DNA of 64,000 nucleotides from Rhodospirillaceae bacterium MC! (GTDB lineage Bacteria; Pseudomonadota; Alphaproteobacteria; MC1). The stretch is taken from positions 1 through 64,000 of the forward strand of contig NQOV01000019.1 of assembly GCA_002632265.1 (NCBI GenBank), in the 5' to 3' direction. The position numbers and the translations under genes are program-made. The notes beneath the pieces are model-generated. The model was not told the DNA's origin. It saw only the letters and a program-made list of their open reading frames with translations, and made no database searches. Numbering within the stretch: position 1 is the first letter of the stretch; each line of letters starts with the position of its first letter. This document shows positions 1-64,000 of this stretch, in pieces.

Positions 1-107
1 CTCTTTTTTGTGATCTCTTCCATAGTTTTCACTGGAAATTTAGCCCCATGCGGTGCTATGGTATTTTCACTGATAACTTCTACCTTTTTCCAATTGTCTT
101 TTTTCAT
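1..107 (-). CDS. LacZ-type beta-galactosidase, N-terminal fragment cut by window edge
   Basis: Only the first ~35 codons are inside the window. The translation begins [20 protein letters not shown] and is nearly identical to the start of the complete GH2 beta-galactosidase immediately upstream (498-3623), so this is a tandem paralogue. The start at 105-107 is chosen because AAGGAG lies 7 nt upstream, in a leader also shared with the paralogue. The frame is open to the edge, so I call it partial, not broken. Its catalytic residues lie outside the window. By family it should hydrolyse terminal beta-galactosides in the cytoplasm. Two good promoters precede it (167-195 and 262-290). Confidence 0.85.
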   Translation of the reverse strand, partial: MKKDNWKKVEVISENTIAPHGAKFPVKTMEEITKK

Positions 108-166
108 GATGATTCTCCTTGTGTTTAAATCATGTTTATTGTTTTGATAAGTCCACCTACACGTAT

Positions 167-195
167 ATAATACACTTATTTTTTAGAATTGTCAA
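167..195 (-). promoter_or_regulatory. sigma70-type promoter, proximal, for edge lacZ paralogue
   Basis: On the minus strand TTGACA (190-195) and TATTAT (167-172) are separated by exactly 17 nt, 60 nt upstream of the start codon. The upstream flank (TTAACGTGCATATAAATT) is nearly the same as that of the distal promoter at 262-290, so the two look like a local duplication. Confidence 0.7.
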
Positions 196-261
196 GAAGT
201 AATTTATATGCACGTTAAGGAAAGTAAATTTTAATGGATGTAATATACTTTACAATGATCA

Positions 262-290
262 ATTGTATACTTATTTTTTCTGTTTGTCAA
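262..290 (-). promoter_or_regulatory. sigma70-type promoter, distal, for edge lacZ paralogue
   Basis: Minus-strand TTGACA (285-290), 17-nt spacer, TACAAT (262-267). The whole element, including an upstream ACGTGTATATAAA flank, recurs in front of the complete lacZ paralogue at 3800-3828. Confidence 0.7.
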
Positions 291-332
291 GCGATAATTT
301 TATATACACGTTAAGGAAATTTATCAAACAAC

Positions 333-372
333 AAAAGCAAGCACTCAAAAATAAATTCGAATGCTTGCTTTT
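333..372 (-). terminator. intrinsic terminator after lacZ paralogue
   Basis: Perfect 11-bp inverted repeat AAAAGCAAGCA (333-343) / TGCTTGCTTTT (362-372). Read leftward it ends in TTTTGTTGTTTG, so it can stop transcription coming from the beta-galactosidase gene at 498-3623 before the next gene's promoters. Confidence 0.65.
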
Positions 373-412
373 ATAAGTTAAACCTATATAAGTTAAACCT
401 AAAATGTACTAT

Positions 413-3635
<3,223 letters not shown>

Positions 3636-3685
3636 TTATTTTTAAAATCATAATTATTACTTTATAAGCACGTCTTTGGTATATA

Positions 3686-3699
3686 TGCCATATATGGCA
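3686..3699. promoter_or_regulatory. 14-bp palindrome in lacZ leader, possible operator
   Basis: TGCCATATATGGCA is a perfect palindrome between the lacZ promoter (3800-3828) and the start codon (3623). It is absent from the otherwise similar leader of the edge paralogue. A repressor site is possible; nothing else supports it. Confidence 0.3.
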
Positions 3700-3799
3700 A
3701 GAATTTTTTACATTTATAAAGAGCTAATTTTTATGCAATTTTCAGGAAAGTATTTTTTAATAGCTTTCGCATACTTATTTCACGTACTTACAATTATCT

Positions 3800-3828
3800 A
3801 TTGTATATTTATTTTTTTTATTTGTCAA
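3800..3828 (-). promoter_or_regulatory. sigma70-type promoter for lacZ paralogue
   Basis: Minus-strand TTGACA (3823-3828), 17-nt spacer, TACAAT (3800-3805). Same -35, -10 and flanks as the promoter at 262-290, showing that the promoter was duplicated with the gene. The leader to the ATG is about 170 nt. Confidence 0.7.
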
Positions 3829-3919
3829 GAAATATTTTATATATACGTTAAAGAAAATAAAATATTATGAAACATATTACATAAATAGTGTTAAAATAAG
3901 CCTATTTATTTACAGATAC

Positions 3920-5290
3920 TTAAACCGCTTCTATGGTTTCGATTTCTGTGTGTTCTTTTTTGAATTTGTTTAAAAGTCTTGGGGATATTTTAATGGATAT
4001 GGTTGTATCGCCCATGTCGTCATATTCGGTGTTTAAAACATTACTATTGGCATGTAACCAGCTGATAGCCTTGCCGTTACCTGCGGATGTATGCACTTGA
4101 ATTAGAACATCATTTATAGATAACATATCATCTACAAGGCCTAGGAGATCATCGATACCATTACCATTAAGAGCGGAAACCATTACCGCATTTTTAGGGT
4201 TAGCATTTACATTATCAGTAAAATGATCTTTGCGATCTGTTGATAAATTATCCGATTTGTTAAAGACGTTAATTAATTGATTTTCCATAACATCTTCATC
4301 TATGATATCTTTTAGGACTTTTTCAACGTCTTTTCGTTGGGCGTCGTAATCTGCATGTGAACTATCTTCCACATGTAGGACTATTTCGGCGTTGCTAACT
4401 TCTTCTAAAGTTGCGAGAAAGGCCTCAACCAATTCGTGGGGTAATTCGGAAATAAATCCCACTGTGTCAGATAAAATAATCTCTTTACCTGACGGCAATT
4501 TTAATTTTCTCATGGTTGGCGAAAGAGTGGCGAATAAAAGATCTTGAGCGAATACTTCAGATTTAGTTATTTTGTTAAATAATGTAGATTTTCCTGCATT
4601 TGTGTATCCAACAAGTGAGACCACAGGAGCAGGTAATTCTTTTCTTTTCTTTCTGTGTAAAGAGCGGGTTCGCTTTACATCTTCAAGATCGCCTTTTATA
4701 ACTTTGATTTTATCATTAATCAAGCGTCTATCGATTTCGATTTGGGTTTCACCTGGTCCACCTGTTGAGCCTGTGCCACCACGTTGACGTTCTAGATGGG
4801 TCCAAGCTTTTACCAGACGGGTTTTCTGATACATTAAAAAGGCAAGCTCCACTTGCATTTTACCTTCTTTAGTAGTCGCTCGATTACTAAAGATTTCTAG
4901 AATTAAACCAGTTCTATCTATTACTTTAACATCCCATTCTTTTTCTAAATTCCTTTGTTGAATGGGCGAAAGTGGAGCGTTAACAACGATCACTTCAATT
5001 TCTTGAGCGTGTTCATCGCCAAGATGTTCTTCATTGAACTTTTCAATGCGATCTTTAATTTCTTCAACCTTACCACGCCCCATATAGGTAGCGGGTCTTA
5101 CCATGGAAAAAGTAAAGCTTTCTCGATATATAATATGGGAATTAGGCAAGGCCTCGACCAAACCAGAAGTTTCTTCTAATACCGCTTCTTGAGAGCGTAA
5201 ATTAACATCGCCTTTAAGTTGTGGATACAAAACAAATGAGTTTATTTTTTTATTATTATTTTGCCAAGCTTTGAAACCAAATTCATCCAT
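3920..5290 (-). CDS. hflX: GTPase HflX, ribosome-associated
   Basis: Ribosome-binding GTPase that in other bacteria splits stalled ribosomes under stress. Visible: HflX N-terminal domain with the family motif GGPGETQIEIDRR (about 177-189), then the G domain with G1 GYTNAGKS (228-235), G3 DTVGF (275-279) and G4 NKSD (344-347). Length 456 aa is normal. It starts 12 nt after hfq, so hfq-hflX form an operon, the arrangement known from many proteobacteria. Confidence 0.95.
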   Translation of the reverse strand: MDEFGFKAWQNNNKKINSFVLYPQLKGDVNLRSQEAVLEETSGLVEALPNSHIIYRESFTFSMVRPATYMGRGKVEEIKDRIEKFNEEHLGDEHAQEIEVIVVNAPLSPIQQRNLEKEWDVKVIDRTGLILEIFSNRATTKEGKMQVELAFLMYQKTRLVKAWTHLERQRGGTGSTGGPGETQIEIDRRLINDKIKVIKGDLEDVKRTRSLHRKKRKELPAPVVSLVGYTNAGKSTLFNKITKSEVFAQDLLFATLSPTMRKLKLPSGKEIILSDTVGFISELPHELVEAFLATLEEVSNAEIVLHVEDSSHADYDAQRKDVEKVLKDIIDEDVMENQLINVFNKSDNLSTDRKDHFTDNVNANPKNAVMVSALNGNGIDDLLGLVDDMLSINDVLIQVHTSAGNGKAISWLHANSNVLNTEYDDMGDTTISIKISPRLLNKFKKEHTEIETIEAV

Positions 5291-5302
5291 ATATTTTTTG
5301 CC

Positions 5303-5548
5303 TTATTCTTCTTTTTCTTCTGTAGTGTAAAGTTGTATGGGGGTAGAGGGCATGATCGTGGAAATTGCATGCTTATACACCAATTGCACATGTCCATCTC
5401 GTTTTAGTAGAATGGAAAAGTTATCAAACCAAGTAACGATACCTTGGAGTTTTACGCCATTTACTAAAAATACGGTAACAGTAATGTTGTCTTTTCTTAC
5501 ATGATTAAGAAATATAGATTGTAAACCTTGCGATTTTTCCTGTTCCAT
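5303..5548 (-). CDS. hfq: RNA chaperone Hfq
   Basis: 81-aa Sm-like protein that forms a hexamer and pairs small RNAs with mRNAs. Sm1 motif begins at [15 protein letters not shown] with the proximal-face Gln residues; Sm2 carries the diagnostic YKHAIST, followed by a short acidic tail (TTEEKEE). First gene of the hfq-hflX operon. Its presence makes Hfq-dependent small RNAs likely in this genome, relevant to the structured intergenic repeats found here. Confidence 0.97.
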
Positions 5549-6022
5549 TAGTTTGCTCCTTTATGAATATTATAGTGATGTATTATTTTTTATTATTTTT
5601 ATTTCTTAATATATGTAATTTTACCATAAGACAGACTATAATTCAACGAATAAATGCTTTTATTATCTTAACACTGTTTAGTTTCTTATGAATACATATA
5701 AGATTTACATACTTAGCAATATTTATTTTAACTTGTTGAGTTATCATAATTTTAATTTAAGGTATTTTGATTCTAAATTTAAGTATTAAAATCGGGGTTT
5801 TTTGCTAGATTTTCCCTTTTATATTACAATTGATTCAAGTTAAAAAAATAAATTTTTGTTCTCTTTAACTAGCCATTTTGTTTACATTTTTTGAATGGCC
5901 AAACAAAACTCCTAGGATTTTGTTTACAGTTCAGATAATGGCCAAACAAAATACACTTATTAAACAATAACTTAACAGTGTAAATTTATATTCATAACTC
6001 TTAATAAAAATAATGGGAAAAA
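5549..6022. other. intergenic region between hfq and phosphopantetheinyl transferase
   Basis: AT-rich, no credible gene. It should hold the hfq promoter on the minus strand. The only clear structure is the pair of 34-nt direct repeats at 5875-5951. Confidence 0.5.
5875..5951. repeat. two tandem elements with TTTTGTTT / AAACAAAA arms
   Basis: Two copies, 42-43 nt apart: ATTTTGTTTACA (5875-5886 and 5917-5928), each followed after 7-8 nt by AATGGCCAAACAAAA (5894-5908 and 5937-5951). Each copy is itself an inverted repeat around TTTTGTTT/AAACAAAA. Spacing of about four helical turns suggests paired protein sites, but the binding factor is unknown. Confidence 0.5.
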
Positions 6023-6030
6023 AGAATGAG

Positions 6031-6059
6031 AAACACTGTGCGAGTGATTTTTCACAGCT
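6031..6059 (-). repeat. short hairpin repeat at stop codon (family R2)
   Basis: Read on the minus strand directly after the stop of the gene at 6062-6676: AAGCTGTGAAAAATCACTCG then CACAGTGTTT. It forms a CACT/AGTG stem with flanking A and T tracts. The same element follows yebC (14429-14460) and the zinc dehydrogenase gene (37456-37488). It probably works as a terminator. Confidence 0.55.
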
Positions 6060-6061
6060 TT

Positions 6062-6676
6062 TTAAGTTTGTAAAATAGATACACATAGTAAATATTCAGC
6101 TTGAGAATGCCATTCTATTATGTGATTACTTTCAGGATAATCCTTATCATTACTAGCGAATATTAAGCCGATTCCGTAAGCTTTGCCTAGAGCCTCTCTT
6201 TTGGTCCAGTATCTAAAGAAGAGATTTATATATTCTGCGTAATTACTACATAGGCTTAGGTTATAATTTTCATTTTCGTTAAAAACTTTACAAGCTATTT
6301 TCTTTAAGTACTTCCTATCTTTGATATTTTCAAGATCAATTCCTATTTTAAAATCTCGTGATAATCCAACCGCCACATGTTTCCTTGTGTGGCTTATGCT
6401 GATATTAAGATCATGACAATTCTCTAAAATTGGTTTGCCTTTAGTATCTTTTAAGATATTAATGTTATGATTCAAATTGTTATCCTTTAACAGGGTTCGC
6501 AATAATCTTCTACTTTGGAAGAATTGTTGTTTCTTATGTGGGGTGTTTCGTTCATCATCGAGCAATAAATCTTCATGGAATACGGTTGTAATAGGACAAA
6601 CATAAACGCTAGCATAATAATTTTTATATACACTTATTGACTCGTTGGTTAAATGTGTGTTATCCTTTCTTAACAT
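6062..6676 (-). CDS. 4'-phosphopantetheinyl transferase superfamily protein
   Basis: Likely transfers the 4'-phosphopantetheine arm of CoA to a carrier-protein serine. Of the Sfp/AcpT kind (204 aa from this start): ISISHTRKHVAVGLS, the magnesium-binding GIDLE (Asp114, Glu116) and WTKREALGKAYGIGL (Trp157, Glu161). I choose the ATG at 6674-6676 because AAGGA lies 5 nt upstream; an ATG seven codons earlier has no site. No carrier-protein or synthase gene is adjacent, so the target (fatty-acid ACP or a secondary pathway) cannot be told. Divergent from the small exported protein at 6728, with 51 nt between them. Confidence 0.8.
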   Translation of the reverse strand: MLRKDNTHLTNESISVYKNYYASVYVCPITTVFHEDLLLDDERNTPHKKQQFFQSRRLLRTLLKDNNLNHNINILKDTKGKPILENCHDLNISISHTRKHVAVGLSRDFKIGIDLENIKDRKYLKKIACKVFNENENYNLSLCSNYAEYINLFFRYWTKREALGKAYGIGLIFASNDKDYPESNHIIEWHSQAEYLLCVSILQT

Positions 6677-6727
6677 ATGAATCCTTTTTTGCATCATTTA
6701 AAAATTAAAAATTTATAGAGAGCTACA

Positions 6728-7180
6728 ATGAAATTGAATAAATTAATATCACTATCCCTTATAATATCTTCTGTTCTTATACTATCACGTTGTGGTAAGG
6801 ATGTGCAAGTATATAATTTAGATAATCATAAAATACAAGATTTAGAAAAAACTCATCCCAATACCCCCTATCATATATCCTTAAAAGATATCAAAATGGC
6901 GATCATCAATAGTGCCGATAATCTTGGATGGTCCTATACGGAATCTCAAGAGAAAAATATCTTAGATTTTAGACAAACTATCGGCGATAAACTATATGCA
7001 ATAAAAATCCCCTATGATATAAAATCATATTCTGTACATTATGATAAAAGTATCAATTTACATTACAATAAAGATACAAATACTATAAATGATAGCTACA
7101 ATAATAAAGTACAAAAACTAATTAAAGCCATTGATGAAAAAATCATACTTATACAAACCCCCACCGAACAAGGCAAATAA
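6728..7180 (+). CDS. small exported protein of unknown function, possible lipoprotein
   Basis: 150 aa. The N-terminus has a Lys start, a hydrophobic stretch (ISLSLIISSVLIL) and a cysteine at 22 in LSRC. That resembles a lipobox but with Arg at -1, which is atypical, so lipidation is uncertain; Sec export is likely. The rest is hydrophilic with no motif I recognise (NSADNLGWSYTES..., two short beta-rich parts ending in a helix). I cannot assign a function. An R1-type repeat in reverse orientation starts 3 nt after the stop. Confidence 0.6.
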   Translation: MKLNKLISLSLIISSVLILSRCGKDVQVYNLDNHKIQDLEKTHPNTPYHISLKDIKMAIINSADNLGWSYTESQEKNILDFRQTIGDKLYAIKIPYDIKSYSVHYDKSINLHYNKDTNTINDSYNNKVQKLIKAIDEKIILIQTPTEQGK

Positions 7181-7182
7181 AA

Positions 7183-7212
7183 GCACATATTGCGATCTTT
7201 AGCATGCTCCGT
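7183..7212. repeat. R1-family repeat, half copy D
   Basis: Immediately after the stop of the gene at 6728-7180: GCACATATTGCGATCTTTAG then CATGCTCC. It matches the right arm of copy B (41987-42026) at most positions. Relative to the upstream gene it is inverted compared with copies A-C. Confidence 0.5.
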
Positions 7213-7349
7213 AGTAGGCTGGCGGTGGATATAGTTTAGGGCTGTTTTATGATCTTGTATTTTATGTTTTTTTTGTGTTATATTGGATATGTTACATTGG
7301 ATATATAGTATTGATATGATGTTGATTTTATTTGTCTGAAAAATATTTG

Positions 7350-7378
7350 TTGCTTATTTAGTAGTAAGATGTTATAAT
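7350..7378 (+). promoter_or_regulatory. promoter of first MATE gene
   Basis: TTGCTT (7350-7355), 17-nt spacer, TATAAT (7373-7378), with a ~37-nt leader. The second MATE gene has the same TTGCTT-17 layout at 9130-9158. Confidence 0.65.
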
Positions 7379-7423
7379 ACGGTTTAATAAAAATAAAAAC
7401 AGTTATAAAAGTTGGTCTATCAA

Positions 7424-8896
7424 ATGGTTACGCTCGTCAAAAAAAATAAAAAATCAATGTTTGCAGACTATACAAAAGGTTCTTTACATAAACATATATT
7501 CTATATTTTAATCTCTTTAGTGTGTGCGGCATTTGCTCGTAATCTTGTGCAAATAGTCGACATGTTATTTTTATCATGGTTAAATGATCATAGTATAACC
7601 GCTGGGGTCAGTGCGTCCAAAGCGGTACTAAAGTGTGTTGCTCCTGTTGGTGGTGGTATGGGGGTTGCCACTGGTACGATTGTTGGTCATTATATGGGAA
7701 CTCAAAATGTTAAAGGGGTTAAGCGTTTGTTAGTCCATGCGGTTACCATGAGTTTAACTATAGGGTCTTCATTGTGTTTGTTGGTATACATTTTTAAAAG
7801 AGAATTCTTTTTTGGTTTTCTAAAGGGCGATCCTACCGTATACCCTTATTTTGTAAGATACTTAACTCCCATGTTAATCAGCTTACCCCTAATGAATTTA
7901 AATATGATCTTCACAATGGTACGCTCAAGCATTGGCGATCTTAAGGGGACGTTATATCTAGTATTATTGATGTCATTTATCAACGTAACCTTAGATCCTT
8001 TATTTATATTTGTTTGGCATGGGGATACTCTTGGGGCAGGTCTAGCCACTTTATTATCTAGGGTAGTAGTGGTAATTATCGGATATCTTCGCTTTAAGTA
8101 TAAATTTAAAGTATGGAGCAAGATCCGTCCTAAAAAGATCGTGGCTGATATTAAGATGTTACTAAAATATTTCATCCCTGCCACCTTAACCGCCACCGCT
8201 CCATCGTTTTTTGTTATTTTGAATATCAAAATTGCGTCGTCATATGGTAAGGAAGTGGTTTCAACTGTTGGTATGATAAGTATGGTTACTCAACTTTGTA
8301 TCGGCACTATGAATATGAACATGAAAAATGCCGTTGCTCCTATTGTGGCCCAAAACTATGCAAAAGGCGAATATGATAGAATTTTAAAGGTTCTAAAATC
8401 TGCCATAGTGATAATTATCATCTTCATGATATTTATGACCATTTTCTTTAATATTGGCGGATCGAGTCTTATTGCCCACGCCTTTCATTTGAAAGGGCTT
8501 TCCTATACATTAATGGTAACATACTATAATTATGTAGCCGTAGGTAGCGTATGTAGTGGTATATGTTTCGCAGGGATCGGATGTTTAAACGCCATAGGAA
8601 AACCTGCCTATAGTACATTCTTAAATCTTTTCCGTATGGTAGTCTTAGGCGTGCCGTTAATGTTGATATTCCACGCTTATCTACCTGAATACGCTGATTA
8701 TTTAGGATTCTCTCCTAGCTTAGGATTAGCAGAAAATGGCGATCCCATACATCTTAGTACGCTTTTAGGACCGCTATCTCCATACTTGGGAAGTATGACA
8801 GCGGGCCTTATAACATCGGTACTTGCTTATTTTGGCATTGTTGCAATCATCCGTAATCTGAAAAAGACCAACCCACATCCGAACGTAGGCAGATAA
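7424..8896 (+). CDS. MATE-family efflux transporter, copy 1
   Basis: Inner-membrane multidrug/toxin extrusion antiporter, about 12 hydrophobic segments. Family features: the repeated halves with NLVQIVDMLFLSWL near the N-terminus, GGGMGVATGTIVGHYMG, and PIVAQNYAKGEYDRI after the sixth helix. 490 aa from ATG 7424; an in-frame TTG at 7412 is rejected because the tandem paralogue, otherwise alike here, has a stop codon in that extension. No strong ribosome site. Close paralogue of the next gene, so a recent tandem duplication. Substrate unknown; I see no neighbouring regulator. The stop codon lies inside an AGATA tandem repeat. Confidence 0.9.
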   Translation: MVTLVKKNKKSMFADYTKGSLHKHIFYILISLVCAAFARNLVQIVDMLFLSWLNDHSITAGVSASKAVLKCVAPVGGGMGVATGTIVGHYMGTQNVKGVKRLLVHAVTMSLTIGSSLCLLVYIFKREFFFGFLKGDPTVYPYFVRYLTPMLISLPLMNLNMIFTMVRSSIGDLKGTLYLVLLMSFINVTLDPLFIFVWHGDTLGAGLATLLSRVVVVIIGYLRFKYKFKVWSKIRPKKIVADIKMLLKYFIPATLTATAPSFFVILNIKIASSYGKEVVSTVGMISMVTQLCIGTMNMNMKNAVAPIVAQNYAKGEYDRILKVLKSAIVIIIIFMIFMTIFFNIGGSSLIAHAFHLKGLSYTLMVTYYNYVAVGSVCSGICFAGIGCLNAIGKPAYSTFLNLFRMVVLGVPLMLIFHAYLPEYADYLGFSPSLGLAENGDPIHLSTLLGPLSPYLGSMTAGLITSVLAYFGIVAIIRNLKKTNPHPNVGR

Positions 8897-8922
8897 GATA
8901 AGATAAGATAAGATAAGATAAG
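8891..8922. repeat. AGATA pentanucleotide tandem repeat over a stop codon
   Basis: Six consecutive AGATA units plus two bases. The first unit encodes the last codon and stop (AGA TAA) of MATE copy 1. Copy-number change would leave the protein unchanged because the stop is in the first unit. Confidence 0.8.
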
Positions 8923-9129
8923 CCAAACACAATCGAGCCATAGGAATCAATATTCATCATATGAATTCGCTATAATCTAGATTTTAAGATATGTAAAATA
9001 TAAGCCATAAACGGAATGTATACACAACTCTAAGCTTATAAACACATGTAAAACATACTCTTATGATCTTATCACAATATACGAAATAAGTAAAAGAAAG
9101 ACGAAGCCATTTATGAAACCAATTATTTC

Positions 9130-9158
9130 TTGCTTTAGTTATAAAAATGTGTTATATT
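9130..9158 (+). promoter_or_regulatory. promoter of second MATE gene
   Basis: TTGCTT (9130-9135), 17-nt spacer, TATATT (9153-9158). Same -35 and spacing as the promoter of MATE copy 1. Confidence 0.6.
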
Positions 9159-9201
9159 AAGAGACTAAATATAAAAAGGTATAAAGTTGGTCTATAAATA
9201 A

Positions 9202-10611
9202 ATGGTTACTCCTGTCAGAAAAAATAAAAAAACAGTTTTTGCAGACTATACAAAAGGTTCATTACATAAGCATATCTTTTATGTGTTGCTTTCGCTTGCC
9301 TGTGCGGCGATAGTGCGAAATCTTGTGCAAATAGTCGACATGTTATTTTTATCATGGTTAAATGATCATAATATAACCGCTGGGGTAAGTGCGTCGAATG
9401 CCGTATTAAAATCTGTCTTCCCTGTGGGAGCAGGTATGGGCGTAGCCACTGGAACGATCGTCGGCCACTACATGGGATCGCAAAACATTAAAGGGGTAAA
9501 GCGTTTATTAGTGCATGCAGTTACCATAAGTTTAACATTATCGTCAGTATTATGTATAATAGCATTTATCTTTAAAAAGCAATTCTTTTTTGACTTCCTA
9601 AAAGGCGAAAAGGACGTATACCCCTATTTTGTTAGATACTTAATACCAATGTTAATCGGCGTACCACTGATGAATTTAAATCTCCTATTCACCACCGTAA
9701 GATCAAGTATCGGCGATCTTAAGGGGACGCTATATTTAACCTTAATGATGTCATGTACCAATGCGGCCTTAGATCCCATATTTATATTTGTCTTTCACTG
9801 GAATTCCTTTGGGGCAGGCTTTGCCTCGCTTTTATCAGGAATAGTTATTATAATTATCGGCTATGTAAGATTTAAATATAAATTCAAAGTATGGGGGAAA
9901 ATCCGCCCTAAAAAATTCATGACAGATCTAAAAATTCTCATGAAATATTTTGTCCCTGCCACATTGACAGTGATATCGCCGTCCTTATTTGCGATTCTAA
10001 ATATTAAAATCGCTTCATCTTACGGAACAGAAGTTGTCTCAACAATCGGCATGATCAATCAGGTAGTGCAATTATGTATCGGCACAGTGATTTTTAATAT
10101 GACTGGTTCTGTAACTCCCATAGTAGCCCAAAACTATGCTAAGGGCGAATATGGAAGAATCATCAAAGTTCTACAATCTGCTATATTTATTGTGGTAGTC
10201 TTCATTTGCATTACTGCTTTGATCTTCAATCTTGGCGGATCAAGATTCATCGCCTTTGCTTTTCACCTTAAAGGATTATCGCATACATTAATGGTAACAT
10301 ACTTCAACTACATAGCCGAGGGTTGGCTCTTTACTGGGATTTGTTTTGCTTGTATCGGATGTTTAAACGCCATAGGAAAACCAACCTATAGCACATTCTT
10401 AAATGTCTTCCGTATGCTACTTTTAGGGATTCCTTTGATGTTTATATTCAATGCTTATTTGCCATCCCACTACTTCCTTTTAGGGCCACTATCGCCCTAC
10501 CTAGGCAGTATGACTGCAGGTTTTATCGCTTCGATCATCGCATGTATTGCCGTTGTAAAAATCATCCATAACTTACAACTTAAAAAACCACATCCCAACG
10601 TAGGTAAATAA
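9202..10611 (+). CDS. MATE-family efflux transporter, copy 2
   Basis: 469 aa, about 12 membrane segments, highly similar throughout to copy 1 (for example ADYTKGSLHKHIFY, NLVQIVDMLFLSWLNDH, GCLNAIGKP, KKPHPNVGK at the end). It lacks a ~17-residue periplasmic loop present near the C-terminus of copy 1 (YADYLGFSPSLGLAENGD), the clearest difference between them. Start is the first ATG; a stop codon lies two codons upstream. Likely exports toxic compounds or metabolites using an ion gradient. Separate promoter, so independent expression is possible. Confidence 0.9.
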   Translation: MVTPVRKNKKTVFADYTKGSLHKHIFYVLLSLACAAIVRNLVQIVDMLFLSWLNDHNITAGVSASNAVLKSVFPVGAGMGVATGTIVGHYMGSQNIKGVKRLLVHAVTISLTLSSVLCIIAFIFKKQFFFDFLKGEKDVYPYFVRYLIPMLIGVPLMNLNLLFTTVRSSIGDLKGTLYLTLMMSCTNAALDPIFIFVFHWNSFGAGFASLLSGIVIIIIGYVRFKYKFKVWGKIRPKKFMTDLKILMKYFVPATLTVISPSLFAILNIKIASSYGTEVVSTIGMINQVVQLCIGTVIFNMTGSVTPIVAQNYAKGEYGRIIKVLQSAIFIVVVFICITALIFNLGGSRFIAFAFHLKGLSHTLMVTYFNYIAEGWLFTGICFACIGCLNAIGKPTYSTFLNVFRMLLLGIPLMFIFNAYLPSHYFLLGPLSPYLGSMTAGFIASIIACIAVVKIIHNLQLKKPHPNVGK

Positions 10612-10707
10612 AATTATAATTTTAACTGTTGATATTTAAAAAAAAATATACTAATCTAATGGGAATAATACAACTTTTTTACATATACGAATGGCGATAA
10701 TATTAAA

Positions 10708-13560
10708 ATGTGCAATCACGAAGATAAACCAATTGACAAATTCATCACAGTAAAAGGAGCAAGAGAACATAATTTAAACAACGTTAATATATCAATTCCC
10801 AAAAACCAACTTACGGTAATAACTGGCTTATCAGGATCAGGCAAATCTTCTCTTGCCTTTGATACCATATACGCCGAGGGTCAACGTCGATACGTGGAAT
10901 CCCTATCCGCTTACGCACGTCAATTCTTAGAAATGCAGAACAAACCAGATGTTGACTACATCTCTGGTTTATCTCCTGCCATTTCTATCGAGCAGAAAAC
11001 CACATCGAAAAATCCAAGATCTACGGTGGGAACTGTTACAGAGATTTACGATTATATGCGTCTGCTATGGTCTCGAGTAGGCACGCCCTATTCTCCTGTA
11101 ACTGGCGAGCCTATCTCATCCCAATCGATTACCCAAATGGTAGATCGAGTATGTGAGATGAAAAAAGGCTCTAAATTGCTAGTTCTTTCACCGATAATCC
11201 GTGGACGCAAGGGCGAATATCGTAAGGAAATAGAAGAACTTCAAGCCAAAGGATTCCAACGCTTAAAGGTCGATAATGAATTGTATCTCATCGAAGAAGT
11301 GCCACCTTTAGAAAAAAATAAAAAGCATGATATCCTTGTGGTTGTCGATCGTATCATCCTAAAGGACGACATCCAAACACGCCTAGCAGATTCCATAGAA
11401 ACCGCCGTAAATCTAAGCGACGGATTACTTATCATAGAAGATCTACAAACTAAAGAAACAACCCTATTTAGCCAAAAATTCGCCGATCCTGTATCAGGAT
11501 TCACAATTGAAGAGATCGAACCAAGATTATTTTCCTTTAACAATCCTGCGGGTGCTTGCGATACATGTAAAGGCTTAGGCAAAGAACTTCGCTTTGATCC
11601 TGATCTTGTGATCCCCAACAAATCCCTTTCACTTAGTAAGGGGGCTATAGCTCCTTGGAATAGGGTTTTATCGAAAATATACAAAGGGATAGTTACTTCA
11701 GTTTGCACTCATTTCGATCAAGAAATAACAACTCCATGGAAAGATCTAACAAAAGAGCTACAAGAGGCCTTATTATATGGAACAAAGCAAAAAATTAAAT
11801 TAAAGTATCGTGTAGCTGGTCGTAATATTGTTGATGTTAAGAAATTCGAAGGAGTTATCAACAACATCAAACGCCGTTTCACAGAAACCGAAAGTGCTGG
11901 CGTACGTGAAGAGCTAGCGAAATTCCAAACGGCTATCCCGTGCGATAGTTGTAAGGGCAAACGTCTAAAACTCGAGGCCTTATGTGTAAAGATCGGCATG
12001 AAAGATATTTCCGAAGTTACAGAATATAGCATAGGCCATGCTCATAAGTGGTTTAGCGAGATAGAATCATCTCTAAGCCCAAAAGAACAAGAAATCGCCA
12101 AACGTATCCTAAAGGAAATAAAAGAACGCTTGGGATTCTTAGTAAGTGTTGGCTTAAATTATCTCACACTTAACAGATCAAGCGGAACACTTTCAGGGGG
12201 AGAAAGTCAACGTATCCGCCTAGCCTCACAAATTGGGAGCGGTTTAACAGGAGTGCTGTATGTCTTGGATGAACCGTCAATCGGCTTACATCAACGTGAT
12301 AACGACCGCTTACTCGAATCCCTAGGAAATTTAAAACGTCTAGGCAATACGGTTGTGGTTGTAGAACACGATGAAGACGCCATACGCACCGCCGACTATC
12401 TCATCGATATGGGCCCACGAGCAGGCGTTCACGGTGGATACGTGGTGGCCGAGGGAACTCCTGCCGAAGTGATGAAAAATGGCAAATCCATAACCGCCGA
12501 TTATCTTACAGGAAAACGAAAAATTGATATTCCCAAAGAACGTCGCAAAGGCAACGGCAAGAAGATTACCGTGGTAGGAGCTAGAGCCAACAATCTAAAA
12601 GATATCACAGTAAATTTCCCTTTAGGTCAATTTGTCTGCGTTACTGGAGTATCAGGCGGGGGGAAATCTTCTCTGGTGTTAGAGACTTTGTGGAAAGGTA
12701 TCGAAAAGCATTTCAACAACAATCCACGCCTTAAGGTTGGCGAACATAACACAATCAAGGGCATGGATAATATAGATAAAGTCATTGATATCGATCAATC
12801 GCCTATCGGGAGAACACCACGTTCTAATCCTGCCACTTATACCGCTTTATTCACTCCTGTCCGAGAATGGTTCGCCCAATTGCCAGAAGCAAAAGCACGT
12901 GGATACAAACCCGGACGATTCTCATTTAATGTAAAAGGTGGACGCTGTGAAACCTGTTCAGGCGACGGCTTACTTAAAATTGAAATGCACTTCTTACCTG
13001 ATGTTTATGTGGAATGCGATCAATGTAAAGGCAAGCGTTACAATCGTGAAACCTTAGAAGTTAAATTCAAAGATAAATCCATATCTGATGTACTTCACAT
13101 GACCGTAGATGAAGCACTTGAATTCTTCGCCAACACTCCCAAGATCAAGAAGATCTTACAGACATTGCAAGATGTGGGCTTGGGATACATCCAACTAGGA
13201 CAATCGGCGACGACCATGTCAGGCGGAGAGGCTCAACGTATTAAGCTGGCAAAAGAATTATCCAAAAGAAACACAGGGAAAACCTTGTATATTTTAGATG
13301 AACCTACAACAGGCTTACATTTTGAAGATATCCGCCAATTACTGGGAGTTTTAGATCGCTTGGTCGAGGGTGGAAATAGTATTATTGTGATTGAACATAA
13401 TCTTGATGTCATTAAGATTGCCGATCATATTATCGATATCGGTCCCGAGGGTGGATCAGGCGGTGGCGATGTGGTAACAACAGGCACGCCAGAAGAGATC
13501 ATCAAATGTAAAAGAAGTTACACCGCTAAATACTTAAAGCCAGTTTTAGACAATAAATAA
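10708..13560 (+). CDS. uvrA: excinuclease ABC subunit A
   Basis: DNA damage sensor of nucleotide excision repair; dimer that loads UvrB. 950 aa, normal. First ABC module: Walker [15 protein letters not shown], zinc-finger cysteines CDTC...CDSC, signature [19 protein letters not shown] and Walker [12 protein letters not shown]. Second module: [10 protein letters not shown], zinc finger CETC...[19 protein letters not shown] and [11 protein letters not shown]. Stands alone; uvrB/uvrC are not in the window. No LexA-type site recognised upstream. Confidence 0.97.
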
Positions 13561-13602
13561 ATCACTTTTTAGTATTTATTTAGTATTTATTTAAGAAAAT
13601 TC

Positions 13603-13631
13603 TTGCATATGGCGTATAAAATATGTATTAT
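13603..13631 (+). promoter_or_regulatory. promoter of yebC
   Basis: TTGCAT (13603-13608), 17-nt spacer, TATTAT (13626-13631), about 50 nt before the yebC start codon. Confidence 0.6.
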
Positions 13632-13681
13632 TAAAGAATTCATATTTTATTAGTTAGTATATTTTAAGGAAATTTATTATT

Positions 13682-14428
13682 ATGGCAGGTCATTCTAAGT
13701 TTAAAAATATTATGCACCGCAAAGGTGCTCAAGACGCTAAGCGTTCAAAACAATTCGCTAAATTCAGTAAGGAAATTATGGTAGCTGCGAAAATGGGGGG
13801 CGATGATATGTCGTCAAACTCTCGCTTACGCTTGGCAGTTGCCACCGCTCGAGCGTCTTCCATGCCGAAAGATAATATAGAACGTGCCATAAAAAAAGGT
13901 GCAGGCGGAGCAGATGGCGATAACTTTACAGAAATGCGATACGAGGGCTATGCAACAGGCGGTATTGCGGTAATCGTTGAGGCTCTAACCGATAATAAAA
14001 ACAGAACCGCCTCAGATGTGCGTTCTACATTTTCCAAACATGGGGGAAATTTAGGAGAAACTGGATCAGTGGGCTTTATGTTTGATCGTGTGGGCGAAGT
14101 GGTTTTCGAAACATCTGTGGCAAGTGCTGATGAAATGTTCGAATTTGCTCTAGAAGTTGGGGCCTCTGATGTGGAAAGCGATGAAGATGTCCATATTATC
14201 ACAACAGAACCCGCAGATTTTGGTGGCGTTCTTGAGGCTTTAAGCGAAAAGTTCGGCAATACTACCGAGGCGGGTTTAAAATGGCGTCCCCAAACTCCAA
14301 CCGCTTTGGATCTAGGAAAAACAGAATCAGTTCTTAAAATGGTGGAAAAACTAGAAGACCTTGACGACGTCCAAGCCGTCCACACAAACCTAGATATAAC
14401 CGACGAAATCGCCGAACAATTAGAGTAA
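13682..14428 (+). CDS. yebC: YebC/PmpR-family translation or transcription factor
   Basis: 248 aa, usual length. N-terminal MAGHSKFKNIMHRKGAQDAK is the family hallmark, followed by RLAVATARASSMPKDNIERAI and GYATGGIAVIVEALTDN. Family members are described as DNA-binding regulators and, more recently, as factors easing ribosome stalling at proline stretches; which applies here cannot be read from sequence. In many alphaproteobacteria it precedes ruvC; here it is followed by an outer-membrane protein instead. An R2 hairpin starts directly after the stop. Confidence 0.95.
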   Translation: MAGHSKFKNIMHRKGAQDAKRSKQFAKFSKEIMVAAKMGGDDMSSNSRLRLAVATARASSMPKDNIERAIKKGAGGADGDNFTEMRYEGYATGGIAVIVEALTDNKNRTASDVRSTFSKHGGNLGETGSVGFMFDRVGEVVFETSVASADEMFEFALEVGASDVESDEDVHIITTEPADFGGVLEALSEKFGNTTEAGLKWRPQTPTALDLGKTESVLKMVEKLEDLDDVQAVHTNLDITDEIAEQLE

Positions 14429-14460
14429 AGAGCGTGAAAAAGCACTCATTCAGTGTTCTT
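14429..14460 (+). repeat. short hairpin repeat at stop codon of yebC (family R2)
   Basis: Directly after TAA: AGAGCGTGAAAAAGCACTC then ATTCAGTGTTCTT. CACT/AGTG stem with A- and T-rich flanks. Nearly the same sequence in gene orientation follows the genes ending at 6062 and 37487. Likely a terminator with a conserved 5' box. Confidence 0.6.
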
Positions 14461-14605
14461 AAGTTATTCTAAAGTAAACACAATATAAACATACTTAATA
14501 AATAAAACAATAACTTAACTCATAATATGAATTATTCTATTGAAAAGAATCACTTTATATGATAGGCTAAAAGAGACTTTAATATCATACTATGGAGTAA
14601 ATATT

Positions 14606-15454
14606 ATGGAAATTAAAAAAATACTTTTAGGTGCTGGTGTATCAGCTCTAACTTCTTTCGCTGTATCATCTGTAGCACTGGCTGATTATTCATCAGATTC
14701 AGTTAAACAACATTATTCTATCGGCGTTAACGTGGGTACATCTACTATTGGTATTGACGCTGCTTACAAAATCAATAATTACTTAGAACCTAAAATCTTC
14801 GGTAACTATTTTCAATGGACTGTAAGCAATAACGAATCAATCAATAATCTTATAATGGATGTTGCAAATGGTGCGTTGCCATTTGATGGAAACATTGACT
14901 CTCTTAGTATTCCTTCAGAATTAAAAGTAGTTTATGAAAATGTGGGGGCAACAATCGACTTCCACCCATTTAGAAATGGATTTTACCTTTCTGCAGGTGT
15001 TGCCTACAATAACACACATGCAAGTTTTGGCTTGACTAGTAAAGGTCTTAAAGTTGCAGGTCATATAGGTGGTGTAAAAATTAATGCCAATGGTGATAAC
15101 GTGAACTTAGAAATGGGCGGTCTAGGTAATATTAACCTACACAACGATCTAGGTAATGCCAAAGTTGAAATTAAATGGAATCCTGTAGTGCCTTATTTCG
15201 GTATCGGTTTCCGTGGTAACTTTGCCGAAGCTAACTTACAAGATCCTACTTTTCTTGAAAACTTAGGCTTTACATTCGATATGGGTTCGTACTACTATGG
15301 TAACCCTACCATAAAACTTTCAGCTAATAGCGGTATAATTGATAAAGAAAAAATTGCAAAACTAAACGATGAAATTCAAGACAAGGTTAAAGACTACACA
15401 AAATACGCCTCTTTCTGGCCCGTATTTAGAATTGGTTTAACATATAGATTCTAA
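14606..15454 (+). CDS. outer-membrane beta-barrel-like protein
   Basis: 282 aa. Signal peptide MEIKKILLGAGVSALTSF...SSVALA with cleavage before DYSSD (AxA rule). The mature part alternates polar and hydrophobic residues, has many Gly/Asn turns, and ends in GLTYRF with a C-terminal Phe, the usual signature for Bam-dependent barrel insertion. An outer-membrane barrel is therefore likely; role unknown. Start chosen at ATG 14606 because GGAG lies 8 nt upstream; a longer frame from 14540 would place the signal peptide internally. A strong terminator follows at 15484-15523. Confidence 0.75.
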   Translation: MEIKKILLGAGVSALTSFAVSSVALADYSSDSVKQHYSIGVNVGTSTIGIDAAYKINNYLEPKIFGNYFQWTVSNNESINNLIMDVANGALPFDGNIDSLSIPSELKVVYENVGATIDFHPFRNGFYLSAGVAYNNTHASFGLTSKGLKVAGHIGGVKINANGDNVNLEMGGLGNINLHNDLGNAKVEIKWNPVVPYFGIGFRGNFAEANLQDPTFLENLGFTFDMGSYYYGNPTIKLSANSGIIDKEKIAKLNDEIQDKVKDYTKYASFWPVFRIGLTYRF

Positions 15455-15483
15455 TTCTATATAATATAAAATCATACAACAAT

Positions 15484-15523
15484 AAAAAATACATCTTATA
15501 AAATATTATAAGATGTATTTTTT
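15484..15523. terminator. bidirectional terminator between barrel protein and SBP
   Basis: Perfect 17-bp inverted repeat (15484-15500 / 15507-15523), ATACATCTTATA core with six A on one side and six T on the other, 6-nt loop. Serves the two convergent genes. Confidence 0.85.
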
Positions 15524-15548
15524 TATAATACTAGCTTATCTTAAGCTT

Positions 15549-17201
15549 TTATTTAATGTAAACGTTTTTATAAGAAGAACCAACAAAGGTAGGGAAAACT
15601 AAGCCATGTACTTTTTTAGAGGCAAAAGTATTTAACTTTCTGTAAAGTGTAGGGAAAATAATGGCTTGATCATTTACTATGATTTGTTCAGCTCGTTGGA
15701 ACATTTTCAAGCGTTTATTTGGATCTAGTTCTCTTTGACTGTGTGCAATTAAAGAATCATATTCTGCACTTTTAAAACCAATATTATACATACCAGATTT
15801 AGAAGTCCAAAGATCAAAGAATGTATTAGCATCACGCCCACCGCTCCACGACAAGCCAGCCACTTGAAAATCTTGATCATTTAATTTTTTTAAGAATACA
15901 GGCCATTGCACAAAATCCCCTTTAATATTCACACCAAGAGTTTTATGCCACATTTGTTGATAATATTCAAAGCGTCTATTTGAAAAAGTACCGCTACCAA
16001 CATTTAAATAATGTACTGTCAAATGGCTTGGATTGGGATCCATGCCCAATTCTTTCAAGCCTGCCACTAATAAAGCTTTAGGGTTTGGATACTTCTTTTT
16101 TAACGCAAGTAATGGCTCGGGAGTTACCGCTCTGTATTCCGTATTTCCCACCATAACATTCGGCGGAGTCCAACCATATGCAGGAGTGAAAACACCATGA
16201 AATATGATATTTGCCATATTTTTTCTTGTTACAGCTAAAGAAAAAGCTTGTCTTATTTTGATATTTTTAAAGACTTTATCCGTTAAATTAAATATACCAT
16301 GATTTTCACTTCCAGCATATTTTTCTATTCTGTTGAATTTTCCTGTTGCTTGTATTTTTTTGATCCATTCTGGTTCAGATACACCAGTAAGATCCAGCTG
16401 ACCAGTTAACAACATATTAGATAAAGCCGAACTTTCTAAAACAATACTAATGTTAATCTTTTGTAATTTAACATTTTTAGCGTCCCAATAGGCATTATTT
16501 TTAACTAAAATTAAGCGATTACTTGGAATCCATTCTGCCAGTTTAAAAGGCCCATTTCCCATATTCGATGTTTTCAAAGAAGATCCATTCTTTGTCCCAT
16601 TTTTTTCAACTACATCTTTTCGTTGTGGCACAATACCAAGGGTTACATCTAAAAAATAAGCGGTCGGATGTTCCAAAGTAAACTTAATTGTATGATCATC
16701 AATTACTTTAATCCCCACATCTTTCGCTTTTGCCTTACCTGAATTATACTTACTGGCATTTTTAATGGGAAATAACATATAAGCACCTTGCGAGGCCGTA
16801 TGGGGATCTAAGGTTCTCATAACACTATATTTAAAATCATCAGCAACCACAGGCTTACCGTCATTCCAGTTGGAATCCCTTAAATGAAAAGTCCACTCTA
16901 TACCGTCAGGCGTAGTCTCCCATGATTTTGCAGAACCTGCTATGATTTTATCATTACCGTTTTTGTCAACTGTACCTATGGTTAACCCCTCTAATGTTTG
17001 GCTAAAGATACGAGAAGAATAAATCTCCATAGCTTTTGACACATCTAAAGTTTTAATTGGTGCAGTAAAAGCCACATTTAAAACTTGCTTAGCCGATACA
17101 TCCTGATCACTTGATGAACTTTTATCATCCCCACTACCGCACGCTGTTACACCAATAGTTAAAATACTTATCAATAATAAAGATCTAAATGACATCTTCA
17201 T
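15549..17201 (-). CDS. ABC transporter substrate-binding lipoprotein, family 5 (oligopeptide type)
   Basis: 550 aa. Lipoprotein signal MKMSFRSLLLISILTIGVTAC with lipobox VTAC, then a Ser/Asp linker and the SBP_bac_5 fold (EGLTIG, AKSWETTPDGIEWTFHLRD, NDGKPVVADDFKYSVMR, GNGPFKLAEW). Periplasmic capture of peptides or similar solutes. No permease or ATPase genes are adjacent, so it is an orphan that must use a transporter encoded elsewhere. Divergent from an MlrC-type peptidase gene, a pairing that fits peptide uptake plus cleavage. Start supported by AAAGGA 8 nt upstream. Confidence 0.88.
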   Translation of the reverse strand: MKMSFRSLLLISILTIGVTACGSGDDKSSSSDQDVSAKQVLNVAFTAPIKTLDVSKAMEIYSSRIFSQTLEGLTIGTVDKNGNDKIIAGSAKSWETTPDGIEWTFHLRDSNWNDGKPVVADDFKYSVMRTLDPHTASQGAYMLFPIKNASKYNSGKAKAKDVGIKVIDDHTIKFTLEHPTAYFLDVTLGIVPQRKDVVEKNGTKNGSSLKTSNMGNGPFKLAEWIPSNRLILVKNNAYWDAKNVKLQKINISIVLESSALSNMLLTGQLDLTGVSEPEWIKKIQATGKFNRIEKYAGSENHGIFNLTDKVFKNIKIRQAFSLAVTRKNMANIIFHGVFTPAYGWTPPNVMVGNTEYRAVTPEPLLALKKKYPNPKALLVAGLKELGMDPNPSHLTVHYLNVGSGTFSNRRFEYYQQMWHKTLGVNIKGDFVQWPVFLKKLNDQDFQVAGLSWSGGRDANTFFDLWTSKSGMYNIGFKSAEYDSLIAHSQRELDPNKRLKMFQRAEQIIVNDQAIIFPTLYRKLNTFASKKVHGLVFPTFVGSSYKNVYIK

Positions 17202-17249
17202 AATACAATTCCTTTCGTTTAAAATTACAAATACTAATAGTATGATGTA

Positions 17250-17278
17250 ATAATATCAGATAAAAAAGATTCTGTCAA
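17250..17278 (-). promoter_or_regulatory. promoter of orphan SBP gene
   Basis: Minus-strand TTGACA (17273-17278), 17-nt spacer, TATTAT (17250-17255), ~50 nt before the start codon. Confidence 0.7.
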
Positions 17279-17591
17279 CTAAAAATATTAATTTTTACAA
17301 GTAAATTAATATTATATCATATAAATAAAAAGGATTTCAACAAAATATAAGTTATAAATACATCATATAATTTATTAAAAATACAATAATTGTATATTAA
17401 CGCAATATTTATAGTTGTTTTTATAATTATTACTATATTTATCTAATTATTTCATTTGTTATATTATTAGATCTTTATATTGTTAGTTTTTATCATCTAA
17501 ATCTTAACCATGTAAGTTAATACACCTAAAAATTGTAATGATGTTTTAGAGCATAAATAAAAAAATAATACAACGCAAAAATAAAATAAAC
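17279..17591. other. AT-rich spacer between divergent SBP and mlrC promoters
   Basis: Very AT-rich. I see no gene, hairpin or clear operator in it. Confidence 0.5.
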
Positions 17592-17621
17592 TTGACTTTT
17601 ACAATACAAACATGATATGAT
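17592..17621 (+). promoter_or_regulatory. putative promoter of mlrC-ROK-cutC operon
   Basis: TTGACT (17592-17597), 18-nt spacer, TATGAT (17616-17621) inside an ATGATAT-rich stretch. Confidence 0.5.
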
Positions 17622-17681
17622 ATATGATATATTATAATCTACAAGTTAAATGTTTAAAATTATAATTGGAAAAACTTAATT

Positions 17682-19112
17682 ATGAAAATAGCTTTTGCGT
17701 GTTTAGCGAATGAAACTAATAGTTTTAATTCTCAATTAGTTTCCAAAGAATCCTTTGATTGTGCTTTAGCTAAAGAGTTTTTTACTACGGAAAGCTGGCA
17801 ACGTCCGAGTGTTGCCAAAGGTATTTACGATGTTTTAAAAAAGAATAAAGTTGAGATTATTCCCTTATTCTTCGCCAGAGCCACCCCAGGGGGAACGGTT
17901 AGCAAGGATACATATGAGGAATTCATTAACAATATTCTAAATGAGTTAAAAAAGCATACGGATGTTGATGCGGTCTGTTGGGCTTTGCACGGCTCATTTT
18001 TTGCGGAAAATTACGACGATCCTGAAGGCCATTTACTCGCTCTTGCTCATCAGATTGTTCCTGATGTGCCTTTTCATGTGGGCTTGGATACCCATGCAAC
18101 CATGACTCCCTTAATGGAATTACATTCATCTTCTATCGCCATTTACAAAACCGCTCCCCATGAAGACTACTACGAAATCGGCGAACTAACCGCCCAAACC
18201 GCCATAGACGCCTTAAACGGTGGCTACGAAACCATGATCGCCAATATCAAGATTCCCCTACTACTTTCTGGCGAAGTTTCCATGACGACCTTTGAACCAG
18301 CAAAATCCCTATTTGCCAATTTATCGGAAATGGAACAAGATCCAAAAGTGATATCTGCCAGTTACGCCCTTGCCTTTCCGTGGGCAGATTCCCCATATTT
18401 GGGCTGTAATGCAATTGTTACAGGCAAAAAAGAAGATTATCTCTACATACACGACAAGGCGAAAGATCTTGCCAATAAATTATGGACGGCTCGTGATGAA
18501 TTCATCATGGCCATGGATACCGCCACCCCTGAAGATGCCATCCAGATCATAAAAAATCATAATCAAGACAAACCCTTAATTGTATCCGATGTGGGCGATA
18601 ACGCCACCGCAGGAGCGAGCCAAGATCTAGTTGATTTTTTAGCATTAATCTTAAAAGCCCAACTACCAAATGTATTATTTGCAGGTATATATTCAAAAAG
18701 TGCCTACGATAATTGCATAAAAGCAGGTTTAGGCTCGAGCATATCATTAAAAATCGGCAGATTCTATCAAACCGACACTCCTCTCGAAGTAAAAGGCGAA
18801 ATAATTAAGTTTTATCAGTATAATAATAAAAACTGTCTCCTATTTAGAATGATCTGCGGTATCACTCTGATTATTGCCGAACAAAGAATCCCCTGTGCAG
18901 ATTTAAGCGTTGTCCATGCCACTGGTTTCGATCCTTTAGATTTTAAAACCATTGTCATTAAATGCGGATATCATGGGCAAGATTTAGTTGATATTTCTTC
19001 TGGTAACATCCTAGCTCTCACAAACGGCGATACCATGCCAAATTTAAAAAATATCCCCTATAAAAGGGTCGCTCGCCCCATTTATCCCATTGATAAGGAA
19101 ACATCTTTTTAA
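17682..19112 (+). CDS. M81-family metallopeptidase, MlrC (microcystinase C) type
   Basis: 476 aa. MlrC-family motifs: ARATPGGTVSKDTYEEF, CWALHGSFFAENYDDPEGHLL, GLDTHATMT (Asp136, His138) and YKTAPHEDYYEIG (His160). These correspond to the family's predicted zinc ligands. The named member cleaves linearised microcystin and short peptides; most homologues are not characterised and sit by peptide transport genes, as here with a divergent family-5 SBP. Cytoplasmic, no signal peptide. First gene of a three-gene operon with the ROK kinase and CutC. Substrate here is unknown. Confidence 0.82.
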   Translation: MKIAFACLANETNSFNSQLVSKESFDCALAKEFFTTESWQRPSVAKGIYDVLKKNKVEIIPLFFARATPGGTVSKDTYEEFINNILNELKKHTDVDAVCWALHGSFFAENYDDPEGHLLALAHQIVPDVPFHVGLDTHATMTPLMELHSSSIAIYKTAPHEDYYEIGELTAQTAIDALNGGYETMIANIKIPLLLSGEVSMTTFEPAKSLFANLSEMEQDPKVISASYALAFPWADSPYLGCNAIVTGKKEDYLYIHDKAKDLANKLWTARDEFIMAMDTATPEDAIQIIKNHNQDKPLIVSDVGDNATAGASQDLVDFLALILKAQLPNVLFAGIYSKSAYDNCIKAGLGSSISLKIGRFYQTDTPLEVKGEIIKFYQYNNKNCLLFRMICGITLIIAEQRIPCADLSVVHATGFDPLDFKTIVIKCGYHGQDLVDISSGNILALTNGDTMPNLKNIPYKRVARPIYPIDKETSF

Positions 19113-19158
19113 AATATTATCAAATGTAAAATATATTTCAAGGATACAAAAAAAAACA

Positions 19159-20052
19159 ATGACAAAAACCATAGCTCTCGATATCGGCGGAACAAAAATT
19201 TTAGCCTTACTATTTAATGAGAATAGTAAAGAAATAGCTCGCTTGGAAGTCCCTACCCTAGCCAGCCAAGGGGGAGCAAAGGTTTTAGAACAAATCTATT
19301 TATGTATCGATAATTTTATCACTCAACATGATGACATCAAAAATATCGGCATTAGTATTGCAGGAATTATCGACTCTGTAAACGGTATCATTGTTAAAAT
19401 AACCGCAATTCAAGATTGGCAGAATTTCAAACTAAAAGAAGTAGTTAGCAATCACTATCACAATAAATTCTCTCTCGCAATTGAAAATGACGCCAACTGT
19501 GCCTTAATGGGAGAATATGCACATATAAAGAATAAAAGTAGCAATATAAATAATATAAGTAATATAAGTAATATTATTATGCTCACTCTCGGAACAGGAT
19601 TAGGCGGAGCAATTGTTATTAACAATCAACTATTTACGGGCGATAATTTCAGTGCAGGCGAATTTTCATTAACTAGCACATCCACCCCCTTGGGAGAAAA
19701 AGTCCTAAATGACGTGCTATCAGGCCCTGGCCTTACTGCCATAGTAAATCATAATTCCCACAAGAATTTTAACGACGCTAAAGAAATCATGATCGCCCAC
19801 AAACAAAATGACAAACTCGCAATCCAAGGGCTAGAAATATGGCTCGATTTATTGGCAAAACAAATCCATAAGATATATCTATCATTGGGCATTATCAATT
19901 ATATACTCGGTGGCGGATTGATCAATAGCTCGGATATCTGGTGGGATAAACTAACGGATATCGTAACAAAATACGATAAAAACATCATAATTCACAAAGC
20001 CGAACTCAACAACGACGCAGGTGCATACGGTGCAAGGGAATTATTCAAATGA
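19159..20052 (+). CDS. ROK-family sugar kinase-like protein
   Basis: 298 aa from ATG 19159 (MTKTIALDIGGTK). ASKHA fold: phosphate-1 motif DIGGTKILALLF, ENDANCALMGEY with the catalytic Asp, and LGTGLGGAIVINN for ATP. The ROK zinc-binding CxCG-type cluster after GEF is not visible (sequence there is AGEFSLTS), so it is an atypical ROK member; sugar unknown. Three 9-nt AATATAAGT repeats inside the gene (about 19549-19575) expand a loop as NISNISNI. The nearest AAGGA is 14 nt upstream, weak. Overlaps cutC by 4 nt (ATGA), so they are co-translated. Confidence 0.72.
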   Translation: MTKTIALDIGGTKILALLFNENSKEIARLEVPTLASQGGAKVLEQIYLCIDNFITQHDDIKNIGISIAGIIDSVNGIIVKITAIQDWQNFKLKEVVSNHYHNKFSLAIENDANCALMGEYAHIKNKSSNINNISNISNIIMLTLGTGLGGAIVINNQLFTGDNFSAGEFSLTSTSTPLGEKVLNDVLSGPGLTAIVNHNSHKNFNDAKEIMIAHKQNDKLAIQGLEIWLDLLAKQIHKIYLSLGIINYILGGGLINSSDIWWDKLTDIVTKYDKNIIIHKAELNNDAGAYGARELFK

Positions 20053-20672
20053 TAAAAAACAAAGAAGCATGTGTAGGCGATTTCTACAGTGCATTACAAG
20101 CACAACAAAACGGTGCTACAAGAGTAGAATTATGCGACAATCTTTTCGAGGGCGGGACGACTCCATCTCTAGGCGTAATCAAAGCCTGCGTAGAAGAATT
20201 ACATATCCCAGTACAAGTCATGATCCGCCCACGAGGTGGCGATTTCTATTATTCTGATCTAGAAAAAGAAATAATGCTCTACGATTTAAAACACATATCG
20301 GCCTTAAAACCTAACGGCGTTGTAGTCGGCTCTCTCACACAAGACAACCAACTAGATGAACCCTTTTTAAAAGAATTCATCTACCAATCAAAAGGCCTAC
20401 AAACCACATTCCACAAAGCAATTGACGAAATGTCAAACCCAGTACAAGCCGTTAAGATCCTAGAAAACCTAGGCTTTTCCCACATCCTAACATCAGGCAC
20501 AAAAGACACCGCAGAAAACGGTACAAAGATCCTAAAAGAAATGATCCAAGCTACCACTACAATCAAGATCATCGTAGCAGGCGGAGTAACAAGCCACAAT
20601 ATCCAATCTCTCCACGCCACCATTCAAGCCGAAGAATACCACGGTAAAAAAATAGTTAGCAGACATCTTTAA
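20049..20672 (+). CDS. cutC: CutC-family TIM-barrel protein
   Basis: 207 aa, somewhat shorter than E. coli CutC (248), lacking part of the C-terminus. Conserved: ATRVELCDNLFEGGTTPSLG, VMIRPRGGDFYYSDLE, GVVVGSL, TTFHKAIDEM, ILTSGT and IIVAGGVTSHNI. The family is named for copper homeostasis but that role is not established; the conserved barrel mouth looks enzymatic. Overlapping the ROK kinase and following the peptidase suggests a small-molecule catabolic job instead. Its final codons form the left arm of the terminator at 20648-20694. Confidence 0.85.
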   Translation: MIKNKEACVGDFYSALQAQQNGATRVELCDNLFEGGTTPSLGVIKACVEELHIPVQVMIRPRGGDFYYSDLEKEIMLYDLKHISALKPNGVVVGSLTQDNQLDEPFLKEFIYQSKGLQTTFHKAIDEMSNPVQAVKILENLGFSHILTSGTKDTAENGTKILKEMIQATTTIKIIVAGGVTSHNIQSLHATIQAEEYHGKKIVSRHL

Positions 20673-20694
20673 AAAGTATCTGCTAACTATTTTT
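20648..20694. terminator. terminator overlapping cutC 3' end
   Basis: Perfect 16-bp inverted repeat AAAAATAGTTAGCAGA (20648-20663) / its complement (20679-20694), followed by T-rich sequence. The cutC stop codon lies in the loop. Also usable by the convergent symporter gene. Confidence 0.8.
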
Positions 20695-20717
20695 GTGTAT
20701 ATCTTAAAGATCTTATA

Positions 20718-22133
20718 TTAAGAAGAAACTAAAGACCATAAGCCTGATCCTGTGATGAATGCGTAAATACAAACTGCAGGAGAGATAATTCTCAATGTCC
20801 ATTTTAAGGGAATCATCCAGCCATAAGATAACTGTCCATTATTTGTAAGTTCTTTTTCCAATCTATCAAACATGATCCAGCCTGCAAATAGAGAGATACA
20901 TGTACCAACAAATGGAATACCCAATGCTTCTGCAATGTAATCGTAGAAATCGAAAATACCTTTGCCGACAATTTGGATGTTAGATAATGGTCCATTACCC
21001 AATCCTGCCAAGACAGCTAGAATTATCACAACAATACCGATAGCCCAAGTGGCAACCTTACGGCTTAATTTCCATTCTTCTTCGGCAAACGTAATTACCA
21101 CTTCTAAAATAGATACTAAAGATGTGATCGCCGCAAATGTTAAAGCTAAAAAGAATAGAAATGCGAAGATTGTACCGCCTGCCATTTGTTTAAACAAAGT
21201 CGGCATTGTACTAAACACCAAGCCAGGCCCTTGAGTAGGTTCTAAATGATAAGCAAACACCGCAGGGAAGATCATTAATCCCGCTAAGAATGCAATTAAA
21301 GTATCTAACACTACAACCCATGTGGCAGATCTTACGATACTATCTTCCTTGCTCATGTATGATGCGTAGGTTAACATAATACCATAACCGATTGATAAAC
21401 TAAAGAAAGCATGAGTTAAAGCGTCCGTAGATACTTTAAGTAAATTAACTAAAATATTCCCTTCTTTAAAGTGCGGAGTCAAATAATATACAATACCTGC
21501 ATGACCACCTTTTAAAGTTAAACCTCTGATTACTAAGATGATAATAATCCCAAACAATAAAGGCATTAAAACCGTGTTTACCTTACCGATACCATTTTTA
21601 ATACCTATTTGAATGATCACTAAGGATATCAACAGGATTATCACCGCAAAAGCAGGCGAACTGCCAAGGAAACTGCTCAAGCCTTGAATTGTGTTTCCTG
21701 TTGAAACATCTTTCATGCCCATGTATGCACCGAATATTTTTTCGTATCCTATAGAAGCATTAGCATCCGTAAATAAACCGCTGATCGACCATATCATATA
21801 TTTCAAAGCCCACCCTGCTACAGGAGCGTAAAATGAGGCCATGAATAAGGCTACTATCACACATAAATATCCGATAATTTTATATTTCTTTCCCAATGTT
21901 CTAAAAGCTTGTACTGCGTTCCCTTGCCCTGCTCGACCAATGGCAAACTCTGCCAATAACACCGAAAAACCAACAACGAACACAATGATTAAATACATAA
22001 GTAAAAAGGCGAATCCACCATTATTACCAACCATATAAGGGAACTTCCAAATGTTTCCCAATCCAATGGCTGATCCTGCAGCTGCAAGAATGAAAGTAGC
22101 TCTTGAACCCCAGTTATCTCTTATTTTTGCCAT
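20718..22133 (-). CDS. sodium:solute symporter, neurotransmitter:sodium symporter (NSS/SNF) family
   Basis: 471 aa, LeuT-fold inner-membrane symporter that imports amino acids or related compounds with Na+. Helix 1 carries the family signature RATFILAAAGSAIGLGNIWKFPYMVGNNGG with the unwound ion-binding region; helices 6 and 8 are recognisable (SIGYGIMLTYASYM; FAAITSLVSILEV). About 11-12 hydrophobic segments. Substrate cannot be told. AAGGA before the start and a clean promoter upstream; convergent with cutC. Confidence 0.92.
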   Translation of the reverse strand: MAKIRDNWGSRATFILAAAGSAIGLGNIWKFPYMVGNNGGFAFLLMYLIIVFVVGFSVLLAEFAIGRAGQGNAVQAFRTLGKKYKIIGYLCVIVALFMASFYAPVAGWALKYMIWSISGLFTDANASIGYEKIFGAYMGMKDVSTGNTIQGLSSFLGSSPAFAVIILLISLVIIQIGIKNGIGKVNTVLMPLLFGIIIILVIRGLTLKGGHAGIVYYLTPHFKEGNILVNLLKVSTDALTHAFFSLSIGYGIMLTYASYMSKEDSIVRSATWVVVLDTLIAFLAGLMIFPAVFAYHLEPTQGPGLVFSTMPTLFKQMAGGTIFAFLFFLALTFAAITSLVSILEVVITFAEEEWKLSRKVATWAIGIVVIILAVLAGLGNGPLSNIQIVGKGIFDFYDYIAEALGIPFVGTCISLFAGWIMFDRLEKELTNNGQLSYGWMIPLKWTLRIISPAVCIYAFITGSGLWSLVSS

Positions 22134-22600
22134 AATTAATTATCCTTTCCATATAAAAGATTAACTATAAAATATTATTATTATTTTTCTCAATTCACAA
22201 TATATAATACTTTTTCTAAAAAGTCAAGTTTTTTTGCAAAATAAATTAAAAAAATTAATTATACGATAAAATTATAGCTATATCTATCTAGTCTCACATG
22301 AATTAGTTCTTTATTGTATCTTGTTTTGCCATAAACTTTAATTTATAGAAAGAATAACAAGTTAAAGTATCAATAATTCACAATAATAAAATCGCTATTA
22401 ATCATAAAAATATTGATATCTTTATTATTTTCCATTATATTTATTATGATAATTTAACAAGCTTGAATTTATAAAAAACATCACATAACAGCAAATAAAA
22501 GAAAATAACACTTGCCTATTGATAACAAAAGATGTAAACTAATAAGTGTAATTAAAATATCACATCATATCATATCACATAACATAAAAAATATAACACT
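22134..22600. other. divergent promoter region between NSS symporter and ArsR gene
   Basis: On the minus strand TTGACT (22222-22227), 17 nt, TATATT (22199-22204) serves the symporter. On the plus strand TTGCCT (22512-22517), 17 nt, TAAACT (22535-22540) could serve the ArsR gene. Between them I see only AT-rich sequence; a short CATATCA/CATCATATC repeat precedes the ArsR start. Confidence 0.5.
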
Positions 22601-23518
22601 ATGTCTCAACTTATTCATCCAGATAATATTAATTTTTTCAAGGCTTTTGCCTCGGAAACAAGATTAAAAATCATACATTTATTGTTGCATGATTCTATGA
22701 ATATTAAAGAAATATCGCAAAAGCTTAATCTTTCTAGTGCGATAATTTCCAAGCATATCAGTATCTTACGAGAGCAAAAGATCATATATGTTAAGGAAGA
22801 AGAAAATAAGGCAGGTGCACCAAAGTTATGCACTTTAGTTTTTCAAGATTATGTCTTGCATTTTCCGAATGTTCATCAAATGGCAGATTTAAAAATCAAA
22901 GAGTACGATATTTCCATAGGAAATTATTATAATTACGATGTTCTGCCCGATTGCGGTTTAGCCACCACCAAAGGAAATATTCTAGGACACTCCAACGAGC
23001 CGAAATATTTTAGAAGTTTGGAAGATCATTCCATTGGCATTTTATGGTTTACTCAAGGCTGGCTAGAGTATGTAATTCCTAGCTTTTTTATAGACGCTAA
23101 CACAATCAATAGCATTGAAATTTCCTTGGAATTATCTTCCTGTGCCTCCAAAAAAATTACAGGATTACGCTCCGACTATAAATCAGATATATACTTTTAT
23201 TTTAACGATGTCGAAATAGCAAAATGGACTTCCCCTGGTGATTTTACCCAAGAAAAAGGAGAGTATACCCCTGATTTTTGGGTACTAAGTCAACATGGAA
23301 TCCTAAAAACTTTAGCCATTACCAAACGTGGAACATTCATTGATCACATAAAAGTATCAGATGTTAACATCTTCGATTTAAAACTCGATAGTGATAAGGA
23401 AAATAAATTTCGTATATCTGCCCCTAAAAACACAGAAAATTCGGGCGGATTAAACTTATTTGGAGCTTCTTTTGGTAATCACAATCAAGGGATCAAATTT
23501 AAAACATCCCACTATTAA
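22601..23518 (+). CDS. ArsR-family regulator fused to a C-terminal beta-sandwich-like domain
   Basis: 305 aa. Winged helix at about 8-75 (FKAFASETRLKIIHLLL, IKEISQKLNLSSAIISKHISIL, then a basic wing KAGAPK). The remaining ~220 aa is not a metal-sensor extension: it is beta-rich, Trp/Tyr-rich and may be a ligand-binding or oligomerisation domain. No ArsR-type cysteine metal site is seen. It opens the island of glycosidase, sulfatase and permease genes and is a reasonable candidate for the factor binding the 26-bp palindromes there; that link is inference. Confidence 0.8.
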   Translation: MSQLIHPDNINFFKAFASETRLKIIHLLLHDSMNIKEISQKLNLSSAIISKHISILREQKIIYVKEEENKAGAPKLCTLVFQDYVLHFPNVHQMADLKIKEYDISIGNYYNYDVLPDCGLATTKGNILGHSNEPKYFRSLEDHSIGILWFTQGWLEYVIPSFFIDANTINSIEISLELSSCASKKITGLRSDYKSDIYFYFNDVEIAKWTSPGDFTQEKGEYTPDFWVLSQHGILKTLAITKRGTFIDHIKVSDVNIFDLKLDSDKENKFRISAPKNTENSGGLNLFGASFGNHNQGIKFKTSHY

Positions 23519-23924
23519 GCCATTATCACATATGAATTATTCGTGTTTGTTAACTAAAGAATTAAGAACATCAGATTTTTAATAAATTCCTCTCAATAAA
23601 GCAATCTTAAGCCATATTTTACAAGCGTTTTCCTTGCAGATTCTAAATAAAAACACGCTATTCTTAATATTTCGCCATTCATGAAAAATAAAATCAATCT
23701 GATATCTAAATAAATAACTATTAAATTCAATGAGTTATTTTTAGTATGAAATATTAATCAATAAAAGCATTAACTAACATTCTTTTTTATTTTGCCATAT
23801 ATTTATCTTTGGGTTACACTGAAAATATCACATAAGCTAATTTAATTTAATCTGATCTGATTTAATTTAATCTATTGTGTGATTATTAAAATATTTATAA
23901 AACATAAAACAAAAGGATAAAAAA
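23519..23924. other. spacer before GH117-type gene
   Basis: AT-rich. The only regularity is a TTTAATTTAATCTGATCTGA-type short repeat at about 23838-23875 just upstream of the gene, which may be part of its promoter or operator. No gene. Confidence 0.4.
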
Positions 23925-25013
23925 ATGAATGAATTCTTAAGTTTAGCGTCAAAAAGAGCCATAGAACGTGGTTATGACGAACGTAATTTTGATTGGTTTA
24001 TTGAAACCCGAGAAGAGCCTTTACAAGGCGATCTTGCATATGAAGAAGGCGTTGATAGACGTGATCCCAGTGCGGTAATCTTAGTTGATGGCACATATCA
24101 TTGTTGGTATACAAAAGGCGTAGGCGAATGTTATGGCTTTGGCCCGAGTAATCCTGGAGCTAAAAAGAAAGTATTCCCTTGGGATTTTACCGAAGTATGG
24201 CACGCTACATCGCAAGATACTATCACTTGGAAAGAAGAAGGTATTGCCATTGATAGAGGTGAGCCAGGATCTTATGACGATAGAGCCGTATTTACCCCTG
24301 AAGTTTTAGCACATGAGGGCAAATATTATTTAGTTTATCAAACCGTGCGAAACCCCTATGTAAACCGTCAGTATGAAGATATTGCGATTGCATGGTCTGA
24401 TAGTCCGTACGGTCCTTGGGAAAAATCTAAAGAGCCAATCCTATATGCCGAACGAGACGGCGAATGGGACGGCGAAGAAGATAACCGCTTTGCAGTAAAA
24501 TCTAGAGGGAGTTTTGATAGTCATAAGGTTCATGATCCGTGTCTTATTCATTATAAGGATAAATTTTATCTTTACTATAAAGGCGAAATCATGGGCGAAA
24601 CTATGAATTTTGGCGGGCGAGAAATCAAACACGGCGTAGCAATTGCCGATAATATTTTCGGACCATATGTGAAATCAAAATACAATCCCATTTCCAACAG
24701 TGGCCACGAGATCGCCGTATGGAAATATAAGGGCGGTATAGGATCTTGGATTCATAGTGATGGACCAGAAAAAAACACCGTGCAGTTCGCCGAAGACGGT
24801 ATTAATTTTGAGATCATGGCTCATGTAAAAGACGGAGCGAAAGCTTTAGGATTCTTTAGAGATGAACCAGAACAACCAGTTCCTGGCATTCCATCTTGGG
24901 GCTTATGCCATAACCATGAATTTACTGGCCCACCTTGGAATTACATCCGTAAATTTACCATAGGCAGACAACGTATAAGATACTACGAATTCGAACACAA
25001 AGAAGAAGAATAA
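23925..25013 (+). CDS. glycoside hydrolase, GH117-like (anhydrogalactosidase type)
   Basis: 362 aa, five-bladed beta-propeller expected, cytoplasmic (no signal peptide). GH117-like features: N-terminal [28 protein letters not shown] (Asp47), [20 protein letters not shown] (Asp204) and [10 protein letters not shown] (His261-Glu262), matching the Asp, Asp, His-Glu set I recall for this family. Characterised GH117 enzymes release 3,6-anhydro-L-galactose from the non-reducing end of agar oligosaccharides. Sulfatases and beta-galactosidases nearby fit a sulfated galactan. The family assignment is from memory of motifs. A GH43/GH32-fold relative of other specificity is the main alternative. AAAGGA lies 8 nt before the start. 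Confidence 0.7.
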
Positions 25014-25026
25014 CAGCAACCTATAG

Positions 25027-25056
25027 AAGATATTCGCTCATACAAGCGGATATCTT
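25027..25056 (+). terminator. terminator after GH117-like gene
   Basis: AAGATATTCGCT (25027-25038) / AGCGGATATCTT (25045-25056), one G-T wobble, followed by TTAT. About 14 nt after the stop. Confidence 0.6.
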
Positions 25057-25214
25057 TTATCTATATTTTTACTTGTTCTTAAAATAAAAATAGACATTTC
25101 GATCCATATATGGTATCATTATAAGAAGTTGGAAAGAATTCTTTTAGAAACAATTAAGACATAAATATTTATAACAAATATCATAAATACTTAAAGCAAA
25201 TTACTAAAGCTTTT

Positions 25215-25282
25215 CAATCGATTAGTTAATCAATTTATCAACTAATTAATCAACAACTAATCAACTAATCAATCAATAACTC
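25215..25282 (+). promoter_or_regulatory. cluster of TAATCAA direct repeats before first sulfatase
   Basis: Upstream of the sulfatase start there are at least five close copies of (AAC)TAATCAA, plus GATTAGTTAATCAA. The same half-site TAATCAAA builds the 26-bp palindromes upstream of both permease genes, so this may be a multi-site target for the same regulator. Confidence 0.4.
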
Positions 25283-25302
25283 AAAATTCTGGGAGAAATA
25301 AT

Positions 25303-26778
25303 ATGAAGAAAAAACCAAACATACTAATATTCATGACCGATCAACAACGTGGGGATTCCATAATGAATCCCAAATATAAAATGCCTAATCTCAACAAGTT
25401 AGTTGAAAACGGCGTGAATTTTACCAATAGCTATTGCACTTCGCCTCATTGCTGTCCGAGTCGTGCAAGTTTTTTTAGTGGGGAATATCCTACAAAACAT
25501 GGCATATGGAACAACGTTCTAGTGGGGAACGCCCTATCGCATGATCTAAATAAAGATGTAGATTTATGGAGTACACATCTAAAAAATGCAGGATACAATA
25601 TGTTTTTTAGCGGCAAATGGCATGTATCATACAATCAGAACCCTAAAAATTTCGGCTGGGAAGAGTTATGGCTAAGTACTGGCGAAAAGAAAAATGATGT
25701 TAAGCCAAATTGGGAAGATTATCAAGTTCAATCTAGAAACAATGAATGGGATAACTATAAAAAAATCGCTAAAAATGAAACAGATGAACGTAAACCCGCA
25801 GAAACAAAACGCCATGGCTATCCATCTCACATTCAATATGGTACACATGAAAACCCTTTTAATGATGAAATAACCGTAAATACTGCCATAGATAAGTTGG
25901 AAAAACTAAAAAATTCCGATGATCCATGGTGTATGTATATCGGAACGTTAGGTCCTCATGATCCCTATCAGCCACCGCAAAGATTTCTAGATATGTATAA
26001 GGGCGAAGAAATGGAAGATCATCCAAGTAAAGATGATCTAATGCTTGATAAACCTGGTCTTTACCGTAGAAACCGCTCATATTTTGATACCTTAAACGAC
26101 GCAGAAAAGAAAGAATCACTAAGACATTACAGAGCATTTTGCACATATGAAGATGATTTATTCGGTCGAGTTATGGAAACTCTAAAGGATTGTAAAAATC
26201 TTGATGATACTCTAATTGTCTTCCTAAGTGATCATGGCGATTACGCAGGCGAACACGGATTATGGACAAAAGGCCTGCCGAATTTTAACAGTGCTTATCA
26301 TATTCCATTAATCATGAGTTGGAAAAATGGCATAATCGATACCAATAGAAACATCGAGGATTTTGTCGCAATTACTGATATCTTCAACACAGTTCTAGAA
26401 GTTGCTGGCCTGCCTGTGGATACTAAAAAAGAAGGTAGAAGTTTACTTCCTTACCTAAAAAATACTCCGCATAAGAACGCTAGAACCGAAGTATATACTC
26501 AATCAAATGGTAATGAACTTTATGGAATTCAACGTTCTGTAATGACAAAAGATTGGAAACTATCATATAATGGCTTTGATGAAGATGAATTATACGATCT
26601 AAAAAATGATCCACACCAAATGAAAAATCTCGCAAAAGACAAAAGCCACCAAGAAACAAGAAAGGAACTATATAAAAAGTTATGGAACTTCGCCTATGAA
26701 AACAACGAAGACGCCGTAAATCCATACATTTTTACAGGCTTAGCCGAATACGGCCCAGCCCAAGCCTTTAAAAAGTAA
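25303..26778 (+). CDS. type I formylglycine sulfatase, family S1
   Basis: 491 aa. Cleaves sulfate esters. Alkaline-phosphatase fold: N-terminal metal site FMTDQQRGDS (Asp13), FGly motif C50-C-P-S-R54 in HCCPSRASFFSG, GKWHVSY, GPHDPYQPP, and the second metal motif FLSDHGDYAGEHGLWTKG. No signal peptide, so it acts in the cytoplasm on imported sulfated oligosaccharides. It needs a formylglycine-generating or anaerobic maturase encoded elsewhere. GGGAG lies 8-9 nt before the start. Specific sulfate position cannot be told. Confidence 0.93.
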   Translation: MKKKPNILIFMTDQQRGDSIMNPKYKMPNLNKLVENGVNFTNSYCTSPHCCPSRASFFSGEYPTKHGIWNNVLVGNALSHDLNKDVDLWSTHLKNAGYNMFFSGKWHVSYNQNPKNFGWEELWLSTGEKKNDVKPNWEDYQVQSRNNEWDNYKKIAKNETDERKPAETKRHGYPSHIQYGTHENPFNDEITVNTAIDKLEKLKNSDDPWCMYIGTLGPHDPYQPPQRFLDMYKGEEMEDHPSKDDLMLDKPGLYRRNRSYFDTLNDAEKKESLRHYRAFCTYEDDLFGRVMETLKDCKNLDDTLIVFLSDHGDYAGEHGLWTKGLPNFNSAYHIPLIMSWKNGIIDTNRNIEDFVAITDIFNTVLEVAGLPVDTKKEGRSLLPYLKNTPHKNARTEVYTQSNGNELYGIQRSVMTKDWKLSYNGFDEDELYDLKNDPHQMKNLAKDKSHQETRKELYKKLWNFAYENNEDAVNPYIFTGLAEYGPAQAFKK

Positions 26779-26780
26779 AT

Positions 26781-26835
26781 AAACACAAAAAAATATCGAT
26801 TAATGAATTACATTAATCGATATTTTTTTGTGTTT
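26781..26835. terminator. 25-bp perfect palindromic terminator between convergent genes
   Basis: Perfect inverted repeat 26781-26805 / 26811-26835 around a 5-nt loop, core ATATCGATTAATG, with seven A and seven T. Works in both directions between the sulfatase and the permease. Confidence 0.9.
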
Positions 26836-26838
26836 TAA

Positions 26839-26874
26839 ATTTAGCTATATCTTAAAATTAAGATATAGCTAAAT
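26839..26874. terminator. second perfect hairpin between convergent genes
   Basis: Perfect 16-bp inverted repeat ATTTAGCTATATCTTA (26839-26854) / its complement (26859-26874), loop 4 nt. Directly beside the previous terminator; less typical as a terminator because it has no long T run. Confidence 0.5.
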
Positions 26875-26935
26875 AGTTAAAGAGTTAAAGAGTTAAAGAG
26901 TTAAAGAGTTAAAGAGTTAAAAAGCTAAAGAGTTA
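26875..26935. repeat. 8-bp tandem repeat (AGTTAAAG)n
   Basis: Five perfect AGTTAAAG units, then AGTTAAAA, AGCTAAAG and a partial unit. Lies directly between the hairpin pair and the permease stop codon. Probably prone to slippage; no function evident. Confidence 0.85.
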
Positions 26936-26947
26936 TATTTACTCTGC

Positions 26948-28333
26948 TTAAGCGTCAGCTTTATTTTTTAAGTGTTCAAGAACTCTCACTTTATCACGTG
27001 AATTAGCAAACTTAATTAATAATGCTAGAATAATCGCACAGAAGAAGATAAATATAGAAAGTTCTATATAAGCATTTTGCCAACCTTGGAACTTAAACAT
27101 CCCACCTACTACGGCCGCACCTGCACTACCAAATAAGTTAGTAAGGAAGTTGAAACCAACTAGGAAAGCAGTACCTGCCATTTTTTGGTTAAATGACGCT
27201 CCCACATATGATAATACCACAACATTGGTAAACGGATTAACAAGCCCTAATACTTGACCAGCTCCGATCCCTGCGATAAGGCTTGGGATGTAATGATCTG
27301 TTGTTGGGAAACCTTTTGCATCCAATACAGTAGTAGTATTTCTCAAAAGCTCTGCTAAACCAAATAATAATAGGGCGAAAGCGTAACAACATGTAAGTAA
27401 TATTAAAGCTTTACTAGGGCTTATCTTTTTAATTAGCGATGAACAACGAACCAACAACAGACAAGCAAAAATACTAAACGGTACATTAATAGTAGCTACC
27501 AATCTTAAACCATATGTTTGCATACTTGAAGGCCAGAACGATAGTCCCACACGCCCAACTTGTGAGTATTGTGCGTAAACCGATACCATAATCACACTGG
27601 CGAAGAATGCCAACACATAAAAGCGTGGATTCATAATTAACTTTTTCAAATCTGGCAATGTAATTTTTTGTCTTGAAGTAGATTTTGTGTTTAAAGTATC
27701 AAAAATTTTTACTTTTAATGAGAACATCACAAAAATAAGTAACAATGCAGCAAAACTAGCTAAATAAAATCCCCAAGTAGGATTAAATGTATATAATATG
27801 GTAAGAACGAACCCCATACCTAACCAAGCAGCCATGTTAGCTGTACCAATTTTGTCTTCTGTACCACCATGGGCCAAAATATAACGTGCACAGTAACTAA
27901 ACATCGCTGCACCACCAGCAATAACCACATAACCAAAGTAGATACCACCTAATATACCTGCGGCAAAAAAGCCTGCATGACCACCGTGCATTAATAATGG
28001 TTTATATACGAATTGGAAAAATGGTCCCGAGGCTAACCCTGCAATAGCAAGAGTTAAAATGAATTTAATACGCAATTGCGTTTTATCTAATATCCAACCA
28101 AATAATGGTTTATAGAAAATGGCCACAAAACCTTTCATTCCCATAATTTCACCAATTTGTAAAGCATCTAAATGCACTTGTTTATCAAGCCAAATGGCAA
28201 ACACTTGCGACATAAGAACCGCTAATATACAACTATGTAAAAACATAACCAAGCAAATTTTTATGGTCGCTATTCTTTTAGAATCGATTATTCCCTGTGC
28301 TTGCAGGTCTTCGATACTATCATAATCACTCAT
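26948..28333 (-). CDS. MFS oligosaccharide:H+ symporter, LacY-like, copy 1
   Basis: 461 aa, 12 membrane segments. Shares with LacY the helix 2-3 region FYKPLFGWILDKTQLR, GPFFQFVYKPLL, GGIYFGYVVIAGGAA and TFNPTWGFYLAS, placing it in the oligosaccharide:proton symporter group. The LacY galactoside residues around Glu126 and Arg144 are replaced here (SYCARYI; KIGTANM), so substrate is likely not lactose. A short charged cytoplasmic N-terminus (MSDYDSIEDLQAQGIIDSK) is added. Likely imports galactan oligosaccharides for the adjacent cytosolic hydrolases and sulfatases. AAGGAATAAAATC precedes the start, nearly the same as in copy 2. Upstream region contains the 26-bp palindromes. Confidence 0.85.
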   Translation of the reverse strand: MSDYDSIEDLQAQGIIDSKRIATIKICLVMFLHSCILAVLMSQVFAIWLDKQVHLDALQIGEIMGMKGFVAIFYKPLFGWILDKTQLRIKFILTLAIAGLASGPFFQFVYKPLLMHGGHAGFFAAGILGGIYFGYVVIAGGAAMFSYCARYILAHGGTEDKIGTANMAAWLGMGFVLTILYTFNPTWGFYLASFAALLLIFVMFSLKVKIFDTLNTKSTSRQKITLPDLKKLIMNPRFYVLAFFASVIMVSVYAQYSQVGRVGLSFWPSSMQTYGLRLVATINVPFSIFACLLLVRCSSLIKKISPSKALILLTCCYAFALLLFGLAELLRNTTTVLDAKGFPTTDHYIPSLIAGIGAGQVLGLVNPFTNVVVLSYVGASFNQKMAGTAFLVGFNFLTNLFGSAGAAVVGGMFKFQGWQNAYIELSIFIFFCAIILALLIKFANSRDKVRVLEHLKNKADA

Positions 28334-28675
28334 GATTTTATTCCTTTTTTTTACTTTTATCTCTCGTAAATAATTTTAGTAAAGGAAGTACAAAATAATT
28401 TACAAGATTTAAATTTAGGTTTTATAATATAAATAAGTTTCATTTACTTATTTACTTATTCTTTCAAATTGTAGGATAGAATCAAAATAATTTAGATTTT
28501 ATAAATTATCTTTGATCAGTCAAATTGACGAGCAAAACTTTATAGATTAATTTTAATGAGTTAAATTTTATAACGTTTGATTTAAGACTACATTTAATTT
28601 TTATAATGCTTCAATTTCTATCTAACTATTTCATTATAAGATAGAGCATGCAAAAAAATATATAACTTAATCATC

Positions 28676-28701
28676 TTTGATTAACCAAAATACTAATCAA
28701 A
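28676..28701. promoter_or_regulatory. 26-bp palindromic operator candidate, copy 1
   Basis: TTTGATTAACC and CTAATCAAA half-sites around a non-palindromic AAAATA core; same 26-nt length as the perfect palindrome at 29106 and the sites at 33240 and 33653. About 345 nt upstream of permease copy 1. Confidence 0.55.
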
Positions 28702-29105
28702 ATTATAAACATCTGAAATATAATAATATTTATTAACAAAGAAATTACACAGAAACAAAAATAACCTATATTATTACGATATTAAAGCAATATTACATGA
28801 ATCACAAGTCATACACTATATAAGCATATAAAATTGAAATTTTATCCGTTTATAACTTAATTGTATTTTGTATGAATATATAAAACATTGTTTTTACTTA
28901 TATTATTCAATAATTAACTTACAGATTAAAAAAATATTCTTCACATTTTTCATTCTCTTTATTTAACTATGAGTTAAAAAAGACGATTCTAATTATACTT
29001 TAATTTCCAATTATAAAACTTAAAAACTATCATTAATTAAAAAAAATTTACCATATAATAGAGAAAAAATATTTTATAAAGCCAACTATTTCAAGCTCTT
29101 AACCC

Positions 29106-29131
29106 TTTGATTAACCATATGGTTAATCAAA
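29106..29131. promoter_or_regulatory. 26-bp perfect palindromic operator candidate, copy 2
   Basis: TTTGATTAACCAT followed by its exact complement. Perfect symmetry over 26 bp. Lies about 60 nt after the GH2 stop codon and ~775 nt before permease copy 1. Two-fold symmetry and length suit a dimeric helix-turn-helix regulator such as the ArsR protein at 22601. Confidence 0.65.
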
Positions 29132-29189
29132 ATATTTCTCTCTATTATTCATAGTAAATTTTTATATTAGATCTTATTTATAATATAAA

Positions 29190-31448
29190 TTATACGGATT
29201 TAATTGTAAGCTCCTTAGTTACTTCGGTATTATTTAAAAGTGTTACTTTAATTTTGATATCGCCCTTTTCATTAGTATTTTCTACCCAGAACGCAATTTC
29301 GCCACCAATTAGCGATAAATACTTATCGCCAATTAATTTACCAACGCCATCCACAGATACCATAGCCGAACCATTAAAGTATGATAGTTTATTCTCAAAC
29401 TGATCTTTAACTCTTATGATTACTCTTGTAGCGTCAAAATCGCCAGCGATCAACTGATCATCATCAGCTTTCACGGAAAAATCGTGCATATAAGCATTTG
29501 CTGGACGTTTTCGTCTAATAACTTCCTTGTTATCCTTATAACCGACAAACTCGCAATCATGCCAATCGAAGCCCCATTCTTCTTTTTTAGAAACTTCGGT
29601 TATTCTAACTGGTGGGTGTGGTAGATGTTTGTAATCTGTGGTATTAGGATAATGTTTTGAGACAAACTTATCATCTGGCGTAGTATGTTGTTCACGGTTT
29701 GAGTAATATTTACCAAATAGCTTACCGTCCTTATGGAATTCCACATAATCACAGTTAGTTAGGACATCAATTTCGCTTAAAGGTCCACAGCGTTCGCCCA
29801 TTGCCCATACGGTCATAGGTTCTAGCACGATTTCTTTTTCCTGCTGACTTTTATAAACAAAAGCTGACCATTTTGGCAAACGATACATATCAAATAAACC
29901 ATGATAGCACACTTGATCCCCTGCTCCGAAGTTATAATGAGTTTGATAATCGAACGCACACCAACTTATAAGACCTGCCACATTATCCACGCTCATACCG
30001 TCATTTAAGACGATTAATTCACGTCTTGCACGCTCAATTTGCAGATCTTCATTATCGAATTTTTTAACGGGATAACCTGCACCAATGTATTCTGTAACCA
30101 TATAAGGCACATCATATTCCAGCCCTGTAGATTCTCGCTGTCCTTTCAGACCACGATTATGCCCTTGATGAGTGAAATCGTTAATAGTAAATACATCTTC
30201 TAGGAATTCACTATGATTATGATATCTTACCCCACCAGTTTGGCGAGATTTATCAAGATTATGAGCAATTTCGTTAGTTTTCACATAAAAATCATGATCA
30301 TCTTTAGATTCATTCACACGTACGCCCCATAAAATGATCGACGGATGATTATAATCACGATTAATCATATTGGAAACATGATCACAAGCGAGATCTTTCC
30401 AGTTAGCGTCGCCAATATGTTGCCAACCTGGGATTTCTTCGAATACCAACAAGCCGATTTCATCACAACGATCTAAAAAGTGGCGTGATTGCGGATAATG
30501 AGAAGTACGGGCTAAATTACAACCGAATTCCTTCAAGATATCAGCATCCTTTTTCTGCACACGAGCAGGCATTGCGTATCCCACATGCGGATAAGATTGA
30601 TGACGGTTTAAACCGACAATTTTCACATGCTGATCATTTAAAAAGAACCCTTTTGCAGTAAATTCCGCCTTTCTAAAGCCGATTTTAACTTGTTTAGTAT
30701 CTAAATCCTTTAAGATAACATCGAATTCATAGAGATTAGGATTATCTAAATCCCACAATTTAGCATTTTTAATACTGCTTATGTTAAATTCTAAACTTTG
30801 CAATTCGCTACCATTTAAAGTAAAACTTTGGCTTTCATTAATCTTAAGATCTTTGTTAGAAACTTCGATAGTTACTTCATCTTTAGCACCTTTAGCATTT
30901 AAGATTTCCACTAGAACGCCTAATTCTTTAACGTCTTCCAATTGCTTTTTAGGTGTTAGCCATGCTTTATTCATGTGAACATGGGGAACAATATTAAGTT
31001 GTACTTCACGATAAATCCCGCCAAAAGTTAAATAATCAATGGAATTCCCAAAGGGCGGAATCTCTTCTCGCTCGGTTGAATCTACCATAACAGTTAATTC
31101 ATTTTCTTCTTTTAGTAAGTTTTTAGGTAGATGAATATTAAAATCCGTATATCCCCCTTTATTCTCGCCAACTTTTTCCCCATTTAAGAAGACTTCACAA
31201 GCGGTCATCACTCCTTCAAAATGTAAATATACATATTGATCATGATACTCTTTAGCCACACTTAAGATCTTTTTATAGCAAGAAACAAAAGCGTAATCAG
31301 TAGTTTTAAAATAGTTAACTGGCAACATTTTATTTGTATGGGGTAAACGAGCGTTTTCATAGTCGCTTTTGTTAAAGCTTTTAATATCTGTTTGCTCAAA
31401 AGACGGTTTATAAAACCAATCGTTATTTATATTTATAGTTTTTCTCAT
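29190..31448 (-). CDS. GH2 glycoside hydrolase (beta-galactosidase/glucuronidase-like, 752 aa)
   Basis: Shorter GH2 than LacZ, of the kind common in polysaccharide loci. N-terminal jelly-roll (about 1-155), immunoglobulin-like domain, TIM barrel with VGLNRHQSYPHVG, acid/base WGVRVNES (Glu380) and nucleophile MVTEYIGAG (Glu453), then about 200 aa of C-terminal beta domains. No signal peptide: cytoplasmic. The acid/base context (VRVNES instead of SLGNES) differs from classical LacZ, so the aglycone or sugar may differ. Lies 119 nt after permease copy 2 on the same strand, probably one transcript. Confidence 0.88.
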   Translation of the reverse strand: MRKTININNDWFYKPSFEQTDIKSFNKSDYENARLPHTNKMLPVNYFKTTDYAFVSCYKKILSVAKEYHDQYVYLHFEGVMTACEVFLNGEKVGENKGGYTDFNIHLPKNLLKEENELTVMVDSTEREEIPPFGNSIDYLTFGGIYREVQLNIVPHVHMNKAWLTPKKQLEDVKELGVLVEILNAKGAKDEVTIEVSNKDLKINESQSFTLNGSELQSLEFNISSIKNAKLWDLDNPNLYEFDVILKDLDTKQVKIGFRKAEFTAKGFFLNDQHVKIVGLNRHQSYPHVGYAMPARVQKKDADILKEFGCNLARTSHYPQSRHFLDRCDEIGLLVFEEIPGWQHIGDANWKDLACDHVSNMINRDYNHPSIILWGVRVNESKDDHDFYVKTNEIAHNLDKSRQTGGVRYHNHSEFLEDVFTINDFTHQGHNRGLKGQRESTGLEYDVPYMVTEYIGAGYPVKKFDNEDLQIERARRELIVLNDGMSVDNVAGLISWCAFDYQTHYNFGAGDQVCYHGLFDMYRLPKWSAFVYKSQQEKEIVLEPMTVWAMGERCGPLSEIDVLTNCDYVEFHKDGKLFGKYYSNREQHTTPDDKFVSKHYPNTTDYKHLPHPPVRITEVSKKEEWGFDWHDCEFVGYKDNKEVIRRKRPANAYMHDFSVKADDDQLIAGDFDATRVIIRVKDQFENKLSYFNGSAMVSVDGVGKLIGDKYLSLIGGEIAFWVENTNEKGDIKIKVTLLNNTEVTKELTIKSV

Positions 31449-31567
31449 ATTTTTTCTCCTAGAATATATATGATATGATGTATGATATAGTGTTGATATA
31501 GTGTATGATAAATAAATAAATTTATTTTAAGTTCATTCAAGTTCATTTAAGTTATTTTAAGTTAAAA

Positions 31568-32929
31568 TTAGGTTTCTACGTTGGTTTTATTAAAGTGAGT
31601 TCTAACTCTGATCTTATCATGTGAGTTTGCAAATCTAACCAAAAAGACTAAAATTAACACACATACAAAAATGAAAGCTGATAACTCAAAATATGTATTG
31701 GCCCAACCTTGCACATTAAACATTTCGCCAACTACCGCATTACCTGCACTACCGAATAAATTACAAATGAAATGGAAACCCACTAAAAAGGCCGTACTTG
31801 CAATCTTCTTATTAAACGAAACATTAACATATGATAACATAACCAAGTTTGTAAACGGATTCACAAGGCATAAAAATTGATAAGCAATGATACTTGCCAC
31901 AAGACTCGGCATATAATCACTTTCTGCCATATGTGTATGAAGGTATCCAGCCAATCCTAATCCCAATAAAGATACCGAATAACAACATGATAGTAAGATT
32001 ATCGTTCTACTTGCATTTAATCTCTTAATGAATCTAGAAGAAAATGAAAGTAATAAGAAAATAGCAATATTAATCGGCACACCAATATAAGCACCGAATT
32101 TTAAACCATATTTTTGCATATCATCTGGCCAGAAGTATAATGTATAACGTCCCACTTGTGAGTATTGAGCGTAAACGGCCACAATAATCGTAGATGAAAA
32201 GAACGCCAAAACGTAAAAGCGTGGATTTAAAATCAGATATTTTAAATCAGCCAATTGGACCTTCTTCTTAGATGTTGTTTTAGTATCTAAAGTCTCAAAA
32301 GCTTTTACTTTTAAAGTGAATAAAGTAAGAATCATGCAAACCGCAGCGAAACTAGCCAAATAAAATCCCCACATAGGATTTATTGTATATAGCATAGTAA
32401 GAGCAAAACCCATTACTAACCAACCCATAAATCCAGCACTACCGACTTTATCTTCTGTGCCACCATGGGCTAGAATATAACGACCGCAATAACTCCAAAC
32501 CGCAGCACTACCAGCTATCACAACATATCCAAAGTATACGCCACCTAATAAGCCCGCAAGATAAAACATGGTATGATTACCTGTCATCAATAATGGCTTA
32601 TAGATAAATTCAAAAAATGGACCAGACGCTAAACCCAAAATGCCAAGGCTTAAGACAAAATAAATACGCAGTTGTGTTTTATCTAATAACCAGCCAAATA
32701 ATGGTTTATAGAAAATAGCCACAATGGTTTTTAAGCCCATAAGTTCCCCAATTTCTAAGGGATTTAAATGGATTTGCTTATCTAACCATATGGCAAAAAC
32801 TTGCGACATTAATACCGCCGCTATACAACTGTGAAAAAATATAACTAAACAAATTTTTATAGTTGCTATATTTTTCTTATCTATTGCTCCCTGCTCTTGT
32901 AGGGTTTTTATGCTATCGTAGTCGCTCAT
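31568..32929 (-). CDS. MFS oligosaccharide:H+ symporter, LacY-like, copy 2
   Basis: 453 aa, 12 membrane segments, close paralogue of the permease at 26948-28333 over its full length (same MSDYDSI start, SQVFAIWLDKQ, FYKPLFGW, RYILAHGGTEDK). LacY substrate residues near Glu126 and Arg144 are again changed (SYCGRYI; KVGSAGF). First gene ahead of the GH2 enzyme. Two paralogues with separate operator-bearing spacers suggest two related substrates, for example oligosaccharides differing in sulfation or length; inference only. AAAAGGAG precedes the ATG. Confidence 0.85.
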   Translation of the reverse strand: MSDYDSIKTLQEQGAIDKKNIATIKICLVIFFHSCIAAVLMSQVFAIWLDKQIHLNPLEIGELMGLKTIVAIFYKPLFGWLLDKTQLRIYFVLSLGILGLASGPFFEFIYKPLLMTGNHTMFYLAGLLGGVYFGYVVIAGSAAVWSYCGRYILAHGGTEDKVGSAGFMGWLVMGFALTMLYTINPMWGFYLASFAAVCMILTLFTLKVKAFETLDTKTTSKKKVQLADLKYLILNPRFYVLAFFSSTIIVAVYAQYSQVGRYTLYFWPDDMQKYGLKFGAYIGVPINIAIFLLLSFSSRFIKRLNASRTIILLSCCYSVSLLGLGLAGYLHTHMAESDYMPSLVASIIAYQFLCLVNPFTNLVMLSYVNVSFNKKIASTAFLVGFHFICNLFGSAGNAVVGEMFNVQGWANTYFELSAFIFVCVLILVFLVRFANSHDKIRVRTHFNKTNVET

Positions 32930-33239
32930 GATTTTACTCCTTTTGAATTATTGCGATGACTTTAACTATAATATTATTAATAGTCAAAGTCTGTTTTATA
33001 TTGAGAATTTCAACAAGCACTCTTAAGCTATTTATTCTTTGAATGTTTAAATATTTAAATGAATGTGAAATAAAGAAAGCAGAAAAAATATCAGTAAATA
33101 TAATTAATAAACTACTAAAACGGAAAGTATTTTTATGATTAACTTTATCTCAATAGCCTATATTTTTATTACTACTACATTTTCATCTTACTGGGATATT
33201 ATAAAATACTTAAGATTCTAAATCTTCAATTAAATTATC

Positions 33240-33265
33240 TTTAGTTAGCCAAAAGGTTAATCAAA
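33240..33265. promoter_or_regulatory. 26-bp palindromic operator candidate, copy 3
   Basis: TTTAGTTAGCC and GGTTAATCAAA half-sites, 26 nt overall. Its position relative to permease copy 2 (~310 nt) mirrors that of the 28676 site relative to copy 1, and it is followed by the same AAACATTTGAAATATAATAA-type sequence. Confidence 0.55.
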
Positions 33266-33652
33266 ATAATAAACATTTGAAATATAATAATATTTACCTA
33301 TAAAAAACATTTACTGTTATATAAATAATTTAAATTACAAGAATCTTAGATCAATACTCTTACGAATGCAAAATCCACTTTACAGATAATTTTTCCCATA
33401 ATTATTTATATATACTCTGCTAACATTATCCATATAAGATCCTGATTATTATATGCTTTATTTTATTATCATTACAAAATCACTTTAAGAATAGTCAATA
33501 TATTACTTACATTTGAGTTACAATATTGATACCTTAAGAGTATTCTAAATTCTGCTAATATCAGCCTTAAAATAAACATAATCCCATTAAAATTACTAAC
33601 TTGTAGAGAAAATCTACAAAAAAATTATACTGATTTTCAAACACTTAACTAG

Positions 33653-33678
33653 ACTGATTAACCATATGGCTAATCAAA
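33653..33678. promoter_or_regulatory. 26-bp palindromic operator candidate, copy 4
   Basis: TGATTAACCATATGGCTAAT core differing from the perfect palindrome at 29106 at only a few positions. Sits upstream of the divergent sulfatase as well as permease copy 2, so it could co-regulate both. Confidence 0.6.
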
Positions 33679-33892
33679 GTATTTTATTATTTTTATTTTA
33701 AAATAAATATATGTTATACTCATAAATGTAGATTAAAATACAAACTCTATTATAAAAAAGAGTTCTAGATAAAAAGAATTCCATATAAATAAAGAGATGT
33801 ACAAAAACTACACATATATATAACAAAACAATATTAACATATTTCAAGCAAAACATTAAAGTAACTTATTATAAAAAAGAGAGTGTAACAAC

Positions 33893-35404
33893 ATGAAAAA
33901 AAATATAATTGTGATACAAACTGATCAACAACGTTTTGACAGTTTAGGCTGTAATGGTAATCCATCGGCTAAAACAGTAAATATTGATAACCTAGCAAGT
34001 GAGGGGGTAAATTTCACCCGTCACATTTCTGTAGATCCTGCATGTCAACCATCGTGTGCAAGCTTTATCACTGGCTTATATGTACCAGGCCACGGTATTT
34101 CATCAAGCGGAATCCCATTGTGGCGACGTGATAACGGCTCTAAAAAGGTTAGTTTATTTGGTATAGATGTCAGAGATCGCATTCCAACCATGGGCGATGT
34201 TTTCACAGAAAATGGCTATGAAACATACTTACTAGGTAAACTTCATCTACAACCGTTATTAGCTGATGAATCTTATGGATTCTATGAATCTTCAGCCATG
34301 TGGGAAAAGGAAGAAACCGTACATGATAACAAGCCATACTACGGCTTTAAACATAAAAAATTAGCTCTTGGCCATGGTGAATCGCCATGTAATTATAACG
34401 GCGGTCATTATGGTAGATGGCTAAAGGATGAACATCCAAAAGTATTCGAACAAATGGCTCAACCAAGAAAACCAAGAAAGAAAGAAGGTTCAACTCGTGG
34501 CGATATCTATTTATCGGAATTACCGTCAGAACTGCATAATACCACATGGTTGGCTGGCGAAACTTGTAAGTATCTTGAAGAACAAAAAGATAGCGATAAA
34601 CCATTCTTTATGTTTATCGGCTTTCCTGACCCTCATCATTCATTCTGCCCACCTGCAGATATAGCTAAAGGTTTTCTAGATATCCCAGTACCTGATTTTG
34701 CGAAAATATCAGATATTAAGGGTAAAAAACCCAAAGCAGTACAAGAGGCCATAAAAAATCTCCATGCAGGGGATGTCGACGTTGCAGACGCTTACAGACA
34801 CACAACCGCCTCAATCAAATTGATCGATAATTCTATCGGCATGATTGTTGATAAGCTTAAAGAAATGGGCGTATATGATGATACTATTATTGTATTTACA
34901 TCAGATCATGGCGATTTCTTAGGGGATCTTAATATGCTGTGTAAATTTGATCTGCCATTTAATAATCTGTTAAATGTTCCGCTAATTGTTAAGCCAGCAA
35001 AGGGTTTTAAAGATACCCCTAAAGTGATCCCCCATGCTACCAGTATCGCTGATGTTTTACCGACATTAATGTCTATGGTTGGTCTAGATCAACCAACCTA
35101 CATGCAAGGTATTGATGTTTTTAGCGATAAATTAGCAAACAACAAACCAATGGCCACATCATATTCCGCTCGTGAAGAAGGTCGCAACATAACTCTTTAT
35201 GATAATCAATACAGATACACATACTATATTGATACTGGCGAAGAAGAACTATATGATCATAATGTGGATAAAAAAGAACTAGATAACCTAGCATACGAAC
35301 CAACAAGCGAATATGCAGAGATCTGTAAAAAGTTCAAAATGGAACTCTTCCAAAAACACATTGAATCAGATCTAGGGATATTCAACCATTACAACCTATG
35401 GTAA
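33893..35404 (+). CDS. S1-type sulfatase with altered CQPSC signature
   Basis: 503 aa, full alkaline-phosphatase-type sulfatase fold: TDQQRFDSLGC (metal Asp11), GKLHLQPL (usual Trp replaced by Leu), GFPDPHHSF, FTSDHGDFLGDLNMLCKFD. The signature that is normally C-x-P-S-R reads C51-Q-P-S-C55 in DPACQPSCASFITG: the Arg that helps both maturation and sulfate binding is Cys. Either a divergent subfamily or altered activity. No signal peptide. Divergent from permease copy 2 and flanked by operator-like palindromes; followed by a deleted copy of itself. Confidence 0.85.
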   Translation: MKKNIIVIQTDQQRFDSLGCNGNPSAKTVNIDNLASEGVNFTRHISVDPACQPSCASFITGLYVPGHGISSSGIPLWRRDNGSKKVSLFGIDVRDRIPTMGDVFTENGYETYLLGKLHLQPLLADESYGFYESSAMWEKEETVHDNKPYYGFKHKKLALGHGESPCNYNGGHYGRWLKDEHPKVFEQMAQPRKPRKKEGSTRGDIYLSELPSELHNTTWLAGETCKYLEEQKDSDKPFFMFIGFPDPHHSFCPPADIAKGFLDIPVPDFAKISDIKGKKPKAVQEAIKNLHAGDVDVADAYRHTTASIKLIDNSIGMIVDKLKEMGVYDDTIIVFTSDHGDFLGDLNMLCKFDLPFNNLLNVPLIVKPAKGFKDTPKVIPHATSIADVLPTLMSMVGLDQPTYMQGIDVFSDKLANNKPMATSYSAREEGRNITLYDNQYRYTYYIDTGEEELYDHNVDKKELDNLAYEPTSEYAEICKKFKMELFQKHIESDLGIFNHYNLW

Positions 35405-35458
35405 ACATTAACAATACAAGATAAAAAAGGTAAAAAAGGTAAAAAAGACAAAAGAGAC

Positions 35459-35799
35459 ATGAAAAAAAATATACTAATTCTACATACAAATCAACAACAC
35501 TTTGACAGTTTGGGCTGTAACGGTAATCCGTCAGCTCAAACTGTGAATATTGATAAGCTCGCAAGTGATGGCTCAAATTTAACTCACCATATTTCAGCGA
35601 ATGCTAGATGGTTAAAAGATAAACATCCTAAAGTATTTAATCAGATCAACAACGCAGGCGAAGAAGAACTCTACGATCATAATATTGATCGGCAAGAACT
35701 CAACAATCTTGCATATGAGCCAACGGATGAATATAAGGAAATATGTAAAAATATGCCCAATCCGATCTAGGAATATTCAACCATTACGGTTTATGGTAA
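35459..35799 (+). pseudogene. internally deleted copy of the preceding sulfatase
   Basis: An open frame of 103 codons (35459-35770) stitches three pieces of the upstream sulfatase: residues ~1-46 (MKKNILILHTNQQHFDSLGC), a middle piece (ARWLKDKHPKVFNQ) and the C-terminal part (GEEELYDHNIDRQELNNLAY). The frame then shifts; DNA similarity continues to the equivalent of the parent's final LGIFNHYNLW stop at 35797-35799, and even the TGGTAAACATTAAC after the stop is shared. The FGly motif and metal sites are gone, so no sulfatase activity is possible. A decayed tandem duplicate. Confidence 0.88.
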
Positions 35800-35844
35800 A
35801 CATTAACTTAAGCATTTAAATTCACAATCTATTAGGAGAAAAAC

Positions 35845-37350
35845 ATGCCAAAACAAGCAATTATAATTATGACCGATACTCAAAGAACCGACATGCTAGG
35901 ATGTTATGGCTTTGACGATATGATCACCCCCAATCTCGACGCTCTAGCAAAAGAAGGGGCGATGTATACCAATGGTTACACTTGTACGCCCGTATGTGGG
36001 CCAGCACGTTCGGCTCTTTTTACGGGAATTTATCCGCATACAAATGGTAGTTGGACAAATAGCCAACCAATTGGCGATAATATCAGAACTATCGGACAGC
36101 GTTTAACAGATGAGGGGACAAAATGTGCCTACATCGGCAAATGGCATTTGGACGGTGGCGACTACTTTGGAATGGGCGATTGTCCTAAGGGTTGGGATGA
36201 AGAATATTGGTATGATATGAGAACCTATCTAGAAGAGTTAACAGATGAAGAACGCTTACTCTCTCGCAATGTAAAATCTAGCTTTGCCGATTGGTTTACC
36301 GAAGAGTTCACCTATGGTTATCGTTGCACTCAACGAGCTATTAAATTTTTAGAAGAACATAAGGATGAAGATTTTCTTCTTGTGGTTTCCTATGATGAGC
36401 CACACGGTCCGAGTTTGTGTCCGCCAGAATATTTTAAACCCTATGAAGATATCATATTCCAACGCAATAAAAAGCAAAATATCTATGATACACTAGAAAA
36501 TAAACCAGAACATCAAAAAATATGGGCAGAAACCACCGAACATCTTGACCGTGCCACCCATACAAACATCGGCTTACAAGCTATGTTCGCTTGTAATAGC
36601 TTTGTAGATAAAGAAATCGGCAGAGTAAAAAATGCCATAGATGATAATACGCCCGATAGTCTGATTTTCTATACTAGTGATCATGGATCGCACGAAATGT
36701 CGCACGGTTTAAGCTATAAGGGCCCTACCATGTATGAAGAGAATGTAAATATACCATTTATCATTCGTTGGAAAGGTAAAGTGTTGGCAAATCAAACCAT
36801 TGATCATCCTGTATCTCACATTAATATTGTGCCGACTTTAATGGAATACTTCTGTAATCACATTCCAAAAACTCTAGAGGGTAATAGTATATTAAAACAT
36901 CTAGAAAATCAAGAAGTTAGATCCAACAAATATATTTTCTCTGAATTCGGTCGCTATGAGGCAGATCATGACGGCTTTGGCGGATTCCAGCCAATTCGCT
37001 GTATTTTAGACGGTCGCTATAAACTTGTAATAAATCTAATGACAACAGATGAACTCTACGATTTAGACACAGATCCCGAAGAAATGGATAATCTTATCAA
37101 CTCAACAGACGCTAACATTATTAAAATTCGTAACACCATGCACGACGAATTACTACAATGGCAAAGTGATACAAGAGATCCTTTCCGTGGTTATTATTGG
37201 CAATGTCGTTCTTGGAGAACAGAATACAAACCAAAATGGGATTACACAGGGCAAACTCGCCAACGTGAAGAAGACGAAAAATACGAAAAACGCCAACTCG
37301 ATTATTCAACAGGCCTGCCAATGGTCAACGCCGTACGTGGCAAAAAGTAG
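35845..37350 (+). CDS. type I formylglycine sulfatase, CxPAR variant
   Basis: 501 aa. MTDTQRTDMLGCYG metal motif (Asp11), FGly motif C51-G-P-A-R55 in PVCGPARSALFTG (accepted variant of CxPSR), IGKWHLDGGDYFG, YDEPHGPSLCPPEYF, YTSDHGSHEMSHGLSYKG. Cytoplasmic. Clearly a different subfamily from the other two, so the locus can remove at least two or three sulfate linkages. AGGAG lies 6 nt before the ATG. Ends before a double terminator and convergent dehydrogenase gene. Confidence 0.93.
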   Translation: MPKQAIIIMTDTQRTDMLGCYGFDDMITPNLDALAKEGAMYTNGYTCTPVCGPARSALFTGIYPHTNGSWTNSQPIGDNIRTIGQRLTDEGTKCAYIGKWHLDGGDYFGMGDCPKGWDEEYWYDMRTYLEELTDEERLLSRNVKSSFADWFTEEFTYGYRCTQRAIKFLEEHKDEDFLLVVSYDEPHGPSLCPPEYFKPYEDIIFQRNKKQNIYDTLENKPEHQKIWAETTEHLDRATHTNIGLQAMFACNSFVDKEIGRVKNAIDDNTPDSLIFYTSDHGSHEMSHGLSYKGPTMYEENVNIPFIIRWKGKVLANQTIDHPVSHINIVPTLMEYFCNHIPKTLEGNSILKHLENQEVRSNKYIFSEFGRYEADHDGFGGFQPIRCILDGRYKLVINLMTTDELYDLDTDPEEMDNLINSTDANIIKIRNTMHDELLQWQSDTRDPFRGYYWQCRSWRTEYKPKWDYTGQTRQREEDEKYEKRQLDYSTGLPMVNAVRGKK

Positions 37351-37357
37351 TGAAATG

Positions 37358-37385
37358 GAGTCAAGTAATTGATCTTACTTGACTC
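37358..37385 (+). terminator. hairpin after third sulfatase
   Basis: Perfect 11-bp repeat GAGTCAAGTAA (37358-37368) / TTACTTGACTC (37375-37385), 8 nt after the stop codon; T tract short. Confidence 0.5.
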
Positions 37386-37403
37386 TCTTACTTAGTCGAT
37401 TCA

Positions 37404-37444
37404 AACAAAAATGGAAACTATATTTTATAGTTTCCATTTTTGTT
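37404..37444. terminator. bidirectional terminator between sulfatase and dehydrogenase
   Basis: Perfect 17-bp inverted repeat (37404-37420 / 37428-37444), core ATGGAAACTA, A5 and T5 tracts, 7-nt loop. Confidence 0.85.
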
Positions 37445-37455
37445 GTATATGGCTT

Positions 37456-37488
37456 AAAATCACTGAATGAGTGATTTTTCACAGCTCT
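37456..37488 (-). repeat. short hairpin repeat at dehydrogenase stop codon (family R2)
   Basis: In gene orientation, overlapping the TAG stop: AGAGCTGTGAAAAATCACTC then ATTCAGTGATTTT. Stem AAAATCACT/AGTGATTTT, loop CATTC. Nearly identical to the element after yebC, although the genes are unrelated. Confidence 0.6.
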
Positions 37489-38599
37489 ATTTTTCGTTTA
37501 CTATGGCGATCTTGATACCTTCCATTGAGATGTTAGTCTCGAAAGCTTTTGTTATTTCGTCTAGTGAGAAGTGGTGGGTTACTAGTTTGTTAACTGGTAA
37601 GCCGATAGCTACAGCACGTTTTAGAAGATCGATTGTGATTGGATATTCTTCCGCCACATAGCCCCAACTACCTACGACCATAATTTCCTTATTACATACA
37701 TCGAAATGCGGATTATAAGTTGCGTCGCCACCGTCTAGGAAGAAACCTACTTCACAGTATCCACCGCCACGGCGGATAGTTTTCCAGATGTTGCCTGCAG
37801 ATTGTGGAACGCCTGTACATTGAAAGCCGAATTTTGCTCCTAGTCCGTTGGTTACGGATTGTACTTTTTTGGCAATTTCTTCGCCGTCTTTGTAATCGTT
37901 GAAGTTAATTGTGATATTTGCTCCGAACTCTTTAGCTAATTTTAAGCGTTTTTCATTACCGTCAATGGCGATGATGTTTTCTACTCCTAATGTGCGAATT
38001 GTAGCAATGGTACATAAACCAATTGGGCCACAACCTTGAACTAATACAGGACCAGAAAAATCAAGTAAGTTAGTAAGTTTAGCACGTTCTACCGCATGCA
38101 CGGCCACGGCAAAAGGCTCAATAAGTAAACGGCTATCTAAATCCATATCGGTTACTTTAAAGAAAGGACTATTCTTTCTAATGATCAGATAATCGCCAAA
38201 GTATCCATTAAATTTATACTCATCATCAGGGAATAAACCGTATACCCCTAAAGTATCGCATAAATTAGAACGACCTGGTGTGTTTTTACAAGCAGGACAC
38301 TCGCCACAAGTTAAAACCGATGTTACTAACTTATCGCCCAATTTAATTTCCGAACCTGTAAAATCCTTTTTGATGTTTTTACCAAGCTTGATGATTTCTC
38401 CTGATCCCTCGTGTCCTAGAACAACAGGAATCAAAGCAAAGGGATCTCGTAAATATTCGTGAACATCTGTGCCACAAATACCGCAACCCTCTACTTTAAT
38501 AAGTACTTCATCGTCGCCAATTTCTGGTACTTCATGTTTTTGAATATCGAAAGTTTTTTTGTCTGTTAGATAGGCTAAACGCCCTGTTAGTTTTGTCAT
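37487..38599 (-). CDS. zinc-dependent medium-chain alcohol/polyol dehydrogenase
   Basis: 370 aa NAD(P)-dependent MDR enzyme. Catalytic zinc residues in GCGICGTDVHEY and GHEGSGEI; structural zinc CGECPACKNTPGRSNLC; Rossmann motif VQGCGPIGL. Sorbitol/threonine dehydrogenase-like, oxidising a secondary alcohol or reducing an aldehyde/ketone. Last gene of the leftward set isomerase, kinase, aldolase, mutarotase-like, dehydrogenase; it could process the aldehyde released by the aldolase, or act on the free sugar. AAAGGAATAAAATT precedes the start. Confidence 0.88.
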   Translation of the reverse strand: MTKLTGRLAYLTDKKTFDIQKHEVPEIGDDEVLIKVEGCGICGTDVHEYLRDPFALIPVVLGHEGSGEIIKLGKNIKKDFTGSEIKLGDKLVTSVLTCGECPACKNTPGRSNLCDTLGVYGLFPDDEYKFNGYFGDYLIIRKNSPFFKVTDMDLDSRLLIEPFAVAVHAVERAKLTNLLDFSGPVLVQGCGPIGLCTIATIRTLGVENIIAIDGNEKRLKLAKEFGANITINFNDYKDGEEIAKKVQSVTNGLGAKFGFQCTGVPQSAGNIWKTIRRGGGYCEVGFFLDGGDATYNPHFDVCNKEIMVVGSWGYVAEEYPITIDLLKRAVAIGLPVNKLVTHHFSLDEITKAFETNISMEGIKIAIVNEK

Positions 38600-38689
38600 A
38601 ATTTTATTCCTTTTTATGATTAAATTTATATGATTATATGATTATATATTTATATGTTTGTGTGTATCTTCTTAACTTAAGGATAGGAA

Positions 38690-38728
38690 AATGAGTTAAG
38701 GTACATATTAGCTCATTTTTCATGCTCC
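38690..38728 (-). repeat. R1-family repeat, copy C
   Basis: In gene orientation, directly after TAA of the mutarotase-like gene: GGAGCATGAAAAATGAGCTA then ATATGTACCTTAACTCATTTT. Stem AAAATGAG/CTCATTTT. Shorter than copies A and B but with the same GAGCTAATATGYACCTTAA segment. Confidence 0.6.
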
Positions 38729-39976
38729 TTAATCTAAAATTTCTTTTAGATATTTTAAATTTACATCACAAGCAATATTTTGGCTAATATTGTTATTTGT
38801 GTTAGAACTTATAACATTAATGCCTTGATCCTGTAGCTCTATATTTTGTACTGCTCCTAAAAATTCAGGAGTGAACATTAGATTTATAACGCAAAAACGT
38901 ACTTTTTGTTTAGGTTCTAAGGTTACATAGGTATCACGCTCTAAGAAGTTAGGATGTTCTAAGCTTTCCTTTAAACCATTGGCAAAATAGCCGATACTCA
39001 TTTCCATACCTAAAGCCTTTGAGTGATCAGGACCATTTTTCTCATTCGCCCATGGAGTGAAATAACGTCCGCCACGTTGTGTCCAAAAATTACAAAAGTT
39101 TGGCGATAACATGTGATCTAAAATAGGCGGTGGCGAAATCGTCAAAAATCCTGCCTTAAGATGTGGATTAATGAACGACGCCCAGCCCATATCAGTTTTT
39201 GGCATTTGTGCCGATATTAGATGTGCATATCCAGTATGTAATTTATAATTGGATAAATCTTCAAAAGAGTTATCTTCTACAGGATTTTCTAAAGGAACTT
39301 TTTTAAGCGAATTAAACTTAGCTCCACGTTTATAATTACCTGTATCATCAAACTCACTGCCTAAAGGCGGAATTGCGTATTGATCAGAGCTACAACTTAG
39401 CAAGCCATTATCACAGAGGAGAGGCTCGCCAATGGTTGTATGCCATGCTAAATTAATTTTCTGCTTACTATCGCCCGTGTTTTCCACTTCAATTAGTAAG
39501 GTATGAGTTGGATTATGAGCGTCTAGAATATCGTATTTAGTATATTTTAGTTGCCACGGTTTAGGAGCGTCCATTTCCCATTTAGCATAACTATAATCGG
39601 CAGTTGTATGGGTTTTACTTAAATCCCATTCAAGATTTGCCGTATGCCCATGTGGTGGACTATCCGCAGGCTCAAGCCCATCGCCACCACCAAAGGTCGG
39701 CACGCATGGGAAAGTTCCACAGGCCTCAAATAGTATGTTATGCCCCCAATAGTCCACATCTGCGGGATTATCATAACTAAATTTATGCCCAGGCGATCCC
39801 CTAAAATGCGGAGTCCATACGGAATTTATTAGATCCTTACCTTGCTTTAAAGCAAAAAGTGGAGTCATACCGCCTATGTTTTGCACAAATAAAGCACATT
39901 CCTTATTTTGTAACAAAACCCCCTTACGTCCAGCATAAGTACTTTTTTCTGCTGATATTTTTGTTGTGAGTTCCAT
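38729..39976 (-). CDS. galactose mutarotase-superfamily protein (aldose 1-epimerase-like)
   Basis: 415 aa, beta-rich. Features of the galactose-mutarotase fold: GHNILFEACGTFPCVPTFGG followed by SPPHGHTANLEW, the P-HG-W pattern that carries the substrate His in aldose epimerases, and WHTTIGEPLL with a later FTPWANEKNGPDHS. Longer than typical GalM (~345), so specificity is uncertain; it may interconvert sugar anomers or be a related lyase/isomerase. Middle of the leftward sugar catabolic set, 25 nt after the aldolase. Confidence 0.68.
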   Translation of the reverse strand: MELTTKISAEKSTYAGRKGVLLQNKECALFVQNIGGMTPLFALKQGKDLINSVWTPHFRGSPGHKFSYDNPADVDYWGHNILFEACGTFPCVPTFGGGDGLEPADSPPHGHTANLEWDLSKTHTTADYSYAKWEMDAPKPWQLKYTKYDILDAHNPTHTLLIEVENTGDSKQKINLAWHTTIGEPLLCDNGLLSCSSDQYAIPPLGSEFDDTGNYKRGAKFNSLKKVPLENPVEDNSFEDLSNYKLHTGYAHLISAQMPKTDMGWASFINPHLKAGFLTISPPPILDHMLSPNFCNFWTQRGGRYFTPWANEKNGPDHSKALGMEMSIGYFANGLKESLEHPNFLERDTYVTLEPKQKVRFCVINLMFTPEFLGAVQNIELQDQGINVISSNTNNNISQNIACDVNLKYLKEILD

Positions 39977-40001
39977 GATTTTATCTCTCTTTAATTTATT
40001 A

Positions 40002-40829
40002 CTATTTAGCCATCATTTTAGCGTACTCTGTAGCTAGTTCAGTAACTTTTTCCATGGCTTTACTAACGGTAACAGGCGGATAAGCCGAGATGCCGTCTTC
40101 CTTAATAAATTCGCCTAAACCCTGCATGTAGGCAGTATGAAAAGCCGTACCAACGTTGATTTTTACAATACCATAATCAAGAGTCTTTCTTAGATCTTCC
40201 GCAGAAATCCCTGTGCCACCATGTAAAACTAAAGGAGTTTTAACAGCCTTATAGATATCTTCCAAACGCTCGAAATTAATTTCAGGAGTACCCTCATAAA
40301 AACCGTGGGCTGTTCCCACACCAACGGCGATAATATCGGCGTTACTTTGTTCAGCTAATTGCTTAACGTCATCCACTTGAGCCAAGAAATCGGCGTTTTT
40401 ATCAAAACCACGCCCACGAATGCGACCAATTTCCGCTTCTACTACCACCCCTTTTTTATGAGCATATTCGGCAACTTTTTTTGTATTTGCGATGTTTTCT
40501 TCCAAGCTTAAATGTGAACCATCATACATTACAGAATCGTAACCCACATCCACAGCTTTTAAACATCTATCCATATCATCACAATGGTCCAGATGTAAGT
40601 ATAAGGGTTGATCATAATCCTTTGCTCTCGCTTTAACCATGGCCACACAAGTATTTAACCCTAACTCATCGACAACATTTTTATATGTCATCACTAGCAA
40701 TGGCTGATTGGTTTTTAAGATAACCCCATTGGCTAAAGCTTTAAGATCCCATACATCATTGAAGTTGTAACTTGGTAATGCTTTATGTTCCTTGTGATAT
40801 CTCGCAAGTAAGTTTGATAATTTTTCCAT
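40002..40829 (-). CDS. class II fructose/tagatose-bisphosphate-type aldolase
   Basis: 275 aa zinc aldolase. LHLDHCDD (catalytic Asp and zinc His), SVMYDGSHLSLEENI, VVEAEIGRIRG (zinc Glu), GTAHGFYEGTPEINF (zinc His region), VLHGGTGI (zinc His) and KINVGTAF (phosphate binding). Cleaves a ketose phosphate to DHAP and an aldehyde. In this context it should cut the product of the PfkB kinase next to it; the sugar is not identified. AAGGA 9 nt before the start. 25-nt gap to the mutarotase-like gene. Confidence 0.9.
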   Translation of the reverse strand: MEKLSNLLARYHKEHKALPSYNFNDVWDLKALANGVILKTNQPLLVMTYKNVVDELGLNTCVAMVKARAKDYDQPLYLHLDHCDDMDRCLKAVDVGYDSVMYDGSHLSLEENIANTKKVAEYAHKKGVVVEAEIGRIRGRGFDKNADFLAQVDDVKQLAEQSNADIIAVGVGTAHGFYEGTPEINFERLEDIYKAVKTPLVLHGGTGISAEDLRKTLDYGIVKINVGTAFHTAYMQGLGEFIKEDGISAYPPVTVSKAMEKVTELATEYAKMMAK

Positions 40830-40878
40830 TTGTTTGTATCCTTTAAATTGATAAATTAGATTGTATAAGTATTGTTGT

Positions 40879-40940
40879 TGTTAATATTAATGTTAATGTT
40901 AAGATAAATGTTAAGATAAATGTTAATACGAATGTTAAGT
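40879..40940. repeat. degenerate AATGTTAAGATA tandem repeat
   Basis: About four imperfect 12-nt units (AATGTTAAGATA, AATGTTAATACG) running from the spacer over the pfkB stop codon at 40935-40937. Low-complexity; no function seen. Confidence 0.6.
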
Positions 40941-41867
40941 ATTATTATAGATATCTGTAAGATCCTTATAACTTTTAATAATGTTATTCGTGCCGAAATC
41001 TTGAACCGTGAGTCCTCCTGATATATTAGCCATTTTGACCGACTGCCACAGATCATTCCCACGGGCCAGACTAGCTAAAAATCCTGCCACAAAGGAATCT
41101 CCTGCTCCTGTTGTATCCACTACGGTTTTCACAGGCACACCTTTAATATATTGAGCGTCCTTACCATTATGAGCATAGGCCCCTTTAGCTCCCATTTTGA
41201 TAACAACATTTTCCACTCCTTGATCGAGCAAAAACTTCGCCATATCTTCCACATTCTTTTGCTTTGTGATCTGCTCGGCTTCATTATCAGTGGGTAAAAA
41301 GTAGCTAACATGTGGCAAAATACTACGGATATTTTCAAACCAACGATTGGAGTTATCCCACCCCACATCTAGAGTAGTGATTTTCCCCTTTTCTTTGGCG
41401 ATTTTAAAAATATCATCCAAACCCTCATTTTCCAACTTAGGTAAGAGAAAGAAACCGCTCGCATGAATGATATCATATTCATATAAAGTATTTTCTTTTA
41501 TATCGGCTCTGCCTAAACTTGCGGTAGAACCACCATGATATAAAAATACTCGGTCAGCTTCCTTATTGACTAAGGTAATACACGTGGCAGTATTTTCGCC
41601 CTTACTTATGGTTATGTTCGAAGTATCCATGTGTAATTTCTCGTAGGTTTCTAGCAAAAACTTACCCATAAGATCATCGCCGATCTTTCCGTATAAGCTT
41701 ACTTGTGTTTGCATATTAAGAAGATTAATTGCCACATTTGCCGAGTCGCCCCCTGCGGTTATATTTACATTATCCACAAGAGTAACATCTTGATTGAAAT
41801 TGAACTCATCAAAATGCCCCAAAGTAACATCAGCAACCGCCATACCGATACATGCTATATTTTTCAT
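40935..41867 (-). CDS. PfkB-family sugar kinase
   Basis: 310 aa ribokinase-fold enzyme. MKNIACIGMAVADVTLG start, substrate motif ITAGGDSANVAINLL, and the PfkB signature DTTGAGDSFVAGFL with catalytic Asp. Phosphorylates a ketose, presumably made by the isomerase gene upstream, before aldol cleavage. Start chosen at the second ATG (41865-41867): it gives the standard N-terminus and 11 nt from AAGGA, matching local spacing; the ATG four codons earlier would be only 3 nt from it. Alternative substrates: fructose-6-phosphate-like or a nucleoside. Confidence 0.88.
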   Translation of the reverse strand: MKNIACIGMAVADVTLGHFDEFNFNQDVTLVDNVNITAGGDSANVAINLLNMQTQVSLYGKIGDDLMGKFLLETYEKLHMDTSNITISKGENTATCITLVNKEADRVFLYHGGSTASLGRADIKENTLYEYDIIHASGFFLLPKLENEGLDDIFKIAKEKGKITTLDVGWDNSNRWFENIRSILPHVSYFLPTDNEAEQITKQKNVEDMAKFLLDQGVENVVIKMGAKGAYAHNGKDAQYIKGVPVKTVVDTTGAGDSFVAGFLASLARGNDLWQSVKMANISGGLTVQDFGTNNIIKSYKDLTDIYNNT

Positions 41868-41931
41868 TCTATCATACATCCTTTCTTGAAAGTAGGTTCT
41901 TAAAGTAAAATAATTATGTCAAATGGTGGAA

Positions 41932-42026
41932 AAAAGATTGTAAGATGTGCTTTAAATTATGGCAACATGTACTAATGTTTACCTTAACCATGATTTAAGG
42001 TGCATATTACGATCTTTTGCACGCCC
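41932..42026. repeat. long palindromic repeat, R1 copy B
   Basis: Two 32-nt arms (41932-41963 and 41987-42018), 25 of 32 positions complementary, plus the GGGGCGTGC box reaching to within 3 nt of the isomerase stop codon. Five of the seven arm differences become G-U pairs in a plus-strand RNA and only one in a minus-strand RNA. Confidence 0.7.
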
Positions 42027-42030
42027 CTTT

Positions 42031-43530
42031 TTATTTTTTCACGCCGAAACCTGAATTAGTACCAGTATTGCTGATCTCTACTTCTGCGATATCAAGGAAA
42101 TAGTTAAAAGCTTGGATATCCTTTTTAAAATGACCACGCCCAACTAACCAGTGATGATCTAGACCTTTATCCATTACCGTACCTAGAATTTGCGATGCAG
42201 TATATTCATCTGGAATAACTTCGCCATACGTTCCACGGAATTTCATATCACTTTCGACGATTTTACCTTCAAATAACATCGCCTTATCAGAATTGGGAGA
42301 TATGTATCTTAAGACAGTAATTTCCCCAGGTTGTAGTAAAAATTCAAAGCATACACCCCAAGCGGTTTCCAGATCGAAATTCTCTAGAATACCGTGGCGA
42401 CGAGCTTCAAACTTCGATCCCTGCTTTAGCAAACGAGTTGACGCCGAACCATTATGCCACAAAGCAAAAATGTTCTTTTCATCATCAAGATAAGATAAAT
42501 CAGCTAAAGACGGTATGCAATCATTTTTAAGTTGTTGCAAGACTAACATGGAAATTAACGCTCCCGTATCCGCTTCATCGGAAATGGGGATGTTCTGATC
42601 GTTAACTAAAGCCATAGCTCCATCGCCTGCGATTTGGAAATGATCAAACAACTCGGGCCAATTTTTAAAACTGATCCCAATATAGTTACCTTCTCGAGCA
42701 AATGTCATAAGTGCCAAAGCTAAACGGAGAGAATCATCGAACTGTTTATCTGGCACATTATTATAGCCAAAATCCTTATGATTTAAAATCGCTGATTTAA
42801 TTTCTAGAATACTCTCTTGGGAAAACGTTCCCATTTTAGACGTGATATCAACCAAATTCACACGATCAAAGCCGATTTTAAAGCGTTTTAACACTTCAAG
42901 CTCATTTACTTCACAATCGTAAAACCCTGGCACACGCCCAGCCCCAGCAATTAAGGCTTTGCGACCTTGCAACTTGGAAATGGCATTTACCACATTGGCA
43001 AAGCGTAATAGATGTTCATTGAATCTCGGATCTGTTTCTTGACAAAATAACCATTGATATTTCACATCTAAATTATTTAAAATCCCAAGAACAAAATTTT
43101 GACTACATAAACGATTGGCCGTAAGATTAGCCCCAGTAGGTTCAGGCATAGCGTAACTAAATAACGGAATATTTCTATTTTGCAACCAAGATCCTAAAGT
43201 TGACGCCACTTCGCCAGTGGTATAAGCCGAATGATACAAAATGATCCCATCTAAGCCTTCAGAAGAATGCTTATTTAAGAATTTTTCCAACTTAATATGA
43301 TCTTGAAAAGGCTCATCAGCAGTTACTATTTCAAACTTATCTTGATCCAAACTATCTTGCACTAAAGAGCCGATTTTTTTATTCATAGTGCAAGCTTGTT
43401 CCCAATCAAAGTGCATTTGAATCGCCACAGATATAAACAAGATCTTACTCTTTTTTGCTTTTGCTTCAGCAGGAATATATTTTGCAATAATCTCACTTGC
43501 TATCCCCTTAGGAAAGGCTATATTTGTCAT
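42031..43530 (-). CDS. L-fucose/L-arabinose isomerase-superfamily protein
   Basis: 499 aa. Of the FucI/AraA-like isomerase superfamily: N-terminal Rossmann-like domains (ILFISVAIQMHFDWEQAC; GIILYHSAYTTGEVASTLGSW; NIPLFSYAMPEPTGANLT), a central part with GNYIGISFKNWPELFDHFQIAGDG and GALISMLVLQQL, and a C-terminal beta domain with conserved GLDHHWLVGRGHF. Expected reaction is metal-dependent aldose-ketose isomerisation of an unusual hexose. First gene of the leftward set, divergent from an AraC regulator. I recall relatives acting on sulfoquinovose, so a sulfonated or deoxy sugar is an alternative. AGGTGAAGAA precedes the ATG. Confidence 0.72.
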   Translation of the reverse strand: MTNIAFPKGIASEIIAKYIPAEAKAKKSKILFISVAIQMHFDWEQACTMNKKIGSLVQDSLDQDKFEIVTADEPFQDHIKLEKFLNKHSSEGLDGIILYHSAYTTGEVASTLGSWLQNRNIPLFSYAMPEPTGANLTANRLCSQNFVLGILNNLDVKYQWLFCQETDPRFNEHLLRFANVVNAISKLQGRKALIAGAGRVPGFYDCEVNELEVLKRFKIGFDRVNLVDITSKMGTFSQESILEIKSAILNHKDFGYNNVPDKQFDDSLRLALALMTFAREGNYIGISFKNWPELFDHFQIAGDGAMALVNDQNIPISDEADTGALISMLVLQQLKNDCIPSLADLSYLDDEKNIFALWHNGSASTRLLKQGSKFEARRHGILENFDLETAWGVCFEFLLQPGEITVLRYISPNSDKAMLFEGKIVESDMKFRGTYGEVIPDEYTASQILGTVMDKGLDHHWLVGRGHFKKDIQAFNYFLDIAEVEISNTGTNSGFGVKK

Positions 43531-43612
43531 TTCTTCACCTATTTTTTAATGTTGTCTTAATTGTTATAATTAGTATGAAGATAAAATCTGTAATCTCAAT
43601 CTTCATAGGTTA

Positions 43613-43642
43613 AGTATACCAACACAAACTCCCCTTTTGCAA
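43613..43642 (-). promoter_or_regulatory. putative promoter of isomerase operon
   Basis: Minus-strand TTGCAA (43637-43642), 18-nt spacer, TATACT (43613-43618), ~80 nt before the start codon. A short ATGAAGAT/ATCTTCAT inverted repeat lies downstream of it (43575-43606) and could be an AraC or operator element. Confidence 0.45.
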
Positions 43643-43932
43643 TAGATTTTTTCTGATGTACAAGAAGTAAACGCCAATTATAATTATATTTAACACACAG
43701 ATAAACATATATAATATAAAGATATTTATGTATTTATTTACTATATAGTCTGTTAATATCTTTGTAGTATAATCATCTTTATGATATTTTTTTGTTAATT
43801 TTATACAAGTCTTTAACCTTTCAGGAATGTTAAAAAGAAGATAATCTACAGATTCCTTATTGACAAAACATTACAAATACCGTATATTATTAAAATAAAA
43901 CAAGCCAGTAAAAACAAAATGCGAGAAAATTA
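43643..43932. other. spacer upstream of AraC-family gene
   Basis: AT-rich divergent promoter region; no gene and no convincing AraC direct repeats recognised. Confidence 0.4.
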
Positions 43933-44817
43933 ATGTGTAAATTTGAGCTAGAAATATCAAATATCAGAGATAAAAAAGATATCCACATTGAGATTATCAA
44001 CAACCATCCCAAGTATCCCATACATACGCATAACTTTTTCGAATGCTTTTTAGTTACGAAAGGATACTGCATTCATAACAACAATGGCTATTATGATTTT
44101 TTAACTGTAGGATCTTTTGTTATCGTTCCAGATAATTCAAAACATGCTTTTATCAATACCCATGATCTAGATTTAATAAATATCAATCTCTCTTCCAATC
44201 ATTGGAAAAACGTAACGCCATTATTGTTTAAATCCTTACGACGTATATATATTTTATCCAAATACAATAACATGCACCTAACACTCTCGGGGCAAACATT
44301 CACCAAAGTAGTAGAACTTTTGTTATGGACAGAATCCGAAATAAGAACCAATAAATATCAAGATACTCAAGATAAAAAAGATAGCAATATACTAATTTCC
44401 ACCATACTATCCCAAGTTTTACTTACGATTTTAAGAAGCCAAAACTTTCTCGAAAACAACGACGTATCAGAAGAGCGAAATCTTTATACTAAACAGACAA
44501 TCACACATGATATTATCGATTTAATTTTCAGCTATCACAAACAAAACCAGCCAATAATTTTAAAAGACTTCATAAAAAACAAATACCGCACCTACAACAC
44601 ATTCTTAAGAAAATTCAAAGAAATAACAGGCTTAGCCCCCAAAGATTGCGAAATGAAAATCAAACTCTACACCAGCCGACAACTCATCTCCACCAACAAA
44701 CACCAAACCATAACCTCCATCGTAAAAACCCTAGGCTTCTACGACATGCCCTATTTCTCCAAACTCTTCAAAAAAGAATTCAAAGAAACCCCCAAAACCT
44801 TCCGTAACAGGATTTAA
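43933..44817 (+). CDS. AraC-family transcriptional regulator
   Basis: 294 aa. N-terminal cupin-type sensing domain (HTHNFFECFLVTKGYCIHNNN, FVIVPDNSKHAFIN) as in RhaR/AraC sugar sensors, and C-terminal double helix-turn-helix (IILKDFIKNKYRTYNTFLRKFKEITG; TITSIVKTLGFYDMPYFSKLFKKEF). Divergently placed next to the isomerase gene, so the likely target is that sugar catabolic set, with the sugar or an intermediate as inducer. The codon use near its 3' end is noticeably richer in CCC/ACC than its 5' half. Confidence 0.9.
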   Translation: MCKFELEISNIRDKKDIHIEIINNHPKYPIHTHNFFECFLVTKGYCIHNNNGYYDFLTVGSFVIVPDNSKHAFINTHDLDLININLSSNHWKNVTPLLFKSLRRIYILSKYNNMHLTLSGQTFTKVVELLLWTESEIRTNKYQDTQDKKDSNILISTILSQVLLTILRSQNFLENNDVSEERNLYTKQTITHDIIDLIFSYHKQNQPIILKDFIKNKYRTYNTFLRKFKEITGLAPKDCEMKIKLYTSRQLISTNKHQTITSIVKTLGFYDMPYFSKLFKKEFKETPKTFRNRI

Positions 44818-44943
44818 GATAGAACACAAAGAAAATCATAACAATATATTACAAACCACCGCTTATAAAAAGAATTTTATTAATATATTTAAAGGATTTA
44901 GGGGGGATGTTATAAAAATAATGGGAATTAAGTGAAATTTGTA

Positions 44944-44972
44944 TTGACTTATGGATTTTTATGTGGTATATT
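44944..44972 (+). promoter_or_regulatory. promoter of the thr operon
   Basis: TTGACT (44944-44949), 17-nt spacer, TATATT (44967-44972). Transcription would begin near 44979, about 53 nt before the leader peptide ATG. Confidence 0.75.
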
Positions 44973-45031
44973 GATAATCGAAACTTAATTAAACTATTTA
45001 ATTTAACGAATGTTATGAGTGTTATACTAAT

Positions 45032-45124
45032 ATGAATAAAAATGTATTTACAACTACAATCTTGACCACTACCACCACATCCACCGCTTTAGGTGAGATG
45101 ATGGTGTGGTTTCGCCATTTGTAA
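45032..45124 (+). CDS. thrL: thr operon leader peptide
   Basis: 30-codon frame beginning MNKNVF; residues 7-18 read TTTILTTTTTST, so nine of twelve are Thr, with one Ile and one Leu. Such a run is what a ribosome-stalling attenuator uses to sense charged tRNA-Thr (and tRNA-Ile). It lies between a strong promoter and a terminator directly upstream of thrB-thrC. The functional analogue is E. coli ThrL, also Thr/Ile-rich. No strong ribosome site is visible before the ATG. The Thr codon stretch (45050-45085) is complementary in part to the GATGATGGTGTGGT segment that follows. Confidence 0.88.
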   Translation: MNKNVFTTTILTTTTTSTALGEMMVWFRHL

Positions 45125-45190
45125 ATTGAATGTATAGCAGATTAAAATAATTTAGAAACTCCATTACTTATAAAGTAGTTGGAGTTTTTT
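45065..45190 (+). promoter_or_regulatory. threonine transcription attenuator
   Basis: Three parts are visible. (1) Pause hairpin: ACCAC (45065-45069) and CACC (45082-45085) pair with GTGGT (45106-45110) and GGTG (45092-45095). (2) Terminator: AAACTCCATTACTT (45156-45169) with AAGTAGTTGGAGTTT (45173-45187), then a T run. (3) A candidate antiterminator: GTGGTTT (45106-45112) can pair with AAACTCC of the terminator arm with one mismatch. Ribosome stalling at Thr codons would free part 2. The alternative fold is not computed. Confidence 0.75.
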
Positions 45191-45250
45191 TATTGTGTGG
45201 GTTTAGTGAGAGAAGTATAAATATTAATTACCTAGTCATGGAGATTGGAA

Positions 45251-46258
45251 ATGAGAACAATAGATATTCACAAAGATAAGAAAGTTGCAATTTTTGCACC
45301 TGCGTCTATGGGTAATACCTCTATTAGTTATGATTTAGTAGGAACGGCGATTGTGCCGATTTCTGGGGAGTTGTTGGGGGATACGGTTACGGTTTCCTTA
45401 AATCATGATGATGACGGTAATAAAGTTATGGTATTGGGAGATTTTGCTCATTTAGTGCCGAGTGATGGCAGTAATCTTGCGGAATTGGGGTTAAATATCT
45501 TTCATGAAAAGCTAGAGCAAAAGGATATCAAGCAAGAAAATATTATGCTAACCTTATATAAGAATCTAGCGATTGGAACAGGTTTAGGGTCGTCGGCTTG
45601 TTCGGTTGTGGCTACAATTGAGGCTTTAAATAGATTCTACGATTATCCATTTACTAAAGATGAAGCCTTGCAGATAATGGCGATTTTAGAAGGTAATGTC
45701 TCGGGAGCGGTGCATTATGATAATATCGCCCCTGCGTATTTGGGTGGAATGATCATTGTTGATACGAATAAACCGCAAAATATGATCAACATACCATATA
45801 ATAAGGAGTGGTTTCTTACGGTTTGTTATAATGGTCAGAAGATTTCCACCGCTATGGCTCGTAGTATATTGCCAAAGGACTATCCTAAGGACACGGCCGT
45901 CCAAAATGCTTTAAATTTAGGGCTATTTATTCACAATTGCCATATAAAAGACTATCATAAAGCTCTAGAATATATGGATGAGATCATCGCCGAACCGCAT
46001 AGGAAAAGCTTAATTGATGATTATGATCTCGCCCATGATAAATGTCTAGCATATGGCGGACTAAATTTCGGGATCAGTGGATCGGGACCTACGGTCTTTG
46101 GGGTTTTTGATGATCAGGAAAAAGCCAATGAATTCAATCTATGGCTAGAAAAAAACTTCATAAAAAACCAAATGGGATCAACTAACGTTTGCAAAATATC
46201 GGCAAATGGTGTACAAATAATTACAGACATGGAGAATCATACAAATGACATTTTATAA
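45251..46258 (+). CDS. thrB: homoserine kinase, GHMP type
   Basis: 335 aa. Phosphorylates homoserine to O-phosphohomoserine. GHMP features: VAIFAPASMGNTSISYDLVG, ATP motif IGTGLGSSACSVVA (GTGLGSSAC at 109-117), EGNVSGAVHYDNIAPAYLGGM and GLNFGISGSGPTVFG. The sequence resembles the enterobacterial enzyme closely; alphaproteobacteria typically use an unrelated choline-kinase-like ThrB, so transfer is likely. ATG 45251 is preferred over an in-frame TTG at 45245 because GGAG lies 7 nt upstream. Overlaps thrC by 14 nt. Confidence 0.93.
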   Translation: MRTIDIHKDKKVAIFAPASMGNTSISYDLVGTAIVPISGELLGDTVTVSLNHDDDGNKVMVLGDFAHLVPSDGSNLAELGLNIFHEKLEQKDIKQENIMLTLYKNLAIGTGLGSSACSVVATIEALNRFYDYPFTKDEALQIMAILEGNVSGAVHYDNIAPAYLGGMIIVDTNKPQNMINIPYNKEWFLTVCYNGQKISTAMARSILPKDYPKDTAVQNALNLGLFIHNCHIKDYHKALEYMDEIIAEPHRKSLIDDYDLAHDKCLAYGGLNFGISGSGPTVFGVFDDQEKANEFNLWLEKNFIKNQMGSTNVCKISANGVQIITDMENHTNDIL

Positions 46259-47552
46259 TTTAAAAAACACAAGCGAGCAGTACTCATTTAAGGACGCAGT
46301 GAAGATCGCCATAGGAAGTAATCAAGGCCTATTATTTCCTAAAAATCTACCGAAATTTAGCCCTGTGGAAATCGATGAACTGCTCGAGTTGGATTTTGTA
46401 GAAAGATCCAGCAAGATCCTATACGAAATTCTAAAGGACGACGTATCACATATGGATACAGTCAAAAACTGGGTAACTAAAGCCTTTACTTTCCCTGTGC
46501 CGTTAACAAAGTTGGGCGAAAATGGGCATGTGTTAGAATTATTTAGCGGTCCTACTTTAGCTTTTAAGGATTTCGGAGCGAGATTCATGGCTCAAGCCTT
46601 ATTGTGGGCAAGTCAGGAAGAAAAATCAGGTAAAGATATCACAATTTTAACCGCCACATCAGGCGATACAGGGGGAGCGGTTGCCAATGCTTTTTATGGT
46701 ATTGAAAATATAAAAGTTGTTATCTTGTATCCTAAAGATATGGTAACCCCTTTGCAACAACGAGTATTTACCACCTTAGATAAAAATATCCATTCCATAG
46801 AAATCGCTGGCAATTTTGATGATTCGCAGTCTTTAGTAAAAGATATGTTTCTAGATGAAGATATCAACAAGAATATCATTTTAAATTCGGCGAATTCCAT
46901 TAATATAGCTCGTTTGTTGGCTCAAACATGTTACTATTTTGAAGCTATCTCACAATTACCGCAAGATGAGAGAAAGAATATGACTTTCTGCGTACCGTCT
47001 GGTAATTTTGGTAATTTGTGTGCGGGCTTAATTGCCAAGAATATGGGCTTACCCATTAAAAAATTCATCGCAGGAACAAATATCAATGATACCATTCCAA
47101 GATATCTAAATGATAACATCTGGCAACCAAAGAAAACTCAAGCCACTCTATCGAACGCCATGGATATTTCCTTGCCAAGTAATTGGGTGCGAATTGAACA
47201 AGGTTTGTATGATAATGATCTAAGTAAGTTAAAACAAGATGTATCTTCCAACTTCGCCACCGATCAAGAGATAAAAGATAAAATGTTAGAGATCTATAAA
47301 AATCACAACTACATAATAGATCCACACACTGCCAACGGCTTGGCGGTAATCGGTAAAGAGCTTACGGCAAACGATAAATACGTAGTTCTCTCAACCGCTC
47401 ACCCTGCGAAATTCCAAGAAAAAGTTGAAAGTATCCTAAACATTAGCATACCTCTACCCCCACAGCTAGCCAACCTAGGCACATCCGAACCACAAAAACA
47501 CAAAATGCCTTGCAACTTCACCCAACTAAAGCAATTCTTACTTGAATTATAA
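46245..47552 (+). CDS. thrC: threonine synthase
   Basis: 435 aa PLP enzyme making threonine from O-phosphohomoserine. N-terminal NLKNTSEQYSFKDAV and NQGLLFPKNLP, PLP lysine in SGPTLAFKDFGARF (Lys108, equivalent to E. coli Lys107), TATSGDTGGAVANAF phosphate site, CVPSGNFGNLCAG and DPHTANG. Similarity is again to the gammaproteobacterial short form. Overlaps thrB by 14 nt, so translationally coupled. thrA is absent: homoserine must be supplied by genes elsewhere. Confidence 0.95.
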   Translation: MTFYNLKNTSEQYSFKDAVKIAIGSNQGLLFPKNLPKFSPVEIDELLELDFVERSSKILYEILKDDVSHMDTVKNWVTKAFTFPVPLTKLGENGHVLELFSGPTLAFKDFGARFMAQALLWASQEEKSGKDITILTATSGDTGGAVANAFYGIENIKVVILYPKDMVTPLQQRVFTTLDKNIHSIEIAGNFDDSQSLVKDMFLDEDINKNIILNSANSINIARLLAQTCYYFEAISQLPQDERKNMTFCVPSGNFGNLCAGLIAKNMGLPIKKFIAGTNINDTIPRYLNDNIWQPKKTQATLSNAMDISLPSNWVRIEQGLYDNDLSKLKQDVSSNFATDQEIKDKMLEIYKNHNYIIDPHTANGLAVIGKELTANDKYVVLSTAHPAKFQEKVESILNISIPLPPQLANLGTSEPQKHKMPCNFTQLKQFLLEL

Positions 47553-47587
47553 TTGCTCATGTAAATTAAGAGGAAATAGGTAAAGTT

Positions 47588-47629
47588 AAAAAAACAAGAC
47601 GTTAGATTATTCTAATGTCTTGTTTTTTT
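47588..47629 (+). terminator. terminator of thr operon
   Basis: 19-bp stem 47588-47606 / 47611-47629 (AAAAAAACAAGACGTTAGA, one G-U), 4-nt loop, seven T. Also usable by the convergent MCP gene. Confidence 0.9.
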
Positions 47630-47708
47630 AGTATGTTACCAATAAATACAACTAAAAAGTAAAGTATAACTAATAAGCATAAGCAAAAAGTTGTAAAGAT
47701 CTTACAGT

Positions 47709-49397
47709 CTAGGTCATAGATTCAAGGAATGATTTTACGGTAGATTTTAAGTTATTAGTTTCGGTTTCTAGTTCGTGAGATGATTCTAGAACGTTACTTG
47801 ATGATGAGTTAACTTCTACAGATCCCGCTTTCACTTCGCTAATACCTGATGATATTTCTTGAGCTCCAAGGCGGATTGTATCCATACTTCTATTGATTTC
47901 GCCCATGGTAGCGGTTTGTTCTTCAATGGCTGATGAGATTGTACTGTAACGTTCTGATGTTTTTTGAATGATACTCACAATATTATTAACCGCTACAGAC
48001 GCTTCAGAAGTTTCCCCTTGGACTGTTTCAATCTGTGAGCGAATTTCTTCGGTAGCTTTGGCAGTTTGCGACGCTAGGTTTTTCACTTCCGACGCAACAA
48101 CGGCGAAACCTTTACCAGCATCACCAGCACGAGCGGCCTCGATGGTGGCATTTAACGCTAGTAAGTTAGTTTGATCGGCGATATCTGTAATTAAGCTTAC
48201 AACTTCAGAGATCTTGCCAACTGATTGTACTAGTGTTTCAATGGTTTTAACTGTTTGCTTACCTTCATTTGCTCCCCTTTGAGCATTGACTGCACCTTCG
48301 GAAATATTTTGGCTAACCTCTTGAATCGATGAGTGCATTTCTTCGGCAGAGGCTGCCACACGATCGATATTTTCCGATGAAGTATTCGCCGATTGGCTAA
48401 TTAATACCGCACGATCTTCCGAAGAACTCGCAAGCTTGGACATATTATTCGCTGTATCTTTCATGGCTGTAGATGAATTGGTAAACAAGCCAATTACACT
48501 AGAAATTTCGCCCTCAAATACACTAATACGTTGTAAAAGATCTTTTTTAGATTCTTCTTCAACACGTTTTAGATTAATTTCCTGTTGTGCCTCTGCCTCT
48601 TTAGCTGATTGCAATTGCGATCTAAAAATCTCAATCTGTGCTCCAATACGGCGAATGGACGGATTATAATCACTTTGGCGAACTTCTTCTGATAATTCTC
48701 CATTAGCCATTCTTCCAACATGTGATGTTATCTTATTGATTTGTTTTATAATATCAATACTCATGATAATAATGAATACAATCAATAAGAAAGCCGAAAT
48801 AAGAATGGCCGCCATAATAGTATAACTATTAGTTGCTAAACTCTTATGAGCATCGATTATATCTTGAGTTAAAACTGCGGCTATAATGGTCCAATTCCAT
48901 AATTTAGTTCTGTAAACATAACCTGTTTTTGACGCATGATTATCCCAAAAATAATCCACTGACGCTCCTGCAGTATTGGCTTTTGACGCTGTTAAAAGCT
49001 GTTTTAAAGCCACTTGATGCACGCCATCTCCTAAAGTCTCATCAACAGTATTATCCTTAATGGTTGGATGTGAAAGCACATGACCCTTATCATCCATAAT
49101 ATAAATATAATGAGTCTCATCAAATATCATTTTTTTAAGCATGTTCAATGCTATATTTTGTGCCACTTTTCTCGGTAATACCCCTTGAGATTCCAATTCT
49201 TCTAAAGTCTCAACGGCTTTTTGTGCAGTTTTAACAATATATTTAGGCGTATCCTTTTTTGTGTGAGTAAACTCTGCCATTACATTATTAATCTTCTTAA
49301 CTGACACTATATTTACTACAAAAATAGTAGTAAAAGCAATGACTGACATCACTAATATTATTAAAAATGCGTTTTTTATCGAAATCGATTTCAACAT
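47709..49397 (-). CDS. methyl-accepting chemotaxis protein
   Basis: 562 aa. Membrane helix 1 (about 10-30), periplasmic single-Cache-like sensor (about 45-185, [20 protein letters not shown] and [20 protein letters not shown]), helix 2 (about 192-214), HAMP ([14 protein letters not shown]), and an alphaproteobacterial-type signalling domain with hairpin tip [20 protein letters not shown]. Signals through CheA/CheW to flagellar or other motility. Ligand unknown, though this Cache type often binds small carboxylates. The cell is therefore probably motile. No che genes in the window. Confidence 0.93.
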
Positions 49398-49769
49398 AAA
49401 ATTATATCCTTACACTCTGTTTTTTATGATTCGCTAATATTATCAAGTATTATTAGAATAATAGCAAGAAATATTTTTACTTATGAATAAAATTTTAGAT
49501 AACTCTGTTATCTTATATCATGCAAGTATATACATACTATTATTCTTTAACCTTAAATATCAGGAATCGCCATAAGGATTTTTTTTATCTATATTTATGT
49601 ATTATAGGGATTCTGTAGATCTTAAAAGATAGAATCCACATAATATTTAACTAAAAACAAACTGATTCTTAACTAGCTAAAATTCAAAATTTACAAATAT
49701 CTTAAGATCTTAAGTAGCAAAATATAATCACAAAATAAATTAACATCATAAAGTAATGTAGCAAAAAAG
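49398..49769. other. spacer between MCP and SBP terminator
   Basis: AT-rich, should contain the MCP promoter on the minus strand; no gene or clear structure beyond the hairpin at 49770. Confidence 0.4.
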
Positions 49770-49818
49770 AAGTAGCATTTTGAAAAAAAATTAAATATAT
49801 AATTTCAACATGCTACTT
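49770..49818 (-). terminator. terminator of second SBP gene
   Basis: 16-nt arms AAGTAGCATTTTGAAA (49770-49785) and TTTCAACATGCTACTT (49803-49818) with one mismatch. Read leftward it is followed by CTTTTTTGC. Confidence 0.6.
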
Positions 49819-49872
49819 AATTATATGTTGTTGATTTACTGCTCTTGATACTGGTCAAGATTTTCCTTTCGA

Positions 49873-51540
49873 TTATTTAAATTGCAGATACTTCAACGGA
49901 TGACGATTGGCAATATTATCATAATAACCACTAATATGCGTAGATACTAAATAGGAACTAACCGAATAATATAAAGGAATTGTTGGTAGATCTTTCATTA
50001 ACTGGGTTTCAGCTTTTACAAATAAATCGCCACGTTTTTTCATATTCCCCTCTTGCTTAGCTAGATCTAAGTACTTGTTAAATATTGGATTATTATAGCC
50101 TGTATAATCATTAGATCCACCATCTTTTAAATTTAGTAGCGACAAGAAGTCGTAAGCGTCATCATAATCTCGCACCCAACCAGCGAAAGCCATTTGGAAT
50201 TTACGGCTTTCCATATGAGAATAATGAGTATTGGTTTCATAAACATCCATTGTAGCATTTACGCCGATTTTCTTCCAATAACTAAAAGTAGCAACTAATA
50301 TTTTTCTTTGAGTAGCACTATTAAAGCCCTCCAGTTTAAATCTTAGTGGATGTTTTTTGCTATATCCATGCTTCGCCATAATCTTTTTCGCCTCTTGCAT
50401 GCGTTTCGCAAAAGACCACTTGTGCCAATAAGGATACACCGCATGAGAAATACCAGAAACCCCTTCAGGAACAAAAGTATGCGAAGTAACTGCATGGGAT
50501 TTGATAACATTAAGTATCTTTTGTCTTTTAACTGACATGGCTAAAGCATGGCGAATATCTGTATTTTTATCGCCACCAAGTAGCGGATCTTTATCATTTA
50601 CCGCCAAATACCATATGCCCGGATACTTATATATGTGGACAGTATGTGGGCGTTTAGATTCAACAAAATCCACTTTTTCAGCTAAAACACCGTTAACCAT
50701 ATCGAGCTTTTTGGTAACAAATAAATTGATTAAAGGTTCAAGATTCGTTGTGTTCGTATAATTAATAGTCTTAATGTGGACGTTTCTTGCGTCATAATAT
50801 TTCGGATTAGCTACCAACGTTAAGTTTCCACCTGGAATCCAATTGCTAATTTTATAAGCTCCGCTTGTAACAATGTGTTGCGGTTTTGCCCAGTTTTTTC
50901 CATACTTTAATACTATCGCTTTAGGGATAATATCGCCTGTGGAATGGGTTATCAGATTCGGAAAAAACGGCGTTGGATTAGTAGTGGTAAATTCAACTGT
51001 ATTCTTGTTAATCTTTTTCACTCCTAAAGATGTAAGCGGTTTACTTCCATGAAGTACTTCTTTAGCATTAACAATGGGATACATTAAACTAGCATATTTA
51101 GCTCCTGTTTTAGGATCGAGCAAATGTCTAAAGGAGAACACCACATCATCGGCCGTTAAAGCCGTGCCATTTGACCACTTTAAATTAGGACGTAAATGAA
51201 AAATAAATCTTTTAGCATTATCTTTGACTTCCCAACTTTTCGCCAAACCAGAAACCAGCTTGCCTTTAGCATTAAAAGTAGTTAAGCCTTCAAAAATATT
51301 ATCCGAAAGAATGTTATACCAAGTACCATTCATCTGTTGCGGATCTCCCACCTTAAGAAGACCCATACCGCCCAAATTCAAAGTACTGTTATCCATGGCC
51401 TGTGCCACATTGCCAAATGACACATGATCCGATTTATCATGGGTAAACGGCCAATGACCGAATGACGCATAACCAAATGACAGGATTCCCCCTGCCAATA
51501 TACACATTCGTACAATTTTCTTTTTCTTTACATTTCTCAT
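49873..51540 (-). CDS. ABC transporter substrate-binding protein, family 5, second paralogue
   Basis: 555 aa. N-terminal Lys/Arg-rich segment and hydrophobic stretch (RMCILAGGILSFGYASFG) without a lipobox, so a signal peptide or membrane anchor. SBP_bac_5 body: NILSDNIFEGLTTFNAKGK, ALAKSW-like GLAKSWEVKDNAKRFIFHLRP, NGTALTADDVVFSFRHLLDP, VTSGAYKISNWIPGG, WVRDYDDAYDFLSLL (typical of OppA/dipeptide binders). Like the protein at 15549 it has no permease partners nearby; the two may share one transporter. Confidence 0.88.
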   Translation of the reverse strand: MRNVKKKKIVRMCILAGGILSFGYASFGHWPFTHDKSDHVSFGNVAQAMDNSTLNLGGMGLLKVGDPQQMNGTWYNILSDNIFEGLTTFNAKGKLVSGLAKSWEVKDNAKRFIFHLRPNLKWSNGTALTADDVVFSFRHLLDPKTGAKYASLMYPIVNAKEVLHGSKPLTSLGVKKINKNTVEFTTTNPTPFFPNLITHSTGDIIPKAIVLKYGKNWAKPQHIVTSGAYKISNWIPGGNLTLVANPKYYDARNVHIKTINYTNTTNLEPLINLFVTKKLDMVNGVLAEKVDFVESKRPHTVHIYKYPGIWYLAVNDKDPLLGGDKNTDIRHALAMSVKRQKILNVIKSHAVTSHTFVPEGVSGISHAVYPYWHKWSFAKRMQEAKKIMAKHGYSKKHPLRFKLEGFNSATQRKILVATFSYWKKIGVNATMDVYETNTHYSHMESRKFQMAFAGWVRDYDDAYDFLSLLNLKDGGSNDYTGYNNPIFNKYLDLAKQEGNMKKRGDLFVKAETQLMKDLPTIPLYYSVSSYLVSTHISGYYDNIANRHPLKYLQFK

Positions 51541-52127
51541 TTACACAACCTCTTACAATATTATTCAAAATTAAAACACTCAAAATATTACTATTAAAAT
51601 TAAACAATTTAACCTATATATAATAATATTTATTATTTAAGCATACACTATTATTAATTAAACAATAAACCGCCAATTCATACAAGATAATTACAAAATA
51701 AATCACGATTTATAATTATACTACTATAATTAGAAACAAAAGTCAAGTATTTTTATATATATTTTTATTTATAACAATTAAAAGCAATATAAACGATATT
51801 ACACTTAATGAACACGCTTAAGATAAATCCTCATATATTATCCTATTAATGCAAGATGAGAAGATGAAATATATGAATCAAATAACGCAAATCAAATAAT
51901 ACAAGTCAAACAGTTGAATTATTTGCTAATTAATATTTATTCTTGCTATATTTTGTAGTTTATGCTATTATCCTTTCATGATAGTTTTTTTGTATTATTA
52001 ATATTTGAATCCATATGATAAATCATATAAATTACCAACAAGCACCATTTTAAACTTGCTTAAAGTATGAAGATAATAATTAATTACAAAATGATAATCC
52101 TAAAAAATAAAAGAAAGAAAATATTAA
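51541..52127. other. spacer between divergent SBP and glgA genes
   Basis: 587 nt AT-rich. A plausible glgA promoter is TTGCTA (51943-51948), 17-nt spacer, TATTAT (51966-51971). A minus-strand TTGACTTTTGTTTC-type stretch (about 51733-51746) may contribute to the SBP promoter. No gene. Confidence 0.45.
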
Positions 52128-53564
52128 ATGAATGTATTATTTGTAACTTCGGAATGTTATCCCTTAGCCATATCTGGCGGTCTTGGGGATGTTGTTGGAT
52201 CTTTACCTAGCTATCTCAATGACATAGGCGAAAACTGTAGAGTCCTTATGCCTGGATATCCTCAAGCCATTAAAGCCTTAGAAAAGAAAGGTAAACCTAT
52301 CAAGTTAGGCGATCCCTTTGGTTTGGGCGATATCTCCTTATTACCGGGCGAATTGCCAAACGGGGTAAAAGTATGGCTAATTATCGCAGGAATGTACGAC
52401 AGAGAAGGCGACCTATACGGATATAATGGCGAAGATTATGGCGATAATCATTATCGCTTCTCTTTATTGTGCCGAGTAGCCTCTCACATTGCGGTAATTG
52501 GTAGATATATAGGCTTTGAAGTGGATATGTTCCATGTAAATGATTGGCAAGCGTCATTAACGCCCGTATATTATTCGCAAACAGGCAATAAATTTATTCC
52601 AACATTGTTAACGATCCATAATATAAAGTACAAAGGTCTCTATGATATTCACCGCTGTACCGAATTGGGAATTCAAAGCGAATTTTTATATAATCAGTGT
52701 GAATATTACAATAATTTAAGTTTCTTAAAAGCTGGAATTGAGTTTGCCACATATATTAATGTGGTAAGCCCTACATATGCAGGCGAAATCCAACGCCCCG
52801 AGTTCGGCTATGGCTTTGAAGGATTAATGCAAAGACATTCCTATAAACTTTGTGGCATTCTAAATGGTATAAATTGTAATCATTGGAATCCGCTAGATGA
52901 TAAATTTATTGATCATAAACTAACTAATATTAAACGGATTACATCATTTAAAGATAAAAATAAAATGTCTTTACAAAAGAAACTTGGCTTGAAAGTAGAT
53001 AAATCCATCCCTTTATTTGTCTGCGTTTCCAGATTGGCACATCAAAAGGGAATCGATATCATTCTCCAACAAGCCGAACAGATCATCCACAATGGTGGCC
53101 AGTTGGCTATTTTAGGCAATGGCGATAAGCATTTGGAATACTTATGCCATGCAAAAGCCATGTATTATCCTGATCAAATGTCATTTAACAATCTTTTTGA
53201 TCAAAAAATAGCACATCAATTATATGCAAGTGGAGATTTCTTACTTATGCCATCCCGCTTTGAACCTTGCGGATTAAGCCAAATGTACGCTCTAAGATAC
53301 GGCACGATCCCAATAGTAAACGCCACTGGCGGTCTTGAAGATAGCATTATCGATATATTCGATCAAAATTTCGGCTACGGCATTAAATTCCACAACCCTA
53401 ACGCCTACTCTTTAAGTTTAGCTTTAGAGCGAGCATTTAACGTCTATAAAGACACAGTCGGATTCGAAGTCATCCGCTATAGAGCCATGAAACAAGATTT
53501 CAGCTGGCACAAATCCGCTCAAGACTACCAAAATGTCTATAACCATATGAAATATCTATATTAA
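52128..53564 (+). CDS. glgA: glycogen synthase, ADP-glucose type (GT5)
   Basis: 478 aa. Transfers glucose from ADP-glucose to alpha-1,4-glucan. N-terminal domain MNVLFVTSECYPLAISGGLGDV, FHVNDWQASLTPVYY and LTIHNIKYKGLYD; C-terminal GT-B domain CVSRLAHQKGIDI and SRFEPCGLSQMYALRYGTIP with the ADP-glucose Glu. The lysine of the usual KTGGL motif (Lys15 in E. coli) is Ile15 here (AISGGL), at an otherwise gap-free alignment. In E. coli that lysine helps bind ADP-glucose. Works with GlgC and GlgB encoded nearby. Confidence 0.94.
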   Translation: MNVLFVTSECYPLAISGGLGDVVGSLPSYLNDIGENCRVLMPGYPQAIKALEKKGKPIKLGDPFGLGDISLLPGELPNGVKVWLIIAGMYDREGDLYGYNGEDYGDNHYRFSLLCRVASHIAVIGRYIGFEVDMFHVNDWQASLTPVYYSQTGNKFIPTLLTIHNIKYKGLYDIHRCTELGIQSEFLYNQCEYYNNLSFLKAGIEFATYINVVSPTYAGEIQRPEFGYGFEGLMQRHSYKLCGILNGINCNHWNPLDDKFIDHKLTNIKRITSFKDKNKMSLQKKLGLKVDKSIPLFVCVSRLAHQKGIDIILQQAEQIIHNGGQLAILGNGDKHLEYLCHAKAMYYPDQMSFNNLFDQKIAHQLYASGDFLLMPSRFEPCGLSQMYALRYGTIPIVNATGGLEDSIIDIFDQNFGYGIKFHNPNAYSLSLALERAFNVYKDTVGFEVIRYRAMKQDFSWHKSAQDYQNVYNHMKYLY

Positions 53565-53582
53565 TAATAGACACAAGCTAAT

Positions 53583-53619
53583 TCAAACGCTCCAAACCTA
53601 ACTTGTTCAGAGTGTTTGA
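53583..53619 (+). terminator. candidate terminator after glgA
   Basis: TCAAACGCTC (53583-53592) and GAGTGTTTGA (53610-53619), one G-U pair, followed by CTTCTT; weak T run. Confidence 0.45.
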
Positions 53620-53760
53620 CTTCTTACCAATGTAAATTGATATTATATCACTTATACCAAAGATAATTTTAATCCTGTATATTTTTTACTGTGTGATGTG
53701 ATATGGTGTGATACGATACGGCGTGATGTGGCGTGCCATATTAGATTTTATATTGTTGTC

Positions 53761-54375
53761 ATTCCTGTTGCTGATACTTTCAGGCCTAAATTAGGTATAG
53801 TATAAATATATATAACATTAGTTTAAATATGGTTTAATGGATTAGTAATACAATTACAAACAGTTACATATTAAACAGTATCTAAAGTATCTTTTTATAT
53901 ATTAATTATATATTTACTATAAATCAGAGACTATAATAACAATCACAGTATATAAAACAGTCATATTTCATTTGCGATGTTCCATATTATACCTCCCACT
54001 CCATACACATATAAATAGAAATGCTTATTGTATATCATTCCTGTTGCTCATTGTTAAAGGTCTAAAATAAGCGTATAATAAATATACATATACCTGGTTT
54101 AAGTATGGTTTAATTAATTAGTGATACACTTACAAAGTGTTACATATTAAACAGTATCTAAAGTGTCTTTTTATATATTAATTATATATCTACTGTAAAT
54201 CAGAGATTATAATAACAATCACAGTATAAAACAGTCATATTTTATTTGCGATGTTCCATATTATATCTCCCACCCCATACACATATAAATAGAAATGATT
54301 ATATCCTTTCTGTTGCTCATTGTTAAAGGTCTAAATTAGGTATACAATAAGTATATATATACCTGGTTTAAATAT
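53761..54375. repeat. ~270-bp tandem repeat, 2.25 units, upstream of glgC
   Basis: Unit 1 starts at 53761 (ATTCCTGTTGCTGAT), unit 2 at 54037 (276 nt on), and a truncated unit 3 at about 54307 stops near 54375 after ACCTGGTTTAAATAT. Conserved blocks include TTACATATTAAACAGTATCT, ATTTGCGATGTTCCATATTA, a C-rich CTCCCAC patch and CCATACACATATAAATAGAA. No conserved open frame longer than a few codons. On the minus strand the C-rich patch reads GGGAGNTATAATATG, which could be a ribosome site or -10 element. Confidence 0.85.
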
Positions 54376-54440
54376 TACTTAATAAAATCGCTGTTTTCAC
54401 ATATATCATTAGTTTATATTCGTTTATCATGCCATCTTTT

Positions 54441-54469
54441 TATTCAGGCCTATTATTTAGGCCTGAATA
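54441..54469. repeat. CAGGCCTA hairpin upstream of glgC (family R3)
   Basis: Perfect 12-bp arms TATTCAGGCCTA / TAGGCCTGAATA around TTATT. The core CAGGCCTA-TTATT-TAGGCCTG recurs exactly at 56855-56885, downstream of glgC. A remnant CAGGCCTAAATTAGG lies in unit 1 of the tandem repeat (53782). Confidence 0.8.
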
Positions 54470-54780
54470 GAAAGGTAAATCATACAAAAATAAAATCTTA
54501 AGATAAAACGGCAAAAAAATGGGCTGGGGGTTTGGGATGTGGTTGTACTTATTTCGTTTTTTATGTTCATTAAATGATCGTTGTTATTTAGAATCTGTCA
54601 TGTAATATCAAGAGAATCATAGCATGTGGAGAGTGATTCTTGGGGGAGATATTTTTCATCTGATTATTATATTTTCTTTTTAGGTAAAAATTTTTAAGAT
54701 GATTATCAAGAGCTTATGAGATTTTTTTGGAATGTGGATATAATAATATGAGGATAATAAAAAAATTTTCAATAAAATAC
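54470..54780. other. non-coding stretch upstream of glgC promoter
   Basis: No gene. GAGAATCA (54611-54618) and TGATTCTT (54632-54639) form a short inverted repeat; G-rich GGGCTGGGGGTTTGGG at about 54521 is unusual in so AT-rich a sequence. Confidence 0.4.
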
Positions 54781-54809
54781 TTGACATTAACATATTTTTA
54801 ATATATAAT
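54781..54809 (+). promoter_or_regulatory. consensus sigma70 promoter with long leader to glgC
   Basis: TTGACA (54781-54786), 17-nt spacer, TATAAT (54804-54809): both boxes are full consensus. The next gene start, glgC, is 549 nt further. A TATAGAAAGGATTA motif just after the promoter (about 54815) is nearly the same as the glgC ribosome site region, but lacks an ATG. Confidence 0.7.
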
Positions 54810-55357
54810 GAAATTATAGAAAGGATTAGACTTATAGCTAATAACAGATATATCCTAATTACAATTCTTTAGAGTGAAATATTAAATAAACAATTAAAAT
54901 AAATATTATAGAATAAAACAAATTTATGAAAAGCTTATACTAACTATTATGGTATAAATTTTAAAAACTAAATTACTTAAAATGCAGTTTAGGACATAAT
55001 TTTGAAAAGTCAAATTTAACAAATTTCCTTCAACAAGAGTTATAAATTGGAACATCAATCTAATTTAAGAAATTCCATGTATTTAAAAGCAAAAATTTTT
55101 AGATATATGTTTCGTAAGTAATGTTTAATGTCCCTAACATTATGATATATTGGCTTTATGATCCTATTCTTTTTATTACAATCTAACAGATTGTAGACTC
55201 AAATCACTTAACTTCATATTAAAGTAGTTAACTTATAGATTTACAACAAATAATTTTCATTACGCTTTGTTAGTGCAAGTTATTGTTTAAAAAAATAGTA
55301 ATCTTGATAATAAAGAAAGTTAGGTTTATTAAAATATATAGAAAGGATTAAAAAATT

Positions 55358-56680
55358 ATGCCTATTAATAACGAAAATTTAAACTCTGCAATACGAGATA
55401 CTCTTGTAATCATTTTAGCGGGTGGTCGTGGTACACGTCTAGGGGGTTTAACTAAATACGAAAGCAAGCCAGCTGTTCCTTTTGGTGGCGAGTTTAGATT
55501 GATTGATTTTCCGCTATCTAATTGTATTAATTCTGGATTCAGAAGAATTGCTTTAGCCAGTCAATATCAAGCACAAACCTTAATGCACCATGTAAATAAT
55601 GGTTGGAATCTGTTAAATAAAAGCTTAAATGAGTTTATTGAAATGTTACCAGCAGAACAAAAACATAAGGGATCTCAATGGTATTGCGGTACTGCGGACG
55701 CTATTGCACAAAATATACGCTATATTAAATCTCACAGACCTAAATACGTTATGATTTTATCAGGCGATCATATTTATAAACAAGATTTTAGTATCATGTT
55801 AAGAGATCATATTGACTCTGATGCTACGTGTACGGTTTCATGTTTAGAAGTGCCAAAGGCGGACGCTAGTGCTTTCGGTTGTATTGATGTTGATGATACT
55901 GATATGGTTATAAACTTTATTGAAAAGCCAGAAAATCCGCCAACAATCCCAGGTAATTCGGAAATGACATTTGCCTCTCAAGGGAACTATATTTTTGATG
56001 CGGATACTCTACTTGAGATCTTAGAAGCTGATACTTTAAATGAAGAAAGTAGCCACGATTTTGGGCATGATATTTTACCATTATTAGTACAAGAAAATTC
56101 TTTACTGGCTCATAGTTTTTCTAAATCATGTGTATATTCAGGCTCTCAAGTGGCTTATTGGAAAGATGTGGGAACAATTGACGCTTATTGGAAAGCCAAC
56201 ATTGCTCTTACAGATGTGATTCCCGATTTCAACTTCTATGATGATAATTGGAACATTTTCTCTAAACAAGAGTTTTCACTTCCTGCCAAGTTCGTATTTG
56301 ATGACAATAGACGCCGTGGGCAAGCTATGGATTCATTAATATCTTCTAAGGTTATTATTTCTGGTGCTTTAGTGAAAAAATCTGTGATTTCTCATGGTGT
56401 TGGTATCCATTCTGGATCAGTTGTGGAAAAATCTGTCATTCTACCTAATGCTGTAATTCAACCTAATTGTACAATTATAAATGCCGTTATTGGTGAAGAT
56501 TGTGTTATCCCTGAAAATACAGATATCGGCGTAGATAATGCAGAAGACAAGCGTTTCTTTGAAGTTACCGATGAAGGTATCGTACTAGTTACACAAAGTA
56601 CACTTAAAAAATATAGAACTGCTATAGCAAAAAAAAAAGAACTTGAGCTAAAAGAACCTGTTGTTTTACACGCTGTATAA
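55358..56680 (+). CDS. glgC: glucose-1-phosphate adenylyltransferase
   Basis: 440 aa. Makes ADP-glucose, the first committed step of glycogen synthesis. Nucleotide motif LAGGRGTRLGGLTKYESKPAVPFGG, NCINSGFRRIALASQYQAQ, WYCGTADAIAQNI, LSGDHIYKQDFS (catalytic Asp), FIEKP (glucose-1-phosphate Lys) and C-terminal left-handed beta-helix (AVIQPNCTIINAVIGEDCVI). AAGGATTAAAAAATT precedes the ATG. The long leader (promoter at 54781) leaves room for post-transcriptional control. Normally allosteric. Confidence 0.96.
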   Translation: MPINNENLNSAIRDTLVIILAGGRGTRLGGLTKYESKPAVPFGGEFRLIDFPLSNCINSGFRRIALASQYQAQTLMHHVNNGWNLLNKSLNEFIEMLPAEQKHKGSQWYCGTADAIAQNIRYIKSHRPKYVMILSGDHIYKQDFSIMLRDHIDSDATCTVSCLEVPKADASAFGCIDVDDTDMVINFIEKPENPPTIPGNSEMTFASQGNYIFDADTLLEILEADTLNEESSHDFGHDILPLLVQENSLLAHSFSKSCVYSGSQVAYWKDVGTIDAYWKANIALTDVIPDFNFYDDNWNIFSKQEFSLPAKFVFDDNRRRGQAMDSLISSKVIISGALVKKSVISHGVGIHSGSVVEKSVILPNAVIQPNCTIINAVIGEDCVIPENTDIGVDNAEDKRFFEVTDEGIVLVTQSTLKKYRTAIAKKKELELKEPVVLHAV

Positions 56681-56744
56681 TTTTATTGGAATACAAAACC
56701 TTTCATAAAAGTATTCTAAATCAAACCTTTACTCTATTATCCCA

Positions 56745-56783
56745 AAAAACCCCTTGCAAACTTCATCACTTGCAAGGGTTTTT
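56745..56783 (+). terminator. terminator of glgC
   Basis: AAAAACCCCTTGCAA (56745-56759) and TTGCAAGGGTTTTT (56770-56783) with one bulged C; T tract follows. Confidence 0.85.
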
Positions 56784-56854
56784 ATTTTCTCTAATTAACA
56801 TACCCCTTTCACAATAAAAATGATCGTTTTAGTATTTCTTTTCTAAATGCTTAT

Positions 56855-56885
56855 CATTGCAGGCCTATTATTTAGGCCTGCAATG
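56855..56885. repeat. CAGGCCTA hairpin downstream of glgC (family R3)
   Basis: Perfect 13-bp arms CATTGCAGGCCTA / TAGGCCTGCAATG around TTATT. The inner 21 nt are the same as at 54441-54469 while the outer stem differs but stays complementary, which points to selection for the hairpin. Confidence 0.8.
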
Positions 56886-57000
56886 GTAAACACAACAACC
56901 ACTTTCCACCAACTCCAATACATGCGATAATATATGCGATAAAACATGCCATATGTAACACTCTCCTTTTAGACCGTTCTCAAGGTCTCTGACTGCTACA

Positions 57001-57060
57001 AAAAGATCCTAATATGCACCTTAAACCATGCCTTAAATATCACTCTTTAAATATCACTCA
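57001..57060. repeat. R1-family half copy E plus short direct repeats
   Basis: AAAAGATCCTAATATGCACC then TTAAACCATG matches one arm of copy B at all but a few positions. Between it and the LRAT-like gene's stop, AATATCACTC recurs (57036, 57050) and is echoed in the gene's last codons. Confidence 0.55.
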
Positions 57061-57543
57061 TTAAATATCCCAGACACGCCATTCTATGGCGTTCATTTCT
57101 ATTTCGGCTAGGTGTTTTACGTGGCTTAGCATGTTGTATTCGTTGTTAAAATCGCCAGTTAAGCAACCAGAGCTAAATTTATGACAGTTATTGTTTAAGG
57201 CGTGATAGTTTGTGAAAGTATCAATTTTATTTTCGGCACGGAGAGCGGTTTCTTTAGAGCCTACAGGGTTTCCGTATTTATCGCAAGAGACATAAATGGA
57301 CCATCCCAATCCCCCTGATGTGAAATGGGAATAGTTTTCTGATCGGATGTAACCATCACGATTTAGCCCAACTATATGACCCTTGCCAACGTATACGCCC
57401 GAGTGTTGAATTTCTTCTGATATACCAAACACAAGATCGCAATAAACTATACTTCCTATGGCTGGTTCTGATACTTTATCCTTTAAATGAGTTAGGGCAG
57501 ATGTTGTAAGGTTTTTTGCCCAGTGGTATGCTATTTCTGACAT
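57061..57543 (-). CDS. LRAT-like / NlpC-P60-superfamily papain-fold protein
   Basis: 160 aa. Permuted papain-like LRAT domain: IQHSGVYVGKGHIVGLNRDG (His47) and YHALNNNCHKFSSGCLTG (nucleophile Cys120), i.e. the His then NC-F pattern of the family. Members are acyltransferases or thiol hydrolases on lipids or peptides. No signal peptide, so probably cytoplasmic. The link to the adjacent glycogen genes is unknown; the gene has its own AAGGA (AAAGGATTAACA) and follows malQ on the same strand after 139 nt. Confidence 0.75.
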   Translation of the reverse strand: MSEIAYHWAKNLTTSALTHLKDKVSEPAIGSIVYCDLVFGISEEIQHSGVYVGKGHIVGLNRDGYIRSENYSHFTSGGLGWSIYVSCDKYGNPVGSKETALRAENKIDTFTNYHALNNNCHKFSSGCLTGDFNNEYNMLSHVKHLAEIEMNAIEWRVWDI

Positions 57544-57682
57544 TGTTAATCCTTTCCATTAATTTATGTTATTCTAGAAATAAATAATTGCATTTTATAG
57601 TTTTTTGTTTTTTGTTTTTTGCCTTTTGAGTTGTTACTTGCTAGCTGTTAGCTGTTAACTTTTACTTGCTAGCTGTTAACTA

Positions 57683-59845
57683 TTAGTTTTTATTTTCCTT
57701 ATTAAAACGATCGTGTTTAGACATTATATGCGATAAATCTGTCATAATCCCATTAATATCTTCTGTATCTACTGGAGTTTTCAAGCCCCAATTTCTATAG
57801 GTCCTACTAGTCCCTGGAATATTCAACGGATGATAATTGGATAATAAATCATGATAATTCACCATAGCAATAAGCGAAGAACTTTTGGCAACATATTCTT
57901 GGGTTTTCATGGTTAACTCTCGCATATTTTCATCATGATGATGATATTTAAAAGTAGGCATGATATTTTGATCTGACAAAGCGTCCATGATCATTTGGCG
58001 TTCTTTTTCTCGTTGAGTTTCCTTATGGATTATCGCTTCATAATGATCCAAACCAAGCTTACGCTCATAGGCAATATCAGACCCCATATAATAACCCGCC
58101 ATTGTTGGCAGATCGTGGTTTGTGGTAGAGGCAACACTTAATTTCTTGTAGGTATCAGGGCGTTTAAACAAGCCAGTATCTTCCCAACGTTCAAAGATCA
58201 TAAGAGTAAATGAAAGGATGTTTTTACGTTCTAAATCTTCCTTAAATCCGTCTTCCACCAAGCCCAAGGCCTCGCCCACTATAACGCATGAATTCCTTTT
58301 ACTTTCCAAGCATAAAATACTCATCATATCTTCCTTAGGGAATGACAAATATACCCCCTGTTGCGATCCTAACTCTTCATGAATTACAAATAATCTACTC
58401 AAGCCTATTACATGATCTAACCTTAAGAAATTAGCATATTTCATTGTGTTTCTTAAGACATTACTATAGGATTTATAACCTGTCTTATGTAATTCTTGCG
58501 GATTATAGGGTGTAAGATTCCATTGCTGACCGTCGGCAGTGAATTCATCGGCAGGTGCTCCCACGGATACATCGCTAATATACAATCTAGGGAAAGCCCA
58601 TGTTGTATAGCCTCCTGTCATTGTTCCGATAGCAAGATCGAGAAATAAACCATCGCTTAAGTTATTCTTTATTAAGGTTTTAATGGATTTATCCAACTGA
58701 ACACTAGTTTGCCATTGTAAGAACTTATAATATAAAATATCATTTTGATGTTTAATTTTAAATATTTTAATATCTTTACTAGTTTTATCATGATATTTTT
58801 TATCCCATGATAACCATGATGTGGAATTATGTTTCATGGATAAAACGCAATAAGTTGCATAATCATCAAGGTTACTATCTAGCTGATTATTACAGAAATC
58901 CATAAACTTAGCATATTCTTTATTGTTTTTCTTGCCCTTATTTTCTTGAATAAATGTTTTAAATATCTCTCTTGTGATTTGAGTGAAATATTTAGATATA
59001 AATTTATAATTAACATAGCGGGATTGTTTGGCAACTGCCATTTCCTTTTGCAGTTCCAAAGCTTGAGTAATTTTCTTTAGATTGGTACATTTTTTGTAGC
59101 CTACGATTTTACTAATATCCATATACAAAGGATCTAAATAATTACGAGATATGGGGAAATACGGGCTTTTTGCGTCGCTATTAATCTCGGTTAGTTGGGC
59201 GTGCATGGGATTTAAAGCAATCATTGATCCCCCCTGCTTTGCCACTTCCTTACCGAAATTTGTTAGATCTGTAAATGTGCCGATACCATTACTATTTTTA
59301 GATTGTAAAGCGTAAAGTTGTACGGATACTCCCCACCTTTTTTCATTATTTTTGATCCAATCTGGTACAAAAGCTTGCGACGGACACAAAATAAGATACG
59401 CCTTTTGCAAATAATCGTTATTTGTTAAAGTTACTTCATGATATCCTTCCATGATATTAGCGAGTGTCATGTGGAAATTATTGTCTTTTATTTCATAATC
59501 TGTAATTTCTTTAGAATATTTAATGGTTTTGCCATTCTCTAATTGCACAGATAAAGCAACTTTCCCCACTGTAAGCTCATGTGTTCGTATGGGCAGTATG
59601 AATTTATTCTCTACGCACGATAATACATTAGATGACTTTAAGGGCTTAATTTCTTCTTTGCGAATTTCATTTAGATAATCATTAATTTCTTTTTCTGTGG
59701 AAGTTTTATAACCCATAGCATTCAGGAATTTTTCCTTTGTTGTGGTTGATGTTTCCTTATAGTTACCATTTTTCTCATGGTATCCATTACATATGCCAAT
59801 TTTTTCGGCTAAAGTGTTTATACTTGCTTCATGTAAATTTGTCAT
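57683..59845 (-). CDS. malQ: 4-alpha-glucanotransferase (amylomaltase, GH77)
   Basis: 720 aa, the long bacterial form with an N-terminal beta extension (~1-150). Disproportionates maltodextrins. NLRLDH-type nucleophile region FLRLDHVIGLSRLF, acid/base VIVGEALGLVEDGF, and TTNHDLPTMAGYYMG with the third carboxylate. RVWGVQ-like WGVSVQLYALQSKNSNGIGTFTDL near the start of the barrel. Third gene of the leftward glgB-glgX-malQ run, recycling short glucans from debranching. AGAAAGGATAAACTT precedes the ATG. Confidence 0.94.
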   Translation of the reverse strand: MTNLHEASINTLAEKIGICNGYHEKNGNYKETSTTTKEKFLNAMGYKTSTEKEINDYLNEIRKEEIKPLKSSNVLSCVENKFILPIRTHELTVGKVALSVQLENGKTIKYSKEITDYEIKDNNFHMTLANIMEGYHEVTLTNNDYLQKAYLILCPSQAFVPDWIKNNEKRWGVSVQLYALQSKNSNGIGTFTDLTNFGKEVAKQGGSMIALNPMHAQLTEINSDAKSPYFPISRNYLDPLYMDISKIVGYKKCTNLKKITQALELQKEMAVAKQSRYVNYKFISKYFTQITREIFKTFIQENKGKKNNKEYAKFMDFCNNQLDSNLDDYATYCVLSMKHNSTSWLSWDKKYHDKTSKDIKIFKIKHQNDILYYKFLQWQTSVQLDKSIKTLIKNNLSDGLFLDLAIGTMTGGYTTWAFPRLYISDVSVGAPADEFTADGQQWNLTPYNPQELHKTGYKSYSNVLRNTMKYANFLRLDHVIGLSRLFVIHEELGSQQGVYLSFPKEDMMSILCLESKRNSCVIVGEALGLVEDGFKEDLERKNILSFTLMIFERWEDTGLFKRPDTYKKLSVASTTNHDLPTMAGYYMGSDIAYERKLGLDHYEAIIHKETQREKERQMIMDALSDQNIMPTFKYHHHDENMRELTMKTQEYVAKSSSLIAMVNYHDLLSNYHPLNIPGTSRTYRNWGLKTPVDTEDINGIMTDLSHIMSKHDRFNKENKN

Positions 59846-59941
59846 AAGTTTATCCTTTCTCGGTTATTTTTTTATTTTTCTAATTTTTTAATTTTAATAT
59901 TATAATATTTGAATTGGTTTTTAGTTGGTTTGTTAATGTTT

Positions 59942-62050
59942 TTACATATTAAGTCCTTTCGTTTTTAAAATTACTATGGTTTTATTTTCCAACTCAATGG
60001 ATGATTTATATATCTCATTTAACTTGTGTTTTTCACTTGTATCAATGATCAATTTCCCTTTGAAACCTTGGGGAAGTTTTACTTCAATGGTCTCTTGAGA
60101 TAAGTTTATGGCGACAAAAACATCATCCTGATTTTCTTGTGGATAATAAATACAAATCAATTTACGATTGGGATTATGCCACATGGCGTCATCAAACTCT
60201 TCGGCGTCTTCGTTAAACCAGTAGATATCTTTTTTATTGTGATATGTGATATCACCTGTTAAAAATGTTTCTTGGGTGAAAGTTTTAACTTCCTTTCTAA
60301 GTTGTATTAGTTTTTTAATTAACGGAGTGAAATTATTTTTCGTATCATTTTCAAGATTATCCCATTTTATCCAACTTAGCTCGTTGTTTTGGCAATATAC
60401 ATTGTTGTTACCATTGTGCGAGCTGGAAATTTCATCGCCACTTCTAAGCATTGGGACACCCATGGATAGAAAAACCAAACATAAAGCATTTTTTTGTTGT
60501 TTTATGCGTATGGAATTAATACGCCCATCTTGAGTATGCCCTTCAACACCGTAATTATAACTTAAGTTATCGTTTGCCCCGTCGTTATTATTTTCCTTAT
60601 TGGCGAGATTGTGTTTATGATTATAGCTTACAAGATCTTTTAAGGTAAAGCCGTCATGAATTGTGATGAAATTAATTGAGGCTTGTGGCGTTCTTGCACT
60701 CTTGGCAAATAAATGGGATGAGCCTGTTAATATGCGGGCAAAATGTGGCAAGATATAATCATCGCCCCTTAGGAATTTCCTTGTTACGTCTCGGAATTGA
60801 TCATTCCATTCACTCCAATTTCCTGTCATATTTGAAAGTTGATAGCCATTATGTTCCACATCCCATGGTTCTGCTATCATTTTAGCCGATTGCAATACAG
60901 GATCTTGATAAACCGCCGATAGGAAATTATTAGGATAACTAATACCACCTTGATTATCACGCAAAAGCGTACTTGTGAGATCGAACCTAAATCCGCTAAC
61001 ATTTAACACTTCTTTATAGTAGCGTAAACTATCGAGTACCATTTTTAGTACTATGGGTTGATTTAAATTTAAGGCATTTCCGCAACCTGTGAAATTCTTA
61101 TAATATCGTGGTTCGTGATCATTTAAATGATAGTAATAGGCGTTATCTATCCCTTTATAGCAAATGGTTGGCCCTAAATGGTCTGCTTCTGCGGTGTGAT
61201 TGTAGACAACATCCAAAATAACTTCTATACCTTTTTTATTTATGCTATCTACCATCTGTTTAAAGATGTGTGCTGATGTATTTGTCTCCGTATCGTTGAC
61301 ATTATCGGGCATATACTTCATTGTTGGAGCGAAAAAATTAATGGTATTATAACCCCAATGATTTTCCAAACCTTTAACGGTTAGAAGTTTTTCGTTGCAA
61401 TATTCCATCATCGGCATTAGCTCAATGGACGTCATTCCCATATCCACAAGATGATTTAAGAATTTATCATCGTGGATCTTTTCAATGGGCGATGTTTTAT
61501 CCTTATCTGTTTCTAAAAACGCTGTGGAATTAATAACGTGGGTTTCATAGATGATAGTTTCATTTAAAGGGATTTGCAATTGCGATGAGCTGGCTTTCAT
61601 ATTATTGGGCATTACCAAGCATTTAGGCATGTAATCCGCACTATCGGTAGTGGAAAAACTTAGGTCCTTTTCTTCTGCGTCGAGATTATAGGCAAACATC
61701 GAATGATGAATGACAAACTTTCTATCTAAGGCCTTAGCGTAGGGATCTATCAATAATTTATGATGGTTAAATTTATGCCCATGCAGGGGAGCATATGCAC
61801 CATATACTCGATAGCCGTATCTAGTTAAAGGTTTGATATCATTTACAAAAACATTCCAAATATGCCCGTTAGATTTTTCTAATTCTGTTCTAAAAACCTC
61901 CTTATCAGTATCATCGAATATGCACAATTCCACTTTAGTGGCATGCACGGAAAATATAGCAAAATTAGTACCGTTTTCCTTTTCCATAAATGTAGAACCT
62001 AGCGGATGAGTTGAGCCTTTTTTAGTGGTATAGTTTAATTTTTTAGTCAT
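59942..62050 (-). CDS. glgX: glycogen debranching enzyme, GlgX type (GH13)
   Basis: 702 aa. Cuts alpha-1,6 branches left by phosphorylase. N-terminal CBM48 (GSTFMEKENGTNFAIFSVHATKVELC), then the GH13 barrel: ILDVVYNHTAEADH, GFRFDLTSTLLRD (nucleophile Asp), MIAEPWDV (acid/base Glu), FITIHDGFTLKDLVSYNHKHN (third Asp region) and DEISSSHNGNNNVYCQ, typical of GlgX/isoamylase. Between glgB (37-nt gap) and malQ (96-nt gap). Confidence 0.95.
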   Translation of the reverse strand: MTKKLNYTTKKGSTHPLGSTFMEKENGTNFAIFSVHATKVELCIFDDTDKEVFRTELEKSNGHIWNVFVNDIKPLTRYGYRVYGAYAPLHGHKFNHHKLLIDPYAKALDRKFVIHHSMFAYNLDAEEKDLSFSTTDSADYMPKCLVMPNNMKASSSQLQIPLNETIIYETHVINSTAFLETDKDKTSPIEKIHDDKFLNHLVDMGMTSIELMPMMEYCNEKLLTVKGLENHWGYNTINFFAPTMKYMPDNVNDTETNTSAHIFKQMVDSINKKGIEVILDVVYNHTAEADHLGPTICYKGIDNAYYYHLNDHEPRYYKNFTGCGNALNLNQPIVLKMVLDSLRYYKEVLNVSGFRFDLTSTLLRDNQGGISYPNNFLSAVYQDPVLQSAKMIAEPWDVEHNGYQLSNMTGNWSEWNDQFRDVTRKFLRGDDYILPHFARILTGSSHLFAKSARTPQASINFITIHDGFTLKDLVSYNHKHNLANKENNNDGANDNLSYNYGVEGHTQDGRINSIRIKQQKNALCLVFLSMGVPMLRSGDEISSSHNGNNNVYCQNNELSWIKWDNLENDTKNNFTPLIKKLIQLRKEVKTFTQETFLTGDITYHNKKDIYWFNEDAEEFDDAMWHNPNRKLICIYYPQENQDDVFVAINLSQETIEVKLPQGFKGKLIIDTSEKHKLNEIYKSSIELENKTIVILKTKGLNM

Positions 62051-62087
62051 TTTATTATTCTTTATTGTAAATTGTTAAAAGTAAAAG

Positions 62088-64000
62088 CTATTTTTTAGTT
62101 TGGATAAAGATAGTTGCGAGTGGTGGAACTGTTAAAGTTAATGTATAATCGAAATGCTTGTATTTTTCTTTTTTGATTTCAATAGTCTCATTTGTAATGT
62201 TACCACCTGTATACTTTTCGTCGTCCGTATTAAATACTTCTTCATATTCGCCCTCTATTGGCGTGCCGATATCGTAATTATATAAAGGATTAGGCGTGAA
62301 GTTACTAATACTAATAATGGACTCCGAATGATCTTTATTGTAACGAATTATAGATACAACCGAGTTATCAATATCATTACAATCTATCCATTCGAAACCG
62401 TTGGGAGTGAAATCGTCTTCATATAGGGCGGGCGTGTTTTGATAGAACTTATTAAGATCTTTTACCATGCTATTCAAACCCTTATGGATAGGATATTGCA
62501 AGAGATCCCATTCTAAAGGTTTTTCATAATTCCATTCGCTATACTGCCCAAGATCACTCCCCATAAATAGCAACTTTTTACCTGGATGAGCGAACATAAA
62601 GCCATAATATGCACGTAAATTGGCAAAGCTTTGCCATTCATCGCCGAACATCTTACCAATTAGTGCCGATTTACCATGGACAACTTCATCATGAGAAAGC
62701 GGTAGAATGAAATTCTCGGAAAAAGCGTAGACAATACCAAAAGTTAGCAAGTTCTGATGATGTTTACGGTGCATACTGTCGATAGTCATGTATTTATTAG
62801 TATCATTCATCCAGCCTAAATTCCATTTGTATTTGAAACCTAAACCGCCTTGATCGGTTCGTGTGGTAACTCCGGGCCTTGATGTGGATTCTTCGGCAAT
62901 TGTGTAAACATCTGCATGATCTTGTTCAATTTTAGCATTTAGAGCTTTTAAGAAGTTAATACCGCCAATGTTTTCATTTGTTCCATATTCGTTAGGAACC
63001 CAATTGTTTTTATTAGCTCCATAATCTAGATACAACATTGAGGCTACAGCGTCCACTCTTAAGCCGTCAATGTGGAATTCCGTAAGCCAAAATAACGCCG
63101 ATGAAATGAGAAAGTTAGCAACTTCTCTTCTTTCGTAGTTATAGATTAAAGTTCCCCATTGTTCTTGCTTGCCCTTACGTGGGTCGCTATGTTCGTATAG
63201 GCATGAGCCGTCAAACTCTGCCAAGCCGTGGGAATCGCTCGGGAAATGCCCTGGCACCCAATCCAGAATCACCGATAGATCATTTTTATGGGCAAGATCA
63301 ACAAAATACTTAAAGTCTTCAGGTGTGCCGTATCTTGAGGTAACGGCGAACATTCCTGTTGTTTGATATCCCCAAGAACCGCCATAGGGATATTCGGTAA
63401 TTGGCATGATTTCCAAATGGGTATAATCCATTTCTTTTACGTATTGAATTATCTGTTGTGCCATTTCACGATAATTTAACCATGAACCGTCAGCATTCAT
63501 TTTCCAACTGCCTAAATGCACTTCGTAGATACTCATAGGCTTGGCAGGATCATGATACTTATGGCGTGATTTTAACCATTTTTCATCTTGCCATTTATAG
63601 TCATCATACCAAACTCGAGAGGCGTTATTTGGTGCTTGTTGATTATAAAAAGCATAAGGATCACTTTTTAAGGGTAATTTAGTGCCATTATTGCCGATAA
63701 TTTCGTATTTATAATGAGCAGTATTTTCCACATTTGGAATGAAGATTTCCCATATTCCGCATGTGTAATGCTTTTTCATAATGTGAGCTTTGGAATTCCA
63801 ATCATTAAAATCGCCAACCACAGAAACAAGGCGAGCGTTAGGGGCCCAGACACAGAAATTTACTCCTGCTACCTTATGATTATCTCCCAGTGTAATTTCT
63901 CTTTTTTGTGATCCAAGAACTTTATAGCTTTCATAATGACGCCCTTCAGTTAATAGTAAAATATCCAACTCGCCCAAAAGCGTCGGCATATTATGAACAT
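62088..64000 (-). CDS. glgB: 1,4-alpha-glucan branching enzyme, 5' end beyond window
   Basis: Makes alpha-1,6 branches. Visible: CBM48 domain (VNFCVWAPNARLVSVVGDFNDW), GH13 barrel with SWGYQTTGMFAVTSRYG, GLRVDAVASMLYLDY (nucleophile Asp), TIAEESTSRPGVT (acid/base Glu) and PLSHDEVVHGKSALIGKM. An ATG exists at 63987-63989, but the frame stays open to the edge and the first residues (LLGELDILLLTEGRHY) align with the region after the N1 domain in GlgB, so I treat the gene as cut by the edge with roughly 100 residues missing. First of the leftward glg run. Confidence 0.93.
   Translation of the reverse strand, partial: VHNMPTLLGELDILLLTEGRHYESYKVLGSQKREITLGDNHKVAGVNFCVWAPNARLVSVVGDFNDWNSKAHIMKKHYTCGIWEIFIPNVENTAHYKYEIIGNNGTKLPLKSDPYAFYNQQAPNNASRVWYDDYKWQDEKWLKSRHKYHDPAKPMSIYEVHLGSWKMNADGSWLNYREMAQQIIQYVKEMDYTHLEIMPITEYPYGGSWGYQTTGMFAVTSRYGTPEDFKYFVDLAHKNDLSVILDWVPGHFPSDSHGLAEFDGSCLYEHSDPRKGKQEQWGTLIYNYERREVANFLISSALFWLTEFHIDGLRVDAVASMLYLDYGANKNNWVPNEYGTNENIGGINFLKALNAKIEQDHADVYTIAEESTSRPGVTTRTDQGGLGFKYKWNLGWMNDTNKYMTIDSMHRKHHQNLLTFGIVYAFSENFILPLSHDEVVHGKSALIGKMFGDEWQSFANLRAYYGFMFAHPGKKLLFMGSDLGQYSEWNYEKPLEWDLLQYPIHKGLNSMVKDLNKFYQNTPALYEDDFTPNGFEWIDCNDIDNSVVSIIRYNKDHSESIISISNFTPNPLYNYDIGTPIEGEYEEVFNTDDEKYTGGNITNETIEIKKEKYKHFDYTLTLTVPPLATIFIQTKK

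Follow-up and report, generated by a model that had tools for sequence, protein, structure and literature searches.

A putative threonine attenuator in front of gammaproteobacterial-type thrBC genes in an apparently alphaproteobacterial genome

Results

In the 64-kb stretch of DNA that was analysed (the window), a short threonine-rich ORF and an intrinsic terminator are located directly in front of two genes of threonine synthesis, all on the forward strand. The first of these genes, thrB (45251-46258), encodes a GHMP homoserine kinase of the gammaproteobacterial type (TIGR00191, 208 bits vs. a cut-off of 168) and carries GGAG 7 nt before its ATG at 45251. The second, thrC (46245-47552), which overlaps thrB by 14 nt, encodes a threonine synthase of the E. 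coli type (TIGR00260). Upstream of the leader region, an AraC-family gene on the same strand ends at 44817. Elsewhere, the window contains two adjacent, similar multi-pass membrane proteins with the look of MATE-type efflux pumps (7412-10611, tandem duplicates); three sulfatase-like proteins with a beta-galactosidase/glucuronidase-like enzyme, a further glycoside hydrolase-like protein and two similar transporters (23925-37350), a cluster that looks like one for sulfated sugar breakdown; and a glycogen gene cluster composed of glgA-, glgC-, malQ-, glgX- and glgB-like ORFs (52128-63989).

At 44944-44972, the forward strand has a site resembling a sigma-70-type promoter, TTGACT-17-TATATT (10 of 12 matches), in which TG precedes the -10 element; it predicts a transcription start at about 44979. 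The initial annotation had called it a consensus-like promoter; the site is there, but sites of such quality are not more frequent than expected by chance in this AT-rich stretch (3 found vs. 3.7 expected), and for this reason the promoter itself is only plausible.

The leader ORF (45032-45124, forward strand) has 30 codons, encodes MNKNVFTTTILTTTTTSTALGEMMVWFRHL and ends at the stop codon 45122-45124. The twelve residues from 7 to 18 include nine Thr, one Ile and one Leu, just as the initial annotation had read them. When the intergenic region was shuffled with its dinucleotides preserved, the highest Thr count per 12 residues was six, which none of the 5,000 shuffles exceeded, and no second place with at least seven Thr per 12 residues occurs in the six frames of the window. 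The control codons are ACC (four), ACA (three) and ACT (two). All three are common (98 ACA, 77 ACC and 66 ACT codons in ten genes of the window), so the control would not depend on rare codons; in E. coli thrL, the major codon ACC is likewise favoured (PMC1183508). The leader ORF has only a weak Shine-Dalgarno sequence, GAG about 13 nt upstream. A six-codon ORF (MSVILI, 45015-45035) overlaps the leader start codon with its terminal ATGA, which could provide translational coupling to the leader ORF or could be due to chance in AT-rich DNA.

The 191 nt around the leader fold more stably than all 200 shuffles (z -4.5). Three structures, all on the forward strand, can be distinguished. In the pause/protector hairpin 1:2 (45064-45111), the Thr codons at 45064-45085 pair with 45092-45111 (-23.6 kcal/mol), a pairing matched by 32 of 2,000 shuffles and therefore only moderately beyond chance. 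The antiterminator is formed by segment 2 (45093-45113, GUGAG-UGAUGG-GGUUUC) and segment 3 (45155-45171, GAAACU-CCAUUA-CUUAU), the latter doubling as the terminator's 5' arm; its 17 pairs with two small bulges (-15.7 kcal/mol) are matched by only 3 of 2,000 shuffles, and the same measurement in three gammaproteobacterial thr leaders gave -14.2 to -18.3 kcal/mol. The terminator hairpin (45154-45191, -14.6 kcal/mol) carries seven T (45185-45191); its stem is bulged, and it is visible in the fold although a simple terminator scan missed it. The 2:3 pairing is mutually exclusive with both hairpin 1:2 and the terminator. A partly complementary pause hairpin and a T-run terminator just before thrB had been noticed in the initial annotation, which pointed to RNA folding as the way to find exclusive hairpins; the fold recovers both structures and adds the antiterminator.

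The behaviour of partial transcripts agrees with this arrangement. Four RNAs starting at 45090-45099, where ribosome stalling at the Thr codons would leave the RNA free, and extending up to the 3' arm of the terminator all adopt the 2:3 antiterminator (-10.4 to -15.2 kcal/mol), while the RNA beyond a ribosome placed at the stop codon has the terminator as its sole structure. Equilibrium folding of the full-length RNA still favours the terminator over the antiterminator when segment 1 is masked; since the terminator is the more stable structure at equilibrium, antitermination would have to rely on co-transcriptional timing. A decision taken during transcription is usual for attenuators.

The genes behind the leader are of the gammaproteobacterial thrABC type. 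At 1e-20, a ThrB match was found in the source genome alone and in none of the 384 other genomes of the class sample (385 with its own); at 1e-15, it was found in 62 of 399 genomes of the phylum, its own included, with the best identity of 40-43%. A long ORF occupies the thrA position before thrB in all 29 phylum loci inspected. ThrC scores 364-460 bits against gammaproteobacterial ThrC of the thrABC type vs. 226-251 bits against alphaproteobacterial ThrC, and in the tree it groups with the former (98% SH-aLRT), apart from 19 alphaproteobacterial sequences. ThrB also falls with the gammaproteobacterial group, but its branch is very long and its exact position uncertain. Among solved structures, the best chain for ThrB has 221 bits (the next 116), and an E. 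coli-type chain is the best for ThrC (445 bits, the next 233); the PDB entries matched by the two proteins come from Yersinia, Cytophaga, E. coli and Brucella.

The genome lacks thrB_alt (TIGR00938), the homoserine kinase of alphaproteobacteria, for which the Caulobacter control gives a match, and no other thrC was found in it. It encodes a single homoserine dehydrogenase, which is monofunctional (406 aa), and a single aspartokinase, both on other contigs; thrA, the gene for a bifunctional aspartokinase-homoserine dehydrogenase that comes first among the structural genes of thrLABC, is thus absent from the genome. It is absent from the operon too, where the leader directly precedes thrB and the 60-nt stretch that separates thrB from the terminator holds no evident thrA remnant. 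The identification of thrB-thrC behind the leader and the lack of thrA, both claimed from the first reading of this DNA, are upheld by these data.

The assembly contains no 16S rRNA gene, and its class was therefore judged from UvrA, encoded on the same contig, whose best matches are from Azospirillum (65%) and other alphaproteobacteria, in plasmid-borne copies. By this protein the genome looks alphaproteobacterial, as had been supposed. A scan of the genome contigs for close relatives returned only distant Nitrosopumilus proteins.

Attenuation of thr genes is known mainly from gammaproteobacteria. By the filter that we used, a short Thr/Ile-rich ORF precedes thrA in 19 of 20 gammaproteobacterial operons, and none comparable was found before the native thrC in 40 alphaproteobacterial genomes, where the maximum is five Thr per 12 residues (vs. 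nine here). Thr and Ile counted together reach at most six per 12 residues in these 40 genomes and 7-11 in 18 of the 20 gammaproteobacteria. The Rfam family RF00506 (Thr_leader) exceeded its cut-off in none of 289 genomes of the class and in one control genome; its many sub-threshold matches in the class, up to 40 bits, were taken for terminator-driven noise. A literature search outside the main comparative study (Vitreschak et al. 2004) yielded no thrBC attenuator in Alphaproteobacteria. Thr-rich leaders are nevertheless not entirely unprecedented there, since a suspected leader peptide of Sinorhizobium, SEP5, is on record, encoded in the 5' UTR before an aspartate dehydrogenase gene and including six Thr and three Lys codons (PMC10117765).

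No Rfam family matched the window at the gathering threshold, and RF00506 gave the leader 15.1 bits (E 2.8) vs. a gathering cut-off of 55. Our own covariance model (R1), trained on 14 gammaproteobacterial thr leaders with four others held out, ranked the leader best in the window at 17.1 bits, followed by an unrelated site at 16.9, while the held-out leaders obtained 46-72 bits. With 15.1 bits from the family model, we do not assign the leader to the RF00506 family of homologues.

A second attenuator was detected in the same genome directly before ilvB (814-960 of locus L148; G000:C11:316813-316959). It combines a leader ORF rich in Ile, Val and Leu (MLKVFLKIALINLVVLLLINGKLDFCM), a terminator (AACTTCCTATCTTT...ATAGGAAGTTATTTTTTT) and an exclusive antiterminator (-13.6 kcal/mol, matched by 3 of 1,000 shuffles). 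The genes for aspartokinase and homoserine dehydrogenase showed no leader in front of them, and a leu leader searched for before the leu genes was not found. In Caulobacter, ilv genes are known to be subject to attenuation (PMC4117421), and the ilvB leader suggests that attenuation is an established mode of control in this genome.

Discussion

The presented data suggest that the region before thrB is very probably a ribosome-mediated transcription attenuator that senses charged Thr-tRNA and controls thrB-thrC. It has the general features of such devices: a short ORF enriched in Thr, a terminator before the first structural gene and an exclusive antiterminator; the genes under control, those for homoserine kinase and threonine synthase, are themselves threonine-making. 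From these parts and pairings, which are present in this single sequence, we infer the ribosome stalling, the transcript ends and the dependence on Thr.

When threonine is plentiful, the ribosome would pass the Thr codons, reach the stop codon and cover segment 2, leaving segment 3 free for the terminator, which would end transcription at about 210 nt. When Thr-tRNA is scarce, the ribosome would stall at codons 12-18, which form segment 1. Stalled there, it would block hairpin 1:2, whose 5' arm consists of the Thr codons, and segment 2 would then pair with segment 3 once it is made, so that no terminator arises and thrBC are transcribed. If the leader is not translated, hairpin 1:2 would form and termination would follow.

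One could suppose instead that no attenuation takes place here, the terminator being that of the AraC-type gene, which lies upstream on the same strand, and the Thr-rich ORF being fortuitous or a small functional protein. This is very unlikely: the terminator is more than 330 nt past the end of that gene, with the promoter-like site and the ORF in between, the density of Thr codons and the 2:3 pairing are both far from chance, and the downstream genes make threonine. It is even less probable that the segment is an assembly contamination from a gammaproteobacterium, as the gamma-like thrB and thrC might imply, because identity to gammaproteobacteria is just 36-43% for ThrB and about 50% for ThrC, the same contig carries the alpha-like UvrA, the genome would otherwise be without any thrC or native thrB_alt, and its estimated contamination is 0.04%. 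Most likely, judging by the protein comparisons, thrBC were acquired from a gammaproteobacterial operon of the thrABC type and replaced the alphaproteobacterial thrB_alt and thrC, a replacement in which homoserine dehydrogenase and aspartokinase would have remained separate genes. ThrB and ThrC were sampled within Pseudomonadota, and the assignment of the donor is tentative and applies to that sample.

The origin of the leader is a different question. A "reduced" thrLABC system, as initially proposed, is in agreement with the genes, which are of the gamma type, but is not demonstrable for the leader RNA, in which no relationship to gammaproteobacterial thr leaders can be recognised. Perhaps the whole thrL-thrA-thrB-thrC operon came from a gammaproteobacterium, and the deletion of thrA brought the attenuator beside thrB. 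This scenario is suggested by the thrABC type of the genes, the Thr-rich leader before thrA in nearly all gammaproteobacterial operons, and the same function and order of elements, while the near-background scores of the leader with both the gamma-trained model and the Rfam model, and the lack of an evident thrA remnant before thrB, speak against it. It is just as conceivable that a lineage in which leader-peptide attenuation was already in use evolved the leader independently in front of the acquired thrBC: the leader has no recognisable sequence similarity to gammaproteobacterial thr leaders, its control codons are almost purely Thr while those leaders mix Thr and Ile, and the attenuator before ilvB, which has its like in Caulobacter (PMC4117421), puts an origin in place on a par with inheritance from thrL. 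However, attenuator RNA diverges fast, and the missing similarity is therefore weak evidence; moreover, the genes targeted do not differ from those in gammaproteobacteria. We conclude that the leader probably resembles thrL in function, while descent from thrL is not demonstrated and an independent origin is equally possible.

Three known systems come closest to this locus. With thrL of the gammaproteobacterial thrLABC operon (RF00506) it shares the Thr-rich leader ORF, the 1:2, 2:3 and terminator hairpins and the control of thrB and thrC. It differs from this operon in the lack of thrA, in control codons that are nearly pure Thr (Thr/Ile in thrL) and in its alphaproteobacterial host, and from the members of RF00506 in an RNA that the family model does not recognise. 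The ilvBN/ilvIH leaders of alphaproteobacteria, such as those of Caulobacter (PMC4117421), belong to the same class of host and also employ leader-peptide attenuation, although with Ile/Val(/Leu) control codons and before branched-chain genes. SEP5 (PMC10117765), also from an alphaproteobacterium, is similarly a small Thr-rich ORF, located in the 5' UTR of a gene related to aspartate; it differs in its gene, that for aspartate dehydrogenase, in its mixed Thr/Lys codons and in having no described attenuator structure.

We suggest that this locus is a candidate either for a transfer of thr attenuation between classes or for its independent origin. If the latter is true, the control logic of thrL would have been reinvented before foreign genes. 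Cases such as this thrBC leader are missed by the curated model RF00506, and the arrangement found here would represent a thr attenuator whose control is confined to thrBC and does not include the aspartokinase step.
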